Source: Hoyosella sp. YIM 151337
GTDB taxonomy: Bacteria; Actinomycetota; Actinomycetes; Mycobacteriales; Mycobacteriaceae
DNA: 64,000 bases
NCBI RefSeq assembly: GCF_026041215.1
Contig: NZ_JAPEIQ010000006.1
Location: 632,894 to 696,893, forward strand
Direction of reading: 5' to 3'
The notes below the pieces were generated by a model, which was given only the letters and a program-made list of their open reading frames with translations, searched no databases and was not told the origin of the DNA. Position numbers and translations under genes: made by a program. Positions within the stretch are counted from its first letter, which is position 1; every line of letters begins with the position of its first letter. Positions 1 to 64,000 of the stretch are shown piece by piece.

Positions 1-2869
1 GAAGGCACCATGTAGCTCGGGAGGAACTCAGCAAGATATGCCGTCAGTTCGCTTGCCGTCACGTGGACTGCGTCGTCGTCCGAGCCGCCCGCATGTGGCA
101 CCACGTAGGAGACAAGGATGGTTTCGCCCGCGGGGCCATCGACACCGGCGGTGGTAGCGAAGCTCACGCGCGGGTGGCTCGCCAGCGCAGTGTCGATTTC
201 ACCGAGTTCGATCCGCAAACCGCGGATCTTCACCTGAAAGTCGCTGCGGCCCATGAATTCGAGTTCGGGTTCGCCGCCTCGCTCCACCCAGCGGACGACG
301 TCCCCGGTGCGGTACATGCGCTCGCCAGGGGCACCGAATGGATTAGCGACGAAGCGTTCACTCGTCAGCCCCAGTCGGCCCTGGTATCCCCGTGCCAGCG
401 CAGGCCCCGCGAGATATAGTTCGCCGGCGACGCCAGGAGGCTGCGGCTGCAAGCGCCCGTCCAGAACCATGGCCATGAATCCGCGTGTTGTCGCTCCGAT
501 CGTAACCGGCCCGCCAGCGGCCATTGGCGCGGTGATACTGCTCATGATCGTCGTTTCCGTAGGCCCGTACGCGTTGACCATCGCCCGTCCCGGCGCCCAT
601 CGGGACACCAGTTCCGGGGGACACACGTCACCCGCAACGAGGATGGACCGCAACGTGTCGACCTCGTCCTCTTCGACGGAAGCGAGTACGGCAGGAGTGA
701 AGAATGCGTGACTGATCTTCTGCTTCCGCAGCAGCTCGGCCATTGGTGCGCCGCCATATACGTCAGGTGGCGCCACGACGAGTGTCGCGGCCGCGCTGTA
801 CGCCATGAGCATTTCGAAGACCGAAGCGTCGAAGCTGGGTGACGCCGAATGCAGCACTCTCGCGGAACTCGTGACCCGAAGATGATCACGCTCTTCCGCT
901 GCCAGGCTCGCGAGCCCGTAATGGGTCACCGCGACGCCCTTCGGCTTGCCCGTCGAACCTGACGTGTAGATGAGGTAGGCCGGATGAGCGAGGCGCAACG
1001 GCCAGATGCGGTCCGCATCCGTGATCGCGGCAGTGGATTGTGCGTCCGCCAGCGACGACAGGGCCGGGCCATCCAATTCAAGCCATGGCAGGGTGCCCGG
1101 CAGCGCCTCTCGGTGCGTCACGACGGTAAGACCGGCTACCGCAGCGGAGTCAGTGAGCATGTGTTCAATGCGGTCGGCTGGATAGCGTGGGTCGACAGGT
1201 ACGAACGCCGCCCCCGTCTTCGCTACCGCCCACACGGCGAGGACGGATTCGATTGAGCGGGGCAGACCGAGAGCAACAACTTTCTCGGGGCCCGCGCCGT
1301 ACTTCGCAAGCACTCGCGCAAGCTGGTTCGACCGCTCATCAAGTTGCCGGTACGTCAGCACGGCGTCACTCATGACAACAGCGTGCGCGTCCGGATCTCG
1401 CCGGGCAGCGTCCGCCAGGATATCCGGCAACAACCGTGGCTCGAGACCTTCAGGCCCGTGCACCGGCGCGTACCGAGCAACCTCAGTCCCGCTGAGCAAC
1501 GGAATATCGCCAACCTTGATTTGCGGGTCATCGACGACGGCCCGCAGAATCCGCACGTAGCGGTCAGCGAATGCTGCGATCGTGTCCGCGTCGAACAGAT
1601 CTGTGGCGTACGTGAAAGCGGCTTCGATGTCTGGCTGGCCGGCTGTCGCACCGTCCCCACCGAGAATCAGTTCAAGGTCGTACTTCGCGATCGACGTTTC
1701 GAAATCCAGGGGTTCGACGTGGAGGCCGTCGAGTTCCACCTCTGGCCGAGTGATGTTCTGGAACTCGATGGTGGCCTGGAACAACGGCGAGTGCGCCGTT
1801 GACCGGTCGGGGTTGAGAACCTCCACCAAACGCTCGAATGGTACGTCGGAGTGCGCAAAAGCGGACAGGTCCGTCTCGCGAGCGTGCGCGAGCAGTTCCT
1901 CGAATGTCTCCGCGCCTTCCACTTCGGTGCGCAACACCAGCGTGTTGACGAACATACCAATGAGATCGTCGAGCGCGGCTTCGCCGCGGCCCGCGACAGG
2001 GGTGCCAATCGCGATGTCCGTGGTACCCGACAATCGTGAAAGCAGTACCGCGAGCGCCGAATGAAGCACCATGAACACCGTTGCGCCCTGCCGCCGCGCG
2101 AGTTGCTCAAGCTGGGCATGCAGATCTGCGGGGATGGTAAACCGGTAATCCGCTCCCCGCAGCGTCTGCTGCGCGGGGCGAGGCCGGTCGGTGGGCAGCT
2201 CCAGCACATCAGGAAGACCTGTGAGGGCCCGCTTCCAGTAGTCAATCTGACGCGCCGCGAGGCTCGCTGGTTCGTTCTCATCGCCCAGGGTTTCGCGCTG
2301 CCACAGGCTGTAATCCGCGTATTGCACCTGCAGCGGCGCCCACGCGGGAGCATTGCCTGCCTTGCGGGCGTGATACGCCGTCACGACATCGCGCGCGAGC
2401 GGACCCATTGAGAAGCCGTCTGCGGAGATGTGATGTACCACAACCAGCAGCACGTGCTGGGTCGCACTGAGCTGGAACAGTCTGGCCCGAAGTGGCACTT
2501 CAGCGGCAACGTCGAACCCGGTGCCCGCGAGCCGGATGATGCGAGCACGCAGCTCAGCCTCGCTGGCCACCTGCTGCGGTGAAAGCTGCGCAACCACCTC
2601 GCTGGCGGGCACAATTACCTGCGATGGCCCTTGGACACTATCTGGGAAAACCGTACGCAACGCTTCGTGCCGCTCGACGACGTCTCGCAATGCCGCCGCC
2701 AGCGCGTCCACGTTGAGCGGACCGGTGAGCCGCACGGCGAGTGGCACGTTGTAAGCCGGCGAGGACGTATCGAACTGGTTGATGAACCACATGCGCTGCT
2801 GCGCAAGTGATACCGGCACATAGTCCGGGCGTGGTCGCGGCTCGAGCGCGGGACGCGCCGGCCCGTGCG
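1..2869 (-). other. NRPS module 6: C and most of A, cut by window edge
   Basis: The C domain has VSLAQQRMWF and HHISADG. A6 is complete up to the LPSYMVP motif, roughly 25 residues before its usual end. Pocket residues read D-A-F-F-L-A-A-I-M, again hydrophobic and unassigned. The carrier domain and whatever follows lie outside the window. Confidence 0.75.
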
Positions 2870-5800
2870 AACCCGCTGCTTCGGCGCGGTTCGCGAGTTC
2901 CGCGACCGTCGGAGCATCGAAAAGTTCCCGGACACCAAGCGCGACGCCGAGCGCCTCATTCACGCGTGCGATGACGCGCGTCGCTACCAGCGAGTTGCCG
3001 CCGAGGTCGAAGAAGCTCGCGCTGACGCTCACGCGTTCAGTGCTGAGCACCTCAGCGAACACTCCCGCGATGATTTCCTCGACCACGTTGCGCGGCGCCA
3101 CGTACTCGGGTTCAGTCATGACGCTGTCTGGTGAGGGCAGCGCCCGGCGGTCGAGCTTGCCGACCGGTGTGCGGGGAACCTCGTCGATCGGGATGATGAC
3201 CGACGGCACCATGTGCGAGGGCAACGACCTGCCGACAAACTCAGCAAGCTCCTCGGTATTAACGCGGCCGTCGTCGTGGGGCTGCACATAGGCAACAAGT
3301 GTCGTCTGGCCGTTCGGCGACGTGTGGCCGATCGTGGCCGCGAAGCCGACAGCCGGGTGCGCGCGCAGCGCTGCGTCGATCTCACCGAGCTCGATGCGGA
3401 AGCCACGTACCTTCACCTGGAAGTCTGACCGGCCAACGTAATCGATCTGGAGGTCGCCCTGTTTGTCGCGCAGCCACCGCACCACGTCACCGGTGCGATA
3501 CATGCGCTCACCCGGCTCCCCGTAGGGGTTCGCAATGAAGCGCTCGGCGGTCAGACCGCGGCGCTCGTGGTAACCGCGCGTCAGTCCCTCCCCGGTGACG
3601 TACAGCTCGCCACTCACTCCGACGGGGACAGGTTGCAGCCGTGCGTCGAGCACCAGTGCGCGGGTACCGCGGATCGGGCCACCGATCAGCACCTGCTCTC
3701 CTGCGGCCATCGGCGGACTGATCGCCACCATAATGGTCGTCTCGGTGGGACCGTAACCGTTGTAGAGGTTACGCCCCGGCGCCCACGCGTCGACGAGGTC
3801 GGGCGGCACCGCCTCGCCACCGACACTGACATTGGAGAAGTGTTCGAGCCCTTGCGGATCCATGGAACCGAGTGCGAGCGGGGTGATGAACGCGTGCGTC
3901 ACCTTCTTGGTACGGATGATCTCCGCGAGTTCAGCACCGCCATACACAGTCGGGGGAATAATCACCATCGTCGCCGCGCTGCCGAATGCTTGCAGCAGTT
4001 CGAGCACGGATGCGTCAAAACTCGGGGACGAGAAGTGCATGACGCGTGCGTCGCGGGACACCTGAAAATGCTCTTTCGCTTCGAGAGCGAAGTTTTCCAG
4101 GCCCCGGTGCGTCGCCAGTACGCCCTTCGGCTTCCCCGTCGAACCGGACGTGTAGATGATGTACGCCGCCGTGCCGAGCAGCACCGGCCCGTGGCGCTCC
4201 TCGCTGCGGATCGGCTCACTGGAGTAGCGGCCCAGCAACTCGGCGAACTCTGGAGTGTCGATGACCAGCCACTCCGTGTCGCCTGGCAGCGCATCCGCGT
4301 GGGCGCGAGTCGTCAGCCCAAGCGCGGCACCGGAGTCCGTCAGCATGTGTTCGATCCGGTCCACGGGGTAGGTCGGGTCGACGGGTACGTAGGCGCCCCC
4401 GGCTTTTGTGACAGCCCAAATCCCGAGGATCGATTCAAGTGACCGTGCAATCCCCAGAGCCACAAACGTCTCCGGCTTTACTCCCCGCTCGAGCAGCACG
4501 CGTGCTAGCTGACTCGATACGCGGTCGAGTTCGCGGTAGGTGATCTCCCGCTCGCCGTCGATCACGGCAAGCCCGTCGGGGTTCTCCGCCACCGCGTCCG
4601 CGAGGAGTTCTGGCAGCGACCTGACAGTCCTGCCCCGCACCCCAGACACTGGTACGAGGTCCGCATACTCGTCTGGATCGAGAACGCAGAGTGACGCGTA
4701 ACGCTGCTCCGGCGCGTGCGCGAAGTGCCGCATCATCCGCACGTAGCGCTGCAACACCGAGTGCATGTCTGCGGTGCTGAACAGGGACGGGAAGTACTTG
4801 AGTTTGACGTGCAGAGCAGTACTGGTGTGCGCGACAAGGGTCACTGGATAATGCGCGGCATCAGCGCCATCCAGACCAGCGATGCGCATGCCCGCGAGGT
4901 CTGTTTCCGCAGTAACCCCGGCGGTGTCGACTGGATACGACTCGAAAACTGCAAGCGTGTCGAAGCCTGCGCCTGCACCGGCGGCTCGCTGGATATCGGC
5001 GAGCTGCACGTAATGGTGATCGAGGAGTTCAGCTTGCTCCCCCTGCACCCGGACAAGCAGTTCGGAGAGGGTTTCGCCCGCCTCGAGCCGGATGCGGACG
5101 GGCAGGGTGTTGATGAACAGGCCCACCATCTCTTCCACACCGCTGATCTCCGGTGGCCGTCCCGACACTGTTGTCCCGAAGACGACGTCGTCACGAGAAG
5201 TCAGCGTCGCGAGCACGATTCCCCACGCCGTCTGGATCACCGTGTTGAGGGTGATGCCGAGCTGCCGTGAAAGGTCCGTAAGCGCCGCGGTTTCCGCCTC
5301 AGTGAACTCCGCGCTGATCTCGGTCGAGTCCACTTCGAGCTGCCTGGCGCGGTCCAGCGGCACGAGCGTCGTCGGCTCCTCGGTTCCTGCGAGTGCGCTG
5401 GTCCAGGCGCGGAGCGACTGTTGCGGGTCCTGGCGGCGCAGCCACGCAAGATAGTCACGGTATGAGCGAACAGCAGGGAGCTGGGCCGCGTCGCCGTCGA
5501 GGACATACAGCGTGATCAGCTCGCGCAGCAGCAGCGGCGTTGACCAGCCGTCGAGCAGGATGTGGTGGTTCGTGATGACTAGCCGGTAGTCGCCCTTGCC
5601 GAGGCTGATCACAGCGAACCGGATCAGCGGCGCCGCCCCCATGTCGAACTGTTGCTGCTTGTCCGCGCTCAGAACCTCCACCAGCGCCTGCTGCGGGTCG
5701 TCATGATCGCTGAGATCGATGTCGCGCAGCGGTACGGTAAGACCGTCGACAACGACCTGGACGGGGTTACCGGCGCTGTCGGCGGTGAAGGCCACTCGCA

Positions 5801-8800
5801 GATTGGCGTGCCGATCAAGCAGTGCCTGCGCTGCTCGGCGCATTCGTTCGGGGTCGACGCTGCCTGTGGCGTGCAGGACAAGTTGCACCATGTAAGCGTC
5901 GACGGATTCTTCGGCGAGCACGGCGTGGAAAAGCAGCCCCGACTGCAGCGGAGACAACGGCCACACGTCTTCGATCCGCCGGAATCGCTCCTCAAACCGG
6001 TCGATCGTGGTCTGGTCGGTCTGCACCAGATCGAGATCGGACGGCGTGAGGCCACCGGCATCCGGCCGAGTCGCGTGACGCGCGATGGCCGTCAGCGCGT
6101 CCACCCATGTCTGCGCGAATTCGCTGGCGTCGGCGGCCGTGACGAGTTCCGTCGCGTACCCGATGGTTGCGCGGAGCACTGGGCCATCTGCGGTCGCTGC
6201 GGTAACGGCGTTGATGTCCAGCGTTGCCATCGCCGCCATGTCACCATTCTGCGCCGCAGCGAGATTGGCAGTGTCCTCATCGTCGCCTACTGGCAGCCAG
6301 CCCAGTGCACGCAACTCTTCCGGCAGCTCTGCCGTGGTGAATCGGCCAAAGTAGTTGAAGCTCACTTGTGGCCGGCGGAGTCTGCGCAACTCTTCGGCGC
6401 CGACTGGGTCGAGGTAGCGCAGCTGACCGTAGCCGATGCCGCGATCAGGTATGCCACGCAGTGTTTCCTTCACTGCCTTGACGATCACACCGGCCGCTGG
6501 CCCGGCCGCGAAAGCGTCATCAACATCTGCGCCCGCAAGTTCGAACCGCACGGGGAAGATCGTGGTGAACCAGCCCAGGGTGCGGGAAAGATCAGCACCT
6601 GGCACCGCGTCTTCTTCGCGGCCGTGACCCTCGAGGCTGATAAGTGGCGCTTCCGCGCCCCGCCACTTCTTCAGCGCAAGCGCAAGTCCCGCGAGCAGGC
6701 CATCATTTACCCCGCCATGGAAAGCCTCCGGCACACGGGTCAACAGCTGCTCAGTTATGTCGACAGGGAGTTCGACCGTCAACCGCTCAACCGTGTTGTT
6801 AGTGTCACGGCGCGGATCGAAGTCGCGCGCGCCGAGCAGTGGATCCTCTCCGGTGAGGAAGCTCTTCCACATGCCCAGTTCGGTTTCGCGCGCCGCAGCG
6901 TTTTCCCGGAGCCCGGTACTCCATCGGCGGAACGAGGTCCCGATCGGCGGAAGTTGTGGTTCTTCGCCCGCCGTGATCTGGTTCCACGCAGTCGCAAGGT
7001 CAGGGACGAGCACCCGCCACGACACGCCGTCGATAGCGATGTGATGGATGACCAGCAGTATGCGGCCACCGTCCGCGCCCGCGTCGAGCCAGACTGCTTG
7101 CAGCATCACCCCGCTGTCTGGGTCGAGTCTGTCCGCCGCCTCATCGAGAGCCTGTTCAGCCGCGGCGGTGAATTCCGGCGCGCCCGGCGCGGCTGCGACC
7201 TGCACGTGTGTGAGGAGGTCTGCGGCGCGCACGGAGCCCGTTTCCGCCACGACCAGTTCAGCACCGGCCATGCGCGAGCGCAGCAAGTCGTGCTGGTCGA
7301 GAACGGCCTGCAGGGTGCGTGCGATACCGGTTTCGTCGATACCGGGAGGCAGCGTAAGCAGTGCACACTGGGCGTACCGGTGGTAGTGGCCGCCGCGTTC
7401 GCGCATCCAGTGCATGACTGGCGTTAGCGGGAGCGCGCCGGTTCCGCCACCGGGAAGCTCAGCAAGCGCCGAAAGCTCCGACTCCCCAACGACTCTGGCG
7501 ACCTGTGTGAGGGCTGCGACCGTCTTCAGGTTGAAGACGTCTCGCGGGCTGATGTGTATCCCCGCGGCTTTGGCCCGGGTGACGAGCTGGATCGACATGA
7601 TCGAGTCACCGCCGAGCGCGAAGAACGAGTCGTCAACGCCCACCGATGGCAGTCCCAGTACCTCAGCGAACACCGTAGCGAGTTTCGCCTCGAGCGGGGT
7701 AGCGGGCGCGCGGCCCTCCTGTACGAGGGCACCGAAGTCCGGTGCTGGCAGGGCCCGCCGATCGAGCTTGCCGTTGGCGGTAAGCGGGAACTCGCCGACC
7801 ACCACTACCGCGGCTGGCACCATGTGCGCGGCAAGCGTGTCGCCGAGCGTATCGAGGATCGCAGCCGGTGTCAGGTGGCTTCCTGCTTCAGGTACCACAT
7901 AGCCGACAAGCCGCTCTGACCCTGGGCCCGAATCCGCCCGCATCAGGACTACCGACTGCGCGACACCGGGGTAGCGGAGCAGCGCGGCTTCGATTTCGCC
8001 GAGTTCGATGCGGAACCCGCGCAGCTGAACCTGGAAGTCGGAACGTCCCAGGTATTCGAGCTGGCCTGCGCGGTTCCAGCGCGCAAGGTCACCGGAGCGG
8101 TACATCACCTCACCGGGCGCACCGTACGGATCGGCCACGAACCGGCTCGCCGTGAGGTCAGGACGGCGCAGGTAGCCGCGCGAAAGCTGCGGCCCGGAAA
8201 CGTACATTTCGCCGATTGTTCCCGGCGGTACCGGGCGCAGGCGTTCGTCGAGGACTGCGACGCGCAGACCCGGCAGTGCCTGTCCAATCACGGACGCGGC
8301 CGCGGTGGCAGCGAAGGCACGGTCGAGCGCGAGGTAGCTCACGTGGACTGTCGTCTCAGTGATGCCATACATGTTGACGAGCTGTGGAGCATCGTCGGCA
8401 TGGCGCGCGTACCAGCGCCCGAGTTGCGCGAGGTCCAGAGCCTCACCACCAAAGATGATGTAGCGCAGGGATAGGCCGCCGCGTGTGTCTGCCAGCCGCT
8501 CAGCTTCGGCGAACTGATAAAACGCCGAGGGCGTCTGGTTCAGCACGGTGACGCCTTCGCGCCGGACGAGTTCGACGAACTGGTCGGGGTTTCGAGCGGT
8601 GAAGTAGTCGACCACGACGAGTTTGCCGCCATACAGCAGGGGTCCCCACAGTTCCCACACCGAGAAGTCAAACGCATACGAGTGGAACATGGTCCATACG
8701 TCGGTCTCGGAAAAGCCGAACTTCTCATCAGTGTTCGCCATCAGCGTCAGCACCGTGCGGTGCGGGACGGCGACACCTTTTGGCTTGCCCGTCGATCCGG

Positions 8801-11800
8801 AAGTGTAAATGACGTACGCGGTGTGGTCCCAGCTCAGCGGCGCGGTACGGTCCGCATCGCTGATTTCAGCGGCGCTATAACCTGACAGGTCGGTGTCGAG
8901 ATGGATCAGCTCGGCGGAGCCAGCGGGAAGGAGCGTTTCCTCTCTCGCCGTGGTGATGACGGCAACCGGCGCGCCATCGCTGAGCATGAACTCGATCCGG
9001 TCAGCGGGATAGGTCAGGTCGACGGGCAGGTACCCCGCGCCAGATTTGACCACTGCCAGGAGCGCCACAATCAGTTGTTCATCCCGCGGCACAGCTACCG
9101 CTACAAGCTCGTCCGGGCCGGCTCCGGCCTCGATGAGTCGCCTGGCCAGTCTATTCGACCGCGCGTCGAGCTCCGCGTAGGTGAGTGTGCGCACCCCATC
9201 CGCGGTGGTGAACGTCACCGCAGTGCGGTCGGCGAATTCCGCGGCCTTCTCGGCGAAGCGGTTCGCAAGGTGCCGCGGTGCGATGTCAGTACCGGGGTGG
9301 TTCCACGAGGTCAGCATCGCGCGTTGTTCAGCTTCGGAAAGCAGCGCGATATCTCCAACGGGGAGCGTGGCAGTTTGCGCGATCGACCGCAGAATCCGCA
9401 CGAACCGATCGGCGAAGACCTGCACTGTCTCCTCGTCGAAAAGGTCTGTCGCGTAGACGAACCCGGCCCGGATTCCAGCTGGGCTGCCGGAGCCATCGCG
9501 CTCTTCCCGAACGGAAAGCTGAAGGTCGAACTTCGAGATGTGGTCCTCGAACTCGACCGCGCTCACGGTTAGTTCAGGCAGTTCGAGTACCGCTTCCGGG
9601 TTGTTCTGGAACTCGAGCAGCACCTGGAAGAGCGGCGAATGAGACGTCGAGCGCTCGGGCCGGAGCACCTCAACGAGTTGCTCGAACGCGATATCCGCGT
9701 GGGTGAACGCGGCCAGGTCAGTTTCACGGATCTGCGCGAGGGTGTCACTGAACGAGGCGTTCAGATCGATCTCGGTCCGCAGGACCAGGGTATTGACGAA
9801 CATGCCGACCACCGGGTCCAGCACAGCTTCCCCGCGTCCGGCGATTGGTGTTCCAATGGCGACGTCGTTCTTGCCCGAAAGCCGCGAGACCAGCACCGCG
9901 AGCGCCGCATGCATGAGCATGAACATCGTTGAGTTCAGCTCACGGGCGACCTCGGTGAGGTGCCTGTGCAGTTCCGTGTCGATGGTGAAGCGGACGAGAC
10001 CGCCTTGCAGCGACGCGGTCACGGGGCGTGGCCGGTCCGCGGGCAGGTCGATCACGTCCGGCAGTCCGGCGAGCGCGGACTTCCAGTACTCCAGCTGACG
10101 AGCGGAGACTGATTCCGGGTCGGATTCTTCGCCGAGCAACTCACGCTGCCACAGTGCGAAGTCCGCGTACTGGATCGCGAGGGGCGTCCACTCAGGTTCC
10201 TGGCCATGCAGGCGCGCGGCGTAGGCGACCATCACGTCCGCAGCGAGCGGTGCCATCGAGAAGCCGTCCGCCACGATGTGGTGAACCACGATCACGAGTA
10301 CGTGCTCGCGCTCGCTGACGCGCAGCAACTGCGCCCGTACGGGCACCGCCTCTGTAGCGTCAAACCCTTCCGCGACGAACCGCTGGATGTGGTCGACCAC
10401 GCCGTCCGCCGACACAGCAATTGGCGTCAAATCCACTCCGACTTCAGTCGCCGGAACGATGACCTGCACTGGGCCGTCGAGCGTTTCAGGGAACACCGTG
10501 CGCAGCGACTCGTGCCGTTCAAGCACATCGCCGATCGCTCGCTCGAGCGCATCCTTGTTCAGGCGGCCGGATAGGCGCAGCGCCATGGGGACGTTGTAGG
10601 CCGGCGAGTCGGGATCGAACTGGTTGATGAACCACATCCGCTGCTGCGCAGGCGAAAGCGGAATCCGCGCGGGCCGCGGCCGCGGCGCAAGTTCCGGACG
10701 GTCACCACCGTAGGCCCCAAACTGCTCGATGCGCGCCGCGAGCGACTCAACGGTCGGCGCTTCGAACAGGTCCCGAACGCCGATGCGGGAACCGAAGGCC
10801 GCGTTCGCACGGGCTACAAGGCGCGTCGCGACCAGCGAGTTACCGCCCGCGTCGAAGAAGTTCTCGTCAACGCTGATTCTGCTGACCCCGAGCACGTCAG
10901 CGAACACACCGGCCAGGATCTCTTCGATCGGGTTCGAAGGCGCCCGGTACTCGACCGCTGCGAACCGAAAGTCTGGTTCGGGGAGGGCGCGGCGATCGAG
11001 TTTGCCGGTGACCGCGAGCGGGATCTCGTCGATCACCATGATCAAGGCGGGAACCATATACGCAGGCAGGAACTTCGCGACATGGTCGGTGAGTTCCTTC
11101 GGGCTGGCTGTCTGCCCCGGTGCTTCGTGCACGTATGCGACGAGCACAGTCGCACCCGACGGGCCTGTCTTGCCAAGCGTCGCTGCGAAATCGATTGACG
11201 GGTGGCTCGCGAGCGCGGAGTCGATCTCGCCGAGCTCGATCCGGAAACCACGCACCTTCACCTGGAAGTCGGTACGGCCCAGGTACTCGAGCTGATAGTC
11301 GTCGGACCAGCGAACGAGGTCACCCGTTCGGTACATCCTTTCACCCGGCGTGCCATAGGGATTCGCGACGAATCTGCCCGCCGTGAGCCCGAACCGCTCA
11401 TGATAGCCGCGCGCGACACCGAGACCGGAGATGTAGAGCTCTCCCGCGATGCCCTTCGGCACCGGCTGAAGGCGCTGGTCCAGCACCACAGCAGTCACGC
11501 CATTGAAGAGTTTGCCGATTCGCACGGGCTCTCCAGGCTTCATCGGATCGCTCATCGTCGCGACGATTGTTGTTTCAGTCGGCCCGTAGCCGTTGAACAA
11601 CCGACGGCCCGTCGCCCAGTGGTCGACCACGTCTGGCGGGACGGCTTCGCCGCCAACCACCACGAACTGGAAGTGCTCGACCTGTTCGCGGTCGAGTGAA
11701 GCGAGGCCGAGTGGAGTGATAAAGCCGTGTGTGACCCGCTGATCGCGGATCACAGCGGTGAGTTCTTCACCGCCGTACACGTCCGGCGGAACGAGAACGA

Positions 11801-14800
11801 TAGAGGCGCCGGCGCCGAAGGCCATCAGCACTTCGAGCAGCGACGCGTCGAAGCTAGGTGATGCGAAGGACAACACTCGTGAATCCTTGGTGACGGACGG
11901 ATGCGCCACCATGGCCGGCGTGAAGTTGTCTAGCCCCGTGTGGGGAACGACAACGCCCTTTGGCTTGCCGGTCGAACCGGACGTGTAGATCAAATACGCG
12001 GAATTTTCCAGACGAAGCGGCGCACGGCGCTCCGCATCGGTGACGGGCGCCGGGGACTGGGCGGCCATACGCGCCTGGAATTCCGGATCGTCCAAACACC
12101 ACCAGGGCACCAGTGCCGGTAGCGTCGCCGCGTGCCGCGTGCTGGTGAGGCCAGCGACGGCACTCGAATCGTTCAGCATGTGCTCGATGCGCTCAGCGGG
12201 GTAGGTCGGGTCGACCGGAACGAATGCGCCCCCGGCCTTCGTCACAGCCCACAGTGAGATGAGCCATTCGAATGAGCGCGCGAAACCAAGTGCGACGAAA
12301 TCCTCTGGTCCGACGCCTTCTTCGATCAAGATGCGTGCGATGCGGTTTGACTGCTCCTCGAGCTCTCGGTACGTGAGCTGTCGATCACCGTCGATCACCG
12401 CGGGCGCGTTGTAGTCCCGAATGCCCATCGTCAGGAGGTCCGGCAGCACCTCGAGCCGGTTACCGGGGCCACCACACACGGATGTGACGTCCGCGGTCTC
12501 CGTGTCGTCCATCATGGAGATGCGATGAACTGGCACGTCGGGCTTCTGTGTAACCCCTTCGAGTAGCAGGCTGAGCCGCTTGATGAACGACCGTACGGTG
12601 GACGCGTCGAAGAGGTCTACCGCGTACCTGATTGCGGCCGTGAATCCCCCACTGATGCCGTTACGCCGCTCGGAGAACACGAACTGCAGATCGAAGTTCG
12701 CGATGTCGATATCGATATCGAGAAGTTCAACCGAGAGCCTGGGCAGGTCGAGGCGTGGCTTCTCATTGTTCTGGAATTCGAGCATCACCTGGAACAGCGG
12801 CGAATGCGCCTGCGAACGCTGCGGATTCAGCACCTCGACGAGCCGCTCGAACGGCAAGTCAGCCTGTGCGAAGGCAGCCAGGTCCAACGAGCGGGCGTGC
12901 CCCAGCAGGTCTGCGAACGACGCGTCCGGGTCGACGTGGGTACGCAACACCAGAGTGTTGACGAACATGCCGACGAGCTCGTCAAGCTCCACTTCACCGC
13001 GGCCGGCGATGGGTGTGCCCACTGGAATATCCCGGCTCCCGGTGAGCCGAGCCAGCAGCAGTGCCACAGCCGCGTGGACGACCATGAAGACCGTGGTGTT
13101 GTTAGCACGGGCGAGTTCCACCATGCGCCCGTGCAGTTCCGCGCTGATCTCGAACTCTTCGACAGCGCCCCGCAGCGATTGCACGGCAGGCCGTGGCCGG
13201 TCAGTGGGCAGTTCCAGCACCTCAGGGATACCTGCGAGCGCGGTCCGCCAGTATTCGAGTTGCGCGTGCGCGAGCGAATCGGGATCGTTCTCGTCGCCCA
13301 GCAGCTCACGCTGCCACAACGCGTAATCGGCGTATTGCACTGCGAGCGGCGCCCAGTCCGGTTCTTGCCCGTTCGCTCTCGCGGTGTATGCGATCACGAC
13401 GTCACGAGCGAGGGGCGCCAGCGAAAACCCATCGGAGGCAATGTGGTGCACGACGACAAGCAACACGTGCTCGTCGGGTGCAAGCGAGAACAGTCGCGCT
13501 CGCAACGGCACCGCGGTTGCGACATCGAATCCCGCGAAGGCGAACTCGGCGATGAGTTCCCGCAACCGCGACTCGCCTGCGACCGCATGCGCTGACAAGT
13601 CAATCGGCACTTCGGCACCAGGCAGAATGACCTGCACCGGTCCCTGCGGTGTAGCGGGGTAAACGGTGCGCAGCGATTCATGGCGTTCGACAACATCGCG
13701 CAGGGCCTGCTCGAGCGCCGCAGTGTCGATGTCACCCGTCAGCCGGATCGGCATCGGAACGTTGTATCCCGCGGACGTGGTGTCGAACTGGTTGATGAAC
13801 CACATCCGCTGTTGTGCAAGGGAAACCGGCACAACTTCAGGCCGGGGCCCTGCGGTGAGCGGCGGCCTGACAGCGCCCCGCGCGTTTTCACTGCGCCGTG
13901 CGAGCGCCGCGACGGTCGGTGCGTCGAACAGATCGCGCACGCCGACGTCCGCGCCGAGTGCAGCGTTGATGCGGGCCACTAGCCGCGCTGCAACCAGGGA
14001 GTTGCCGCCTAAGTCGAAGAAACTGTCGTTTACGCTCACGCGGTCGATACCGAGCAGGGCGGCGAACATTTCCGCGATCACTTGTTCGGCCGGGGTGCGG
14101 GGCGTTACGAAATCAGCTGTGGCAGTGAGCAGTTCCGGTACCGGCAGGGCTTTTCGATCAAGCTTGCCGGTGGCACCGAGCGGGAACTCGTCGAGTATCA
14201 CGAACTGGGCAGGCACCATGTAGCTCGGCAGCGCCGCAGCCACGGCATTCGCAAGATCCGCCGTATCGATTTCGTGCCCATGCGCTGCCACCACGTACGC
14301 GATAAGGCGGTCGCCGGTGTGCTTGTCCTGATGCACCAGCACAGCCGATTGCGCGACCGGCTGTTGTTCAAGGAGAACAGCTTCGATCTCTGGCAGCTCG
14401 ATACGAAGGCCGCGCAGTTTGACCTGGAAGTCGGTCCGCCCGATGTAGTCGAGTTCGAGTGCGCCCGCGGCGCCTTCACGCCAGCGCACGAGATCACCGG
14501 TACGGTACATCCGGCTCCCCGCGCTGCCGTGCGGGTTAGCGACAAAGCGATCCGCGGTGAGGTCTCCGCGCTTGATGTAGCCGCGCGCGAGCTGGATGCC
14601 CGCAAGGTACAGCTCACCCGGCACACCCAGCGGCACTGGGCGCAGTGCAGCGTCAAGAACCAGAACGTCCGTGTTCCACACGGGTGCGCCGATCGGTACC
14701 GACACGGTATCGCTGGCCGTGTACTGGTGGTACGTGACGTCGACTGCCGCTTCCGTCGGTCCGTACAGGTTGTGCACCGCGGCGGTGGTGTGCGCGGCGA

Positions 14801-17800
14801 ACTCGTCCACAACAGCTGGCGGTAGTGCTTCACCACTGCAGAACACTGCCCGCAGTGACCGCAAAGCCGTGGCCCGGTTGCTGTCGGCGGTCGCGGCGAA
14901 TGTGGCGAGCATGGAGGGCACAAAGTGAAGGACGCTCACGCCAGTGCGCTCAATCAGTTCCGCCAGATAAGCCGGATCCCGATGACCGTCTGGTTTAGCG
15001 ATGACAAGCTGCGCACCAACCTGCAACGGCCAGTAGAACTCCCACACCGACACGTCGAAGGTGTATGGCGTCTTTTGCAGTACGACGTCACTGGCCTGCA
15101 GTTTGTACTCACTCTGCATCCAGATGAGGCGGTTGACGATGGCGCGGTGGGTAACGGCAACACCCTTGGGGCGCCCTGTCGAACCTGAGGTGAAGATGAC
15201 GTACGCCGTGTTGTCCGCACGCAGCGGCGCTCGCCGGTCGGCGTCGCGCAGTGGCGCGGACGAGTAACCGTCGAGGTTCACCGCACCGAGGACGAAAACC
15301 GGCACACTGGTGCGCACGCCCAGGTCGTCGTGCGAAGAGACGAGCACACACACTGGTGCCGCGGTTTCGAGTACGTACTCGTTGCGGTCCGCCGGGTGAT
15401 CCGGATCAACCGGAACATACGCGCCGCCCGCGAGCGTGACGGCGTACATGCCCACGAGCAGATCGAACGAACGCCGCATTGACAGAGCGACGGTACTGTC
15501 GGGGCCGACACCGCGCGCGATCAGATACCGCGCCAGACGGCTTGCGCGGCTTTCGAACTCGCGATACGAGAGTGTTTCACCGTCGTATTCGAGCGCGGGC
15601 GCGTCCGGGGTGCGGGCGGCCTGCGCAGTGAACAGGTCAGCAAGCGTCACTTCGGGAATGTCGGCCCGCTCACCGGTACCGGCGTTGAGTATCTGACCTC
15701 GTTCCGGTTCGTCGAGCAGATCAATTTCGCTGATCACAAGACTGGGATCGGCGCTCACCTGGTCGAGTACACGCAGGAACTGCGTGCTGAGCCGCTCGAT
15801 CGTCGTCCGTTCGAAAAGGTCGGACGAGTAGGTGATCGACGCAAGCATGTCGCGTGGGCGCCCATCCTCATCGAATTGTTCGGTGAGGATGACCTGGAGA
15901 TCGAACTTGGCGGTTGCGGTCGCCAGCGGAGCGGTCTCCACTTTGAGCCCGGGCAGCTCCACACGTGCTTCACCGAGGTTCTGGAACTCCAGCATGACCT
16001 GGAAGAGCGGCGGATGGGACGTGGACCGATTCGGCTTAAGGACGTCGACGAGGCGCTCGAACGGTACATCGGAGTGGCTGAACGCGCCAATATCCACTGC
16101 CCGGGCCTGCGCCAGCAGACCGGTGAAGTCGAGATCCGGCTGCACATCCGTCCGGAGGACGAGCGTGTTGACGAACATTCCGATGAGGTCGTCGAGTGCC
16201 GCTTCCCCACGCCCAGCGACGGGTGTACCGATGGCGATGTCATCACTGCCGGACAGCTTCGCGAGCAGCACGGACAGCGCCGAGTGCACCACCATGAACA
16301 GCGTGGATCCGCTCGTGTGGGCGAGTTCCAACATCTGATTGTGCAGATAGGCTGGCACCACGAACGTGTGTTCGTGGCCGCGCAGTGACTGCACCGCGGG
16401 ACGCGGATGGTCCAGTGGGAGTTCCAGGACGTCTGGCACGCCCGACAGAACTTCCTCCCAGTACCGAAGCTGCTGGGCGGCAATGCTTTCAGGATCATCT
16501 TCGGCACCGAGCAGCGCACGCTGCCACAGCGCGTAATCCGCGTATTGCACCTCGAGCGGCTCCCACTCAGGTGCGCCACCGCTGATGCGGCTGGTGTACG
16601 CGAGCACGACATCCCGTGCGAGCGGCTGCAGTGAGAACCCGTCCGCACAGATGTGGTGGACGACCAGTACCAGCGTGTGGTCGGTTGCGGTCCGCTGGAA
16701 CAACCGCGCTCTCAACGGCAGTTCCCGCGTCACATCGAACCCATCGGACGCGAACTGCTGAATGTGTTGCGCGAGTTCGCTGTCCGAGTTGACCTGCCGG
16801 GGCGACACATCCGGGACCGACTCGTCCGCGGGGCGTATCACCTGATACGGCCCATCTTCTGAGCTGGGGAACACCGTCCGCAGTGACTCGTGCCGTGCAA
16901 CAACATCGCTCAGCGCCAGTTGCAGTGCGCCCGCATCAAGCGTGCCGCGCAGCCGCACGGACATAGGCACGTTGTACGCCGGCGACGTGGTGTCGAACTG
17001 ATTGATGAACCATATTCGCTGCTGCGCAAGGGAGAGCGGGATACGTTCTGGCCGTTCCCACGGCACCAGCGCGACACGCTGCGAGTCGCCGTGCTGTTCG
17101 ACCCGTACGGCCAGTGCGCTCGCCGTGGGTGCCTCGAAGAGGTCGCGGACAGTGATTTCGCTTTGCAGTGCCGCGTTGATGCGCGCGACAGCGCGCGTCG
17201 CGATGAGTGAGTTGCCACCTGTGTCGAAGAAACTGTCATCGACGCCAATCGAGTCCACCGACAGGATGTCAGTGAACACTTGAATGATGATTTCCTCAAC
17301 GGGGTTTGTGGGTGCGCGGAACCTCGTTCGGGTGCTCGCCGCGAAGTCCGGCTCTGGCAGCGCGTTGCGGTCAAGCTTTCCGACAGGATTGAGCGGAATC
17401 TCATCGAGGATGACAACCGCGGACGGCACCATATAAGTAGGCAGGAACTCTTCGAGGTGCCGTGTCAGCTCCCCTGGCTCGGTCTCCTGTCCCGGCTTGA
17501 ATTTCACGTACGACACCAGCACTGTGTCACCGCTGGGGCCTGGCCGGCCTAGTGTAGCCGCGACGCTGACCGAGGGGTGCTTCTCGAGCAGGGTGTCGAT
17601 CTCCCCAAGTTCGATCCGGAACCCGCGGACTTTCACCTGGAAGTCAGACCGGCCAACGTACTCGATAGTGAGATGTCCCGTACGGGGTGCGTGCGCCCAC
17701 CTCGCCAGGTCACCGGTGCGGTACATCCTGCCACCGTTCGGCGCGTACGGGTCCGCCACAAATCGGGATGCGGTGAGTTCACGGCGCTCGTGGTACCCCC

Positions 17801-20800
17801 GGGCGAGTCCGAGCCCGGTGATGTAAAGCTCACCAGCCACACCCATCGGGACGGGTTTCAGGCGCGAATCGAGGATCACCATTCGCGTGCCGCGAATCGG
17901 GCCGCCGATGGAAATCGGATCGCCTGGTACCAGAGGCTCACTGATCGCGGTGACGATCGTGGTTTCGGTGGGCCCGTAAATGTTGTGGAACGTCCGGCCC
18001 GGCGCCCACTTGGTCAGCAGTTCACGCGGCAGGGCCTCACCACCCACGGCGATGTGCTGGACGTGTTCAAGCCCCTCTGGCTCGACCGACGTGAGCGCCA
18101 TTGGCGTGATGAATGCGTGTGTCACCGCATGCTCATGCAGCACACGGTGCAGGTCCTCGCCACCGAAAACCGTGGGCGGAACGATCACCATGGTTGCACT
18201 GTTCGCAAGGCTGAACAGCATTTCGAGCATCGACGCGTCGAAGCTCGGTGACGAGAACGCCATAACGCGTGATTGCGGCGTCACCCGGTATGCGTCGCGC
18301 TGTTCCGCGGCGAAACTCTCAAGGCCGTGATGTGAGACCGAGACACCTTTTGGTTTACCGGTAGAACCGGAGGTGTAGATCACATACGCGATGTTGTCGA
18401 GCCGGAGCGGAGCGAGCCGGTCGACATCGGTCACCGTGCTAACTGGGAAATGTTTGATCAGTTCGCGGGTGGCGGGGTCGTCCAGAACGATCCACTCGAT
18501 GGTGTCGGGCAGCAAGTGGCGCTGATCCCGCACCGTGAGACCGACGACCGAGCCGGAATCCTCGATCATGTGCTCGACGCGGTCACGCGGGTAGTTCGGA
18601 TCAACCGGTACGAATCCTGCGCCAGTCTTCGCGATCGCCCACGTGGCGAGGACAGATTCGGCCGACCGAGCGATGCCCATCGCAACCAGCTGTTCAGGCC
18701 GCGCCCCGGCGCGCTCGATCAGATACCGAGCAAGCTGGCTGGACAGCGAATCGAGTTCCTCGTACGACACGCGCCGATCACCGGCGATGATCGCCACGCC
18801 GTCGGGGTTCGCTGCCGCTGAACGGGCAAACACTTCTGGCAACGGCACGCGGGTAGCCGATTCCGGTCCCGTAACCGGCAGCAGTGTGTCCGCCTCGGTG
18901 GCGGTCAGCAGCTCATGGTCGCCCAGTGCTACCTCAGGCTTAGCGAGCGCCTCCTGCAGCAGCGTGAGCACGCGCTGACCGATCATCGTCGCAGTTTCGG
19001 GCGTCCCCACATCGTCGGTGAAGGAGAGCGTGAGTGCAGCGCCTTTGCCGAGCCGGAAAGCGAACTGGATATCGCACACAGCGAATTCAGGTCCGAACGC
19101 CGCGCCCCGCGCGGGGCTCCCCGCTGCCAGCATTGCGCCGTCAACGCTCAGCGCCGCGTGACAAGGGGCGACACGCTCGTCATCACCATCAGCGCGCAAT
19201 GCGGCGGTAATTTCGGGCAGCACGGCGCCCAGCGCGGTCCGCGCGACCGTATAGAGGTTGCTCTGTGCCCTGAGGGCGGCCTCAGTCAGCGGCTGCGCGA
19301 GGTCAACTCCCGTCCGGAGGACTATCGCGGTGGCCTCGGCGTCTGGCTCAGCGGTGACGGGAATTCCCAGCCCAAGGTCATCTGATGCAGTGATGCGGGC
19401 CAAGGCTGCAGCGACGATCGCAGCAAGCACCGCGAATTCAGTGTTCCCGGATTCCCGCGCGAAGCGGCGAAGGCTGTCGGAGGTATCGGATGCCAGTGGA
19501 AGTGAGACCTTTGCGGTGTCCCCCCGGCGCCCATTCGGCCGGGTCGTGAACCCCGGGAGCTCCAGAGAATTCGGCAATCCCGACAGCGTCTCGCGCCAGA
19601 ACTCGCTGCGGATTCGCTGACGGTGACGCTGGATTCCGATTTCAGCGGTCTGCTGGTGCACGGTTTCGAGCGGCGCTGTCCGTTCTGACGAGAGAAACTC
19701 CTCGAGAAACGCCATGTACCGCTGGTGGTGCTCACGCAACAGCTCGTCGGTATAGAGATTAGGGTTGGCACGAAAGTCAACGTGCGTGCGCACCGGGTTT
19801 CCCCGGGGATAGATGTTGACGAGGAGGTCTTCAACCGGTCCCGACGTCAGAATGGTGAACTCACCGACGATATCGCCAAGGTCGATGTTCTGGTCGAAAA
19901 GCATGGGGTTGACGATCGGACCGAGCAGTCGCCGCGGAGAGTCTCCCAGGCCAATCTCGTGACGGATTTCCTCGACACCGAACCGCTGGTGCCGGAGCGT
20001 ACCAAGCTGCTCGGAATGCACCGCCTGCAGCAGCTCTTCGATCGTTTCGCCGGCCTCGACCGACACTCGGAGCGGGAACGTGTTCGCGAATGTTCCACCC
20101 GCATCGCGCTGCTGTTTGTTGACGCGGCCCAGCATGATGGAGCTGACGGTGACGTCCTTCTCACCCGTCATGCGTGAGAGGTACACCGCGAAGGCGCCGA
20201 CGAGCACGGCCGCCGCGGAAACCCCAAAGATTTGGTCCGAGTTCTCCAGGCGCTCCGCCGCCTGCGGGGACAACGCCGCCGTTTCGAGCTTCGTACGGGG
20301 CAGCGCCTGCGCAGTCCCCTCGACCAGGCTAGAGACCACGTTGCGGCCACTGAGGCGCTCTAGCCAGAAGTCCCGATCCGCGGCATACCGGGCCGACGAT
20401 CGATAGGTGACATCTGCTTCGTAAGTACTGTAAAGCTCAGTGAACGGCGCGGGTGACGGCTCACGCCCCTGCTTGATGCTGCGGTAAATCTCGGCGGCAC
20501 GGCTCACCCACCGGGTCGCCGCGTAGCCATCGAGTGCGATGTGATGGATACGCCCGTACCAGAGGTAGTGGTTCTCGCCGACCTGTATCAGCGCGCTGAT
20601 ACCGATGCGGTCACGCAAAAGATCAATGGGCGTCGAGTATTCCTCGTGCATCCACTCGAATGCGGCGGCTATCGGATCTGGCTTGTCACGGAAGTCGTAA
20701 CGCTCGATGTGCTTCTCGGGACCGAGCGCCACGACCTGCATCGGCTCTCCGTCCTGCTGCAGGATGCGCAGTGCGCCGGAGCCGAGTTCGCAGCGGGCAC

Positions 20801-21005
20801 GATCAATCGAGTAGTCAAGCAAATCCGGATCGAGTTCACCGCGCAGTTCGATGTACTGCGCGATCGAGACCGGCACGTCGGGGTCGAGCTGCTGGGCGAA
20901 CCACATGCCGTACTGGGCCTGTGAGAGCGGGAAGGGCTCGAAGGCACGCGTGTGTGCCGCAATCCACGATTCTTGATCGTGCTGCGGCGTAAGGCCCTCA
21001 GTCAC
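1..21005 (-). CDS. Giant multimodular non-ribosomal peptide synthetase, 5' part (3' end outside window)
   Basis: Assembly-line enzyme that activates amino acids as adenylates, loads them on carrier domains and joins them in the cytoplasm. The frame was checked at all six adenylation domains and stays open from a GTG at 21005 to the left edge, at least 7,001 codons. It starts MTEGLTPQHDQE, followed directly by a condensation (C) domain. Visible order: C, a partial C, A1, T1; C2-A2-T2; C3-A3-T3; C4-A4-T4-E; C5-A5-T5; C6-A6, with A6 cut at its last core motif (LPSYMVP). Active-site motifs are present: HHxxxDG in each complete C domain, DxGGNS in most T domains and LGGDS in T4. No thioesterase or terminal domain is in view. 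The start has a strong Shine-Dalgarno sequence. Predicted backbone is X-Ser-X-D-(allo)Thr-X-X-, where X is an unresolved, probably hydrophobic residue. The product class is unknown; a lipopeptide or siderophore is possible. Confidence 0.95.
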   Translation of the reverse strand, partial: MTEGLTPQHDQESWIAAHTRAFEPFPLSQAQYGMWFAQQLDPDVPVSIAQYIELRGELDPDLLDYSIDRARCELGSGALRILQQDGEPMQVVALGPEKHIERYDFRDKPDPIAAAFEWMHEEYSTPIDLLRDRIGISALIQVGENHYLWYGRIHHIALDGYAATRWVSRAAEIYRSIKQGREPSPAPFTELYSTYEADVTYRSSARYAADRDFWLERLSGRNVVSSLVEGTAQALPRTKLETAALSPQAAERLENSDQIFGVSAAAVLVGAFAVYLSRMTGEKDVTVSSIMLGRVNKQQRDAGGTFANTFPLRVSVEAGETIEELLQAVHSEQLGTLRHQRFGVEEIRHEIGLGDSPRRLLGPIVNPMLFDQNIDLGDIVGEFTILTSGPVEDLLVNIYPRGNPVRTHVDFRANPNLYTDELLREHHQRYMAFLEEFLSSERTAPLETVHQQTAEIGIQRHRQRIRSEFWRETLSGLPNSLELPGFTTRPNGRRGDTAKVSLPLASDTSDSLRRFARESGNTEFAVLAAIVAAALARITASDDLGLGIPVTAEPDAEATAIVLRTGVDLAQPLTEAALRAQSNLYTVARTALGAVLPEITAALRADGDDERVAPCHAALSVDGAMLAAGSPARGAAFGPEFAVCDIQFAFRLGKGAALTLSFTDDVGTPETATMIGQRVLTLLQEALAKPEVALGDHELLTATEADTLLPVTGPESATRVPLPEVFARSAAANPDGVAIIAGDRRVSYEELDSLSSQLARYLIERAGARPEQLVAMGIARSAESVLATWAIAKTGAGFVPVDPNYPRDRVEHMIEDSGSVVGLTVRDQRHLLPDTIEWIVLDDPATRELIKHFPVSTVTDVDRLAPLRLDNIAYVIYTSGSTGKPKGVSVSHHGLESFAAEQRDAYRVTPQSRVMAFSSPSFDASMLEMLFSLANSATMVIVPPTVFGGEDLHRVLHEHAVTHAFITPMALTSVEPEGLEHVQHIAVGGEALPRELLTKWAPGRTFHNIYGPTETTIVTAISEPLVPGDPISIGGPIRGTRMVILDSRLKPVPMGVAGELYITGLGLARGYHERRELTASRFVADPYAPNGGRMYRTGDLARWAHAPRTGHLTIEYVGRSDFQVKVRGFRIELGEIDTLLEKHPSVSVAATLGRPGPSGDTVLVSYVKFKPGQETEPGELTRHLEEFLPTYMVPSAVVILDEIPLNPVGKLDRNALPEPDFAASTRTRFRAPTNPVEEIIIQVFTDILSVDSIGVDDSFFDTGGNSLIATRAVARINAALQSEITVRDLFEAPTASALAVRVEQHGDSQRVALVPWERPERIPLSLAQQRIWFINQFDTTSPAYNVPMSVRLRGTLDAGALQLALSDVVARHESLRTVFPSSEDGPYQVIRPADESVPDVSPRQVNSDSELAQHIQQFASDGFDVTRELPLRARLFQRTATDHTLVLVVHHICADGFSLQPLARDVVLAYTSRISGGAPEWEPLEVQYADYALWQRALLGAEDDPESIAAQQLRYWEEVLSGVPDVLELPLDHPRPAVQSLRGHEHTFVVPAYLHNQMLELAHTSGSTLFMVVHSALSVLLAKLSGSDDIAIGTPVAGRGEAALDDLIGMFVNTLVLRTDVQPDLDFTGLLAQARAVDIGAFSHSDVPFERLVDVLKPNRSTSHPPLFQVMLEFQNLGEARVELPGLKVETAPLATATAKFDLQVILTEQFDEDGRPRDMLASITYSSDLFERTTIERLSTQFLRVLDQVSADPSLVISEIDLLDEPERGQILNAGTGERADIPEVTLADLFTAQAARTPDAPALEYDGETLSYREFESRASRLARYLIARGVGPDSTVALSMRRSFDLLVGMYAVTLAGGAYVPVDPDHPADRNEYVLETAAPVCVLVSSHDDLGVRTSVPVFVLGAVNLDGYSSAPLRDADRRAPLRADNTAYVIFTSGSTGRPKGVAVTHRAIVNRLIWMQSEYKLQASDVVLQKTPYTFDVSVWEFYWPLQVGAQLVIAKPDGHRDPAYLAELIERTGVSVLHFVPSMLATFAATADSNRATALRSLRAVFCSGEALPPAVVDEFAAHTTAAVHNLYGPTEAAVDVTYHQYTASDTVSVPIGAPVWNTDVLVLDAALRPVPLGVPGELYLAGIQLARGYIKRGDLTADRFVANPHGSAGSRMYRTGDLVRWREGAAGALELDYIGRTDFQVKLRGLRIELPEIEAVLLEQQPVAQSAVLVHQDKHTGDRLIAYVVAAHGHEIDTADLANAVAAALPSYMVPAQFVILDEFPLGATGKLDRKALPVPELLTATADFVTPRTPAEQVIAEMFAALLGIDRVSVNDSFFDLGGNSLVAARLVARINAALGADVGVRDLFDAPTVAALARRSENARGAVRPPLTAGPRPEVVPVSLAQQRMWFINQFDTTSAGYNVPMPIRLTGDIDTAALEQALRDVVERHESLRTVYPATPQGPVQVILPGAEVPIDLSAHAVAGESRLRELIAEFAFAGFDVATAVPLRARLFSLAPDEHVLLVVVHHIASDGFSLAPLARDVVIAYTARANGQEPDWAPLAVQYADYALWQRELLGDENDPDSLAHAQLEYWRTALAGIPEVLELPTDRPRPAVQSLRGAVEEFEISAELHGRMVELARANNTTVFMVVHAAVALLLARLTGSRDIPVGTPIAGRGEVELDELVGMFVNTLVLRTHVDPDASFADLLGHARSLDLAAFAQADLPFERLVEVLNPQRSQAHSPLFQVMLEFQNNEKPRLDLPRLSVELLDIDIDIANFDLQFVFSERRNGISGGFTAAIRYAVDLFDASTVRSFIKRLSLLLEGVTQKPDVPVHRISMMDDTETADVTSVCGGPGNRLEVLPDLLTMGIRDYNAPAVIDGDRQLTYRELEEQSNRIARILIEEGVGPEDFVALGFARSFEWLISLWAVTKAGGAFVPVDPTYPAERIEHMLNDSSAVAGLTSTRHAATLPALVPWWCLDDPEFQARMAAQSPAPVTDAERRAPLRLENSAYLIYTSGSTGKPKGVVVPHTGLDNFTPAMVAHPSVTKDSRVLSFASPSFDASLLEVLMAFGAGASIVLVPPDVYGGEELTAVIRDQRVTHGFITPLGLASLDREQVEHFQFVVVGGEAVPPDVVDHWATGRRLFNGYGPTETTIVATMSDPMKPGEPVRIGKLFNGVTAVVLDQRLQPVPKGIAGELYISGLGVARGYHERFGLTAGRFVANPYGTPGERMYRTGDLVRWSDDYQLEYLGRTDFQVKVRGFRIELGEIDSALASHPSIDFAATLGKTGPSGATVLVAYVHEAPGQTASPKELTDHVAKFLPAYMVPALIMVIDEIPLAVTGKLDRRALPEPDFRFAAVEYRAPSNPIEEILAGVFADVLGVSRISVDENFFDAGGNSLVATRLVARANAAFGSRIGVRDLFEAPTVESLAARIEQFGAYGGDRPELAPRPRPARIPLSPAQQRMWFINQFDPDSPAYNVPMALRLSGRLNKDALERAIGDVLERHESLRTVFPETLDGPVQVIVPATEVGVDLTPIAVSADGVVDHIQRFVAEGFDATEAVPVRAQLLRVSEREHVLVIVVHHIVADGFSMAPLAADVMVAYAARLHGQEPEWTPLAIQYADFALWQRELLGEESDPESVSARQLEYWKSALAGLPDVIDLPADRPRPVTASLQGGLVRFTIDTELHRHLTEVARELNSTMFMLMHAALAVLVSRLSGKNDVAIGTPIAGRGEAVLDPVVGMFVNTLVLRTEIDLNASFSDTLAQIRETDLAAFTHADIAFEQLVEVLRPERSTSHSPLFQVLLEFQNNPEAVLELPELTVSAVEFEDHISKFDLQLSVREERDGSGSPAGIRAGFVYATDLFDEETVQVFADRFVRILRSIAQTATLPVGDIALLSEAEQRAMLTSWNHPGTDIAPRHLANRFAEKAAEFADRTAVTFTTADGVRTLTYAELDARSNRLARRLIEAGAGPDELVAVAVPRDEQLIVALLAVVKSGAGYLPVDLTYPADRIEFMLSDGAPVAVITTAREETLLPAGSAELIHLDTDLSGYSAAEISDADRTAPLSWDHTAYVIYTSGSTGKPKGVAVPHRTVLTLMANTDEKFGFSETDVWTMFHSYAFDFSVWELWGPLLYGGKLVVVDYFTARNPDQFVELVRREGVTVLNQTPSAFYQFAEAERLADTRGGLSLRYIIFGGEALDLAQLGRWYARHADDAPQLVNMYGITETTVHVSYLALDRAFAATAAASVIGQALPGLRVAVLDERLRPVPPGTIGEMYVSGPQLSRGYLRRPDLTASRFVADPYGAPGEVMYRSGDLARWNRAGQLEYLGRSDFQVQLRGFRIELGEIEAALLRYPGVAQSVVLMRADSGPGSERLVGYVVPEAGSHLTPAAILDTLGDTLAAHMVPAAVVVVGEFPLTANGKLDRRALPAPDFGALVQEGRAPATPLEAKLATVFAEVLGLPSVGVDDSFFALGGDSIMSIQLVTRAKAAGIHISPRDVFNLKTVAALTQVARVVGESELSALAELPGGGTGALPLTPVMHWMRERGGHYHRYAQCALLTLPPGIDETGIARTLQAVLDQHDLLRSRMAGAELVVAETGSVRAADLLTHVQVAAAPGAPEFTAAAEQALDEAADRLDPDSGVMLQAVWLDAGADGGRILLVIHHIAIDGVSWRVLVPDLATAWNQITAGEEPQLPPIGTSFRRWSTGLRENAAARETELGMWKSFLTGEDPLLGARDFDPRRDTNNTVERLTVELPVDITEQLLTRVPEAFHGGVNDGLLAGLALALKKWRGAEAPLISLEGHGREEDAVPGADLSRTLGWFTTIFPVRFELAGADVDDAFAAGPAAGVIVKAVKETLRGIPDRGIGYGQLRYLDPVGAEELRRLRRPQVSFNYFGRFTTAELPEELRALGWLPVGDDEDTANLAAAQNGDMAAMATLDINAVTAATADGPVLRATIGYATELVTAADASEFAQTWVDALTAIARHATRPDAGGLTPSDLDLVQTDQTTIDRFEERFRRIEDVWPLSPLQSGLLFHAVLAEESVDAYMVQLVLHATGSVDPERMRRAAQALLDRHANLRVAFTADSAGNPVQVVVDGLTVPLRDIDLSDHDDPQQALVEVLSADKQQQFDMGAAPLIRFAVISLGKGDYRLVITNHHILLDGWSTPLLLRELITLYVLDGDAAQLPAVRSYRDYLAWLRRQDPQQSLRAWTSALAGTEEPTTLVPLDRARQLEVDSTEISAEFTEAETAALTDLSRQLGITLNTVIQTAWGIVLATLTSRDDVVFGTTVSGRPPEISGVEEMVGLFINTLPVRIRLEAGETLSELLVRVQGEQAELLDHHYVQLADIQRAAGAGAGFDTLAVFESYPVDTAGVTAETDLAGMRIAGLDGADAAHYPVTLVAHTSTALHVKLKYFPSLFSTADMHSVLQRYVRMMRHFAHAPEQRYASLCVLDPDEYADLVPVSGVRGRTVRSLPELLADAVAENPDGLAVIDGEREITYRELDRVSSQLARVLLERGVKPETFVALGIARSLESILGIWAVTKAGGAYVPVDPTYPVDRIEHMLTDSGAALGLTTRAHADALPGDTEWLVIDTPEFAELLGRYSSEPIRSEERHGPVLLGTAAYIIYTSGSTGKPKGVLATHRGLENFALEAKEHFQVSRDARVMHFSSPSFDASVLELLQAFGSAATMVIIPPTVYGGAELAEIIRTKKVTHAFITPLALGSMDPQGLEHFSNVSVGGEAVPPDLVDAWAPGRNLYNGYGPTETTIMVAISPPMAAGEQVLIGGPIRGTRALVLDARLQPVPVGVSGELYVTGEGLTRGYHERRGLTAERFIANPYGEPGERMYRTGDVVRWLRDKQGDLQIDYVGRSDFQVKVRGFRIELGEIDAALRAHPAVGFAATIGHTSPNGQTTLVAYVQPHDDGRVNTEELAEFVGRSLPSHMVPSVIIPIDEVPRTPVGKLDRRALPSPDSVMTEPEYVAPRNVVEEIIAGVFAEVLSTERVSVSASFFDLGGNSLVATRVIARVNEALGVALGVRELFDAPTVAELANRAEAAGSHGPARPALEPRPRPDYVPVSLAQQRMWFINQFDTSSPAYNVPLAVRLTGPLNVDALAAALRDVVERHEALRTVFPDSVQGPSQVIVPASEVVAQLSPQQVASEAELRARIIRLAGTGFDVAAEVPLRARLFQLSATQHVLLVVVHHISADGFSMGPLARDVVTAYHARKAGNAPAWAPLQVQYADYSLWQRETLGDENEPASLAARQIDYWKRALTGLPDVLELPTDRPRPAQQTLRGADYRFTIPADLHAQLEQLARRQGATVFMVLHSALAVLLSRLSGTTDIAIGTPVAGRGEAALDDLIGMFVNTLVLRTEVEGAETFEELLAHARETDLSAFAHSDVPFERLVEVLNPDRSTAHSPLFQATIEFQNITRPEVELDGLHVEPLDFETSIAKYDLELILGGDGATAGQPDIEAAFTYATDLFDADTIAAFADRYVRILRAVVDDPQIKVGDIPLLSGTEVARYAPVHGPEGLEPRLLPDILADAARRDPDAHAVVMSDAVLTYRQLDERSNQLARVLAKYGAGPEKVVALGLPRSIESVLAVWAVAKTGAAFVPVDPRYPADRIEHMLTDSAAVAGLTVVTHREALPGTLPWLELDGPALSSLADAQSTAAITDADRIWPLRLAHPAYLIYTSGSTGKPKGVAVTHYGLASLAAEERDHLRVTSSARVLHSASPSFDASVFEMLMAYSAAATLVVAPPDVYGGAPMAELLRKQKISHAFFTPAVLASVEEDEVDTLRSILVAGDVCPPELVSRWAPGRAMVNAYGPTETTIMSSITAPMAAGGPVTIGATTRGFMAMVLDGRLQPQPPGVAGELYLAGPALARGYQGRLGLTSERFVANPFGAPGERMYRTGDVVRWVERGGEPELEFMGRSDFQVKIRGLRIELGEIDTALASHPRVSFATTAGVDGPAGETILVSYVVPHAGGSDDDAVHVTASELTAYLAEFLPSYMVP
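2870..5999 (-). other. NRPS module 5: D-accepting C, A, T
   Basis: The C domain starts WPLSPLQSGLLFHA and carries NHHILLDGWS, the signature of domains that take a D-configured donor, consistent with the epimerase just before it. A5 pocket residues read D-A-L-F-S-G-G-I-M and the carrier domain has FFDLGGNSL. The substrate is unresolved; A5 groups with A1 and A3. Confidence 0.78.
6000..10719 (-). other. NRPS module 4: C-A-T-E, predicted D-(allo-)threonine
   Basis: The C domain has HHIVADG. The A4 pocket, read from FDFSVWEL, TVLNQTPSAF, IIFGGEA and NMYGITETTVHV, is D-F-W-N-I-G-M-V-H, the canonical threonine code. The carrier domain carries LGGDSI, the form usual before epimerases. An epimerisation domain follows (about 7440-6000) with HHIAIDGVSW and the late VSFNYFGRF motif. 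Its product should be D-configured Thr or allo-Thr, and the next C domain is of the type that accepts D residues, which agrees. Confidence 0.88.
10720..13889 (-). other. NRPS module 3: C-A-T, substrate unresolved
   Basis: The C domain carries HHIASDG and the carrier domain FFDAGGNSL. A3 pocket residues read D-A-L-F-V-G-G-I-V from FDASLLEV, VTHGFITPLG, VVVGGEA and NGYGPTETTIV. The domain is clearly a paralogue of A1 and A5 (shared PPDVYGG and FITP stretches). The substrate is probably hydrophobic and not assigned. Confidence 0.75.
13890..17109 (-). other. NRPS module 2: C-A-T, predicted serine
   Basis: The C domain starts with RIPLSLAQQRIWF and has HHICADG, the pattern of domains that join two L-configured residues. 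The A2 pocket, read from FDVSVWEF, SVLHFVPSML, VFCSGEA and NLYGPTEAAVDV, gives D-V-W-H-F-S-L-V-D, which is a well-known serine code. The carrier domain has FFDLGGNSL. There is no epimerase, so L-Ser is expected. Confidence 0.85.
17110..21005 (-). other. NRPS module 1: EntF-type C, partial second C, A1, T1
   Basis: Domain annotation within the NRPS gene. The first C domain (residues about 10-450) has HHIALDG near residue 154 and is like the EntF condensation domain in its N-terminal signature (PLSQAQYGMWFAQQ) and late GPxxN-LFD region, so it probably accepts an acyl or aryl group from another protein rather than from an upstream module. About 230 residues resembling only the C-terminal half of a C domain follow, then A1 and T1 (DTGGNS). 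The A1 pocket residues at PheA positions 235, 236, 239, 278, 299, 301, 322, 330 and 331 read D-A-L-F-A-G-I-I-V. I cannot match this code to a known substrate; the pocket looks hydrophobic. Confidence 0.8.
18940..19640 (-). other. Truncated (C-terminal half) condensation-like segment in module 1
   Basis: Between the complete first C domain and A1 the protein contains SEFWRETLSGLPNSLELPG, then a strand-helix stretch of the kind found in the second half of C domains (EFAVLAAIVAAALARIT, DDLGLGIPV). The catalytic N-terminal half with HHxxxDG is absent. It is either a decayed duplicate or a structural spacer. Boundaries are approximate. Confidence 0.6.
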
Positions 21006-21011
21006 CTACTA

Positions 21012-21019
21012 CCCCCTCC
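21012..21019 (-). promoter_or_regulatory. Ribosome binding site of the NRPS gene
   Basis: On the minus strand the sequence GGAGGGGG lies six bases before the GTG at 21005. It fixes this GTG as the start: the condensation domain begins within about 20 residues and nothing NRPS-like lies upstream. Confidence 0.8.
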
Positions 21020-21392
21020 GTTCTGCGAGTTCTGCGACCTGATGCTCGCGCAGAGAAGTCCCCCTCCACTGCTACTCCCTGCCGTTCATGCCACCAAGCG
21101 GACCTCAACTGCGACCTTCTTCTCCGCCCTGAGTAAAGGCCTCATCGTCCGCCGCCACTGGGCAGACACTGGTGCTCATCACTCTGAATGATCGCTAACT
21201 CCCTTAGCCGTGTTACCGACGCCACAGGCTGATACAGGCTACTCGCCTGCACACAAGCTAACTAACGCGGCACACGTACGCTTGCTGCAACCTACTCGAA
21301 CGTTCGTACTCCATCCTCCTTTTGTTTGGCCTATGTGACGCTCGTCCCAGGGTATTTCGGGCTAATCTCGCAAGTGAGGCCCGGAGGCGCCA
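21020..21392. other. Divergent intergenic region between NRPS and small membrane protein
   Basis: No gene is visible here. It must hold the NRPS promoter (minus strand) and that of the membrane-protein gene (plus strand). It is less GC-rich than the flanking genes. I could not identify a convincing -35/-10 pair or a known operator. Confidence 0.5.
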
Positions 21393-21845
21393 GTGAACCA
21401 TACGCGCATAGCTCACACAGTCTTATCAATCACCGCCGTCTATGTTGTCATCCTGGTCATCTGGATCACCCACATTGCGCCGGACACACCGGAGGAAACC
21501 GTCGGTTGGCAAATGGGTGGTTTGCTGGCGATGTATGCGGTGGCTCTCGGCGCTGGGATGATGTGGGCCCAGCATCCTTCCCGCCGCGACCGGCACATTC
21601 TGAACGAAGGACTCGAAGGCTGGGCCACCATTGCCGTCGTGCGCCCGGCGCAACGGAAGCGGCACTTTGGCAGTACCCCCATGGAGCTGACCCTGGATAT
21701 CACCATCCCCGGGATGGAGCCATACAGCGGCACCCTTGTGACGGAGGTCGCGGAGGGCGAGGAGAACCTGTACGCGCCCGGCGAAACCATCCCCGTGCGC
21801 ATTGATCCGGACAATCGGGACCGCATTATCCTGCGACCGCAATAG
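21393..21845 (+). CDS. Small two-helix membrane protein of unknown function
   Basis: The protein has 150 residues. The GTG start at 21393 follows GGAGG at 21383-21387. Two hydrophobic helices (about residues 10-29 and 42-58) form a hairpin anchor. The C-terminal 80 residues are soluble, alternate hydrophobic and polar residues like a small beta barrel, and include a turn rich in Asp and Arg near the end (RIDPDNRDRIILRP). I do not recognise the family for certain; the layout resembles small DUF3592-like or NfeD-like membrane proteins. It is divergent from the NRPS and convergent with pyrE, so no operon partner suggests a role. Confidence 0.7.
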   Translation: MNHTRIAHTVLSITAVYVVILVIWITHIAPDTPEETVGWQMGGLLAMYAVALGAGMMWAQHPSRRDRHILNEGLEGWATIAVVRPAQRKRHFGSTPMELTLDITIPGMEPYSGTLVTEVAEGEENLYAPGETIPVRIDPDNRDRIILRPQ

Positions 21846-21988
21846 CGCCGCAGGTGCAAGCTCAGCCCGAAATAGTTTCACTACTACAGAGTAGGAAGCT
21901 CGCTCACTCCGTACAGGAACACTGGAGTATTCGTGACAAATTCGCGGCAGTCTGCAGAATTCCAGCAGATTAGGCTCTCACGTCACAA

Positions 21989-22531
21989 TTAATCTGTTAC
22001 GTCTTTGAGACCGAAAAGTGACCGATACTCGACGCCCTCGGCTTCGATTACTTCCCTCGCACCGGTATCACGGTCGACAACCGTAGCGACTCCCACGACC
22101 TCAGCCCCGGCTGCCCGCAACGCAGCAACCGCGGTGAGCGGCGAATTCCCCGTTGTCGTCGTGTCCTCGACGACAAGCACTCGCTTGCCTGCCACATCCG
22201 GGCCTTCGATCTGGCGCTGCATGCCGTGCGCTTTCGCAGCCTTACGCACCACGAACGCGTCGATCGGCCGACCGGCCGCGTGCATCACCGCCGTCGCAAC
22301 CGGGTCAGCGCCGAGCGTCAGTCCGCCCACGGCGTCATAATCCCAATCAGCCGTCAGCTCACGCAGGAGCGTGCCGATAAGCGGCGCGGCTCGGTGCTCG
22401 AGCGTCACCCGCCGCAGGTCGATGTAGTAGTCCGCTTCACGCCCAGACGACAAGGTCACACGTCCATGAACGACTGCTTTGGTACGTATGAGCGCAGCTA
22501 GTTCTTCCCGCGCCTGCTGATCCACGGTCAT
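21989..22531 (-). CDS. pyrE: Orotate phosphoribosyltransferase
   Basis: Catalyses orotate plus phosphoribosyl pyrophosphate to orotidine monophosphate, the fifth step of pyrimidine synthesis, in the cytoplasm. The length of 180 residues is usual for the family. The signature phosphoribosyl pyrophosphate binding loop VLVVEDTTTTGNS lies at about residues 118-130, and the substrate loop with KAHGMQ near residues 100-105 is intact. ATG at 22531 follows GAGGAG with a five-base spacer. In M. tuberculosis pyrE (Rv0382c) sits beside Rv0383c and clpB, as it nearly does here, with a dehydrogenase gene inserted. Confidence 0.96.
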   Translation of the reverse strand: MTVDQQAREELAALIRTKAVVHGRVTLSSGREADYYIDLRRVTLEHRAAPLIGTLLRELTADWDYDAVGGLTLGADPVATAVMHAAGRPIDAFVVRKAAKAHGMQRQIEGPDVAGKRVLVVEDTTTTGNSPLTAVAALRAAGAEVVGVATVVDRDTGAREVIEAEGVEYRSLFGLKDVTD

Positions 22532-22570
22532 CGATACTCCTCAACATTGAACCTGGCGCATCGAAGGGTA

Positions 22571-23344
22571 CTAGGTACGGTCGCGGCCCTTTCCGAAGAT
22601 GCCGGCACCCCGGCGGACGACCGACTTCGGCAACACCCGGCCCACGCCCGTCAGCGCGCGGTACTGGATGCCTGGAATGCTGATGACCTTTCCCTTGTTC
22701 AGATCATCGAGGCTGGTGCGCACCACCGAGTCGACGTCGAGCCACATGAAGTCCGGTATCGACGCCATGTCGATGCCAGCTCGCTGGTGGAACTCGGTGC
22801 GAATGAAACCGGGACACAGAGCCTGAATCCGCACACCGCTGCCTTGCAAGCCGCCCGTAAGGCCCTCGGTGAACGAAATGACGTAGGCTTTGCTCGCAGA
22901 ATAGGTAGAGCCCCGGCCGGCCAGCAAACCAGCGACGCTCGCGACATTAATGATGGTTCCCCTGCCGGCTTTGATCATGTCGGGGAGCACTGCCCTCGTC
23001 AGCTGCATCACCGCGGTCACATTAACGTCCAGCTGGGCCTGAAGGACTTCCGGTGGCGCTGTCCAAAACTCCCCCGAGGTGCCGAAACCCGCATTGTTGA
23101 CAAGGAAGTCAATACCATGGCGCGCGCGGCGCAACACCTCATCGCGCCCGGCGGCCGTGGACAGATCAGCCTGAATAACTTCAGAATCGGCGCCTGCCGC
23201 GTGCAACTCTCCCGCCAGTTCTTCGAGACGGTCTTTGTCCCGCGCGACGAGAACAAGGTCATGGCCCGCTTCCGCCAGGTGGCGGGCGAAACCAGCGCCT
23301 AAACCAGAAGTTGGCCCTGTGACGAGTGCTACTGGACGCATCAT
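22571..23344 (-). CDS. Short-chain dehydrogenase/reductase (SDR)
   Basis: NAD(P)-dependent oxidoreductase of the classical SDR family; the substrate is unknown. Starting at ATG 23344 the protein has 257 residues and begins MMRPVALVTGPTSGLG, the Rossmann cofactor loop (TGxxxGxG). NNAG lies near residue 90, and the catalytic Ser, Tyr and Lys are present (NVASVAG, then YSASK). A longer reading from 23470 would add about 42 residues without SDR features and overlap the next gene, so I prefer 23344. The overall pattern fits the long-chain acyl or ketone reductase side of the family, but no specific role can be given. Confidence 0.88.
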   Translation of the reverse strand: MMRPVALVTGPTSGLGAGFARHLAEAGHDLVLVARDKDRLEELAGELHAAGADSEVIQADLSTAAGRDEVLRRARHGIDFLVNNAGFGTSGEFWTAPPEVLQAQLDVNVTAVMQLTRAVLPDMIKAGRGTIINVASVAGLLAGRGSTYSASKAYVISFTEGLTGGLQGSGVRIQALCPGFIRTEFHQRAGIDMASIPDFMWLDVDSVVRTSLDDLNKGKVISIPGIQYRALTGVGRVLPKSVVRRGAGIFGKGRDRT

Positions 23345-23397
23345 TGCGTCAGCATATCGCTTCGTCACAGGGCCAACAGGACCTGACGGCGGATCGC

Positions 23398-24099
23398 TTA
23401 ACCTACGGGCACCATTGTCGAGCGCGCCGGAGGCAGGACTCGCATGAGGCCCGCAAACCGAGCCAGCCACTCCTCAGCCGCGTCCCACTCCGCCCAGCCG
23501 GTATTCGGGCCGAGACTCGCGAGCACCCACTCCGATTCCGCCCATACGAGGTCCACGCTCGGCGGCGCCGCGTCAAGGAACGAGACGAGCCGCAGATCCG
23601 CGGCGCGCCGCGCCGCCTCGACATCGGTGGAGAAGATAGTCCACTCACCGATCGCAGCTACGGGCGCAGTGCCCGGGCTCGGACGGGCCGCGACTGCGGG
23701 CGCCGGCTGACCTTCCGGATCCGTGCGAACCGCTTCGAACGCGATGCCCGCTTCAGCTGGCACGCGGAAGGCAACGATGGTCGCCGCATCATCGAGATCG
23801 AACAGGACTTCTTCGCACCCCTGATCACTCGACCGGGGTACCCCCTGGACGACATTGCGGCCGTCGGTCAGCGAATGCCTCCCGACCGTGCCGAATCGCC
23901 ACTGCGCCGCGAGACGCGGCACCTTGCGCGTGAACTCGAGTCCCCGGCGGGCTCCCCAAATGCTTCGCACTTTCCGTTGCCAAGCCCGCCGGCGACTGTC
24001 GATGCGCATCACAACGATGGCCCCTATCAGGGCCAATCCTCCGAGGAAAAACCACATCACAGCCATCGCCGCAATCGTAGCGGCGGCTTGGCTGCCCAT
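23398..24099 (-). CDS. Membrane-anchored protein, Rv0383c-like
   Basis: The protein has 233 residues. One N-terminal transmembrane helix (about residues 5-30) is followed by a basic stretch and a soluble domain of some 190 residues with no motif I recognise. Position between pyrE/SDR and clpB, size and topology match M. tuberculosis Rv0383c, a conserved protein of unknown function. A second in-frame ATG eleven codons downstream (MAVMWFF) is an alternative start. It lies 66 bases downstream of the clpB stop on the same strand and may be co-transcribed with clpB. Confidence 0.75.
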   Translation of the reverse strand: MGSQAAATIAAMAVMWFFLGGLALIGAIVVMRIDSRRRAWQRKVRSIWGARRGLEFTRKVPRLAAQWRFGTVGRHSLTDGRNVVQGVPRSSDQGCEEVLFDLDDAATIVAFRVPAEAGIAFEAVRTDPEGQPAPAVAARPSPGTAPVAAIGEWTIFSTDVEAARRAADLRLVSFLDAAPPSVDLVWAESEWVLASLGPNTGWAEWDAAEEWLARFAGLMRVLPPARSTMVPVG

Positions 24100-24165
24100 C
24101 GCGGGTTCTTCTCAGCGAATACTCAGGGTGAGACGTATTTGCTGCGCATTTGAGACCTTCGGCAC

Positions 24166-26721
24166 TCACCCGAGCACGAGTCGCTCCCCATCAACCGATA
24201 CATTCACCGGAACCGTGTCACCATCGTGCACGTCACCGGAGAGGATCAGCTTTGCGAGCTGGTCGCCGATCGACTGCTGAATCAGCCGCCGCAGTGGGCG
24301 CGCCCCGTAAACGGGATCGTATCCGCGCCGCGCGAGCCATTCTTGTGCTTTTCCGGAGACCTCGAGTTCGAGGCGCCGTGCCGCGAGACGATTCCGCAGC
24401 AGATTCAGCTGGATGTCGACGATGCTCTCGAGTTGATCCTGACCCAGTGGGCGGAAGATCACGATGTCGTCGAGCCGATTGATGAACTCCGGCTTGAACG
24501 CGCTCCGCACCGCTGCCAGCACCATGTCATCGCTGCCACCCGAACCGAGGTTCGATGTCAAGATAAGAATGGCGTTCCGGAAGTCCACGGTTCGGCCTTG
24601 CCCGTCCGTGAGGCGCCCATCGTCGAGCACCTGCAGCAAAATGTCGAAGACGTCGGGGTGAGCCTTCTCGATCTCGTCGAATAGCACCACCGTGTACGGA
24701 CGCCGGCGCACAGCCTCGGTCAGCTGACCACCCGACTCGTATCCGACATAACCGGGCGGGGCACCGACAAGGCGGGCCACGCTGTGCTTTTCGCTGTACT
24801 CGCTCATGTCGATGCGGACCATCGCCCGTTCGTCATCGAAGAGGAAGTCAGCGAGTGCTTTTGCCAGCTCAGTTTTTCCGACGCCAGTCGGGCCGAGGAA
24901 CATAAACGACCCGGTTGGACGATTCGGGTCAGCGACACCGGCACGCGCGCGGCGAACCGCATCGGACACAGCCTGTACCGCACTGTCTTGTCCCACTACG
25001 CGACGCCGCAGCTCGTCCTCCATTCGGAGCAGCTTCGCGGTCTCGCCCTCCATCAGGCGGCCTGCAGGGATCCCCGTCCACGAGGAGACGACGTCGGCAA
25101 CATCGTCGGGCCCAACCTCTTCTTTGAGCATGACGTCACCGCTGGCGCCGCCGCTCGAGGCCGCTTCGGCGACGTCAAGCTGTTTTTCAAGCTCTGGGAT
25201 GCGGCCGTAACGCAACTCAGCAGCCTTGCCGAGGTCACCGTCGCGCTCAGCGCGCTCCGAGGCGCCACGCAGGTTCTCGAGCTGCTGTTTGATGTCGCGG
25301 ACCGATTCGATGGCGTTCTTCTCGTTCTGCCAGCGTGCAGTGAGTTCGGAGAGCCGTTCCCGGGCGTCCGCGAGTTCCTTGCGGAGTTTCTCGAGCCGGT
25401 TCTTCGATCCTTCGTCTGTTTCTTTGGTGAGCGCCATTTCCTCGATCTCGAGACGCCGGACCGTACGCTCAATTTCGTCGACTTCCACAGGCCGCGAATC
25501 GATCTCCATACGCAGGCGTGACGCGGCCTCGTCAACGAGATCAATCGCCTTGTCCGGCAGGAAACGGGACGTGATGTAACGATCAGAGAGCGTCGCAGCC
25601 GCCACCAGCGACGAGTCCGTTATCCGAACGCCGTGGTGGACCTCGTAGCGCTCCTTCAGCCCACGCAGAATACCTACTGTGTCCTCAACAGAAGGCTCGC
25701 CGACTAGTACCTGCTGGAAGCGTCGCTCAAGCGCAGCGTCCTTCTCAATGTATTTGCGGTATTCGTCGAGCGTGGTTGCACCAACAAGCCGCAACTCACC
25801 CCGCGCGAGCATCGGCTTGATCATATTGCCAGCGTCCATCGCCGACTCACCAGTCGCCCCTGCGCCAACGATGGTGTGCAACTCGTCGATGAAGGTGATG
25901 ATCTGGCCCTCAGATTTTTTAATCTCGTCGAGTACAGCCTTGAGCCGTTCTTCGAACTCACCGCGGTACTTTGCACCGGCCACCATGGATCCGAGGTCGA
26001 GCGAAATCACGGACTTGCCGCGCAGGCTTTCCGGCACATCTCCGGCAACCACGCGCTGCGCAAGGCCCTCCACAATGGCCGTTTTGCCGACGCCCGGCTC
26101 ACCGATGAGGACAGGATTGTTCTTCGTACGGCGCGACAACACCTGGATAACCCTGCGAATCTCAGTGTCACGCCCGATTACCGGGTCAAGCTTGCCTTCC
26201 CGCGCCCGCTTCGTGAGGTCAGTGCTGTACTTTTCGAGAGCTTGGTAGGTGCCCTCTGGATCAGGGCTCGTCACCTTCGCGCTCCCCCGCACAGTAGTGA
26301 ACGCTTCACGCAGCGCCGGTGGCGTCGCACCGTGCCGCTGGAGCAGGCGGGCGACCTCGCCGTCACCATCCGCGAGGCCAACAAGGACGTGCTCGGCCGA
26401 GACGTACTGATCGTCGAGTTCGGTAGCGAGTTTTTGGGCCGAAGTGATGGCGGCGAGCGCCTCACGGCTGAGTTGCGGCGTCGCGGCAGACGAACCGGTG
26501 ACAACGGGGAGCCGGTCGGTCAGGGAAGCAGCCTCGGCACGTACCGCGCCCGGGTCTGCACCGACAGCTTTCAGGAGCGGAACAGCAATGCCGTCCCCCT
26601 GGTCAAGCAGTGCAACGAGAATGTGCACCGGCCGGACGTCAGGATTCCCCGCAGCCGATGCGGTTTGCAGCGCCGTAGAGAGCGCTGCCTGCACTTTTGT
26701 TGTTGGCGTAAACGATTCCAT
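24166..26721 (-). CDS. clpB: ATP-dependent disaggregase ClpB (Hsp100)
   Basis: Hexameric AAA+ chaperone that rescues aggregated proteins with DnaK, DnaJ and GrpE. The protein has 851 residues from ATG 26721 ([14 protein letters not shown]), aligning with the start of mycobacterial ClpB. In order: N-terminal Clp repeat domain (1-150), first AAA+ module with GEPGVGKT, the long coiled-coil middle domain (about 405-530), second AAA+ module with GPTGVGKTE, and C-terminal domain ([10 protein letters not shown]). Walker B motifs are intact. A GAGGGG ribosome site lies ten bases before this ATG; the upstream in-frame TTG at 26784 would add 21 residues with no homology. A perfect HspR-type operator lies about 120 bases upstream, so HspR repression and heat induction are expected. 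Confidence 0.97.
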
Positions 26722-26837
26722 GCGATGACCACCCCTCGTGACCGTAAAGCTGAAAGAAAGCCGATCGGGACACCCACTGCGCACCAGCGCTAATGTTGCC
26801 GGGCGTACCGATCCTACTTACTCCAACGCACAAGAGA

Positions 26838-26856
26838 TTGAGTCTGTTCCACTCAA
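26838..26856. promoter_or_regulatory. HAIR operator (HspR binding site) upstream of clpB
   Basis: TTGAGT, seven bases, ACTCAA: a perfect inverted repeat matching the published HspR-associated inverted repeat CTTGAGT-N7-ACTCAAG except for the outermost base on each side. It lies in the 197-base gap upstream of clpB, as in other actinobacteria. Confidence 0.9.
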
Positions 26857-26918
26857 CTTTCAGAATTTTGCGGCGACTGCAGCGCAGCCTCATCGCACGC
26901 CGGGCGTGCGGCTGACCG

Positions 26919-27611
26919 CTATGCCGTGGCGGGCACCCCGCGCCCGACTAAGGCCGAAAGAACTGCGGTGATTTCGGCGCGGAGATCCGCAGCCTCTCCC
27001 AGTTCGTGCCACTCGGCTATCGCTTTCCGGGATCGCGGCATACCTTCAGCTTCAGCAATCTCGAGCGCTGCGGACGCATTTCCCGGACCGGCCAGGCCGG
27101 TTTCCCGATTCTTGCGGAGTACGGCGTTTCCGATGATGAGCTTCCAGATCGTCAGATACAGACCGGCACTCTGCGAATCGGTGCACCCTGCCGCGGCAGC
27201 GGCGGCCAGAAACTCCTCGATGTACCAGAGGTTTTCCCGGCGCAAGGCCAGTTCGGAACTCAGAATCTCGAGCGTCCATGGGTGTTCGTGCAGCATTCGC
27301 TGCCCAAGCATGGCAAGCGACTCCATCCGTTCGACGGGGTCTTCGGGAAGTTCCGGGCGGGGCGCTTCCGCGCAGATCTGCGCGAAAATCGCAGCGAGCA
27401 GATCGGCACGTCCTTCGACATGGTGATAGAGCGCCATCGGGGAACTGTTGACGACTGATGCCAGTCGGCGCATAGAAAGCGCGTCCGGCCCTTCCTCTTC
27501 GATGAGGCTGCGCGCAACCGAGACGATCGCCTCGCGCGTCAGCTTCCCACCTGGGCCTCGTCGCCCCGGCCTGCTACTCGCCCGACTGTTGATCACGTCG
27601 GTATTTTGCAC
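26919..27611 (-). CDS. TetR-family transcriptional regulator
   Basis: One-component repressor with an N-terminal helix-turn-helix. The DNA-binding part spans about residues 20-70 (REAIVSVARSLIEEEG, then SMRRLASVVNSSPMALYHHV), and a helical ligand-binding domain of the TetR_C type follows. I chose GTG 27611 (230 residues) because GGGAGG lies six bases before it. A TTG at 27647 would start inside an 18-bp palindrome arm. The gene lies between hspR and clpB on the same strand. It is probably self-regulated through the palindrome covering its ribosome site; the ligand is unknown. Confidence 0.88.
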   Translation of the reverse strand: MQNTDVINSRASSRPGRRGPGGKLTREAIVSVARSLIEEEGPDALSMRRLASVVNSSPMALYHHVEGRADLLAAIFAQICAEAPRPELPEDPVERMESLAMLGQRMLHEHPWTLEILSSELALRRENLWYIEEFLAAAAAAGCTDSQSAGLYLTIWKLIIGNAVLRKNRETGLAGPGNASAALEIAEAEGMPRSRKAIAEWHELGEAADLRAEITAVLSALVGRGVPATA

Positions 27612-27617
27612 CACACA

Positions 27618-27655
27618 CCTCCCGGTTGCCCCTAATCTTAGGGGCAACCGGGAGG
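27618..27655. promoter_or_regulatory. 38-bp perfect palindrome overlapping the tetR ribosome binding site
   Basis: Left arm CCTCCCGGTTGCCCCTAA, two-base centre TC, right arm its exact reverse complement. On the minus strand the far end supplies the GGGAGG ribosome site of the TetR gene starting at 27611. This is most simply the autoregulatory operator. There is no T-run on either side, so an intrinsic terminator for the upstream dnaK operon is less likely. Confidence 0.75.
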
Positions 27656-27724
27656 GATTGCGTCGAACATCACATTTTCTTCGTCAGCGCAGCAATGCCT
27701 ACGGCTAACCGCAGCACCTGTGGG

Positions 27725-28138
27725 CTACTGGGTGCGACGCTTCCATACGACGAGCGCGTTGCTGCGCGGCAAGGGCACTAGTTCCCCGCGGCGCTGCCTC
27801 AGCCGCGCAACTTCGTCGAGCAGTTCGCCCACGCGCGACTGCAGAGCTTCGACTTGGTTCGTCAGTTCGATGATCCGCTTGATTCCCGCGAGGTTGACAC
27901 CTTCCTCTTGGGATAGCCGCTGGACCTCTCGCAGCAATTCGACGTCCCGCTGCGAGTAGCGGCGGCCACCACCACTGGTCCGGTGCGGTGTCACGAGCCC
28001 AAGCCGATCGTAAGTGCGAAGCGTCTGAGCGTGCATGCCCGCCAATTCCGCAGCGACGGATATGGCGAACAGGGCAGCGCTCGATTCACCGGAGTTCCCT
28101 CCGCGCGGCGCTGACATGTGGTCTAACCGTTCATTCAC
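27725..28138 (-). CDS. hspR: MerR-family heat-shock repressor HspR
   Basis: Represses dnaK and clpB operons by binding HAIR sites, with DnaK as corepressor in the known systems. The MerR helix-turn-helix ([21 protein letters not shown], residues about 26-46; G/R-rich wing SGGGRRYS) is followed by a coiled coil (about 65-110) and a hydrophobic tail ending in VVWKRR, as in mycobacterial HspR. I take GTG 28138 as start (137 residues): it overlaps the dnaJ stop (GTGA) and has GGGCAGG upstream. An ATG at 28117 (130 residues) is an alternative closer to M. tuberculosis length. It is the last gene of the dnaK operon. Confidence 0.94.
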
Positions 28139-29325
28139 AGCGCACCTGCCCATCCAGCGCGGGGATCGAAGCCACTCGCCCGCTCCGCTGCGGCGTATTT
28201 CTCAAGTGCCTCCGCAGCGTCCGCACTAAGCGCCGGGGGCACCGCCACTTTGACCGTAACGAGGAGATCGCCAACTGTGCCACCTTTGCGGTGGACACCT
28301 TTGCCGCGGACCCGGAAGGTCCGGCCGTCAGCTGTGCCGGGCGGTATTTTGACACGCACGCGGTTTTCGAGCGTCGGAACCGACACTGTCGTGCCGAGCG
28401 CCAGCTCGGAGTACGACACCGGAACAGTCAGTGTGATGTCATTGCCTGCTCTCGCGAATACGTGGTGCGGATCGACGTGCACGGTCACATATAGGTCGCC
28501 GGAGGGTGCACCTCGTAACCCCGCTTCACCCTGACCGGCAAGTCGTATGCGCTGGCCGTCTTCGACGCCGCCGGGAATTCGGACAGTGATGGTGCGTGTC
28601 CGGTTTGTCACGCCCGTGCCGCGGCAATCGGTGCAGGGATCGTCGATGATCGATCCGCTGCCCCGGCACTCCATGCAGGGTTCGCTGAAGCCGAAGGCAC
28701 CCTGGTTCGAGCTGACGATTCCGCTGCCATTGCAGTTCGCACACACCCGGGGACTGGTTCCGGGCCGGGCGCCGCTGCCGTGACACGTCGTACATGATGA
28801 GGGACTTGTCAGTTTGAGCGGAACGACCGCACCAAGCACCGCATCACGGAAAGTGAGCCTGGTCTCGAGTTCGAGATCGTTGCCGCGCCTGGGCCGGCGA
28901 GTGGACGCACTGGTGCGAGCGCCACCGCCGCCGCGGTTGAAAAGACCATCGAACAGGTCGCCGAAGCCACCCCCGCCGGTTCCAGTGCCGCCTCCGAAGA
29001 TGTCTCCAATGTTGAAGTCACCTCCGAACCCGCCACCTTCACCCGGATCAAATCCACCGTAACCACCGCCACGGCGGAAGCCGCCCGAAGCGAACAGGCG
29101 CCGCGCTTCGTCGTACTCCTTGCGTTTCGCGGGATCGGAAAGGACGCTGTGCGCTTCAGACACAGCTTTAAACCGGTCCTCAGCATGCGCATCGCCCGGA
29201 TTGGCGTCGGGATGCAGTTCGCGCGCGAGTTTCCGATATGCGCGTTTGATGTCTTCCTGTGACGCTTCCGGGGGAACGCCCAGGTCCTTGTAGAAATCTT
29301 TCTCTAGCCATTCACGCTGCACCAT
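28135..29325 (-). CDS. dnaJ: Co-chaperone DnaJ (Hsp40, type I)
   Basis: Stimulates the DnaK ATPase and delivers unfolded substrates. The 396-residue protein has all type I parts: a J domain (about 9-75) with HPD, a Gly/Phe-rich linker (about 85-150), four zinc motifs ([32 protein letters not shown]; about 180-240) and the beta-sandwich substrate domains. It corresponds to mycobacterial DnaJ1, the copy within the dnaK operon. ATG 29325 has AGGGAGGG upstream. It follows grpE by 65 bases and its stop overlaps the hspR start. Confidence 0.97.
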
Positions 29326-29390
29326 TGGGCGTCCCTCCCTTCCTCATGTCGTCGCCCGTCCAGTCTCGTAACTGCTTCTCCAGTTACTTC

Positions 29391-30083
29391 TTACTCGGTC
29401 TCCACTTCCGCAGCGTCAGCGGTGTCGCTGTCGGCAGGCCGGTCGACGACCGAAACCATGGCATGCCGCAGCACTCGGTCACCAAGCGTGTAACCGGGCC
29501 GCAGCACCATGCCAATTACTGGATCGGCGCCGTCACCTTCATGCTGAACCGCTTCGTGCAGTGCTGGATCGAAGCCTTCGCCTTCAGCACCGAACGGAGC
29601 GAGCCCCTGAGCGGCCAAAATGGAGACCAGCTTGTCCGCCACAGCTTTGAGTGGGCCCGCCTCGAGATCACCGTGTGCTCGGGCACGGTCGAGGTCGTCG
29701 AGGACGGTGATCAGCTCGGTCATGACTTTGGCTTTCGCCGACTCGGCCGCCACTTGCTGATCACGGGCGACCCGCCGCTTGTAGTTCGCAAACTCCGCCT
29801 GAACACGTTTCAGGTCGGCGGTTCGCTCGTCGAGTTGCGCCGCCAGCTGCGCCGCCTCGTCCGAAGCACCCGATTGCGACGGTTCCGCGTCGATGGCGGA
29901 TTCCCCACCCTCGGCAACTGATTCTGCCGGCTCGCCGCCCTCGGCGGCACCCGAAGGTGCCGCCGAATTGTCAGACACATCCTGCTCGGCGTCAGCAGCA
30001 CGAACCGTGCCAGTCTCGGGGTTGATCTTCCGTTTGTCGGTAATCGTCACCGGTTCCTGATCACGAGTATCGCGGTCTGTCAC
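29391..30083 (-). CDS. grpE: Nucleotide exchange factor GrpE
   Basis: Releases ADP from DnaK. The protein has 230 residues. Its N-terminal 80 are acidic, Ala/Ser/Glu-rich and probably disordered, as usual in actinobacteria. The coiled-coil dimer helix (about 85-140; [17 protein letters not shown]) and the C-terminal beta wing ([22 protein letters not shown]) are intact. The GTG start at 30083 overlaps the dnaK stop by four bases (GTGA), so translation is coupled. Confidence 0.96.
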
Positions 30084-31930
30084 TTGTTGTCCTTATCGCT
30101 TGGCTCATCGACAACTTCTGCATCAACAACATCGTCCTGACCAGCCTGGGACTGGCCAGCACCTGGCGCGCCCTCAGCACCCGCGTCCTGCGCAGCTGCT
30201 TCGTACATTGCCTGGCCGAGTGCCTGCGACTCCGTACCGAGCTTCTCGACGGCAGCCTTCACCGCGTCGGTATCGGTACCGGCGAGGGCATCCTTCACGT
30301 CCTTGACCGCGTCTTCGACCTTCGACTTGACGTCACCGGCGACTTTCTCCTCATTTTCCTTGAGGAACTTTTCGGTCTGGTAGACGAGGGACTCGGCCTG
30401 GTTGCGGACCTCGGCATCTTCACGGCGCTTACGGTCCTCTTCAGCGTGTGCCTCGGCGTCCTTGATCATCTGGTCGATCTCGTCCTGGGACAGACCTGAG
30501 CCACCCTGGATCTGGATCTTGTTTTCCTTACCGGTGCCCTTGTCCTTCGCGGTGACGTGAACGATGCCGTTGGCGTCGATGTCGAAGGTCACTTCGATCT
30601 GCGGTACGCCGCGCGGCGCAGGCGGGATGCCGGTGAGTTCAAAGGAACCGAGCAGCTTGTTGTGCGAAGCGATCTCGCGCTCGCCCTGATACACCTGGAT
30701 TTGCACCGACGGCTGGCTGTCTTCAGCCGTGGTGAAGACCTCGGACTTCTTGGTCGGGATCGTGGTGTTGCGTTCGATGAGCTTGGTCATCACGCCACCC
30801 TTGGTCTCGATGCCGAGAGACAGCGGAGTGACGTCGAGCAGGAGAACGTCTTTGACCTCGCCCTTCAGGACACCTGCCTGCAAGGCAGCGCCCACCGCGA
30901 CGACCTCGTCCGGGTTGACACCCTTGTTCGCGTCCTTGCCGCCGAGCTCGCGTACCAGGTCAGCCACAGCAGGCATACGGGTGGAGCCACCAACGAGAAC
31001 GATCTGGTCGATGTCCTTGATGGAAACGCCAGCGTCCTTGATGACCTGCTGGAACGGCGCCCGGGTGCGGTCGAGAAGATCGGACGTGATCTTCTGGAAC
31101 TCTGCGCGTGTCAGCTGCTCATCGAGGAAGAGTGGGTTCTTCTCGGAGTCAACGGTGATATACGGCAGGTTGATCGTTGTGCTCTGACTCGAGGACAGTT
31201 CAATCTTGGCCTTCTCCGCAGCCTCACGAAGGCGCTGCATCGCCATTTTGTCCTTGGTGAGGTCGATACCGTTCTGCATCTTAAACTTGTTGACCAGCCA
31301 GTCAACAACGCGCTGGTCCCAGTCATCACCGCCGAGGTGGTTATCGCCAGCGGTCGCCAGTACCTCGACCACGCCGTCGCCCATCTCGAGGAGCGACACA
31401 TCGAACGTACCGCCACCGAGGTCGAACACGAGGATCGTCTGCTCCTTGCCAGCCTTGTCCAGGCCGTACGCAAGAGCTGCCGCGGTGGGCTCATTCACGA
31501 TGCGCAGCACATTCAGGCCAGCAATCTGGCCGGCTTCCTTCGTCGCCTGCCGCTGCGAATCCTCGAAGTACGCGGGCACGGTGATGACAGCATCCGTGAT
31601 TTCTTCGCCGAGATAGGCTTCAGCGTCACGCTTCAGCTTCATGAGAACGCGGGCGCTGACTTCCTGCGGCGTATAAAACTTGCCGTCGATCTCCTGCTTC
31701 CAGTCGGTGCCCATGTGGCGCTTGACCGACCGGATCGTGCGGTCAACGTTGGTAACTGCCTGGTTTTTGGCAGGCTGGCCCGTAAGGACCTCGCCATTGC
31801 GGGCAAACGCAACCACCGACGGGGTGGTGCGAGAGCCTTCCGAGTTCGCGATGACGACCGGGTCACCACCCTCGAGTACCGACACGACCGAGTTCGTGGT
31901 GCCGAGGTCGATTCCGACCGCACGCGCCAT
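30080..31930 (-). CDS. dnaK: Molecular chaperone DnaK (Hsp70)
   Basis: ATP-driven chaperone for folding and HspR-mediated heat-shock sensing. The protein has 616 residues: ATPase domain with GIDLGTTNS at the start, [10 protein letters not shown] and GGSTRMP; substrate domain with [14 protein letters not shown]; helical lid; Gly/Gln-rich tail. ATG 31930 follows GAGGAGG at five bases. It is the first gene of dnaK-grpE-dnaJ-hspR. Two HAIR-like sites lie 38-108 bases upstream. Confidence 0.98.
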
Positions 31931-31967
31931 TGTTTCCTCCTCTTATCAGGCTGACTTCAGCTCTAGG

Positions 31968-31986
31968 GTGAGCGTACACGACTCAA
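31968..31986. promoter_or_regulatory. HAIR-like operator, dnaK-proximal
   Basis: GTGAGC, seven bases, ACTCAA: the right half is perfect and the left half matches four of six positions of TTGAGT. It starts 38 bases before the dnaK start codon. Confidence 0.75.
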
Positions 31987-32019
31987 CTAAGCCTGCGCGA
32001 GCATCTCTACCCACCGTAG

Positions 32020-32038
32020 TTGAGCGTCATTCGCTCAT
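32020..32038. promoter_or_regulatory. HAIR-like operator, dnaK-distal
   Basis: TTGAGC, seven bases, GCTCAT: the same half-site spacing as the HspR consensus, with two substitutions in the right half and one in the left. Paired with the site at 31968 it gives the multi-site arrangement known for dnaK promoters in actinobacteria. Confidence 0.65.
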
Positions 32039-32111
32039 GTTCACACCAGTCTAACGTCCGAGAGTTCGCGATTGTTCCCTAGTTCTCCCAACGAACTGTC
32101 ATGATGATCAC

Positions 32112-32735
32112 GTGCCCGAAAACCGCACATCTCCGCCCCCTTCGCCCAGGTCGCGCCCTAGCGAATCCGACAAGCGGACCCCGCCTCCGCCACGCCCGAC
32201 AATGAGTGTCACCCCCCCAAAGCCACCCGAACCACCCGGCGCACCAACGCGTCTGGGCAAGGTGCAGCTACTGTGGTTCACCACGTTCGGTGCATTTCTC
32301 ACATTCTGCCTACTCGTCACCACCCAGCTGGACGACGTCCTTGCGGTGGCTGAGGAGGCTGAACGGCGGCGCACCGCACAACTCCCCGACTCGGCTGGCA
32401 CGACTGACATCGCACACGCAGTCGAAGTAGCGCTGCTGAGCATCGGCGCAGCCGGAATCGCGATCGTGTTGCTGCAGCTGGTCGCGTTGCGTTCCCTCCT
32501 TCAGCGCCACGCTAAGGCGCGCATCGCCCTCACCACGCTCGCGGTGGCTGCAATAATCGTCGACTACCTCGCATACGACATCCTTAGTGCGGCATTCCAA
32601 GGCCCCCTAGGCGCTTCGACCGATATTGCGCAGTATGTGCTCGCCGCGCACGCGGTGCTCACTGTGGGAGCTGTGGGCATGATGTTCTCCGCACCCGTAT
32701 CCCAGTGGCTGAATCCCGCCAGCGCCGAGTCCTGA
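32112..32735 (+). CDS. Four-helix membrane protein of unknown function
   Basis: The protein has 207 residues from GTG 32112. The first 50 residues are Pro/Ser/Arg-rich and presumably cytoplasmic and disordered. Four hydrophobic helices follow (about residues 54-72, 103-123, 136-155 and 172-192). There is no recognised domain. It is divergent from dnaK and overlaps the start of the next small membrane-protein gene, with which it probably forms an operon. The start is uncertain because no strong ribosome site precedes it. Confidence 0.68.
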   Translation: MPENRTSPPPSPRSRPSESDKRTPPPPRPTMSVTPPKPPEPPGAPTRLGKVQLLWFTTFGAFLTFCLLVTTQLDDVLAVAEEAERRRTAQLPDSAGTTDIAHAVEVALLSIGAAGIAIVLLQLVALRSLLQRHAKARIALTTLAVAAIIVDYLAYDILSAAFQGPLGASTDIAQYVLAAHAVLTVGAVGMMFSAPVSQWLNPASAES

Positions 32736-33055
32736 CACTGGGGAGACGCCGGCATCGGTTATTCGCCGTTGGCAGTATCGTCCTCTCCCTCGCCGCCGCG
32801 GCTTACCTTGTCACCGCCACCAACATCGTGGAGAGCAGTGGCCGCGGAGCCTACGCATCCCTGGCCATCCCGGCTGCCCTCGGTGTGGTCGCGTTGTCAA
32901 CGCGACGCAGAACTGTCGTTCTTACCTGCGCGGTACTGCTCTCTGGCTACTGCCTGCTCGCGCTGCTGTCAGTTGGCGTATTTTTTGTCCCTGCGGCGGT
33001 AGTCCTTATCGTCGGCGCGATACTCGGGTGCCTGGACAAGAGTTCCCAGTCATGA
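32705..33055 (+). CDS. Small membrane protein of unknown function
   Basis: The protein has 116 residues, with a basic N-terminus (RQRRVLTLGRRRHR) and four short hydrophobic segments (about 19-39, 50-63, 70-86 and 88-107). The start at GTG 32705 overlaps the preceding gene by 31 bases in another frame; a start a few codons downstream is possible. It is convergent with the TetR gene at 33068. The family is not recognised. Confidence 0.6.
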   Translation: MAESRQRRVLTLGRRRHRLFAVGSIVLSLAAAAYLVTATNIVESSGRGAYASLAIPAALGVVALSTRRRTVVLTCAVLLSGYCLLALLSVGVFFVPAAVVLIVGAILGCLDKSSQS

Positions 33056-33067
33056 ATTGCTTGAGCG

Positions 33068-33712
33068 TCATTCCCCCTTGAGCAACTCGGCCGCGGCGTT
33101 GCGCTCGATCCAGTCTGCATACTCGCCTTGCGTCCAACCGTGCTCGCTGACCAGCGTCCGATGAACAGAGGGGTCCATGAGGACGTGGGCAGCAGCAACA
33201 GCACGTTCGGGAGACACTCCCGGCCGGAGACCGCCAATGGCCGTGAGTCGCGCGACGATGAACTCGGCACCCCTTAGCCGGTTACGTTCCGATACGGCGT
33301 ACACCTCGGCGGCTTCTGGGTCAGCATCGGCGGCGATGACGAGGACTGCGGCCAGAGGTGCTGCCCGCTCCTCCAACTCGGCAACGAATCGCGCCCAACA
33401 GGCCACGAGTGCGCGGGGATCGGACTGCTGCTCCAACTCCGCGAAGACCTTTCGTTCCGCAAGCGGGACCGGTTCGTCGTCGCCGACGAGAGCCCAGTCA
33501 AGGGCGAGCTTCAGGAGTGCCGACTTGCCGCCGACGGCGGTGAACACCGTCTTGCGGCTGACCCCTGCCCGCGCAGCCACAGCGTCGATGGTTGTTCCTG
33601 ACCACCCCAACTCGACGAACAAATCGCGGGCCGATTGGACGACTGCACGGCGAGTTGCCCGCGCCTGGCTTTCTCGCAAGGTCGACCGGTACGCACGGCG
33701 CGCCGCTGACAT
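33068..33712 (-). CDS. TetR-family transcriptional regulator
   Basis: The protein has 214 residues. An N-terminal TetR helix-turn-helix (about residues 20-66; RRAVVQSARDLFVELGWSG, then TIDAVAARAGVSRKTVF) precedes a helical ligand domain. It is divergent from the monooxygenase gene at 33784 across only 71 bases. TetR/flavoprotein pairs of this kind are usually repressor and target, induced by the substrate of the enzyme. A candidate operator with TGACT/AGTCA arms lies in the gap. Confidence 0.88.
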   Translation of the reverse strand: MSAARRAYRSTLRESQARATRRAVVQSARDLFVELGWSGTTIDAVAARAGVSRKTVFTAVGGKSALLKLALDWALVGDDEPVPLAERKVFAELEQQSDPRALVACWARFVAELEERAAPLAAVLVIAADADPEAAEVYAVSERNRLRGAEFIVARLTAIGGLRPGVSPERAVAAAHVLMDPSVHRTLVSEHGWTQGEYADWIERNAAAELLKGE

Positions 33713-33735
33713 CTTGACACCACATCTCTTTCGGG

Positions 33736-33758
33736 TGACTATGAGTGTAATTAAGTCA
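33736..33758. promoter_or_regulatory. Candidate TetR operator between tetR and the monooxygenase
   Basis: TGACT and AGTCA in inverted orientation with 13 bases between, in an AT-rich stretch of the 71-base divergent gap. It is an imperfect dyad in the right place to repress both promoters; its assignment rests on position. Confidence 0.45.
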
Positions 33759-33783
33759 TGACAAGTATACCCAAGGACGAGTC

Positions 33784-35100
33784 GTGCGCACTCTCATCGT
33801 TGGTTCAGGCCCGACGGGGCTCATGCTCGGAGCCGCCCTGGCTCGTCGCGGTCATCAGGTCGTCTCAGTGGACAGGGACCCCGGACCCGCCGGCGATATC
33901 TGGATCCGTCGCGGGGTCATGCAATTCGAACATGCACACGGCTTCCGCCCCCAAGTACCCCATTTCCTGCAGGCGGAGTGGCCTGAGGCGCACCGCAACT
34001 GGATGAACCTGGGCGCGCAGCCCTTGGAGACGCCCCGGTCCGACGGCTCCTGCCGGGTGATGGGGGTGCTGTCGCGCCGGTTGACGTTCGAACGAGCACT
34101 TCGACGGGCGGCGCAGAAGGTGCCCGGCCTCACCCTGCGCAGGGGGCACGTCGATGGATTGATCCTCGACGGTAAACGAGTCGTCGGCGCGCGGGTCGAC
34201 GGCGCCATCGTCGAGGCTGATCTCGTCGTGGATGCCTCGGGCCGAGTCGGGCGGCACGGCATGTCTGGCATGCAGCGCAGTGAGTCCACTATCCAGGGCG
34301 ACTGCGGTATCGCGTACGTCAACCGCACGTACCGGCTGCGGCCCGGAGCAGCGCCCGGGCCTGTGGTGAGCCCACTTGCCTACACCGGCGACTTCGACGG
34401 CTACCAGTGCCTGGTCTTCCTGCACGAGGCGGGTCACTTCTCAGTGGTCTTCGTCCGCCCCACCGCGGACGCAGCACTCAAGGCACTACAGTTCCAGGAA
34501 GCCTTCGACGCCGCCTGCCGGGCCATCCCGGCGCTCGCCGAGTGGACCCAACAGGACCGCGCGCTCATCACCTCGGCCGTACTTGTCGGCGGGGCGCTAC
34601 GCAACACCTACCGTCGGCAAGGCGGCGTTCCGGGACTCGTCGCCGTGGGTGATTCGGTTGCAACGACGACACCAACCCGCGGGCGCGGGATAGCTATGGC
34701 CTGCATGCAGATCACCGCCCTGCTCGCTCTGCTCGACGAGGGGACTGACCCAGTCACCGTCGCCGAACCGTTCGGAGCCTGGTGTGACCACGCCATCGAG
34801 CCTTGGGTCGCAGACCACATCGCGATCGATGGCGGGATGGTAAGACGATGGAAGGGCGAGGATCTCGACCTCACCATCCCGCTCACTTCCGACCTCATCG
34901 CCGCCGCGGCCGATGCTGACCCCCGAATCGGGGAGCTCACCGGAGGCTACTTCGAGATGACCGCGCTCCCCGAGACGCTGCGACCGGCTGAACCACTAGC
35001 ACGGGCTGTGTACCAGGACGGCTGGCGACCAGCGTACGCACACGGCCCCAACCGCGACGAACTGGTGGACGTTATCCGCGCTGCCGTGCCCGCCGCGTGA
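33784..35100 (+). CDS. FAD-dependent monooxygenase/oxidoreductase
   Basis: Flavoprotein of the p-hydroxybenzoate hydroxylase fold, 438 residues. The N-terminal dinucleotide motif GSGPTG (about residues 7-12) binds FAD, and VAVGDSVATTTPTRGRG (about 285-301) is the second FAD motif (GD, then Pro and Gly-rich). The middle region is beta-rich and substrate-binding. It resembles the single-component group that includes styrene-monooxygenase-like and halogenase-like proteins, without a clear match to either. The GTG start at 33784 follows AAGGACGA. Regulation by the divergent TetR is expected; the substrate is unknown. Confidence 0.85.
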   Translation: MRTLIVGSGPTGLMLGAALARRGHQVVSVDRDPGPAGDIWIRRGVMQFEHAHGFRPQVPHFLQAEWPEAHRNWMNLGAQPLETPRSDGSCRVMGVLSRRLTFERALRRAAQKVPGLTLRRGHVDGLILDGKRVVGARVDGAIVEADLVVDASGRVGRHGMSGMQRSESTIQGDCGIAYVNRTYRLRPGAAPGPVVSPLAYTGDFDGYQCLVFLHEAGHFSVVFVRPTADAALKALQFQEAFDAACRAIPALAEWTQQDRALITSAVLVGGALRNTYRRQGGVPGLVAVGDSVATTTPTRGRGIAMACMQITALLALLDEGTDPVTVAEPFGAWCDHAIEPWVADHIAIDGGMVRRWKGEDLDLTIPLTSDLIAAAADADPRIGELTGGYFEMTALPETLRPAEPLARAVYQDGWRPAYAHGPNRDELVDVIRAAVPAA

Positions 35101-35130
35101 GGCGAAGCGTCTTCGAGCAAACGCAACGGC

Positions 35131-35688
35131 TCATGTCGACTTTTCCGCTCCAGTTCCCGCATTGCGGAGAATTCGCAACTGACCGATTTCGGCGGCATTC
35201 TTCATCAGCTCTGCATTCACCCAGGCGAGCAGGTCGGCAAGAGAATGCCCCTCAGCAGCGGACCAGGGCACCGCGACCGGTCGGGCAAGGTCGGCGTCGT
35301 TCACCTGGTGGAAAACTTCTTGCCATTCTGAACGGATTCTGTGCAGCCAGCGAAGCGTCTCCTCGTTGGGGCCAGGCCAGCGGGTTGTGCGGATATCCGG
35401 CGGGATTCCACCCTTCACGCTTGCCACCGCGGCCGTCCACCACCAGCCGATGTGCCAGGTAAGCCAGGCGATGGTGGGGACCGGAATCGGATCAGGTTCC
35501 GTCTCGGCAAAGTCTGGCATCCAACGCCCGTCGGGCCCTTGATGCATCGTCCAGCAGTGAACCGCTGGTTCCCACAACAGGTCCGTGGCAGGATCGAGGG
35601 CCGCGAGGTGCAACTCCAGGAGACTCCACGTCAGTTCGAACTGGCGCTTCAGCACTCTTTGGCAGATATTGTCTGCGACGGCGCTCAT
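35131..35688 (-). CDS. DinB-superfamily protein
   Basis: The protein has 185 residues in four predicted helices with a first conserved site TWHIGWWW (His near residue 79), typical of DinB_2/YfiT-like proteins, which are often metal-dependent thiol transferases. The C-terminal helix that usually supplies two more His ligands reads WVNAELMKNAAEIGQL, so those ligands are missing and metal binding may be lost. It follows iniC by 54 bases on the same strand and could be read through from the ini operon, but nothing else links it to that system. Confidence 0.72.
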   Translation of the reverse strand: MSAVADNICQRVLKRQFELTWSLLELHLAALDPATDLLWEPAVHCWTMHQGPDGRWMPDFAETEPDPIPVPTIAWLTWHIGWWWTAAVASVKGGIPPDIRTTRWPGPNEETLRWLHRIRSEWQEVFHQVNDADLARPVAVPWSAAEGHSLADLLAWVNAELMKNAAEIGQLRILRNAGTGAEKST

Positions 35689-35742
35689 CGGAACTCCACG
35701 TTGTTTGGCGGCGAGCTAACGGCCTGGACGGTCGGAGCCCCG

Positions 35743-37215
35743 TCACAAAGGAGCTGCATCCTCCATTAGTCCCTCCGCGCTGCGCGCCGCGGATCTGTAT
35801 GCCGCTGCCGCGAAGGGGTCGTTCAGCGGGTGCTGAGCGCGGGAACGCCAGCGAAGAGCAGAATCACGAGCTAACTGCCGGACGACGTCAGGGGGCGTGC
35901 CCGACGGGACGCCGAGACGAGCTTGAGGCGAGGTGCCTCGGCCTCCGAGGATCCGCTTCAGGTCGCTCACATCAGGCACGCCGGAAAGCTTGTTTTTGAG
36001 CCGGGCGAGCACACGCAGCTCTTCCAGTCCATGGTCACTCGCTAACGAACGGTCCACCCGGGCCAGTAGCTCGCCGGTACCGCTGACCTGCGAAGTCGAT
36101 AGGATCTCGCGCAACGTCAGCAGCGCCGAATGCGCCCTGAGCTCCTCTGAACGCTGCCGGAAATGAACAGCGATCAGCTCAGTGAGGTCATCAACTCCGC
36201 TGTGCGTGAGCAGCGCTTGCGCTAATTCGTTCGCGGAGGCAACGCCATCCTGCAGGAAACCGATTGCCACACGCACGCCGAACACCCCAAACCGGTTCAT
36301 TAACGCGGACCGCGCTTCAGGGGCCACTGGCAGATCTGGTGAGCGAGTAAAACGGTCAGCCGACAGCAGCGCGAGGTCACGATCCCCTGCGGGAACGCGG
36401 CTGATTCGCTGCAAGTCAGCGAACTCGGATTCACGCAGGGTGCGAGCTGCGAGTGCGACCAGCCCAGACACTGGCACCACGGCCTGACACAGGCCGGCGC
36501 TCTCCAGTTCCGCCGCAAACCGATCCGCGACGTCACGCGCTGCGCCCATCGCATCTGGTCGGCCAGCACCGATTTCGTCGGCTCGCGCAACAACACCGAT
36601 GATTCCGAGTGGCCCGGTTTCCCCGCCGAGCCGGGAGCCAACCTCCCGGAGGAAGCGGATGTCCGTGTCGTTGAGCGTGCGGAGCAGGTAAACCACCGCG
36701 TCAGCTTCCGAGGGGCCGCGCTCTGGCGTCAGCAGACGCGCCGTCCGCTCCGATACATCGTGGGACAGCGACGACATCCCCGGGGTGTCGATCAGCATCG
36801 TCTTCTCGAGGCTTTCTGACGGCCACCCGACTTCTATGCAGTCGATGTCAGACGCGGTCCTCGAACCCAGGTGGAACGCCAGGTTCCGGCCGCTGCGATC
36901 GATGATCACCGGCGAAGACTCCGAAACTCCCTCACTTTCGCGCCAGGCCACTGCGCTCGGCGCGTGGGCGTGGCGGTACCAGGTAACCACTTTTGTGCAT
37001 TCGGTTGCATCGGACGGCGCGATCTCGTCACCAACCAGCGCGTTGAGCAGCGTCGACTTTCCGGCTTTGAGCGAGCCGGAGAACGCGATGCGCAGGGGCT
37101 GACGGGTGCGTTCGTCACAGTCCGCAATCGCCTGCTTGATGCCGATGCTGCCCCGGTAAAGGCGCGATGCTTCGCTGATCAATTCACGGGCGTGAGAAAG
37201 CTGAGGTCCCGTCAC
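35743..37215 (-). CDS. iniC: Dynamin-like GTPase IniC
   Basis: The protein has 490 residues, of the isoniazid-inducible operon family of bacterial dynamin-like GTPases. The P-loop GSLKAGKS lies at residues 47-54, a switch Thr at about 71-74 (ATECT) and DTPG at 143-146. The specificity motif is degenerate (VVARADE in place of TKxD). The C-terminal half is helical and has no membrane-spanning segment. In mycobacteria IniA and IniC act with IniB in tolerance to cell-wall inhibitors. The GTG start at 37215 has AGGAAC upstream. It is the third gene of iniB-iniA-iniC and follows iniA by 78 bases that contain a tandem 14-base repeat. Confidence 0.92.
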   Translation of the reverse strand: MTGPQLSHARELISEASRLYRGSIGIKQAIADCDERTRQPLRIAFSGSLKAGKSTLLNALVGDEIAPSDATECTKVVTWYRHAHAPSAVAWRESEGVSESSPVIIDRSGRNLAFHLGSRTASDIDCIEVGWPSESLEKTMLIDTPGMSSLSHDVSERTARLLTPERGPSEADAVVYLLRTLNDTDIRFLREVGSRLGGETGPLGIIGVVARADEIGAGRPDAMGAARDVADRFAAELESAGLCQAVVPVSGLVALAARTLRESEFADLQRISRVPAGDRDLALLSADRFTRSPDLPVAPEARSALMNRFGVFGVRVAIGFLQDGVASANELAQALLTHSGVDDLTELIAVHFRQRSEELRAHSALLTLREILSTSQVSGTGELLARVDRSLASDHGLEELRVLARLKNKLSGVPDVSDLKRILGGRGTSPQARLGVPSGTPPDVVRQLARDSALRWRSRAQHPLNDPFAAAAYRSAARSAEGLMEDAAPL

Positions 37216-37227
37216 TGTTCCTGCCTT

Positions 37228-37275
37228 GTAGTTTCCGCGAAGTAGTTTCCGGCCTGTAGTTCTGGGTGTGTAGTT
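37228..37275. repeat. Tandem 14-base repeat in the iniA-iniC gap
   Basis: GTAGTT occurs at 37228, 37242, 37256 and 37270, exactly 14 bases apart, the first two followed by TCCG. On the transcribed strand this is AACTAC repeated four times just upstream of the iniC ribosome site. It could bind a regulator or RNA-binding protein, or be a slippage product. Confidence 0.7.
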
Positions 37276-37293
37276 CCACGCTGGCGATGCCCG

Positions 37294-39195
37294 TTACTTC
37301 CCTAGCATCCGCTGCGCGGCGGCTTTGAGTTCTGTGAGTTCCGCCAGTGAGCTTTCGAGCTGAGCGATCCGGACCTCTCGGTCACGTTTCGAGAGGTTCA
37401 CCGCTTCTTGGGCGGTGCGTACCGAGTCGTTGAGGGACCGCAGCGTTTGGCCAGCGATGTCGGTGAAATGGTCACGAAGCTGGCGCTGCACCCACCGCAG
37501 CCGGTCTCGCGACTCTTTGCCCGTCTGGAAGGCAACATCGTCGGTGTACTGCCTGATCGCCATCTTCGCGTCGGCGCGCCGCTTCTGCAGGCGGTTAGCC
37601 ATGTCTTCTTTGTAGGCGCGTGCTCCGAATATTACGCCCGCGCCGATCGAGAGCGGGTTTATCAGCGCCATACCAACGAGCGTCGTCGCGAGACCCACCA
37701 TGAGGATTCCGCCGTAGGACCCTCGCATCCCCACCATCACCTTGTCGGTGACGCTTAGCTTGCCTGATTCGATTTCCCCGAGGTCCGCGACGGGTTCCAG
37801 CACGCCCTCGACATCATCGAGCTCAATGTCGGGGATGTCGACGGCGTGGTCGAGAGCGAAGTGTTCACCGACTTGTTCAGCCAGCCAAAGGGAACGCTCA
37901 TGGGCCCACACGAAGTTGTCGCCCACCGCCTTAGCCGCTTGGTCTTCAAGCCATCCGCCGAGTTCCTCCCAGGCCGGCCCAGGGTCAGTGGTATCGACGG
38001 TCTCTTCCGCCGCCCTCTGGACGTGGCGCAAGCGGTCCCGCAAGTCGTGTTCAATGTCCGCGACCAGGTCCATGACGCCGTCGTTGAGCGTCTGTTGCCA
38101 CAGGGCCGAACGTTTGTGGAGTTCCTCCACCCGGGTACGGGCTTTTTCGAAGTCCGCGAGACGTTCCGCGTGGCGTGCGGGGTCGCGCAGCGAGGCCAGT
38201 TCAGCGCGCATCGAGATGATCAGGTGTTCGGTTGCTGCGGTGACGTCTGTCGCGGCCAGCCGGCGCAACGTTCCTGAGACCGTCTCCGCAACGTCATCAC
38301 GCAGGAAACGAAACAGTTCCAGGAAACCCGATTCCTGGTTGAGTGACTCGTCTCGGCGCTGCAGCGCATATCCGCGCAGCAACGCCGACACGGCAAGGAC
38401 CGGAATTTCGATTCGGGCCTCAGCCAGGTGGCGCTCGTTGGCTGCGGCGATTTCGCGCCAGTGCGGATAAAGGTCTGTTTTAGTGACGACACATGCGGCG
38501 GCCGGGCACACGCCCGCAGCCTGGCGGAGAAAGTCCACTTCCGGCACCGTCAGCTCGCGACTGGCGTCGGTGACGAAGAAGACTGCATCAGATGTTTGCA
38601 GCAGGCTGAGTGTGCTGGCTAATCGTGGATTACCGTGTCCGCCGACACCTGGCGTATCGATGAGCATGAGGCCTTCGCGCAGCACCGGCGAGGGAATGCC
38701 AATTTCTAGCCGCAGCACGCTTTGCCCGGCCGCGAACGGCGTGAGTGGTGTGATCGCATGGATTTCGTCCAGCGGCACCGGCTGGCGCGACACGTTCCCC
38801 GAGGTATCACTGAGGGCAAGAAAGGCAGCTGCCTGCTCCGCGTAGTGAACCTGCGTTGGCACTGCCGTCGCCTCGTCGTCACCGACCGTGCACGCACCCG
38901 CGTTGATCAAAGAGTTGACGAGTTGACTTTTACCTTGCTTCAACTCACCGACGACTGCCACACGCAGCCTCGAATCGCTGACACGTTCCCGGACAGCTAT
39001 AAGTTTGCGGGCCAAGTCATCGCGGCCAGATTTCGTTACCGCACGCAGCGCCGTGTCGACCATCGCCACGAGTGCGGCTTGATCGGCCACCTTGCTTCGC
39101 ACTGATGACACTGTGACATGTTGCGTCGTACCGTCCTGCGAGCCCGGCACGCTGGAGCGATCGATCGTGGCAGTGCGCTCGGGCGTCTGCGTCAT
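37294..39195 (-). CDS. iniA: Dynamin-like GTPase IniA
   Basis: The protein has 633 residues from ATG 39195, which follows AAGGGA at seven bases; a TTG one codon earlier is not needed. All GTPase motifs are present: GELKQGKS (83-90), a switch Thr in DEATAVPT, DTPGVGG and TKTD. A long helical stalk follows, with a hydrophobic membrane-insertion segment at about 500-545 (GGILMVGLATTLVGMALI and following) and a C-terminal coiled coil. Mycobacterial IniA is known as a membrane-remodelling dynamin-like protein induced by isoniazid and ethambutol. It is the second gene of the ini operon, behind the giant iniB and a strong hairpin. Confidence 0.95.
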   Translation of the reverse strand: MTQTPERTATIDRSSVPGSQDGTTQHVTVSSVRSKVADQAALVAMVDTALRAVTKSGRDDLARKLIAVRERVSDSRLRVAVVGELKQGKSQLVNSLINAGACTVGDDEATAVPTQVHYAEQAAAFLALSDTSGNVSRQPVPLDEIHAITPLTPFAAGQSVLRLEIGIPSPVLREGLMLIDTPGVGGHGNPRLASTLSLLQTSDAVFFVTDASRELTVPEVDFLRQAAGVCPAAACVVTKTDLYPHWREIAAANERHLAEARIEIPVLAVSALLRGYALQRRDESLNQESGFLELFRFLRDDVAETVSGTLRRLAATDVTAATEHLIISMRAELASLRDPARHAERLADFEKARTRVEELHKRSALWQQTLNDGVMDLVADIEHDLRDRLRHVQRAAEETVDTTDPGPAWEELGGWLEDQAAKAVGDNFVWAHERSLWLAEQVGEHFALDHAVDIPDIELDDVEGVLEPVADLGEIESGKLSVTDKVMVGMRGSYGGILMVGLATTLVGMALINPLSIGAGVIFGARAYKEDMANRLQKRRADAKMAIRQYTDDVAFQTGKESRDRLRWVQRQLRDHFTDIAGQTLRSLNDSVRTAQEAVNLSKRDREVRIAQLESSLAELTELKAAAQRMLGK

Positions 39196-39217
39196 CAAGT
39201 GGTCCCTTTCGCGCAGT

Positions 39218-39283
39218 GAAGCTCACCTTGGGACGGCGTGCTCCCGGAGGTTACCAAGTCCAGTCCGGGAGCACGCCAGCTTC
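39218..39283 (-). promoter_or_regulatory. Large intercistronic hairpin between iniB and iniA
   Basis: A 14-base perfect stem, GGCGTGCTCCCGGA (39235-39248) with its complement at 39264-39277, and a 15-base loop. It is flanked by an outer GAAGCT/AGCTTC pair at 39218-39223 and 39278-39283. It lies after the iniB stop and just upstream of the iniA ribosome site. No U-run follows, so it may be a partial terminator, attenuator or mRNA 3' stabiliser rather than a full terminator. Confidence 0.75.
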
Positions 39284-39337
39284 GATCTACTCAGTGCAGA
39301 CGATTTCTCTGCACCGGGCCAATTTCACGCTGCACGG

Positions 39338-42300
39338 TCACCCGATGAAGTCGCCGCTGTCTGCGACGGGAGCATCGAATGCGGACGTCAAACCGGAATC
39401 CCACGTTTGCGACAGGCCGCTTGAGAGCCCGGATGTAAGCCCACTCGTCAGCCCCGTGGCGGTCGTACCCAGAGTGTCTGCACCACTCCCCACCGTATCG
39501 GTCACGACACCCGTGACCGCACCGGTCGTGCTGGCAACCGGGGCAGCGTAGTCGGTTACGGGAGCACTGTAAGTGCTGTAGTCCGTGGTTCCGCTGAAGC
39601 TGTCCGTGCTGTCCGGGACGGACATTGCACTCACCGACTCAGACGCCGTGGTGAGTCCGCCCGTAATCCCAGCCGCGCCTTCAAGTGTCCCTGAGACGGC
39701 ACCAGCAACTCCACCGATCGCCTCGGCTCCACCCGCAGCAGCGCCCGCGACGCCTCCAACAGCTTCCGCGGCAGCACCTCCGGCACCGGCCACACCAGCT
39801 GTTGCATCGCCCAGGAACTGGGTGCTCCCGGACAGCGCCCCGGCCGCGTCGCCAAGCGCGTCGGCGCCTCCAGCCACCGCACCGGTGACTCCGCCGAGAG
39901 CATCTGCCGAACCGCCCGCGGCACCAGCGAACGCTCCTGCCGCGTCGCCGATGACTCCAGCGCCACCGTCAAGCACCCCTGCGAACCCGCCAGCTGCGTC
40001 GCCGACAGCACCAGCTGACCCAGCGAGCGCACCCGCTGCGCCACCCAGCGCATCGGCGCCGCCTTCGAAGGCTCCCGTGAAGCCACCCGCGGCGCCTCCC
40101 ACAGCTTCAGCAGCACCGGCAAGCGCACCACCCGCTTCCGCAGCGCCTGCAAGGGCACCAGCCACATCACCGATCGCTTCCGCGCCACCTGCAGCCGCAC
40201 CAGCCGCCTCGCCCAGTGCACCCGCACTGCCCGCGAGCGCGCCAGCGGCCGCAGCGGCAGCACCAGCGCCACCGGCAAGTGCAGCACTGCCAGCCCCTGC
40301 AACGTCGCCGATCGCACCGGCGCTTCCCGCCAGGCCCCCGGCGACATCACCGACCGCTCCTGCCGAACCAGCAAGGCCACCAGCAGCGTCAGCGCCGCTT
40401 TGCAGAGCACCAGAGAATGCGCTTGCGGCATCGCCCAGTGCACCTGCGGAACCTGCCACAGCGCCTGCGGCACCACCGAAGGCGTCCGCACCGGCTCCGA
40501 GGGCGCCACCGAACGCACCCGCTGTTTCTCCGAGCGCACCCGCAGAACCGGCGAGTGCACCAGCGGCGCCGCCGACAGCGCCGGCTCCGCCTTCAAGCCC
40601 GCTTCCAGCCGCCCCGGCCACACCGCCCAAAGCTCCTGCCCCGCCGCTAACGGCGCCTCCCAGCGCACCTGCAAGCCCTCCAAGCGCGCCGGCCGAACCA
40701 GCGACCGCACCCGCAGTACTGGCAAGAGCATCAGCACCACCGCTGAGCGCGCCGCCAGCAGAACCTGCAGCGTCACCGAGCGCGCCCGCACTGCCCGCCA
40801 ATGCTGCGGCGGTGTTGCCCGCAGCCGCAGCACCACCCTGCAGCGCCCCGCTGAACGCGCCAGCGGCGTCGCCGAGAACACCCGCCGACCCGGCAAGCGC
40901 TCCGGCGGCTCCTCCGACAGCGTCCGCACCGCCCTCGAACGCGCCAGTGAAGGCACCCGCTGCTCCACCCAGCGCACCTGCTGAGCCGGCGAGCGCACCA
41001 GCGACATCACCGACCGCCCCAGCAGAACCAGCAAGCGCACCAGCGGCACCACCGAGGGCCTCAGCACCGCCAGCGAATGCGCCCGCAGCTGCGCCCGCGA
41101 CATCACCGACCGCCCCAGCAGAGCCGGCCAGCGCACCAGCGACATCACCGACCGCCCCAGCAGAACCAGCAAGCGCACCAGCCGCACCGCCAACAGCCTC
41201 AGCACCCCCGGTCAACGCACCGGAGAAGGCACCCGCGGCACCTCCAAGTGCGCCCGCGGAACCAGCCAGCGCACCGGCCACGTCTCCAACTGCACCGGCT
41301 GAACCAGCGGCCGCTCCAGCCACGTCGCCGATGGCGCCAGCTGAACCTGCGAACGCGGCACCCGCTTCGCCCAGCGCTCCAGCGCCCCCGGCGAAGGCCC
41401 CAGCAGCTGAACCGGCGACATCCCCGAGAGCACCAGCCGAGCCAGCTAGTGCGCCAGTCGCACCACCCACAGCCTCAGCACCACCAGCAAACGCACCCGC
41501 CGCACCACCAGCAACACCACCAAGCGCTTCCGCACCGACAGCCAGGGCGCCAGCCGCACCACCCACAGCCTCAGCACCACCAGCAAACGCACCCGCCGCA
41601 CCACCAGCTACACCGCCGAGCGCTTCCGCACCGCCAGCCAGGGCGCCAGCTGCGCCACCCACAGCCTCAGCACCACCAGCAAACGCACCCGCCGCACCAC
41701 CAGCTACACCGCCGAGCGCTTCCGCACCGCCAGCCAGGGCACCGGCTGCGCCGGCGGCGGCTTCAGCACCGCCAGCGAGTGTTCCTCCAAGCCCGAAGGC
41801 CGAGTCACCAAGCGCACCACCGAGACCCGCACCGGCCTCAGCACCGCCAGCCACCGCGCCAGCCGCGGCTCCTAATGCGCCAGCCGATCCAGCGAGGGCG
41901 CCACCAACCTCCCCGAGGGCGCCCGCACTTCCCGCGAGAGCACCGGCAACGTCACCGACAGCGCCAGCCGAACCCGCGAGCGCCCCGGCGACCTCGCCAG
42001 CTGCACCGGCGGCTCCGGCGAGAGCACCACCGGCTTCTCCCGCTGCGCCAGCGGCACCGGCCACGGCACCCGCAGCGTCACCAAGTGCGCTTGCGCCACC
42101 GGCGAAGGCGCCCGCAAAGCCACCCGCAGCCTCTCCGAGTGCGCCCGCGCTTCCTGCGAGTGCACCGGCAACGTCACCAACCGCACCAGCCGAACCCGCC
42201 AGCCCTCCTGCGACACCACCGAGCGCTTCGGCGCCACCAGCGAACGCTCCGGCTCCCGCACCAGCAACCTCGCCGAGCGCTCCGGCTGAACCGGCGAGCG

Positions 42301-45300
42301 CACCAGCAACCTCACCGACAGCTCCGGCTGACCCCGCAAGGGCACCAGCAGCACCGCCAATCGCTTCCGCTCCACCGGTGAATGCGCCGCCGACCGCGCC
42401 AGCAGCCTCCCCGAGGGCGCCCGCAGAACCGGCCAGACCGCCAGCGACTCCACCAACTGCGCCAGCCGAACCAGCCAGACCGCCAGCGACATCACCGACC
42501 GCGCCAGCCGAACCAGCCAGCGCGCCAGCCACACCACCGAGTGCCTCAACACCGCCAGCGAAGGCGCCCGCAGCTGCACCCGCAACGTCACCGATCGCAC
42601 CCGCACTGCCGGCCAACGCACCGGCAGCGTCACCCAATGCAGCGGCGCCGCCTTCAAACGCACCAGTCAGACCGCCAGCGGCACCAGCCAATCCACTTGC
42701 GCTCCCCGCCAAAGCTCCCGCCACGTCGCCGACCGCACCTGCGCCGCCTGTAGCTGCACCACCCAGAGCGCCCGCGGCTTCTCCGAGGACCCCCGCGCCA
42801 CCTGCGAGGCCGCCCGCGACATCGCCGATCGCCGACGCACCACCAGCGAGACCCGTGCCCACCGCCCCGGCGACGTCGCCCGCCGCACCCGCTGCACCAG
42901 CGAACGCTCCTGCGGCCGCACCTGCGGCTTCGGCACCACTCTCGAGTGCGCCCGTGAACGCTCCGGCTGCACCGCCGAGAGCTTCCGCGCCGCCACTCAG
43001 TGCGCCAGAAACAGCCCCGGCGGCTTCTCCGAGCGCTCCAGCCGAACCGGCAAGACTGCCTGCGACGTCACCGACCGCTCCAGCTCCACCCGCAAGTCCG
43101 GCTGCCGCAGCCCCGGCAACTTCACCGACCGCGCCAGCTGATCCCGCGAGCGCGCCCGCAACGTCACCGACCGCGCCCGCGCCGCCTTCAAAGGCACCGC
43201 CCACGGCGGCAGCAGCGTCACCCAGGGCGCCAGCAGATCCGGCGAGAGCTCCTGTCACACCTCCGACCGCACCAGCGCTACCTGCAAGATCGCTCGCAGC
43301 ACCCGCAAGCGCTTCTCCCATGCCCGCAAATCCACCGATTGCTTCAGCACCACCGGCCGCAACGGCTGCGAGGCCTGCTGCTGCCGCTGCCGCGCCACCT
43401 GCTGCGGCGGCAGCAGCTCCGGCAACCGAACCTGCCGTTTGTCCCGCAGCGCCAGCGCTCCCTGCAACAGCTCCCGCAGCGTCACCAGCAGCGCCAGCCG
43501 AACTAGCGACCGCACCAGCGGCGCCACCAATCGCTCCCGCACCGCCGGCGAAGGCACCGCCCAGGCTTCCCGCAACGTCACCCGCAGCCCCGGCAGCACC
43601 TGCGAGCGCACCGGCGGCTCCGGCTGCGGCCCCTGCAGCACCGCTGAGCGCCCCCGTCGCACCGCCCGCTGCGCCCGCAAGCGCTTCAGCACCACCGGCG
43701 AACGCGCCCCCGAGGTTTCCAGCGACGTCTCCGACTGCCGTTGCCCCGCCGGACAGCGCTCCCGCTGCTTGCGCGGCTGCCCCCGCGGTTCCGTCCACTG
43801 CACCCGAGAGCGCACCTCCTGCAGCAGCTGCTGCCCCAGCTGCACCCGCGACCGCGCCCGCGGCAGCGCCCGCAGCTTCCGCCGCGCCCGCTGCGGCACC
43901 CGCGACCCCTGCCACGGCTTCAGCTGCACCGCTGAACCCGCCGGAGATATCACCTACAAATTCCACTGCACCAATACCTCCTGTGAGATCGCCAATTAGG
44001 CTGGGGTCAAGAACTTCTGAGAGATCTGGCAGGTCACCTAGGCCAGGCAAATCCCCGAGCCCGGGCAAGTCACCAATGTTGGCAGTGAAGTCACCAATCT
44101 GGCCGATGTTGCCTATATCGCCAAGAGTGGCGATATTTTCGACCACAGCCGAGATGTTGCCGAAGTCGCCGATCTGGGCGAGGTCTTCGAAGAACGCGGT
44201 CACATTGCCAATGTCCCCGGCTGAGAGGCCCGACAGCACATCACCAATGGCCGCGGACGGGTCGCCGCTGACGTTCACGACGCTGTCAATCATGTCGTTG
44301 AGGACTGAGGGGTCGCTGATATTGGCGAAATCTTGCAACGTGGCGGAGAGATTCCCGATATCGACTGTGTCGTTAAGCGATATTAGGTTCGTCAGGACGT
44401 CGCCGACCACGTTCCCCGACCCGAGGTTTGCTGCCGCGTCGTTTAGCACATCGCTAATCGAAGCGATCAGTGTTGGGTCACCGACAGCAGCGAGGTTCGA
44501 GAGAACGTCGCCGATCTGACCGATCACCGTTGGGTCCGACACGCCCGTGAGGTCCCCAATCACCGAGCTAATCGGCCCGAGCTGGCCGAAGTCACCACTC
44601 AGTATGTCCGTGAGCTCATTGCCAGAAGCGATACCGGAAAGCACATCACCGAATTGGCCCACAATCGCTGGATCACCAATCGCGCTCAGACCCGAAAGCA
44701 CATCTCCGATCTCACCGACCACCGTCGGGTCGGAAATGTTGCCAACGCCGTTCAGGAAGTCACCCACCTGCCCAAAGACATCGTTACCGCTGAGAACATC
44801 ACCGATTTGGCCGACACCGCTGATGTCACCTAGCTGCGCAAGGCTGTCGAACACAGCACCGACAGCACTGATATCACCAACCTCCGCGAGATCACTGAAG
44901 AACGCCCCGAGCTGCCCGATATCGCCAGACGCGATATTCGACAACACATCGCCGACCGCAGCTGATGGATCACCCGACGCCAGTCCGTTGAGGAAGTCAG
45001 CGACAATCGCGGGATCGCTGATGTTCGCGATGTCCCCGAATGCAGCTCCCAGGTTTCCGATGTCGACAGTGTCACTCAGCGTTGCCAGATTGGAGAGAAT
45101 ATCGCCGAACTGGCCAACATTTTCGATGTCGGCCACGTTGGACAGGACGTCACCCACCTGACCGAATATCGCAGGATCGGTGATTGTAACGAGGTTCGAA
45201 AGAACATCGCCAAACTGCCCGACCACTGTGGGGTCGGCAACCGCAGTAAGGCCCGACAGCACGTCACCGACCTGATTGCCGCTGAGAACATCACCGATCT

Positions 45301-48300
45301 GACCGATCACCGCGGGATCCGCTATACCGGTGAAGCCGGAGAACACATCACCGATCTCACCGATTATTGACGGGTCATTCAAGGCAGCGAGTCCGCTAAG
45401 GACATCACCGAACTGGCCGACGTCACTGATATCACCCAACTGCGCGAGGTTGTCAAACACCGCATTGATCCCGTTGAGGTCACCTGCCTGCGCGATGTCC
45501 TGAACGATGGCGGTGAGCTGCCCAACATCTCCACTCGAGATAGTTGTAAGCACGTCCCCAACAGTGGCCGACGGGTCAGCGCTAACAAGGTCGTTCAGGA
45601 AGTTCGAGAGCAACTGCGGGTCACTAACGTTCGCGAAATCCTGCAGGACAGTCCCGACTGCGTCGAGGTTGAAGCTGTCACTCATCGACGCGATGTTGGC
45701 AATGATGTCACCGACCTCATTGCCACTGAAAAGGTCACCAAGCTGGCCGAAATCGCTGATGTTGCCGATTCCCGAGAGGACGTCCCCGACCTGACCGATT
45801 GCTGTTGGATCGCCGATCGAGCTGAGCCCGGAGAGTACGTCACCAATCTGTCCAGCATTCCCGGAGAGCAGATCACCAAACTCGTTGCCGTTGATTCCGG
45901 ACAGAACGTCACCGACCTGACCGATGACGGCAGGATTCAGCGCCGACAGGTCACTCAGCACGTCACCCATCTGCCCGATGTTGGTGATGTCACCCGACAG
46001 GATGTCAGTGACTGGATTCGCGTTCCCGGAAAGGACATCACCGATGTCTCCCAGGTTGGCGAGATCGCTGAGCACTGAGAGGTTTTGGAAGACTGCACCT
46101 AGCTGTCCAATGTCTCCAACCTGGGCGACGTCCTGGAAAAATGCCGCAAACTGACCAATGTCACCGGTCTGGGCAACGTCCTGCAGTGTCGCGCCTAGCG
46201 CACCGATGTTGAGGTTGTCGCTCAGCGCGCTGAGGTCATTGAGAGAGTCGCTTATCTGACCGAAGTTCTCGAAGGAACCGATACCGCTCAGCACATCGCC
46301 GATCTGTCCGATCGTGGCGTTATCGCCGATCGAAATCAGCTCTGACACAACGTCACCAATTTCGTTGGCATTGCCGAAGTTCGACAGGATGTCGGTGACC
46401 TGACCAATCACCGTGGGATCAGAGATATTTGCGATGCCGGACAGAACATCACCGAGTTGGTTCCCGTTCCCGGCTTCGACGAAGTTGCTGAGCACGTCCC
46501 CAATCTGCCCAACATTGCTGATGTCATTAAGCGCAGCAATGTTCTCGAAGACTGGGCTGAGAACGTTGAGATCACCCATCTGGGCGAGATTGTCTAAGAA
46601 GGCTCCAACCTCGCTGATATCGCCCGTCTGCGCAATGTCTTGCAGAACCGCACCGAGTTCACCGACGTTGAAGCTGTCGCTGATCGTGCCGAAGTTGCTG
46701 AGGATGTCGCTAATTTGTCCAATGTTGGTGAAGTCGCCTGCACTCGCGAGATTCGAGAGCACATCGCCGATTTCGCCGACATTTGCGAAGTCGCCCGCAT
46801 CCACCAGATCACTGAGTACGTTGCCGATCTGCGTGTTGTCGAGATTCGCGATGCCGCTAAGGACGTCGCCGATCTCACCGAAAACGGTGGGGTCGGTGAT
46901 GTTCGCGAACCCGGATAGGACATCACCGAGCTGGTTTGCATTTGCCAGGCCACTCAAGACGTCACCAATCTGATTGGCGTTGCCCGCATCCACCAGATCA
47001 CTGAGAACATTGCCGACCTCGTTCGCATTACCGATACCTGACAGCACTTCACTGATGTGACCGACATTGCTGAGGTCATTCAGTGCAGATAGGTTGTCGA
47101 ATACCGCGCTGATGCCGGTGACATCACCGACCTGAGCGATGTCCTGCAGGAACGGGGCGAAGTCTCCCATTTGCGCGACATCCTGCAACGTCGCTGCGAG
47201 TGTTCCGAGGTTCAGGTTGTCGCTGATCGCGCTGAAGTTCGAGAGGATGTCACCGACCTGTCCGATGTTCTCGAGTCCTCCGAGGCTCGACAGGACGTCA
47301 CCGACTTCTCCGATCCCCGTGACGTCACCGAAGGAGCCGAGTCCACTGAGGACGTCACCGAGTTGCCCTATTGAGTTTCCGTCACCAATGCCTGACAGGC
47401 CGGAGAGTACGTCACCCACATCGTTGCCTGATGCGAGACCAGAAAGGACGTCACCGACCTGACCGATCACCGTGGGATCGGAAATGTTCGCGATGCCCGA
47501 CAGCACGTCAGTGATGGGAGCGATGACGGTGGGATCAGAAATATTGCCGATGCCACTAAGCACGTCACTGATGTCGCTGATGTTCCCAAAATCACTCAGT
47601 GTCGAAATGTTTTCGAAAACTGGGTTCAGAACACTGAGGTCACCGTTTTGCGTGATGTTGTCGAAGAATGCGCCGACCTGGCTGATGTCGCCCGTGTTTG
47701 CGAATCCCTGCAGCACATCACCGAGGTTGGTAACCGGCGCGAAGTCACCGACGTCTACCAGGTCAGACAGAATCTCGCTGACTTGGCCGACATTCTCTAG
47801 GTTGCCGAAACCGCTGAGCACATCGCCGACCTGGCCAGCGTTGTCCATGTTGGCGATGCCGCTGAGGACATCTCCGATCTGACCGATCGATGCGATGTCT
47901 CCAGTTGTCAGGCCGCTCAGCACATCACTGATGTCATTGCCGCCGGCCAGACTGGTGAGGACGTCACCAACCTGGGCGATCACCGCCGGATCCGAAATGT
48001 TGGCGATTCCAGACAGCACGTCACCGAACTGGCCGAAGTCGCCAGTGAGCACATCGCCGATCTGGCCTACGTTGTCGAGAACCGGGCTCAGAACGCTGAG
48101 GTCACCGGCCTGACCGATGTTCTGGAAGAAGTTGGTGAGGTTGCCGAGATCTCCATTATTGGTGATTGCTGAGAGCACATCACCGGACAGCACATCTCCG
48201 ACTTCACTTGCTATGCCGGTGATGTCGCCGACCGTGTTGCCCGACCCGAGATTCGCTGCCGCGTCGTTTAGCACATCGCTAAACGAGCCGATCAGTGTTG

Positions 48301-51300
48301 GGTCGCCGATGCTAGCGAGGTTTGACAGCACATCACCAAACTGGCTGTTGTTGAGAACATCACTGACCTGTGCGAGCGAAATGGCCGCGACATCGCCAAT
48401 CTGGCCGACGCCGTTGTCGCCGTTGGCAATGCCGCCGACCATGTCCCCAATTTGATTACCACCGGCAAGCCCATTAAGGACGTCTGTGATGGTATTTCCG
48501 TTTGCGATGTCACTGAGCTGCCCAATGTTGCTCAGCACATCACCGATGGCGTTGACGTCACCGACATCAGCCAGGTCATTGAAGAATGCCGCGAGCTGCC
48601 CGATGTCACCAGTGGTGAAGCCAGAGAGGATGTCACCGATGTCGCTGGAAGGGTTGAGGATGTCGCTCAGCACAGACGGATCAGTGATGTTAGCGAAGTC
48701 CTGCAAAGCGTTGCCGATGGCAGTCAGGTTGGCGGTGTCACCCAGCGTTACAAGCTGCGAGAGTACGTCTCCGACCTCAGTGAAATTGCCGGAGAAAAGG
48801 TCGCCACTAAGCACGTCGGCGATTTGTCCGAGGTTCTCGACGTTTCCGATTCCGATCAGCACATCGCCAAGCTGACCGATCGCGGTAGGATCACCAATCT
48901 GAGCGAGACCGGAAAGAACGTCGCCGAACTGATTGCCGCCGAGCACGTCACCTAGTTGGTTACCCGAAGCAAGACCCGACAGAGCTTCACTAAAGTCACC
49001 GACGATTGCGGGGTCGGTGATCTGCGCGAAGTTCGAGAGCACGTCTCCGACCTGGCCGATCACGGTATTGTCCGTGATGTCTCCGAGCTGTGCGATATTC
49101 GACAGGACGTCAGTGAGCTGGTTGCCTGACAATACGTCGCCGATATCTGCCAGGTTGCCTGCAATGCCGGTAATGTCACCCGCCTGCGCGAGAGTCTCGA
49201 AAAATGCGCCAACCTGCTCGAGTTGACCGATGTTCGACAAGACATCTCCAAAAACGGCAGACGGATCGCCGGTAGCGATATTGCTGAGGATGTCCCCGAT
49301 AAGAGCGGCGTCGCTGATGTTGGCAAAGTCCTGGAGTACCGCTCCGAGCGAAGCGATCGTAGCGTCGTCACCGAACGAGCCGATGTTTGACAGGACATCA
49401 CCGACTTGGCCGATTGCCGCAGGGTCGCCTACAGAAGCGAGTCCACTGAGGACGTCACCAAATTGGCCGATCAGTGCCGGGTTAGCGATGTTTGACAGGA
49501 TGTCACCGAACTCGTTGCCACCAGCCAGGTTGTTGAGTACGTCCGTGAACTGACCGATCACGGCCGGATCCGCGCTAAACCCAGAAAGCACATCGCCGAA
49601 ACCGCTCAGGATGTCACCGAACTGAGTGCCGGAGAGAATATCGCTGACATCCCCGATACCTGAGACGTCTCCGAGGTTGTTTCCGCCAACAATATTCGAT
49701 AGCACATCATTGAACTGACCGAATCCACTGAGTACATCGCCAATCTCGCCGATGTTCGCGATGTCGCTGAGGCTGACAAGGTTGTCGAAGACTTGACCCA
49801 CGGCCGTGAGGTCTCCCACCTGCGCGATGTCCTGGAAGAACGCGCCCACCTGGTTCAATTCCGCGAGCCCAAAGTCACCGAAGTTCGAGATGTTGGACAG
49901 TACGTCTCCCGACAGGATGTCGCCGAAGACTGCGGATGGGTCACCAATCGTTGCGATGTCCTGCAAAGCCGCGCCGAGCGCACCGATATTCAGGTTCTCG
50001 CTCACCGTCGCGAGGTTAGAAAGCACGTCGCCGACCTCGCCGATTCCGTTCCCGTCACCGATGCCGATTAGGCCGGAAAGGATGTCTCCGTTGTTACCAG
50101 ACAGCAGATCGCCCACTCCGCTCAGGTTCTCCACGTTTCCGATGCCGGAAAGTACGTCGCCAACCTGCCCGAATAGCGTTGGATCGGAGATGCCCGCAAT
50201 ATCGCCGAGGAACGTTGTGATCGGCCCAAACTGACCAGCGTTGCCCGAGAGAATGTCGGCAAGATCGGAAACTGCGACCGGATTGTTCGACGCGAGGCCG
50301 GACAGAATGTCACCGAACTGGCCGATCAAAACGGGGTCGTTGAGCGCGCCAAGGCCCGAAAGAATGTCACCGAACTGAGCGAAATCGCTAAAGTCACTCA
50401 GCTGCGCGACATTGCCGCTCAAGACGTCACCGATCTGCGCGATGTTTCCGCTGCCGATCCCGGAGAGAACGTCACCAAACTGGGTGACGCCGTCAGCGTT
50501 CGCCAGGTTGGTGAGTACATCTCCAGCCTGCGCGACATTGCCGCTCAAGACGTCACCGACAACGCTGAGGTTGTTCACGTCACCGAACTGGGCGAGGCTT
50601 TCGAAGACGGGACCAATCGCGGTGAAATCGCCCGCGGTGATGAGGTCTGACAGGAGCGACGTGTCGGAGAGGTTCGCGAAGTTGTTCAGTGCGTCACCGA
50701 TCGCACCGATACTCGCGATATCGCCCGTCGAAGCGAGGTTCGAGAGGATGTCACCGACTTGACCGATCGCGCCGACGTTTCCTGAGAGGACGTCCCCAAT
50801 CTGTCCCACTACCGCGGGATCGGTGAAGGCACTGAACCCTGAGAGGACGTCCCCCACCTGGCCGAGAACCACTGGGTCAAACTGTGCAAGGTTGGACAGC
50901 ACATCCCCAAATTGGTTGCCGGAAAGGGCTTCTCCGATCTGGGTTATCACCGTGTTGTCGGCAATTTGCGCGAAGTTCGAAAGGATGTCGCTCACCTGGC
51001 CAATTGCCACCGCGTCGTTGAGCGCCGTGATGCCCGAGAGGACGTCACCCACCTGGTTTCCTCCCGCGATACCTGAAATCACGTTGCCAACCTCGTTCCC
51101 GGTGAGCACATCACCGATATGACCAGCGAAATCCCCAAACTGGTTGCCTGATAGTAGATTTGCGGCGATGTCACCGAAGTCGCCTGCGATACCGGTGATA
51201 TCGCCGAGCTGGTTTCCGCTCAGCAGTTCACCGATCTGCCCGATGGTGCTGATGTCACTCAGTTGAGCAATGTTGTTCAGAACGTCGCCAAGCTGACCGA

Positions 51301-54300
51301 TCACGACCGGATCATTGATCAGCGCGATATTGGAAAGAACGTCGGTAAGTTGGTTGCCACCCGCCACGTTGGTAAGCACGTCGCTGATCTGATTCAGCAC
51401 AGTGATATCTCCGGCGTCGATCAAGTCGCTGAGAACGGCGATGTTGTCGAAAACTGGAGAAAGTGCACTGATATCGCCGATCTGGCCAATAATCGTTGGA
51501 TCCGTGATGTTGGCGATGTTCTCAAGTGCAGATCCGATGGCGGTGAAGCTGGCACCATCACCGAGCTGGCCGATGTTCGAGAGCACGTCCCCGATCTGGT
51601 TGAGTGCCGTAACGTCGCCAGTAAGGATTTCGCCTACGCCCGAACCATTTCCGATGTTGCTGAGAACGTCCCCAATCCCGCTCAGGTTCTCGACGTTGCC
51701 GAGCCCGATAAGGACATCACCGATCTGACCGAGGACGCCCGCGTTGTTCAGCGCCACCAGGTCTGAAAGCACATCACCGATCGTGCTCACATTTGTGACG
51801 TCGCCGACCGTACCGATGAGTTGCGCGCTGTTGGCGCTGAGCAGGTCGCCGATGTTCCCGATATTGTTGAGAAATTCCGCAGCTCCCGCGATATCGCCCA
51901 TCTGAGCAACGTCTTGCAGGAACGCCGCGAAGTTGCCGAGGTCACCGTTATTGGTGAGGACGTCACCAATCTGGCCGATTCCGATCGTGTCCGAGTCGAT
52001 GACGGCGTTCAGGAAATCAGCGACAAATACCGGGTCACCGATGTTCGCGAAGTTCTGGAGCGCGTTCGTCAGCACGTCGACGCCAACATTGTCGTTGAGG
52101 AAAGCGAGATCCGACAGGATGTCGCCGATAGTGCCGATTCCAGTGGAGTCGCTGATGCCGGTGAGATCTCCGAGCACTGCGGTGAGGGGCCCCAACTGAC
52201 CAATGTTGTTGGACAGCACATCTCCGACACCCTCGAGTGATGCACCATTGGCGACATTGCTAAGGACATCGCCGATTTCGCCAATCGTTGTGGGCTCGAA
52301 CGTGGACGCCAGGTTCGACAGCACGTCGCCGAGCTGACCGATGTCACTAAGGTTGGAAAGGACATCTCCGTTGTTGGTGATCAGGTTAGTAAGCGTGTCG
52401 CCGACCTGACCGATTCCTGTCAGGTCTCCGAACTGACCGATGTTCTGCAGGACATCGCTGATGAGCGCGATATCGCTAAAATTCGCAGTACCAGTGATGT
52501 TGTTCAGCACATCGCCGACCGTTGCGGATGGGTCAAGGATGCTGATGTTTTGGAGAAAGTCACTCACCTGGTTAAGCACGGCGACATCGCTGATGTTCGC
52601 GATGTTCTGCAGGTTGTCGCTGAGGATTGAAAGCGGGCCAGTGAGATTGGCGGAGTCGGTGAGGTTCGCAAAGTTGGACAACACATCACCGAGCTGGCCA
52701 ATTAACGCCGTGTCACCGATTGAAGCAAGCTGGTTGAGCACATTGCTGATTTCTCCGATACCGGTGAGATCCTGTGCCGTGAGGTTTGAGAGAACATCAC
52801 CGATCGTCGCGCTCGGTTCGTTGAGGATGTCCGAAACGCCCACAAGATTGCCGACATCGGAAATCCCACTAAATCCGTTGAGAACGTCTGTGAGCGCGGT
52901 GTTGAGCGTGTTGATGTCGCCGACATTGGATAACACTGCCACGAGATCGCTGAAGGTTACATCCGGGTCGAAGACCCCCGTAAGGCCGTCGAGCACAGAG
53001 TTGAAAACGCTGAGGTCCCCGATCTGAGCGAACTGCTGCAAGGTGTCCGCAACCGTCGCGATATTGGTGATGTCGCCAATCTGGGACAGCCCCGAAAGTA
53101 TGTTGCCGATCTCGCCGATGCCACTGAAATCACCGGCGTTGCTGAGTATGTCACCAATGACGGCCGAGGGGTCACCGACGTTGACGAGGTTCGAAAGGAT
53201 GTCGCCGACCTGTCCAACATTCGTCAGGTCACCGACATTGGCGAAGTCCTGCAGAATTTGACCGATGTTGGAGACGTCACCGATCCCCGACAGATTCGAC
53301 AGGAAGTCACCAACATTGATGAGGTTGCTGAGGACGTCGGTATCCGTAATGTCGAGATCTTGCAGAATTGCGGTGATTCCCCCGAGGTCGTTGATACCCG
53401 TAATGTTCTGCAGGAGTGACGGATCGATCGATCCGATGCCCGTGATGTTCTGCAGAATGTCACCCACCTGACCGAGTGCGGTCAGGTCGTTCAAGAAGGC
53501 GATGTTCTGCAGGAAGTCGCCGATCGGACCGATTCCGGTGACGTCACCGACGTTGGCGAGGCTGTTGATGATGTCACCGATCGCCAGCGACGGCTCGAGG
53601 ATGCCGATGTTCGAGAGGTTTTGCACGAAGTTCCCGATGTCGGTGAGGTCACCAAGCGAGGCTGCATTGATGAGGTCGCCGAAGACGTTGTTGCTCAGCA
53701 CGTCGATCGGGAGAATCTCGGAAAGCGTGATTCCTGACGTGAGGATGTCGGTCAGAATCGGGCCGGTGAGATTGCCGATATCACCGAGATTGATATCCCC
53801 CAGACCGATATCACCGAGGCTGATGTCACCGATGTTGCCGATATTGCCGATGTCGCCGATATTGGTAACCGGCCCGGTCACATCTCCTCCGCCGGGCGGA
53901 TTGTTGATGATAATAGTGTCGCCACCACCGCCGGGCGGGGTGGTGATGATGTTGTTGTTCGTATTGTTGTTGATATTGGTGATAGGTGCCGCCGCGCCGC
54001 CGCCTGGTGCGCCAGGATTGATGACGGGGGCAATCACTGGAGTTATTACAGGCGCAATCACGGGGTTGAAGACAATGTTGCCCCCGCCTGCCCCACCTCC
54101 GGGCGTGACTATCGTCGGACCGACGATAGTCGGTCCGACGATAGTGGGACCGGTGGTGCTCGGTCCCACAATCGTAGGTCCGTGGGTCACGGCGGATGAG
54201 CTTCCGCCTGGCCCCTGCACCACTACTGCCTTTCCGCCACCGTGCCCACCGCCGGGAGTCAGAAGATTGACGATTTTGGTGGCTCCCCCCGCCGCCAGGT

Positions 54301-54541
54301 GCGAAGCACCGAACCACCCAGACGGGCACAGATGCGCGGCTAGGGCACTCGGATCACCATTAAAGCCGCCGATTTTGCAGATCAGCGGCGCGATGGCGTC
54401 GATATCCGCGCGACAAAAAGGCAGTACCTCGTGCTTTTCAAGGAAACATGCTGGGTTGGCGAGGAACTCTTCACGGGCACTCGAGTCCCGGAGCAGCCAA
54501 AGAATAAGTGCAACCAGTGGGTTGCCCGCGGTAATCGACAT
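39338..54541 (-). CDS. iniB: Giant IniB-like repeat protein
   Basis: About 5,067 residues from ATG 54541 (MSITAGNPLVALILWLLR), with TGAGG just before it; upstream in-frame starts to 54634 add only non-conserved residues. Order: IniB N-terminal domain (1-95) with four Cys; Gly/Pro/Asn-rich linker (95-225) containing GPTIV repeats; about 3,260 residues of 19-residue repeats of the form IGxIGDVLSxLxxxGDxxx; a short GDLPGL turn; about 1,430 residues of Ala/Gly repeats of about 14 residues (AGALAGSAGAVGDV); and a Ser/Thr-rich tail with GLTSGL motifs. There is no classical signal peptide. IniB of M. tuberculosis has 479 residues and the same plan (N-domain plus Gly/Ala-rich body). Gene order with iniA and iniC supports the assignment. 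The function is unknown even in mycobacteria; I infer a surface or envelope-associated structural role. Confidence 0.92.
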   Translation of the reverse strand: MSITAGNPLVALILWLLRDSSAREEFLANPACFLEKHEVLPFCRADIDAIAPLICKIGGFNGDPSALAAHLCPSGWFGASHLAAGGATKIVNLLTPGGGHGGGKAVVVQGPGGSSSAVTHGPTIVGPSTTGPTIVGPTIVGPTIVTPGGGAGGGNIVFNPVIAPVITPVIAPVINPGAPGGGAAAPITNINNNTNNNIITTPPGGGGDTIIINNPPGGGDVTGPVTNIGDIGNIGNIGDISLGDIGLGDINLGDIGNLTGPILTDILTSGITLSEILPIDVLSNNVFGDLINAASLGDLTDIGNFVQNLSNIGILEPSLAIGDIINSLANVGDVTGIGPIGDFLQNIAFLNDLTALGQVGDILQNITGIGSIDPSLLQNITGINDLGGITAILQDLDITDTDVLSNLINVGDFLSNLSGIGDVSNIGQILQDFANVGDLTNVGQVGDILSNLVNVGDPSAVIGDILSNAGDFSGIGEIGNILSGLSQIGDITNIATVADTLQQFAQIGDLSVFNSVLDGLTGVFDPDVTFSDLVAVLSNVGDINTLNTALTDVLNGFSGISDVGNLVGVSDILNEPSATIGDVLSNLTAQDLTGIGEISNVLNQLASIGDTALIGQLGDVLSNFANLTDSANLTGPLSILSDNLQNIANISDVAVLNQVSDFLQNISILDPSATVGDVLNNITGTANFSDIALISDVLQNIGQFGDLTGIGQVGDTLTNLITNNGDVLSNLSDIGQLGDVLSNLASTFEPTTIGEIGDVLSNVANGASLEGVGDVLSNNIGQLGPLTAVLGDLTGISDSTGIGTIGDILSDLAFLNDNVGVDVLTNALQNFANIGDPVFVADFLNAVIDSDTIGIGQIGDVLTNNGDLGNFAAFLQDVAQMGDIAGAAEFLNNIGNIGDLLSANSAQLIGTVGDVTNVSTIGDVLSDLVALNNAGVLGQIGDVLIGLGNVENLSGIGDVLSNIGNGSGVGEILTGDVTALNQIGDVLSNIGQLGDGASFTAIGSALENIANITDPTIIGQIGDISALSPVFDNIAVLSDLIDAGDITVLNQISDVLTNVAGGNQLTDVLSNIALINDPVVIGQLGDVLNNIAQLSDISTIGQIGELLSGNQLGDITGIAGDFGDIAANLLSGNQFGDFAGHIGDVLTGNEVGNVISGIAGGNQVGDVLSGITALNDAVAIGQVSDILSNFAQIADNTVITQIGEALSGNQFGDVLSNLAQFDPVVLGQVGDVLSGFSAFTDPAVVGQIGDVLSGNVGAIGQVGDILSNLASTGDIASIGAIGDALNNFANLSDTSLLSDLITAGDFTAIGPVFESLAQFGDVNNLSVVGDVLSGNVAQAGDVLTNLANADGVTQFGDVLSGIGSGNIAQIGDVLSGNVAQLSDFSDFAQFGDILSGLGALNDPVLIGQFGDILSGLASNNPVAVSDLADILSGNAGQFGPITTFLGDIAGISDPTLFGQVGDVLSGIGNVENLSGVGDLLSGNNGDILSGLIGIGDGNGIGEVGDVLSNLATVSENLNIGALGAALQDIATIGDPSAVFGDILSGDVLSNISNFGDFGLAELNQVGAFFQDIAQVGDLTAVGQVFDNLVSLSDIANIGEIGDVLSGFGQFNDVLSNIVGGNNLGDVSGIGDVSDILSGTQFGDILSGFGDVLSGFSADPAVIGQFTDVLNNLAGGNEFGDILSNIANPALIGQFGDVLSGLASVGDPAAIGQVGDVLSNIGSFGDDATIASLGAVLQDFANISDAALIGDILSNIATGDPSAVFGDVLSNIGQLEQVGAFFETLAQAGDITGIAGNLADIGDVLSGNQLTDVLSNIAQLGDITDNTVIGQVGDVLSNFAQITDPAIVGDFSEALSGLASGNQLGDVLGGNQFGDVLSGLAQIGDPTAIGQLGDVLIGIGNVENLGQIADVLSGDLFSGNFTEVGDVLSQLVTLGDTANLTAIGNALQDFANITDPSVLSDILNPSSDIGDILSGFTTGDIGQLAAFFNDLADVGDVNAIGDVLSNIGQLSDIANGNTITDVLNGLAGGNQIGDMVGGIANGDNGVGQIGDVAAISLAQVSDVLNNSQFGDVLSNLASIGDPTLIGSFSDVLNDAAANLGSGNTVGDITGIASEVGDVLSGDVLSAITNNGDLGNLTNFFQNIGQAGDLSVLSPVLDNVGQIGDVLTGDFGQFGDVLSGIANISDPAVIAQVGDVLTSLAGGNDISDVLSGLTTGDIASIGQIGDVLSGIANMDNAGQVGDVLSGFGNLENVGQVSEILSDLVDVGDFAPVTNLGDVLQGFANTGDISQVGAFFDNITQNGDLSVLNPVFENISTLSDFGNISDISDVLSGIGNISDPTVIAPITDVLSGIANISDPTVIGQVGDVLSGLASGNDVGDVLSGLSGIGDGNSIGQLGDVLSGLGSFGDVTGIGEVGDVLSSLGGLENIGQVGDILSNFSAISDNLNLGTLAATLQDVAQMGDFAPFLQDIAQVGDVTGISAVFDNLSALNDLSNVGHISEVLSGIGNANEVGNVLSDLVDAGNANQIGDVLSGLANANQLGDVLSGFANITDPTVFGEIGDVLSGIANLDNTQIGNVLSDLVDAGDFANVGEIGDVLSNLASAGDFTNIGQISDILSNFGTISDSFNVGELGAVLQDIAQTGDISEVGAFLDNLAQMGDLNVLSPVFENIAALNDISNVGQIGDVLSNFVEAGNGNQLGDVLSGIANISDPTVIGQVTDILSNFGNANEIGDVVSELISIGDNATIGQIGDVLSGIGSFENFGQISDSLNDLSALSDNLNIGALGATLQDVAQTGDIGQFAAFFQDVAQVGDIGQLGAVFQNLSVLSDLANLGDIGDVLSGNANPVTDILSGDITNIGQMGDVLSDLSALNPAVIGQVGDVLSGINGNEFGDLLSGNAGQIGDVLSGLSSIGDPTAIGQVGDVLSGIGNISDFGQLGDLFSGNEVGDIIANIASMSDSFNLDAVGTVLQDFANVSDPQLLSNFLNDLVSADPSATVGDVLTTISSGDVGQLTAIVQDIAQAGDLNGINAVFDNLAQLGDISDVGQFGDVLSGLAALNDPSIIGEIGDVFSGFTGIADPAVIGQIGDVLSGNQVGDVLSGLTAVADPTVVGQFGDVLSNLVTITDPAIFGQVGDVLSNVADIENVGQFGDILSNLATLSDTVDIGNLGAAFGDIANISDPAIVADFLNGLASGDPSAAVGDVLSNIASGDIGQLGAFFSDLAEVGDISAVGAVFDSLAQLGDISGVGQIGDVLSGNDVFGQVGDFLNGVGNISDPTVVGEIGDVLSGLSAIGDPAIVGQFGDVLSGIASGNELTDILSGDFGQLGPISSVIGDLTGVSDPTVIGQIGDVLSNLAAVGDPTLIASISDVLNDAAANLGSGNVVGDVLTNLISLNDTVDIGNLSATLQDFANISDPSVLNDMIDSVVNVSGDPSAAIGDVLSGLSAGDIGNVTAFFEDLAQIGDFGNISAVVENIATLGDIGNIGQIGDFTANIGDLPGLGDLPGLGDLPDLSEVLDPSLIGDLTGGIGAVEFVGDISGGFSGAAEAVAGVAGAAAGAAEAAGAAAGAVAGAAGAAAAAGGALSGAVDGTAGAAAQAAGALSGGATAVGDVAGNLGGAFAGGAEALAGAAGGATGALSGAAGAAAGAAGALAGAAGAAGDVAGSLGGAFAGGAGAIGGAAGAVASSAGAAGDAAGAVAGSAGAAGQTAGSVAGAAAAAAGGAAAAAAGLAAVAAGGAEAIGGFAGMGEALAGAASDLAGSAGAVGGVTGALAGSAGALGDAAAAVGGAFEGGAGAVGDVAGALAGSAGAVGEVAGAAAAGLAGGAGAVGDVAGSLAGSAGALGEAAGAVSGALSGGAEALGGAAGAFTGALESGAEAAGAAAGAFAGAAGAAGDVAGAVGTGLAGGASAIGDVAGGLAGGAGVLGEAAGALGGAATGGAGAVGDVAGALAGSASGLAGAAGGLTGAFEGGAAALGDAAGALAGSAGAIGDVAGAAAGAFAGGVEALGGVAGALAGSAGAVGDVAGGLAGSAGAVGGVAGGLAGSAGALGEAAGAVGGAFTGGAEAIGGAAGALAGSAGAVGEVAGALAGSAGALGEVAGAGAGAFAGGAEALGGVAGGLAGSAGAVGDVAGALAGSAGALGEAAGGFAGAFAGGASALGDAAGAVAGAAGAAGEAGGALAGAAGAAGEVAGALAGSAGAVGDVAGALAGSAGALGEVGGALAGSAGALGAAAGAVAGGAEAGAGLGGALGDSAFGLGGTLAGGAEAAAGAAGALAGGAEALGGVAGGAAGAFAGGAEAVGGAAGALAGGAEALGGVAGGAAGAFAGGAEAVGGAAGALAVGAEALGGVAGGAAGAFAGGAEAVGGATGALAGSAGALGDVAGSAAGAFAGGAGALGEAGAAFAGSAGAIGDVAGAAAGSAGAVGDVAGALAGSAGALGGAAGAFSGALTGGAEAVGGAAGALAGSAGAVGDVAGALAGSAGAVGDVAGAAAGAFAGGAEALGGAAGALAGSAGAVGDVAGALAGSAGALGGAAGAFTGAFEGGADAVGGAAGALAGSAGVLGDAAGAFSGALQGGAAAAGNTAAALAGSAGALGDAAGSAGGALSGGADALASTAGAVAGSAGALGGLAGALGGAVSGGAGALGGVAGAAGSGLEGGAGAVGGAAGALAGSAGALGETAGAFGGALGAGADAFGGAAGAVAGSAGALGDAASAFSGALQSGADAAGGLAGSAGAVGDVAGGLAGSAGAIGDVAGAGSAALAGGAGAAAAAAGALAGSAGALGEAAGAAAGGAEAIGDVAGALAGAAEAGGALAGAAEAVGGAAGGFTGAFEGGADALGGAAGALAGSAGAVGDAAGGFAGVLDGGAGVIGDAAGAFAGAAGGSADALGGVTGAVAGGADALGDAAGALSGSTQFLGDATAGVAGAGGAAAEAVGGVAGAAAGGAEAIGGVAGAVSGTLEGAAGITGGLTTASESVSAMSVPDSTDSFSGTTDYSTYSAPVTDYAAPVASTTGAVTGVVTDTVGSGADTLGTTATGLTSGLTSGLSSGLSQTWDSGLTSAFDAPVADSGDFIG
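39660..43960 (-). repeat. IniB repeat region B: Ala/Gly-rich 14-residue repeats
   Basis: About 1,430 residues of units like AGALAGSAGAVGDV and AGAFAGGAEALGGV, mostly 14 residues with 18-residue variants (AGAVGGAFTGGAEAIGGA). The composition is dominated by Ala, Gly, Ser and Val with scattered Asp and Glu and almost no Lys, Arg, Pro or aromatic residues except Phe. The antisense strand is open over the whole stretch because of codon choice. Confidence 0.88.
44080..53870 (-). repeat. IniB repeat region A: 19-residue GDVLS repeats in ten or more super-repeats
   Basis: The coding sequence is built of units such as IGQVGDVLSGLASVGDPAA, 19 residues with frequent 16-residue variants. The consensus is hydrophobic at positions 1, 4, 7, 8 and 11 with Gly-Asp turns. 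About 3,260 residues correspond to roughly 170 units if all had 19. A longer pattern recurs as well: blocks with LQDxAxxxD (near 44330, 45020, 45640, 46175, 46635, 47175, 48695, 49330, 49955, 50680, 51520 and 52045) mark super-repeats of mostly 150-280 residues. A solenoid fold is likely. Confidence 0.88.
48236..48320 (-). repeat. Near-identical internal duplicate of 44411-44495 within iniB
   Basis: About 74 of 85 bases match the stretch at 44411-44495, coding for DPTLIxSxSDVLNDAAANLG in both places. Most other repeat units differ more at DNA level, so this pair points to a more recent duplication or gene conversion. Confidence 0.7.
54257..54541 (-). other. IniB N-terminal domain
   Basis: Residues 1-95 of the giant protein. 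The helical start (NPLVALILWLLRDSSAREEF, then LANPACFLEKHE) matches the family pattern seen in mycobacterial IniB (LIDYILSLFRSEDAARSF). The Cys residues at about 31, 41, 53 and 72 are unusual for this domain and could form disulfides if exported. Confidence 0.8.
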
Positions 54542-54828
54542 TGCCTCAGCCCTCGTTCCGTCCGTGGGTGACAAAAGCACGCTCACGCGCATCGTTGTGA
54601 GCTCGATTCTTCGCGCGGCCCCGACCGTGCCCAATGGGGGACAACCCGCGATTGGTTACCGTCGCTTAGGGGAACGATCTTTAGGGGAAGCGCCCCCTAT
54701 AGGGGATATGCCCGGTAGTCTTGGCGTGTCCTAGACCACACCCACACCGGGACTGGGATTGTGGGCGGGGAACGTTCGCCTGCAGCGCAGGCAGTGCAAC
54801 ACCGCTGCAGCAAACTGAAAGGTGCGCC
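54542..54828. promoter_or_regulatory. Divergent regulatory region between iniB and the Hsp70-like gene
   Basis: The region is 287 bases with no convincing gene. TTAGGGGAA occurs twice (54666-54674 and 54681-54689, 15 bases apart) and a third related box ATAGGGGAT lies at 54699-54707. The palindrome CCCCTATAGGGG at 54694-54705 overlaps the third. These boxes probably bind a regulator of iniB, of the Hsp70-like operon, or of both; the LuxR-type protein at 57027 is the obvious candidate. Confidence 0.6.
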
Positions 54829-57030
54829 TTGACTGGTCTGGGGTTAAGCATCGGAAGCGCCTGCTACACGGTATCGTGCTGTACCGAGCAGAACACCGAG
54901 GAAAACGCAGCCCGCGCGCTGACAAGACCGGCCCCGCTCCTGCTTCACAGCGACGGCACAGTCACGTTCAGCGATAGCGCCGCCACGGTGCAAAGGCACG
55001 CGGCCGCGCGCCCTATCGTGCTCTCAGACCTCTGTGAACGCGTCGGTGACGCCGTGCGCATAGCCGGAGCGAACGGCGAGACCAGCGACGCGGCAACGGT
55101 TGCTGCGACTGCGGTCCAGATGCTGCGTGCGGAATTCGGAGGCGATACGACTGCTTCGGCGGTGGTCGCAGTCCCAGCGGACTGGTCGGAGTATGCACGG
55201 GCGACGTTCGCAGAGGCTTTGCGGACTGTCTGTGAGCCAGCGCCCGCGCTGGTGACTGAATCTGACGCGTTGATCGCCTTCACGCATCGTGAATACGGGG
55301 CCGCGGACGGTGCTTCGCTGGTTATCGATATCGGTGCCCGGTATACGGACGTGACAATCTCCCAGCGGACGCCCGAAACAGGGTCCGAGCTGCCAGCCAC
55401 GCACTTTCGGACGGCGGACGTGAGCGGCGAGTGGTTCGATTATGCGCTTTTGACCCACGTACTTCCACAGGTCCACAGCGAAGCGGAGATTGCCGAACTC
55501 GCTGATCAAACCGCTCCAAGACGACTCGTCGAGAGCGCTCTGAACCTTCGAAACGCCGCGCGTATTGCTCGCGAGACCCTCTCCTTCCGAACGACCGCCC
55601 AAGTCCTGTCTGAACGTGGTGGCAACGCGCAGGACATTCGAGTCGTTCGAAACGAATTTGAAGAACTCATCACGCCGGCATGTAGACGGCTGGCTGAGTT
55701 CACCCGTCAAGCCCTGCGAACCGCCCAGATCAGCGAGTCGGACGTCGCACGCATCGTCCTCGCTGGCGGTGTCGCCGCGACCCCGCTCATCACCGAGTTG
55801 CTCACTCGTGAGTTCCGGCTGCCAGTACTTACACCCCGTGACCCCGGTCTCGCGGTTGCGATCGGCGCTGCACACGTCGCCGCGTCGGGCAGCTTTGAAT
55901 CTCCTTCGTCCGCGCCCCGACCGTTGGCGTCGAGCGCGCGCCCCCAGCAGCTCGCAGCGACCCAGCGCAGACGGCCCGTTCCACCGATGTTGCCCACAAT
56001 CGAACGGGCAGCGTCTCGGCGCAACGTCGGGCGCGCGGCCGCTGTCGCAAGTGCCGCTGCAGCCGTGGTCCTGATCGCCGCCGGATCGCTCAGCGTCGGA
56101 ACGTCCTTTTTCCCTATGACCTCCTCAGCCGGAAGCGTGCAGGAAGCCGCCGAAGCCGAGACGGGCGCCGGGCAGCACAGCGGCGACTCTCCTACTGCGC
56201 TCATCGGCGCGGCACCTAGTCAGCAACCTGCGGCGGCCTCCTCAATTCTCGGCACAGCTCCGCGCACAGCGGCGCCCTCGGCCCCTCTCCCGCGACACCC
56301 CGGTGTGTCCAGTGCAGGTCAGCGTCCTTCAACGGACCCCTCGCTACCCGCCACAGATCCCACTTCGGATAGCTCACAAGCGCCGGCCAGCAGCCCGCCG
56401 CACACGGTCGGCGATGGCAGCGGCCCGAGCACACCCGCTCCCAGCCCGGCCCCCAACAGTCCGCAGCCGAGTGCCCCGGACTCGCCAGCTCCGCAGCCCA
56501 GCGCTCCTGGGCCCACGACGAATCCGCCGCCCCCTGTGCAATCCCCTAGTACGAACACGCCGCCGCCAACGACTACAGCTCCACAACCGTTTGTGCCGCC
56601 ACAGCTGCCGTCGCCTGGCACTGTGGTGGGCCCGGTGACCTCGGGAGTCACGGAGTCCGTGGGCGGTGTGACTGACACCGTTGGCGGAACCGTCGGCGGT
56701 GTGACAGGCGGCTTGGGACAAACCGCAGGAAACCTGGTGCAAGGTACGACCGGCGCAGTCGGTGGTGTTACGGATACCGTCGGCGGCGCTGTCGGTGGCG
56801 TCACCAATACACTTGGCGCTCCGACTAGTACGGTCAGCGGCGTCACCGGTACGGTCGGCCAAGTGGCTGGCACTGCAGGTGCTGTCACCGATCCGGTGAC
56901 GGGTACGGTCAGCGGCGTCACTGGCACTGTGGGTGATGCAACGGGTGGACTCACTAGTGGAGCGGGAGGGCTGCTAGGTTCCCCGCTTAATACGGTCGGC
57001 GGCGTACTCGGCGGGGTGACGAGTCGTTGA
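54829..57030 (+). CDS. Membrane-anchored Hsp70-like ATPase with Pro-rich and Gly/Val-repeat exterior
   Basis: The protein has 733 residues from TTG 54829 (MTGLGLSIGSACYTVSC), preceded by AAAGG; an upstream in-frame TTG at 54721 adds unrelated residues. An actin/Hsp70-type ATPase fold spans about residues 1-370: phosphate-binding VIDIGARYTDVTIS and adenosine-binding IVLAGGVAATP. There is no typical Hsp70 substrate domain. After a basic linker comes one transmembrane helix (about 405-430), a Pro/Ser/Thr-rich stretch (to about 605), then Gly/Val/Thr repeats such as GGVTDTVGGTVGGVTG to the end. By the positive-inside rule the ATPase is cytoplasmic and the repeats outside. It overlaps the next gene by four bases and is divergent from iniB. 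Confidence 0.82.
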   Translation: MTGLGLSIGSACYTVSCCTEQNTEENAARALTRPAPLLLHSDGTVTFSDSAATVQRHAAARPIVLSDLCERVGDAVRIAGANGETSDAATVAATAVQMLRAEFGGDTTASAVVAVPADWSEYARATFAEALRTVCEPAPALVTESDALIAFTHREYGAADGASLVIDIGARYTDVTISQRTPETGSELPATHFRTADVSGEWFDYALLTHVLPQVHSEAEIAELADQTAPRRLVESALNLRNAARIARETLSFRTTAQVLSERGGNAQDIRVVRNEFEELITPACRRLAEFTRQALRTAQISESDVARIVLAGGVAATPLITELLTREFRLPVLTPRDPGLAVAIGAAHVAASGSFESPSSAPRPLASSARPQQLAATQRRRPVPPMLPTIERAASRRNVGRAAAVASAAAAVVLIAAGSLSVGTSFFPMTSSAGSVQEAAEAETGAGQHSGDSPTALIGAAPSQQPAAASSILGTAPRTAAPSAPLPRHPGVSSAGQRPSTDPSLPATDPTSDSSQAPASSPPHTVGDGSGPSTPAPSPAPNSPQPSAPDSPAPQPSAPGPTTNPPPPVQSPSTNTPPPTTTAPQPFVPPQLPSPGTVVGPVTSGVTESVGGVTDTVGGTVGGVTGGLGQTAGNLVQGTTGAVGGVTDTVGGAVGGVTNTLGAPTSTVSGVTGTVGQVAGTAGAVTDPVTGTVSGVTGTVGDATGGLTSGAGGLLGSPLNTVGGVLGGVTSR

Positions 57031-59612
57031 CGGCAGTGCGTGACACGGGCGCGCGGCAACCGGGGCCGTCCGGACTCCTGTCCGCCAGGGAAAGCAGGAC
57101 CTCTCCTGAACCGGGTGGCCAGATTAGCGATCTCCTCGCGATGATCCACCATGCGCGCGGCCGTCCGGTGCATAAAGTAGTACTTGGTCCCGCAGGCACG
57201 GGCAAGACGACGACCCTTCGACTCGCCCACACTACATTTGAAGCACTGGGCGTGCCCGTCGTGAGCGGCATCCCGGTAAGCGGTGAAAAACCGCCTGCCG
57301 GTTCGGCAGTGCTTATCGACGATGCGCACCGGCTAGGACCAACTGCCTTCGAGGAACTCGAGGTTCTTCTGCGCGAGCGCACGTCGAGCGTCGTGATCGC
57401 GGCCCGCCCGCGGACCAATCGGCAGCTGCTGGACCGGCTGCTCTGCAGCACTGACACCGATGTCGTGAATCTCGCCCATCTGAACGCGAAAGGCATCTCC
57501 CTGCGGGCACGCCAGGCGGTGGGCCGCGAATTACACCAGCACGAAACTACGGCGATATTCGAGATCACCGCTGGCCGGCCAGATGGTGTGCATGAGATTC
57601 TCGCGGCATTGCTGCAAGACCGTTCGAGCCACAGCCTCACCACGATTCAGCTCGCTGGCAACGCGTGGCTCACTCGTCGTTTCGCGGCGTTACCCCCACT
57701 TGTTCAGCAAGCTATTGCGGTTGCCGAAGTCACGGTATCCGTTTCAATCGTCGCCACGACACTCGGCGTCAGCGAGCAGCAGGCTGAACGACTACTCGAC
57801 GAAGCGCGTGACAGCGCGCTACTGCTTGACCACGACGCCGTGTCGCCGCACGTAACCAAGCTCTTCGCTCAGCACATCGGCGCAACCAAACTGTCACAGC
57901 TGCGCACGAGCATCGCCGAAGCGCTGTGCGGAAGTCACGCCCTCACTCTCACTATCGCCCAGGGTCTGGCGAAGCATAACGTCACCAGTCCTGCCGTTGC
58001 GAGTTTCCTCGTCAACAGTGCCGAGCGGTGCGCGCACTCCGACCCAGCACACGCAGCTGAACTTCTTGATGCCGCACGCTCAGCCGGCGCGCACATCGCC
58101 GAAATCGGCTTGCTGCGGGCAGATGTCGCAGCTCGCACCGGCGACTTCGCCAACGCGCTGCACTTCGCCGACGCGGTGACCAACCGAGCGCTCAACGGTG
58201 ATCCTGCACGTTCAGCCGCAGGCCTCGCTAGCGCCATCAGGATTTCCGCGACCGTGGCCACAGCGCGGGGCATGGTCCCGCACGCCGCGGATCTTTACCG
58301 GTGGCTCGGCCCATCGCGCACGGGCGCGGACCGCCCGATCGCAGCCGTCGTCTTGTTCGCGGCGGGGGACGCCGGCGCTGCCCGGGAGTTTCTGAACCAC
58401 GCGGACGAGGGCATCCCCACGACCTATGCGCAGGGCCTGCGGTTACTCGCTGAAGGCGTTGATGCCTCCATGGCGGCTTCGGGCAGGTCCGCGATCGCCC
58501 TGCTCGCACGCTCAGTATCGATGCTGTCACCGCCGCCGGTGAGGCGAGCAATGCCCGACCACGCGGCCACCCTCGCCGCCACTGCAGCGCTGCACTGTGG
58601 TGACATCGCTGCTGCGCAGTCGATCCTTGATACGGCCCTCAGTGAGGACCGGCCCGAAAAAGTCGTCACCGCGCGGCTGCAATTACTTGACGGCTGGGCA
58701 GCAATGCTCGCTGGTGATCCACAAAAAGCGTCCGACCGGATGGCTTCGCTCACCGGTGATCTCACGTCCCCGCGCGACAAGCTGTTCGAATACGGACTGC
58801 GCGCTGGTATTGCACGCCGCGCCGACAACGCCGCCGAGCTTTCGGCATGCTGGGCGGCAGCCCGCCCCGTGCTCGCGGCATGCACAGCGGACTTATTCTC
58901 ATTGCTTCCCATCGGTGAACTCTGGATCGCAGCTGCACACCTATCTCAAGACGCGGAGGTACAGCACCTAGTCGACCAGGCGAGTCGCCTGCTCGACGCA
59001 CTAGGCTCACCGGCGCTGTGGGCGGCTCTATTCCATTGGTGCGGGGTACAGGCAGCCATCATTGCGGATAAGCCCGATTCTCTTGCCCCGCACGCCAACA
59101 AGCTCGGCTCCGCCGCTCAGGTCAGTTCGTACGCTTCCGCACTCGCCGCGGCAGGACGGACATGGATACGTGTGCTGGCAAGAGACTTCGATCCCACTGA
59201 GGTAGAAACCAGTGCGCGGACGCTAGCGGACACTGGACATCGCTGGGACGGTGCTCGGCTCGCGGCCGAGGCGGCATTCCGCTCATGTGAGCCCAGGATC
59301 GCGTCCGGCCTGCTGCAGCTAGCGCGAGCGCTGCGAATGCCCGGACACGTCGCGTCGGCAAACAGTGTCAGCAGCCTCGAAGCCACTTCTCAGATGAGCT
59401 TGGGAGGGCTGAGCCGCCGCGAAGCGGAAATTGCGAACCTCGTCGTTCAGGGCTTCCCCTACCGCGAAATCGGGGAGCGGCTTTTCATCGCGCCGAAAAC
59501 CGTCGAGCATCATGTTGCCCGCATCCGGCAGCGTCTCGGTGCGCAGAACCGGTCGGAAATGCTCACGATGCTTCGCACAATGGGTTTTCCGCACGCACCG
59601 TCTGCCTCATGA
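57027..59612 (+). CDS. Large ATP-binding LuxR-family regulator (Rv0339c-like)
   Basis: The protein has 861 residues. The TTG start at 57027 overlaps the preceding stop, so the two genes are translationally coupled. An N-terminal NTPase has a P-loop GPAGTGKTT (54-62) and Walker B VLIDDAHR (about 93-100). A long helical-repeat middle follows (TPR-like, about 300-760), then a C-terminal LuxR helix-turn-helix (about 795-855; LSRREAEIANLVVQG, then IAPKTVEHHVARIRQRLG). This is the LAL/MalT type of signal-gated activator. M. tuberculosis Rv0339c, of similar size, sits next to iniBAC, so I infer that it controls the ini operon. The ligand is unknown. Confidence 0.9.
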   Translation: MTAVRDTGARQPGPSGLLSARESRTSPEPGGQISDLLAMIHHARGRPVHKVVLGPAGTGKTTTLRLAHTTFEALGVPVVSGIPVSGEKPPAGSAVLIDDAHRLGPTAFEELEVLLRERTSSVVIAARPRTNRQLLDRLLCSTDTDVVNLAHLNAKGISLRARQAVGRELHQHETTAIFEITAGRPDGVHEILAALLQDRSSHSLTTIQLAGNAWLTRRFAALPPLVQQAIAVAEVTVSVSIVATTLGVSEQQAERLLDEARDSALLLDHDAVSPHVTKLFAQHIGATKLSQLRTSIAEALCGSHALTLTIAQGLAKHNVTSPAVASFLVNSAERCAHSDPAHAAELLDAARSAGAHIAEIGLLRADVAARTGDFANALHFADAVTNRALNGDPARSAAGLASAIRISATVATARGMVPHAADLYRWLGPSRTGADRPIAAVVLFAAGDAGAAREFLNHADEGIPTTYAQGLRLLAEGVDASMAASGRSAIALLARSVSMLSPPPVRRAMPDHAATLAATAALHCGDIAAAQSILDTALSEDRPEKVVTARLQLLDGWAAMLAGDPQKASDRMASLTGDLTSPRDKLFEYGLRAGIARRADNAAELSACWAAARPVLAACTADLFSLLPIGELWIAAAHLSQDAEVQHLVDQASRLLDALGSPALWAALFHWCGVQAAIIADKPDSLAPHANKLGSAAQVSSYASALAAAGRTWIRVLARDFDPTEVETSARTLADTGHRWDGARLAAEAAFRSCEPRIASGLLQLARALRMPGHVASANSVSSLEATSQMSLGGLSRREAEIANLVVQGFPYREIGERLFIAPKTVEHHVARIRQRLGAQNRSEMLTMLRTMGFPHAPSAS

Positions 59613-59803
59613 CCGTGACCCGGGCGAACCACATGATGTGATCCACGTCAACCGGTCTTGCATTCGCTGGTCACAGTTGGGTGACTAATCGAACTCAACT
59701 CTGCCGCTCGTCCCCCGGGCTCCCTACAGTGATCCGAAGGCACGGCCCGCGATCATCGTTCGCGGGCACCCTGGGCTGCCGAGAAAGGCATGGTAGGTCA
59801 CTG

Positions 59804-61093
59804 ATGCGCTCGTCATTTCTCAGGCGCGCCGCGATCGCTGGCGCGGCCGCTTTGACGTTGCTTGTTCCGGGAGCAGCAGTAAGCCTGGCGGCGCCTCAGC
59901 CCGCTGGGTCAACACTCCCTGCCGCGCTGATCGAAGCGCTCGAACGCGACCTAGGGCTATCGGCGGACGAGTTTCTCCAGCAATCAGAACTCGCACAGCG
60001 TCTCGCAACGTTTGCGGAGGAACTACGAGTGGAGTTTCCCGATGAGTTCGGCGGCGCCTGGCTGGACAACGGCACCCCGACGATCGGCGTGACGACCGAC
60101 TCGCTCGCTGAACGCGTCGAAGAGGCCGGTTTCTCGGTAAAAAATGTCGCACGCAGTGAGTCTGAGCTTCACCGTGACGTGCTGGCACTGTCCGAGTGGA
60201 CGGAATCCCTGGCGGAACCGTTCCGGAGCCTGATTCAGGGCGTGATGGTCGATCTAGTCCGGAACAGTGTGGTTGTTGGCGTCGCGGACACGGGGCCGGG
60301 GAGCCTCGACGGACTCTTCGATCTCCCTGCACTCATGCGGGAAGTGGGAATCCTGTTCACTCCTGTGAACGAGATTTCGCCTGACGAGAGCACACCGCTG
60401 CGTGAAAGCGGGTCCGGATCCCCGCATCAGTACCAAGCTATGGGTGGTGACGCATTTCTCGCGGGCGCTGCGGGCAACCAGTTACGCTGCTCGCTTGGTT
60501 TCAATGCGGAAGGCCCTGGCGCAAGTGTCATCAACATAACCGCGGGACATTGCAACCCTGAGGGACCTGACAGTTCGAACACTCCAGCGACCTTCCTCGG
60601 CGGCCCACTCGACGGCAAGCAGTTCGGCACGTTCACACAGACAGACATGAATGGCGCAGATTATGGGGTTATCACTATCCACGAAGACTTCGTGGATCTT
60701 TTCCAGACCGCGGGCGTGCGCGGCGGTAACGACATCCACGTCACAGGCACCGCTGACCCCGTTGTGGGTATGCCCGTGTGCAAGTCCGGGGTGACGACCG
60801 GTTTCACCTGCGGTGTGATCACTTCCGCGAACTTGCGGGTCGATGTGGGTGCACGCACGCTCGATAACGCGTTCACCGCGGATATCTGCGCCCTGCAGGG
60901 TGACAGTGGCGGCGCAATCATCAGCGGCACTAGAGCTGTGGGGGTATCCAGCGCCTCAGACGTGGGCGATTTCGCTTCCTGCGCGGATGCGGAACGGGAA
61001 ACGAGCTTCTTCGGGGAGAAGCCTCAGCTTTACGCGACACCTATCAACGACATTCTCAACAAACGGCCAGATATTAGGATCCGCACGTCCTGA
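59804..61093 (+). CDS. Secreted chymotrypsin-like serine protease (streptogrisin type)
   Basis: The protein has 429 residues from ATG 59804; upstream in-frame codons to 59681 precede the signal peptide and are unlikely to be translated. The Sec signal peptide (MRSSFLRRAAIAGAA, then cleavage near LAA/PQ at 30) is followed by a propeptide of about 190 residues and the protease domain. The catalytic triad is His249 (ITAGHC), Asp286 (NGADYG) and Ser368 (QGDSGGA), with flanking Cys pairs. It fits the S1 family with a pro-region, as in streptogrisins and mycobacterial exported proteases. It is probably released or wall-associated; the substrate is unknown. Confidence 0.92.
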   Translation: MRSSFLRRAAIAGAAALTLLVPGAAVSLAAPQPAGSTLPAALIEALERDLGLSADEFLQQSELAQRLATFAEELRVEFPDEFGGAWLDNGTPTIGVTTDSLAERVEEAGFSVKNVARSESELHRDVLALSEWTESLAEPFRSLIQGVMVDLVRNSVVVGVADTGPGSLDGLFDLPALMREVGILFTPVNEISPDESTPLRESGSGSPHQYQAMGGDAFLAGAAGNQLRCSLGFNAEGPGASVINITAGHCNPEGPDSSNTPATFLGGPLDGKQFGTFTQTDMNGADYGVITIHEDFVDLFQTAGVRGGNDIHVTGTADPVVGMPVCKSGVTTGFTCGVITSANLRVDVGARTLDNAFTADICALQGDSGGAIISGTRAVGVSSASDVGDFASCADAERETSFFGEKPQLYATPINDILNKRPDIRIRTS

Positions 61094-61112
61094 AACCTTT
61101 CTGACCCGAGCT

Positions 61113-61141
61113 GCGCCCGCCTCCGTCTCGGTGGCGGGCGC
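61113..61141 (+). terminator. Terminator-like hairpin after the protease gene
   Basis: GCGCCCGCC and GGCGGGCGC form a nine-base stem with an 11-base loop, 20 bases after the protease stop. There is no strong T-run behind it, which is common for actinobacterial terminators. Confidence 0.6.
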
Positions 61142-61346
61142 ATTCTCTGCCTGCGTTTCATCCCTGGGACGGCGAGTTAGGACTGCCTGGGCAAAACTCC
61201 GTTTCGGGCAGCTAATACCGTTAGTGCAGACGAGTGTGCACGAGCCCCAATTCGAGCGAGCCGGACACATCCTGCAAGGCGGCAATTGGCGCGAAAGGGG
61301 TCGCGTCGTCCATACTCGCCCGCAAAGCACTTGCAGTCGCCGCTAA

Positions 61347-61362
61347 GTTACTGGCCAGTAAC
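61347..61362. promoter_or_regulatory. Perfect 16-bp palindrome upstream of etfD
   Basis: GTTACTGGCCAGTAAC is its own reverse complement. It lies 95 bases before the etfD start codon in a gene-free stretch. A related dyad with the same geometry lies 25 bases downstream. It looks like a TetR- or GntR-type operator. Confidence 0.7.
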
Positions 61363-61371
61363 ATGCACTTC

Positions 61372-61387
61372 GTTACCAGCAGGTAAT
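61372..61387. promoter_or_regulatory. Second, related dyad upstream of etfD, overlapping a -10-like box
   Basis: GTTACC, four bases, GGTAAT: the same TTACY-N4-RGTAA plan as the palindrome at 61347, with its centre 25 bases away. The AT-rich TAATATAA at 61384-61391 overlaps it and could be the -10 element, so bound protein would block the promoter. Confidence 0.6.
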
Positions 61388-61456
61388 ATAAGCGCGGAGG
61401 ATGCGACGGTGCAGGGCAAAGCTGCCCGGCCGCCATGACAGAAAGGCCACGACGAC

Positions 61457-64000
61457 ATGAGCGACGTGACTTCCGTGACGCTGACACTCGGCACCATTGC
61501 CGCAGTGCTCAGCATCCCGTGCTGGATCATCTTCTTCTCCGGCGCATGGCGCATGGTGCAGACGATCCGGCTGGGCCAGCCCGACGGAACACGCCTGTTC
61601 CCGATCTTGCCGCGTTTCAGACAACTCCTGGTCGAGGTCGCTGCGCATACCCGGATGAACAAATTCCGGTCGGTAGGCTGGGCGCACTGGCTCGTAATGG
61701 TCGGCTTCATTCTCGGCGCATCCGCCTGGCTCGAGGCATACGGCGAGACGTTCAATCCCCACTTCCACTGGCCAATAATCGGTGGCTGGGGCCCATGGAG
61801 TTTCCTCATGGAACTCCTCGGCATAGGCACTGTCGTCGGCATAATCGTGCTGATCATCATTCGTCAGCGCAACCATCCGCGCCGCCCTGACCGTATGTCC
61901 CGCTTCAGTGGGTCGAGCTTCTGGCAGGCCTACTTCGTCGAAGCTGTGGTCCTCATTGAAGGCCTCGGCGTCATCTTCGTGCGCGCCTCAAAGTACGCCG
62001 TTTACGGCGGCAGCAACGTAGAGTACTTCTTCACCCGCTGGGTCGCGGAATTGCTGCCGGCTGAACCAGTGCTCGTCTCGATCTTCGCCATGATCAAGCT
62101 GTTCTCGGGCATGATCTGGCTGCTTATTGTCGGGCGGTTCATCACGATGGGCGTCGCCTGGCACCGCTTCTCCGCGTTCTTCAACATCTACTTCAAGCGT
62201 GAGGACGAAGGTGGGGTCGCACTCGGAGCGGCCAAACCGATGATGTCCGGCGGCCAGGTACTGGAACTCGAGGAGGCCGACCCTGAAGTCGATTCGTTTG
62301 GCGCGGGCAAAGTCGAGGACTTCTCGTGGAAAGCGCTGCTCGACTTCACGACCTGCACCGAGTGTGGCCGCTGCCAGTCGCAGTGCCCGGCCTGGAACAC
62401 GGGCAAGCCGCTTTCGCCGAAGCTGCTGATTCTCTCCCTCCGCGATCACACGTACGCCAAGGCCCCGTATCTCCTCGCTGGCGGCAAGAAAGACATGGGC
62501 GGGGACGAAGTAGGTCTCGTCGACAGCGACGGCAACATTGACGAGGCAAGGCTCGCACGCATCCCAGAAGAAGCGCGCACCGAAGCAGGCCGGCCACTGG
62601 TGGGCGAGTTTACGGGCGACCCCGCAACGAATGGCGTGATCGATCCCGAAGTGCTGTGGAGCTGCACCACCTGCGGTGCCTGCGTCGAACAGTGCCCGGT
62701 CGACATCGAGCATGTCGACCACATCATCGATATGCGCCGTTACCAGGTGCTCATCGAATCCGCCTTCCCCACGGAGCTCGCAGGCCTCTTCAAGAACCTC
62801 GAAGTCAAGGGCAACCCGTGGGGCCAGAATGCTGGCGATCGCCTCAAGTGGGCCGAGGACCTCAGCTTTGACGTACCAGTCTACGAAGGGGACTTCGGGG
62901 ACAGCGAGTATCTCTTCTGGGTCGGTTGCGCCGGCGCCTACGAAGACCGCGCGAAGCGCACAACCCGTGCCGTCGCCGAACTTCTGCACATCGCTGGCGT
63001 GAACTTCATGGTGCTCGGCGCCGGCGAGACCTGTACCGGTGACTCGGCACGCCGAGCCGGTAACGAGCTGCTCTTCCAAACTCTCGCGCAGCAGAACATC
63101 GAGACCTTCAACGAAGTCTTCGAAGACCGCGCCCCCAAGCAGCGCAAGATCGTCGTTACCTGCCCACACTGCTACAACGCGATCGGAAACGAGTACCCCC
63201 AGCTTGGCGGTAACTTCGAGGTCGTCCACCACACGCAGCTGCTCAACCGGCTTGTGCGTGACAAGCGGCTGATCCCGGTGGCCGAACCCGCAGAGAACAC
63301 GACGTATCACGACCCGTGTTACCTCGGCCGCCACAACAAGATCTATCAGGCACCCCGTGAGCTGGTCGCGGCGTCAGGCGCACAGCTCAACGAAATGCCA
63401 CGGCATGGTGAACGATCACTGTGCTGCGGTGCCGGTGGTGCACGCATGTGGATGGAAGAGCACCTCGGCAAGCGCGTGAACGTTGAACGCACCGATGAGG
63501 CACTCGCCACCAACCCACAGAAGATCGCAACTGGCTGCCCATTCTGCCGGGTCATGCTTTCCGACGGTGTCACCGCGCGGCAAGAGTCGGGCCAAGGCGA
63601 AGGCGTCGAGGTTGTGGACGTCGCAATGATGCTTCTGGATTCCGTCAAGCGTGGCCTGCCTGAAGGTCTCACCGTCGGTTCCAAACGCTCCCCCGCCAGA
63701 GTTCCCGCACCAGCTCCCGCCAAAGCAGCCGCGGCTGCTGCGACGGGCACAGCGTCGCCAGAGGCACCAAAGGCACCAGAAACCGCAGGCGACGCCGCGG
63801 CAGCTCCTGCCAAGAAAGCCCCCGCTAAGGGCGGCCTGCAGATGAAGGGCGCGAAGAAGGCTCCAGGCAAAGCAGCACCGGCCAAGGCCGCGCCCGCAGC
63901 GAGCGAAGGCTCCGACGCTCCTCCTGCCAAGGCACCTGCCAAGGGCGGCCTGCAAATGAAGGCAAAGAAAGCGCCAGGCAAAGCGGCACCGGCGAAAGCC
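61457..64000 (+). CDS. etfD: Membrane Fe-S oxidoreductase EtfD (Rv0338c-like), cut at window edge
   Basis: Takes electrons from the electron-transfer flavoprotein of fatty-acid beta-oxidation to the membrane quinone pool (role shown for M. tuberculosis Rv0338c). 848 codons are visible without a stop. From ATG 61457 (GAAAGG upstream): a membrane domain of about five helices (1-225); two 4Fe-4S motifs, CTECGRCQSQCP at residue 300 and CTTCGACVEQCP at 403; then two CCG domains of heterodisulfide-reductase type (CPHCYN, HDPCYLGRHN, CCGAGGARMW, CPFC). The tail after about residue 735 is rich in Ala, Pro and Lys with repeated KGGLQMK motifs. Two tandem dyads in the promoter region suggest repression by a lipid-responsive regulator. 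Confidence 0.93.
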   Translation, partial: MSDVTSVTLTLGTIAAVLSIPCWIIFFSGAWRMVQTIRLGQPDGTRLFPILPRFRQLLVEVAAHTRMNKFRSVGWAHWLVMVGFILGASAWLEAYGETFNPHFHWPIIGGWGPWSFLMELLGIGTVVGIIVLIIIRQRNHPRRPDRMSRFSGSSFWQAYFVEAVVLIEGLGVIFVRASKYAVYGGSNVEYFFTRWVAELLPAEPVLVSIFAMIKLFSGMIWLLIVGRFITMGVAWHRFSAFFNIYFKREDEGGVALGAAKPMMSGGQVLELEEADPEVDSFGAGKVEDFSWKALLDFTTCTECGRCQSQCPAWNTGKPLSPKLLILSLRDHTYAKAPYLLAGGKKDMGGDEVGLVDSDGNIDEARLARIPEEARTEAGRPLVGEFTGDPATNGVIDPEVLWSCTTCGACVEQCPVDIEHVDHIIDMRRYQVLIESAFPTELAGLFKNLEVKGNPWGQNAGDRLKWAEDLSFDVPVYEGDFGDSEYLFWVGCAGAYEDRAKRTTRAVAELLHIAGVNFMVLGAGETCTGDSARRAGNELLFQTLAQQNIETFNEVFEDRAPKQRKIVVTCPHCYNAIGNEYPQLGGNFEVVHHTQLLNRLVRDKRLIPVAEPAENTTYHDPCYLGRHNKIYQAPRELVAASGAQLNEMPRHGERSLCCGAGGARMWMEEHLGKRVNVERTDEALATNPQKIATGCPFCRVMLSDGVTARQESGQGEGVEVVDVAMMLLDSVKRGLPEGLTVGSKRSPARVPAPAPAKAAAAAATGTASPEAPKAPETAGDAAAAPAKKAPAKGGLQMKGAKKAPGKAAPAKAAPAASEGSDAPPAKAPAKGGLQMKAKKAPGKAAPAKA

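Follow-up and report, generated by a model that had tools for sequence, protein, structure and literature searches.

The window, a 64,000-nucleotide stretch of the genome of Hoyosella sp. YIM 151337, contains on its minus strand one very long open frame (39338-54634) whose single stop codon lies at the frame end. The ATG at 54541 was chosen as the start of the gene because both of its Hoyosella orthologues begin with the same motif, MS[I/L]TAGNP, and the resulting 15.2-kb iniB encodes a product of 473 kDa with a pI of 4.05 (Table 1). On the basis of its head domain and operon context, the protein is filed as an IniB. Specifically, the NCBIfam model IniB_NTERM (NF038175) matches residues 10-54 with an E-value of 8.2e-8 and 32.1 bits, relative to a curated cut-off of 40, and it scores 40.0 (flagged as over the cut-off) and 39.1 (below it) in the orthologues of Hoyosella altamirensis (G001) and a third Hoyosella genome (G002), respectively, whose heads are 72-74% identical to that of the window protein. 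No Pfam family matched the head, and two candidate matches of the head in the PDB were not built upon: a weak one to LigA-domain peptides and cytochromes (E about 0.06-0.09), and one at 9e-9 whose value sums three matched stretches. The original prediction of an IniB of about 5,067 residues in one uninterrupted frame, heading an iniBAC operon, is borne out: the frame is confirmed as a real, intact gene, with intact orthologues in two other Hoyosella genomes, and it is directly followed by iniA and iniC, whose products both exceed the Pfam cut-off for Dynamin_N.

Table 1. Features of the iniB locus (window positions)
Feature	Position	Strand	Remarks
iniC, dynamin-like GTPase	35743..37215	-	Dynamin_N E 1.1e-11, 45.4 bits, cut-off 27
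iniA, dynamin-like GTPase, listed start TTG	37294..39198	-	Dynamin_N E 6.4e-14, 52.8 bits, cut-off 27
iniB	39338..54541	-	5,067 residues + stop
IniB C-terminal Gly/Thr/Ser-rich stretch, residues 4938-5067, + stop	39338..39730	-	
IniB tail region 2, residues 3534-4937	39731..43942	-	Ala/Gly-rich; period about 3.5 residues; net charge -85; no K/R
IniB tail region 1, residues 222-3533	43943..53878	-	GDVLSN-type repeats, 16/19/35-residue spacing; net charge -420; no K/R
IniB low-complexity linker, residues 76-221	53879..54316	-	last K at 104; Pro-containing hydrophobic stretch 156-174
IniB head, residues 1-75, predicted helical domain	54317..54541	-	NF038175 match; AlphaFold2
Three CCCCTA promoter boxes	54667..54705	-	54705-54700, 54687-54682, 54672-54667; first two 18 bp apart
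Hsp70-like protein	54721..57030	+	HSP70 E 1.7e-21; predicted membrane span about residues 439-457; K/R-free C-terminal 233 residues
iniR-like regulator	57027..59612	+	NF038181 E 9e-156, 520.5 bits over nearly full length; cut-off 750
Trypsin-fold protease	59681..61093	+	Trypsin E 5.9e-6; signal-peptide-like segment near N-terminus (by eye)

The same prediction described the operon as otherwise normal; the iniB-iniA-iniC order stands, but the cluster is fuller than that description, since it also includes an Hsp70-like membrane protein, IniR and a trypsin-fold protease. The true start of iniA probably lies downstream of the listed TTG because the match to H. altamirensis DSM 45258, the best match of the window IniA (81%), begins at residue 29. 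In 13 of the 14 genomes compared, iniA and iniC come after iniB; the stretch from the 14th stops at a contig edge. The Hsp70-like gene is divergent from iniB, and the HSP70 match of its product (76.5 bits, cut-off 20.6) covers profile positions 102-373 of 599; this partial domain, with an added span and a Gly/Val/Thr tail, marks the protein as Hsp70-like rather than DnaK. The corresponding genes of the other two Hoyosella genomes are full length, and a frame with a span and a K/R-poor tail was found at 79 of the 95 loci examined, some genomes being counted twice. A trypsin-fold protease lies beyond IniR in all three Hoyosella genomes, in all four giant-bearing genomes of a second genus described below (g23, possibly Nocardia), and in 11 of 16 flanks of non-giant loci; as a mark of the giant class it was therefore rejected, although one of the five absences falls on a short contig.

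Within the window IniB, AlphaFold2 predicts the head with a pLDDT of about 90-95 at residues 11-70, and in the tail it draws helices that are short in region 1 and long in region 2. At a tail pLDDT of about 40-50, these helices suggest secondary structure without an assignable fold, and fold searches with the tail found no reliable fold. Residues 105-5067 (4,963 residues) contain no lysine and no arginine, and the last such residue lies at 104, compared with 103 in both orthologues. Trypsin-based proteomics would miss the tail because it offers neither K nor R. As a side observation, the G+C content is 72-74% in most of region 2 (positions 40000-43999), 55-59% in region 1 (44000-53999), and 62-69% in neighbouring genes.

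One reading of such a protein, the one originally suggested but which we consider unlikely, is that IniB is exported as a long envelope or surface fibre, with a K/R-free tail that would cross the membrane easily and resist K/R-specific proteases outside. According to the accessible portion of one report, M. tuberculosis IniB is found in the cell-wall fraction, and its expression in M. smegmatis reduces permeability (PMC7350357); that location fits an exported protein better than the membrane-tethered polymer considered below. Residues 156-174, hydrophobic at a Kyte-Doolittle value of 2.07, do sit between the K/R-containing head and the K/R-free tail, but this stretch holds four prolines and is not a conserved span, since other IniBs have their hydrophobic maxima at different places. 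Moreover, hydropathy of the window protein showed no N-terminal signal and no clear membrane span, and the head is a predicted folded domain with helices from residue 8. The neighbours are more favourable to export: at most loci the Hsp70-like protein has 3-8 K/R in the 30 residues before its predicted span and a K/R-poor tail behind it, and the protease of the cluster, from its signal-peptide-like start as judged by eye, is probably exported.

The giant iniB frame was present in all three Hoyosella genomes searched, the intact orthologues encoding 4,332 and 3,690 residues. One (G002) lies on a 4,738,809-bp contig that corresponds to the published complete chromosome of Amycolicicoccus subflavus, now called Hoyosella subflava, and the second (G001) comes from the draft genome of H. 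altamirensis DSM 45258. The three pairwise alignments show 3,037/3,644, 3,512/4,261, and 3,441/3,631 identical residues (82-95%). Region 2 is near-constant among the three species (1,404, 1,407, and 1,411 residues), and region 1 varies widely (3,312, 2,573, and 1,929 residues) with gaps of up to 680 residues, so growth or loss of length has occurred mainly in region 1. The tail is under purifying selection, which is strong in region 2 (dN/dS 0.04-0.07): between the window and H. altamirensis, dN/dS was 0.075 (region 1) and 0.043 (region 2), at a dS of 1.5-2.0 that is near saturation, and between G002 and G001 it was 0.31 and 0.07, respectively, the former value probably being inflated by misaligned repeats.

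The window genome is a 48-contig draft, and protein-database searches within length limits found no giant IniB homologue, a blank that says little because whole-genome searches then found four giants. Virtually no credence can be given to an assembly or annotation artefact. Exact DNA repeats reach at most 86 bp across iniB and 32 bp within region 1 (a 96-bp unit occurs in 3.1 copies at 95%), which makes short-read collapse a minor risk, and misassembly is very unlikely given intact orthologues, one on a complete chromosome and another in a second draft, that are under purifying selection. It is quite improbable, too, that the tail is a weakly constrained, low-complexity extension grown by drift in tolerant lineages, with only the loss of K/R being selected. 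Such drift would suit region 1, which differs by 1,383 residues among the three species through in-frame segments of up to 680 and shows the dN/dS of 0.31 noted above; it sits poorly with a region 2 constant within 7 residues, with the dN/dS values of 0.04-0.08 (at a near-saturated dS) in both regions between the window and H. altamirensis, with the recurrence of giants in a second genus, and with the high cost of a giant protein.

The absence of positive charge extends well beyond Hoyosella. Leaving aside the Mycobacterium-type proteins, this charge rule was defined on 82 distinct IniBs (the window protein, those of the other two Hoyosella genomes, and 79 more), with near-identical strains counted separately and four frames reaching the edge of the sequence examined. 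In 75 of the 82, there is no K/R at all after residue 110, the other seven having 1-10; when the 82 tails are pooled, 24 K/R stand against 7,783 D/E in 83,200 residues. Many of these proteins have their last K/R at residue 15-18, the site of an invariant arginine in the head. By comparison, the longest K/R-free run is at most 47 residues in IniA, IniC, IniR, and the protease, and 233 in the Hsp70-like protein. The acidic, K/R-free tail of the window IniB conforms to this rule, which was derived here rather than taken from the literature; it spans two types of tail repeat, and the four g23 giants come close to obeying it. An odd member of the set is the IniB of locus L034 (G013), which, unlike its relatives, has an Asn/Asp/Ser/Gly-rich tail with 10 K/R, and whose IniA sits on a very long branch.

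The two repeat types differ in hydrophobic periodicity. In the window protein, the large hydrophobic residues of region 2 peak at 102 degrees per residue (3.5 residues; 5.2 relative to 1.03 in shuffles) and those of region 1 at 112-114 degrees (3.2 residues; 5.9 relative to 1.0), of which only the former is the usual helix value. The strongest peak is at 102 or 114 degrees (3.2-3.5 residues) in all three Hoyosella tails and at a period of 2 (180 degrees) in 79 of 79 distinct tails that are neither Hoyosella nor giant. Measured against shuffles across 100 loci, with duplicate and Mycobacterium-type entries kept in, the 180-degree signal has a median z of 23; it is weak in L034, at z 3.0, and absent in six Mycobacterium-type proteins. 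Such a signal suggests, without proving, a strand-like alternation. Likewise, a 40-residue scan found peaks at 94-120 degrees in 88% of windows of the window IniB and that of H. altamirensis, with period-2 peaks in 1-3%, whereas four of five other tails had period-2 peaks in 58-91%. The fifth, L025 (G026; a Speluncibacter match), is mixed, with 29% of windows at period 2 and 56% at 94-120 degrees, and because it also adjoins Hoyosella in the IniA tree (support 85), its tail may be intermediate. In Hoyosella, then, tail type and length changed and the charge rule stayed. An enlargement of about tenfold by repeat expansion, as originally proposed, is not supported: the non-giant tails of other genera are mostly alternating and the Hoyosella tail has helix-like periods, so the latter was replaced or remade as well as lengthened.

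The periodicities, together with the low-confidence AlphaFold2 helices, mean that, instead of a loose brush, the tail may be a folded or assembled structure. On a further reading, IniB would be a self-assembling scaffold, with helix repeats in the giants and alternating, silk-like repeats elsewhere, forming either a permeability-lowering layer or plug at sites of damage or a multivalent amphipathic-helix coat on curved membrane. We regard such a scaffold as distinctly unlikely, even with the strength of both the helix-like and the period-2 signals in its favour. In the accessible text of a further study, overexpression of iniBAC in BCG altered envelope permeability, the direction of the change being inconsistently stated (PMC13413693).

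A tally of N-terminal-domain matches showed that giant IniBs recur. The domain was found in 216 of 401 genomes of the family, 78 of which were searched again for further matches, and frames of more than 2,000 residues among the matches listed came from the three Hoyosella genomes and from three g23 genomes (4,823, 5,260, and 6,067 residues). A search of 150 g23 genomes, 121 of them with a match, added one frame of 10,618, other listed frames reaching at most 1,979; among the matches listed for 200 genomes drawn from the order, 61 of which have the domain, the longest frame apart from that of the window was 995. The 10,618-codon open frame (G594; L188-L190) codes for a protein of 10,616 residues with an IniB head; it has 13 K/R (5 after residue 110) and 1,484 D/E, and its K/R-free run spans 9,684 residues. 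In the other three g23 giants, 2-3 K/R follow residue 110, the K/R-free runs measure 5,907, 4,664, and 4,164 residues, and the peaks lie at 104 degrees.

The g23 giants thus resemble those of Hoyosella in their GDV repeats, helix-like period, and long K/R-free runs, as well as in their promoter boxes and neighbours, with IniR, the Hsp70-like gene, IniA, and IniC beside the giant iniB in all four. With SEG off, and with the caution due to low-complexity sequence, pieces of the Hoyosella tail match the g23 giants by blastp at E-values of 1e-14 to 4e-37, as opposed to 0.017 at best for the alternating tails. Unlike the Hoyosella proteins, however, they retain 2-5 K/R after residue 110 (in 4,810-10,616 residues), contain only about 6% Ala, and have no counterpart of the Ala-rich region 2. 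In addition, a second, ordinary iniB lies downstream in the same four genomes; its product is 751-1,232 residues long, keeps 0-1 K/R beyond residue 110, and has a period-2 tail, so the two kinds of tail coexist there. In the IniA tree (a quick, midpoint-rooted build of 93 rows, with g23 rows coming only from the four giant-bearing genomes), Hoyosella and g23 form separate supported clades, and the giant state must therefore have arisen more than once, moved between operons, or been lost repeatedly. Two further observations concern these genomes and this tree. By tblastn, the Hsp70-like tail also matches the giant IniB itself in three of the four g23 giants; and in the IniA tree the iniBAC locus of L127, from a record titled Kitasatospora arboriphila, falls very near Williamsia muralis, the record probably being mislabelled or contaminated.

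The giant iniB was also predicted to be tightly induced, and induction is indeed likely, judging from the adjoining IniR-like gene and from promoter boxes shared across the family. At least two CCCCTA or TAGGGG boxes occur in 71 of 78 distinct 250-bp upstream regions, relative to 17 of 1,560 base-shuffles, and two CCCCTA boxes exactly 18 bp apart in 44 of the 78, relative to 0 of 3,900; the regions include close strains, and all three Hoyosella are among the 44. The 18-bp pair is present in all four g23 giants, which were checked apart from these 78, and the six Mycobacterium-type loci also have CCCCTA boxes upstream of iniB, mostly at other spacings. IniR is reported, in the accessible part of one study, to bind upstream of iniBAC, with trehalose as an inducer (PMC5760070), and the boxes are accordingly offered as a candidate IniR operator.

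Positive charge is excluded from the tail as repeat type and length change, and the simplest reading is a polyanionic polymer whose function lies in its bulk and charge. We tentatively favour, at less than even confidence, a role for IniB as a membrane-tethered acidic polymer that helps IniA and IniC, predicted dynamin-like cutters, to bend membrane. Under envelope stress, binding of IniR to the CCCCTA boxes would induce iniBAC, and the folded head would tether IniB at the membrane or to a partner, which may be IniA, IniC, or the Hsp70-like membrane protein. The uniformly negative tail, sticking neither to anionic lipid nor to itself, would form a large brush whose steric and electrostatic pressure would favour curvature and vesicle release. 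Selection would then keep charge and bulk rather than sequence or fold, and length could run away.

Published work, as far as its accessible portions go, supplies several pieces of this polymer model. IniA has been reported to cut membranes (i.e., membrane fission; PMC6715688), and IniA and IniC have been tied to vesicle release with curved membrane, iniAC being needed for normal vesicle output; it counts against the model that in M. tuberculosis this output is tied to iniA and iniC, with no role for IniB stated in the accessible portions of the same reports (PMC11077946, PMC11832169). RNA data suggest that IniB is possibly made in excess over IniA and IniC (PMC5760070). Bulky disordered domains, such as those of Epsin1 and AP180, are reported to bend membranes through steric pressure (PMC4515776), and the tail of IniB may work in a like manner; there is no homology, however, and IniB is bacterial with a helix-like tail. 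The broadest form of the proposal holds that a charge rule, not sequence, builds IniBs from a small head and any long K/R-free tail, that two lineages independently made giant helix-repeat versions of up to 10,616 residues, and that these polyanions bend membrane for dynamin-like proteins in stress-induced vesicle release; taken as a whole, it is rather doubtful.

Among the products of this well-studied envelope-stress operon of mycobacteria, IniB is the least understood. In an accessible literature mostly lacking subscription papers, descriptions of giant IniBs, of the missing K/R, or of the Hsp70-like neighbour were not found. The giants, the near-absence of K/R, and the two tail types show that selection holds charge, head, operon, and promoter rather than sequence, repeat type, or length, and they replace a "function unknown" with claims, open to test, on what the charge and bulk of a polymer do beside dynamin-like proteins. 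They also carry a warning, as most of these IniB proteins would be invisible to trypsin-based proteomics.

Rhodococcus, Williamsia, Gordonia, and their relatives share with the window the head, the cluster, and an acidic tail with no or few K/R, and differ in having IniBs of 400-1,885 residues with period 2 in 79 of 79 (weak in L034 and mixed in L025). The mycobacterial IniB (Rv0341) is alike in its head domain, its upstream CCCCTA boxes, and the iniB-iniA-iniC order, the last known in M. tuberculosis from the accessible portion of published work. In the six loci of genus g29, which appears to be Mycobacterium-type, the 12 IniB proteins are 173-377 residues long, compared with 5,067 in the window, and have 0-6 K/R after residue 110, compared with none in the window tail. 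Their tails are Asn/Asp/Gly/Ser-rich in the two examined, and the six longer proteins lack a hydrophobic period, unlike the helix-like repeats of the window IniB. Finally, in these Mycobacterium-type genomes (L147-L152) the IniB-headed genes come as a tandem pair, the shorter encoding 173-196 residues and the longer 326-377.
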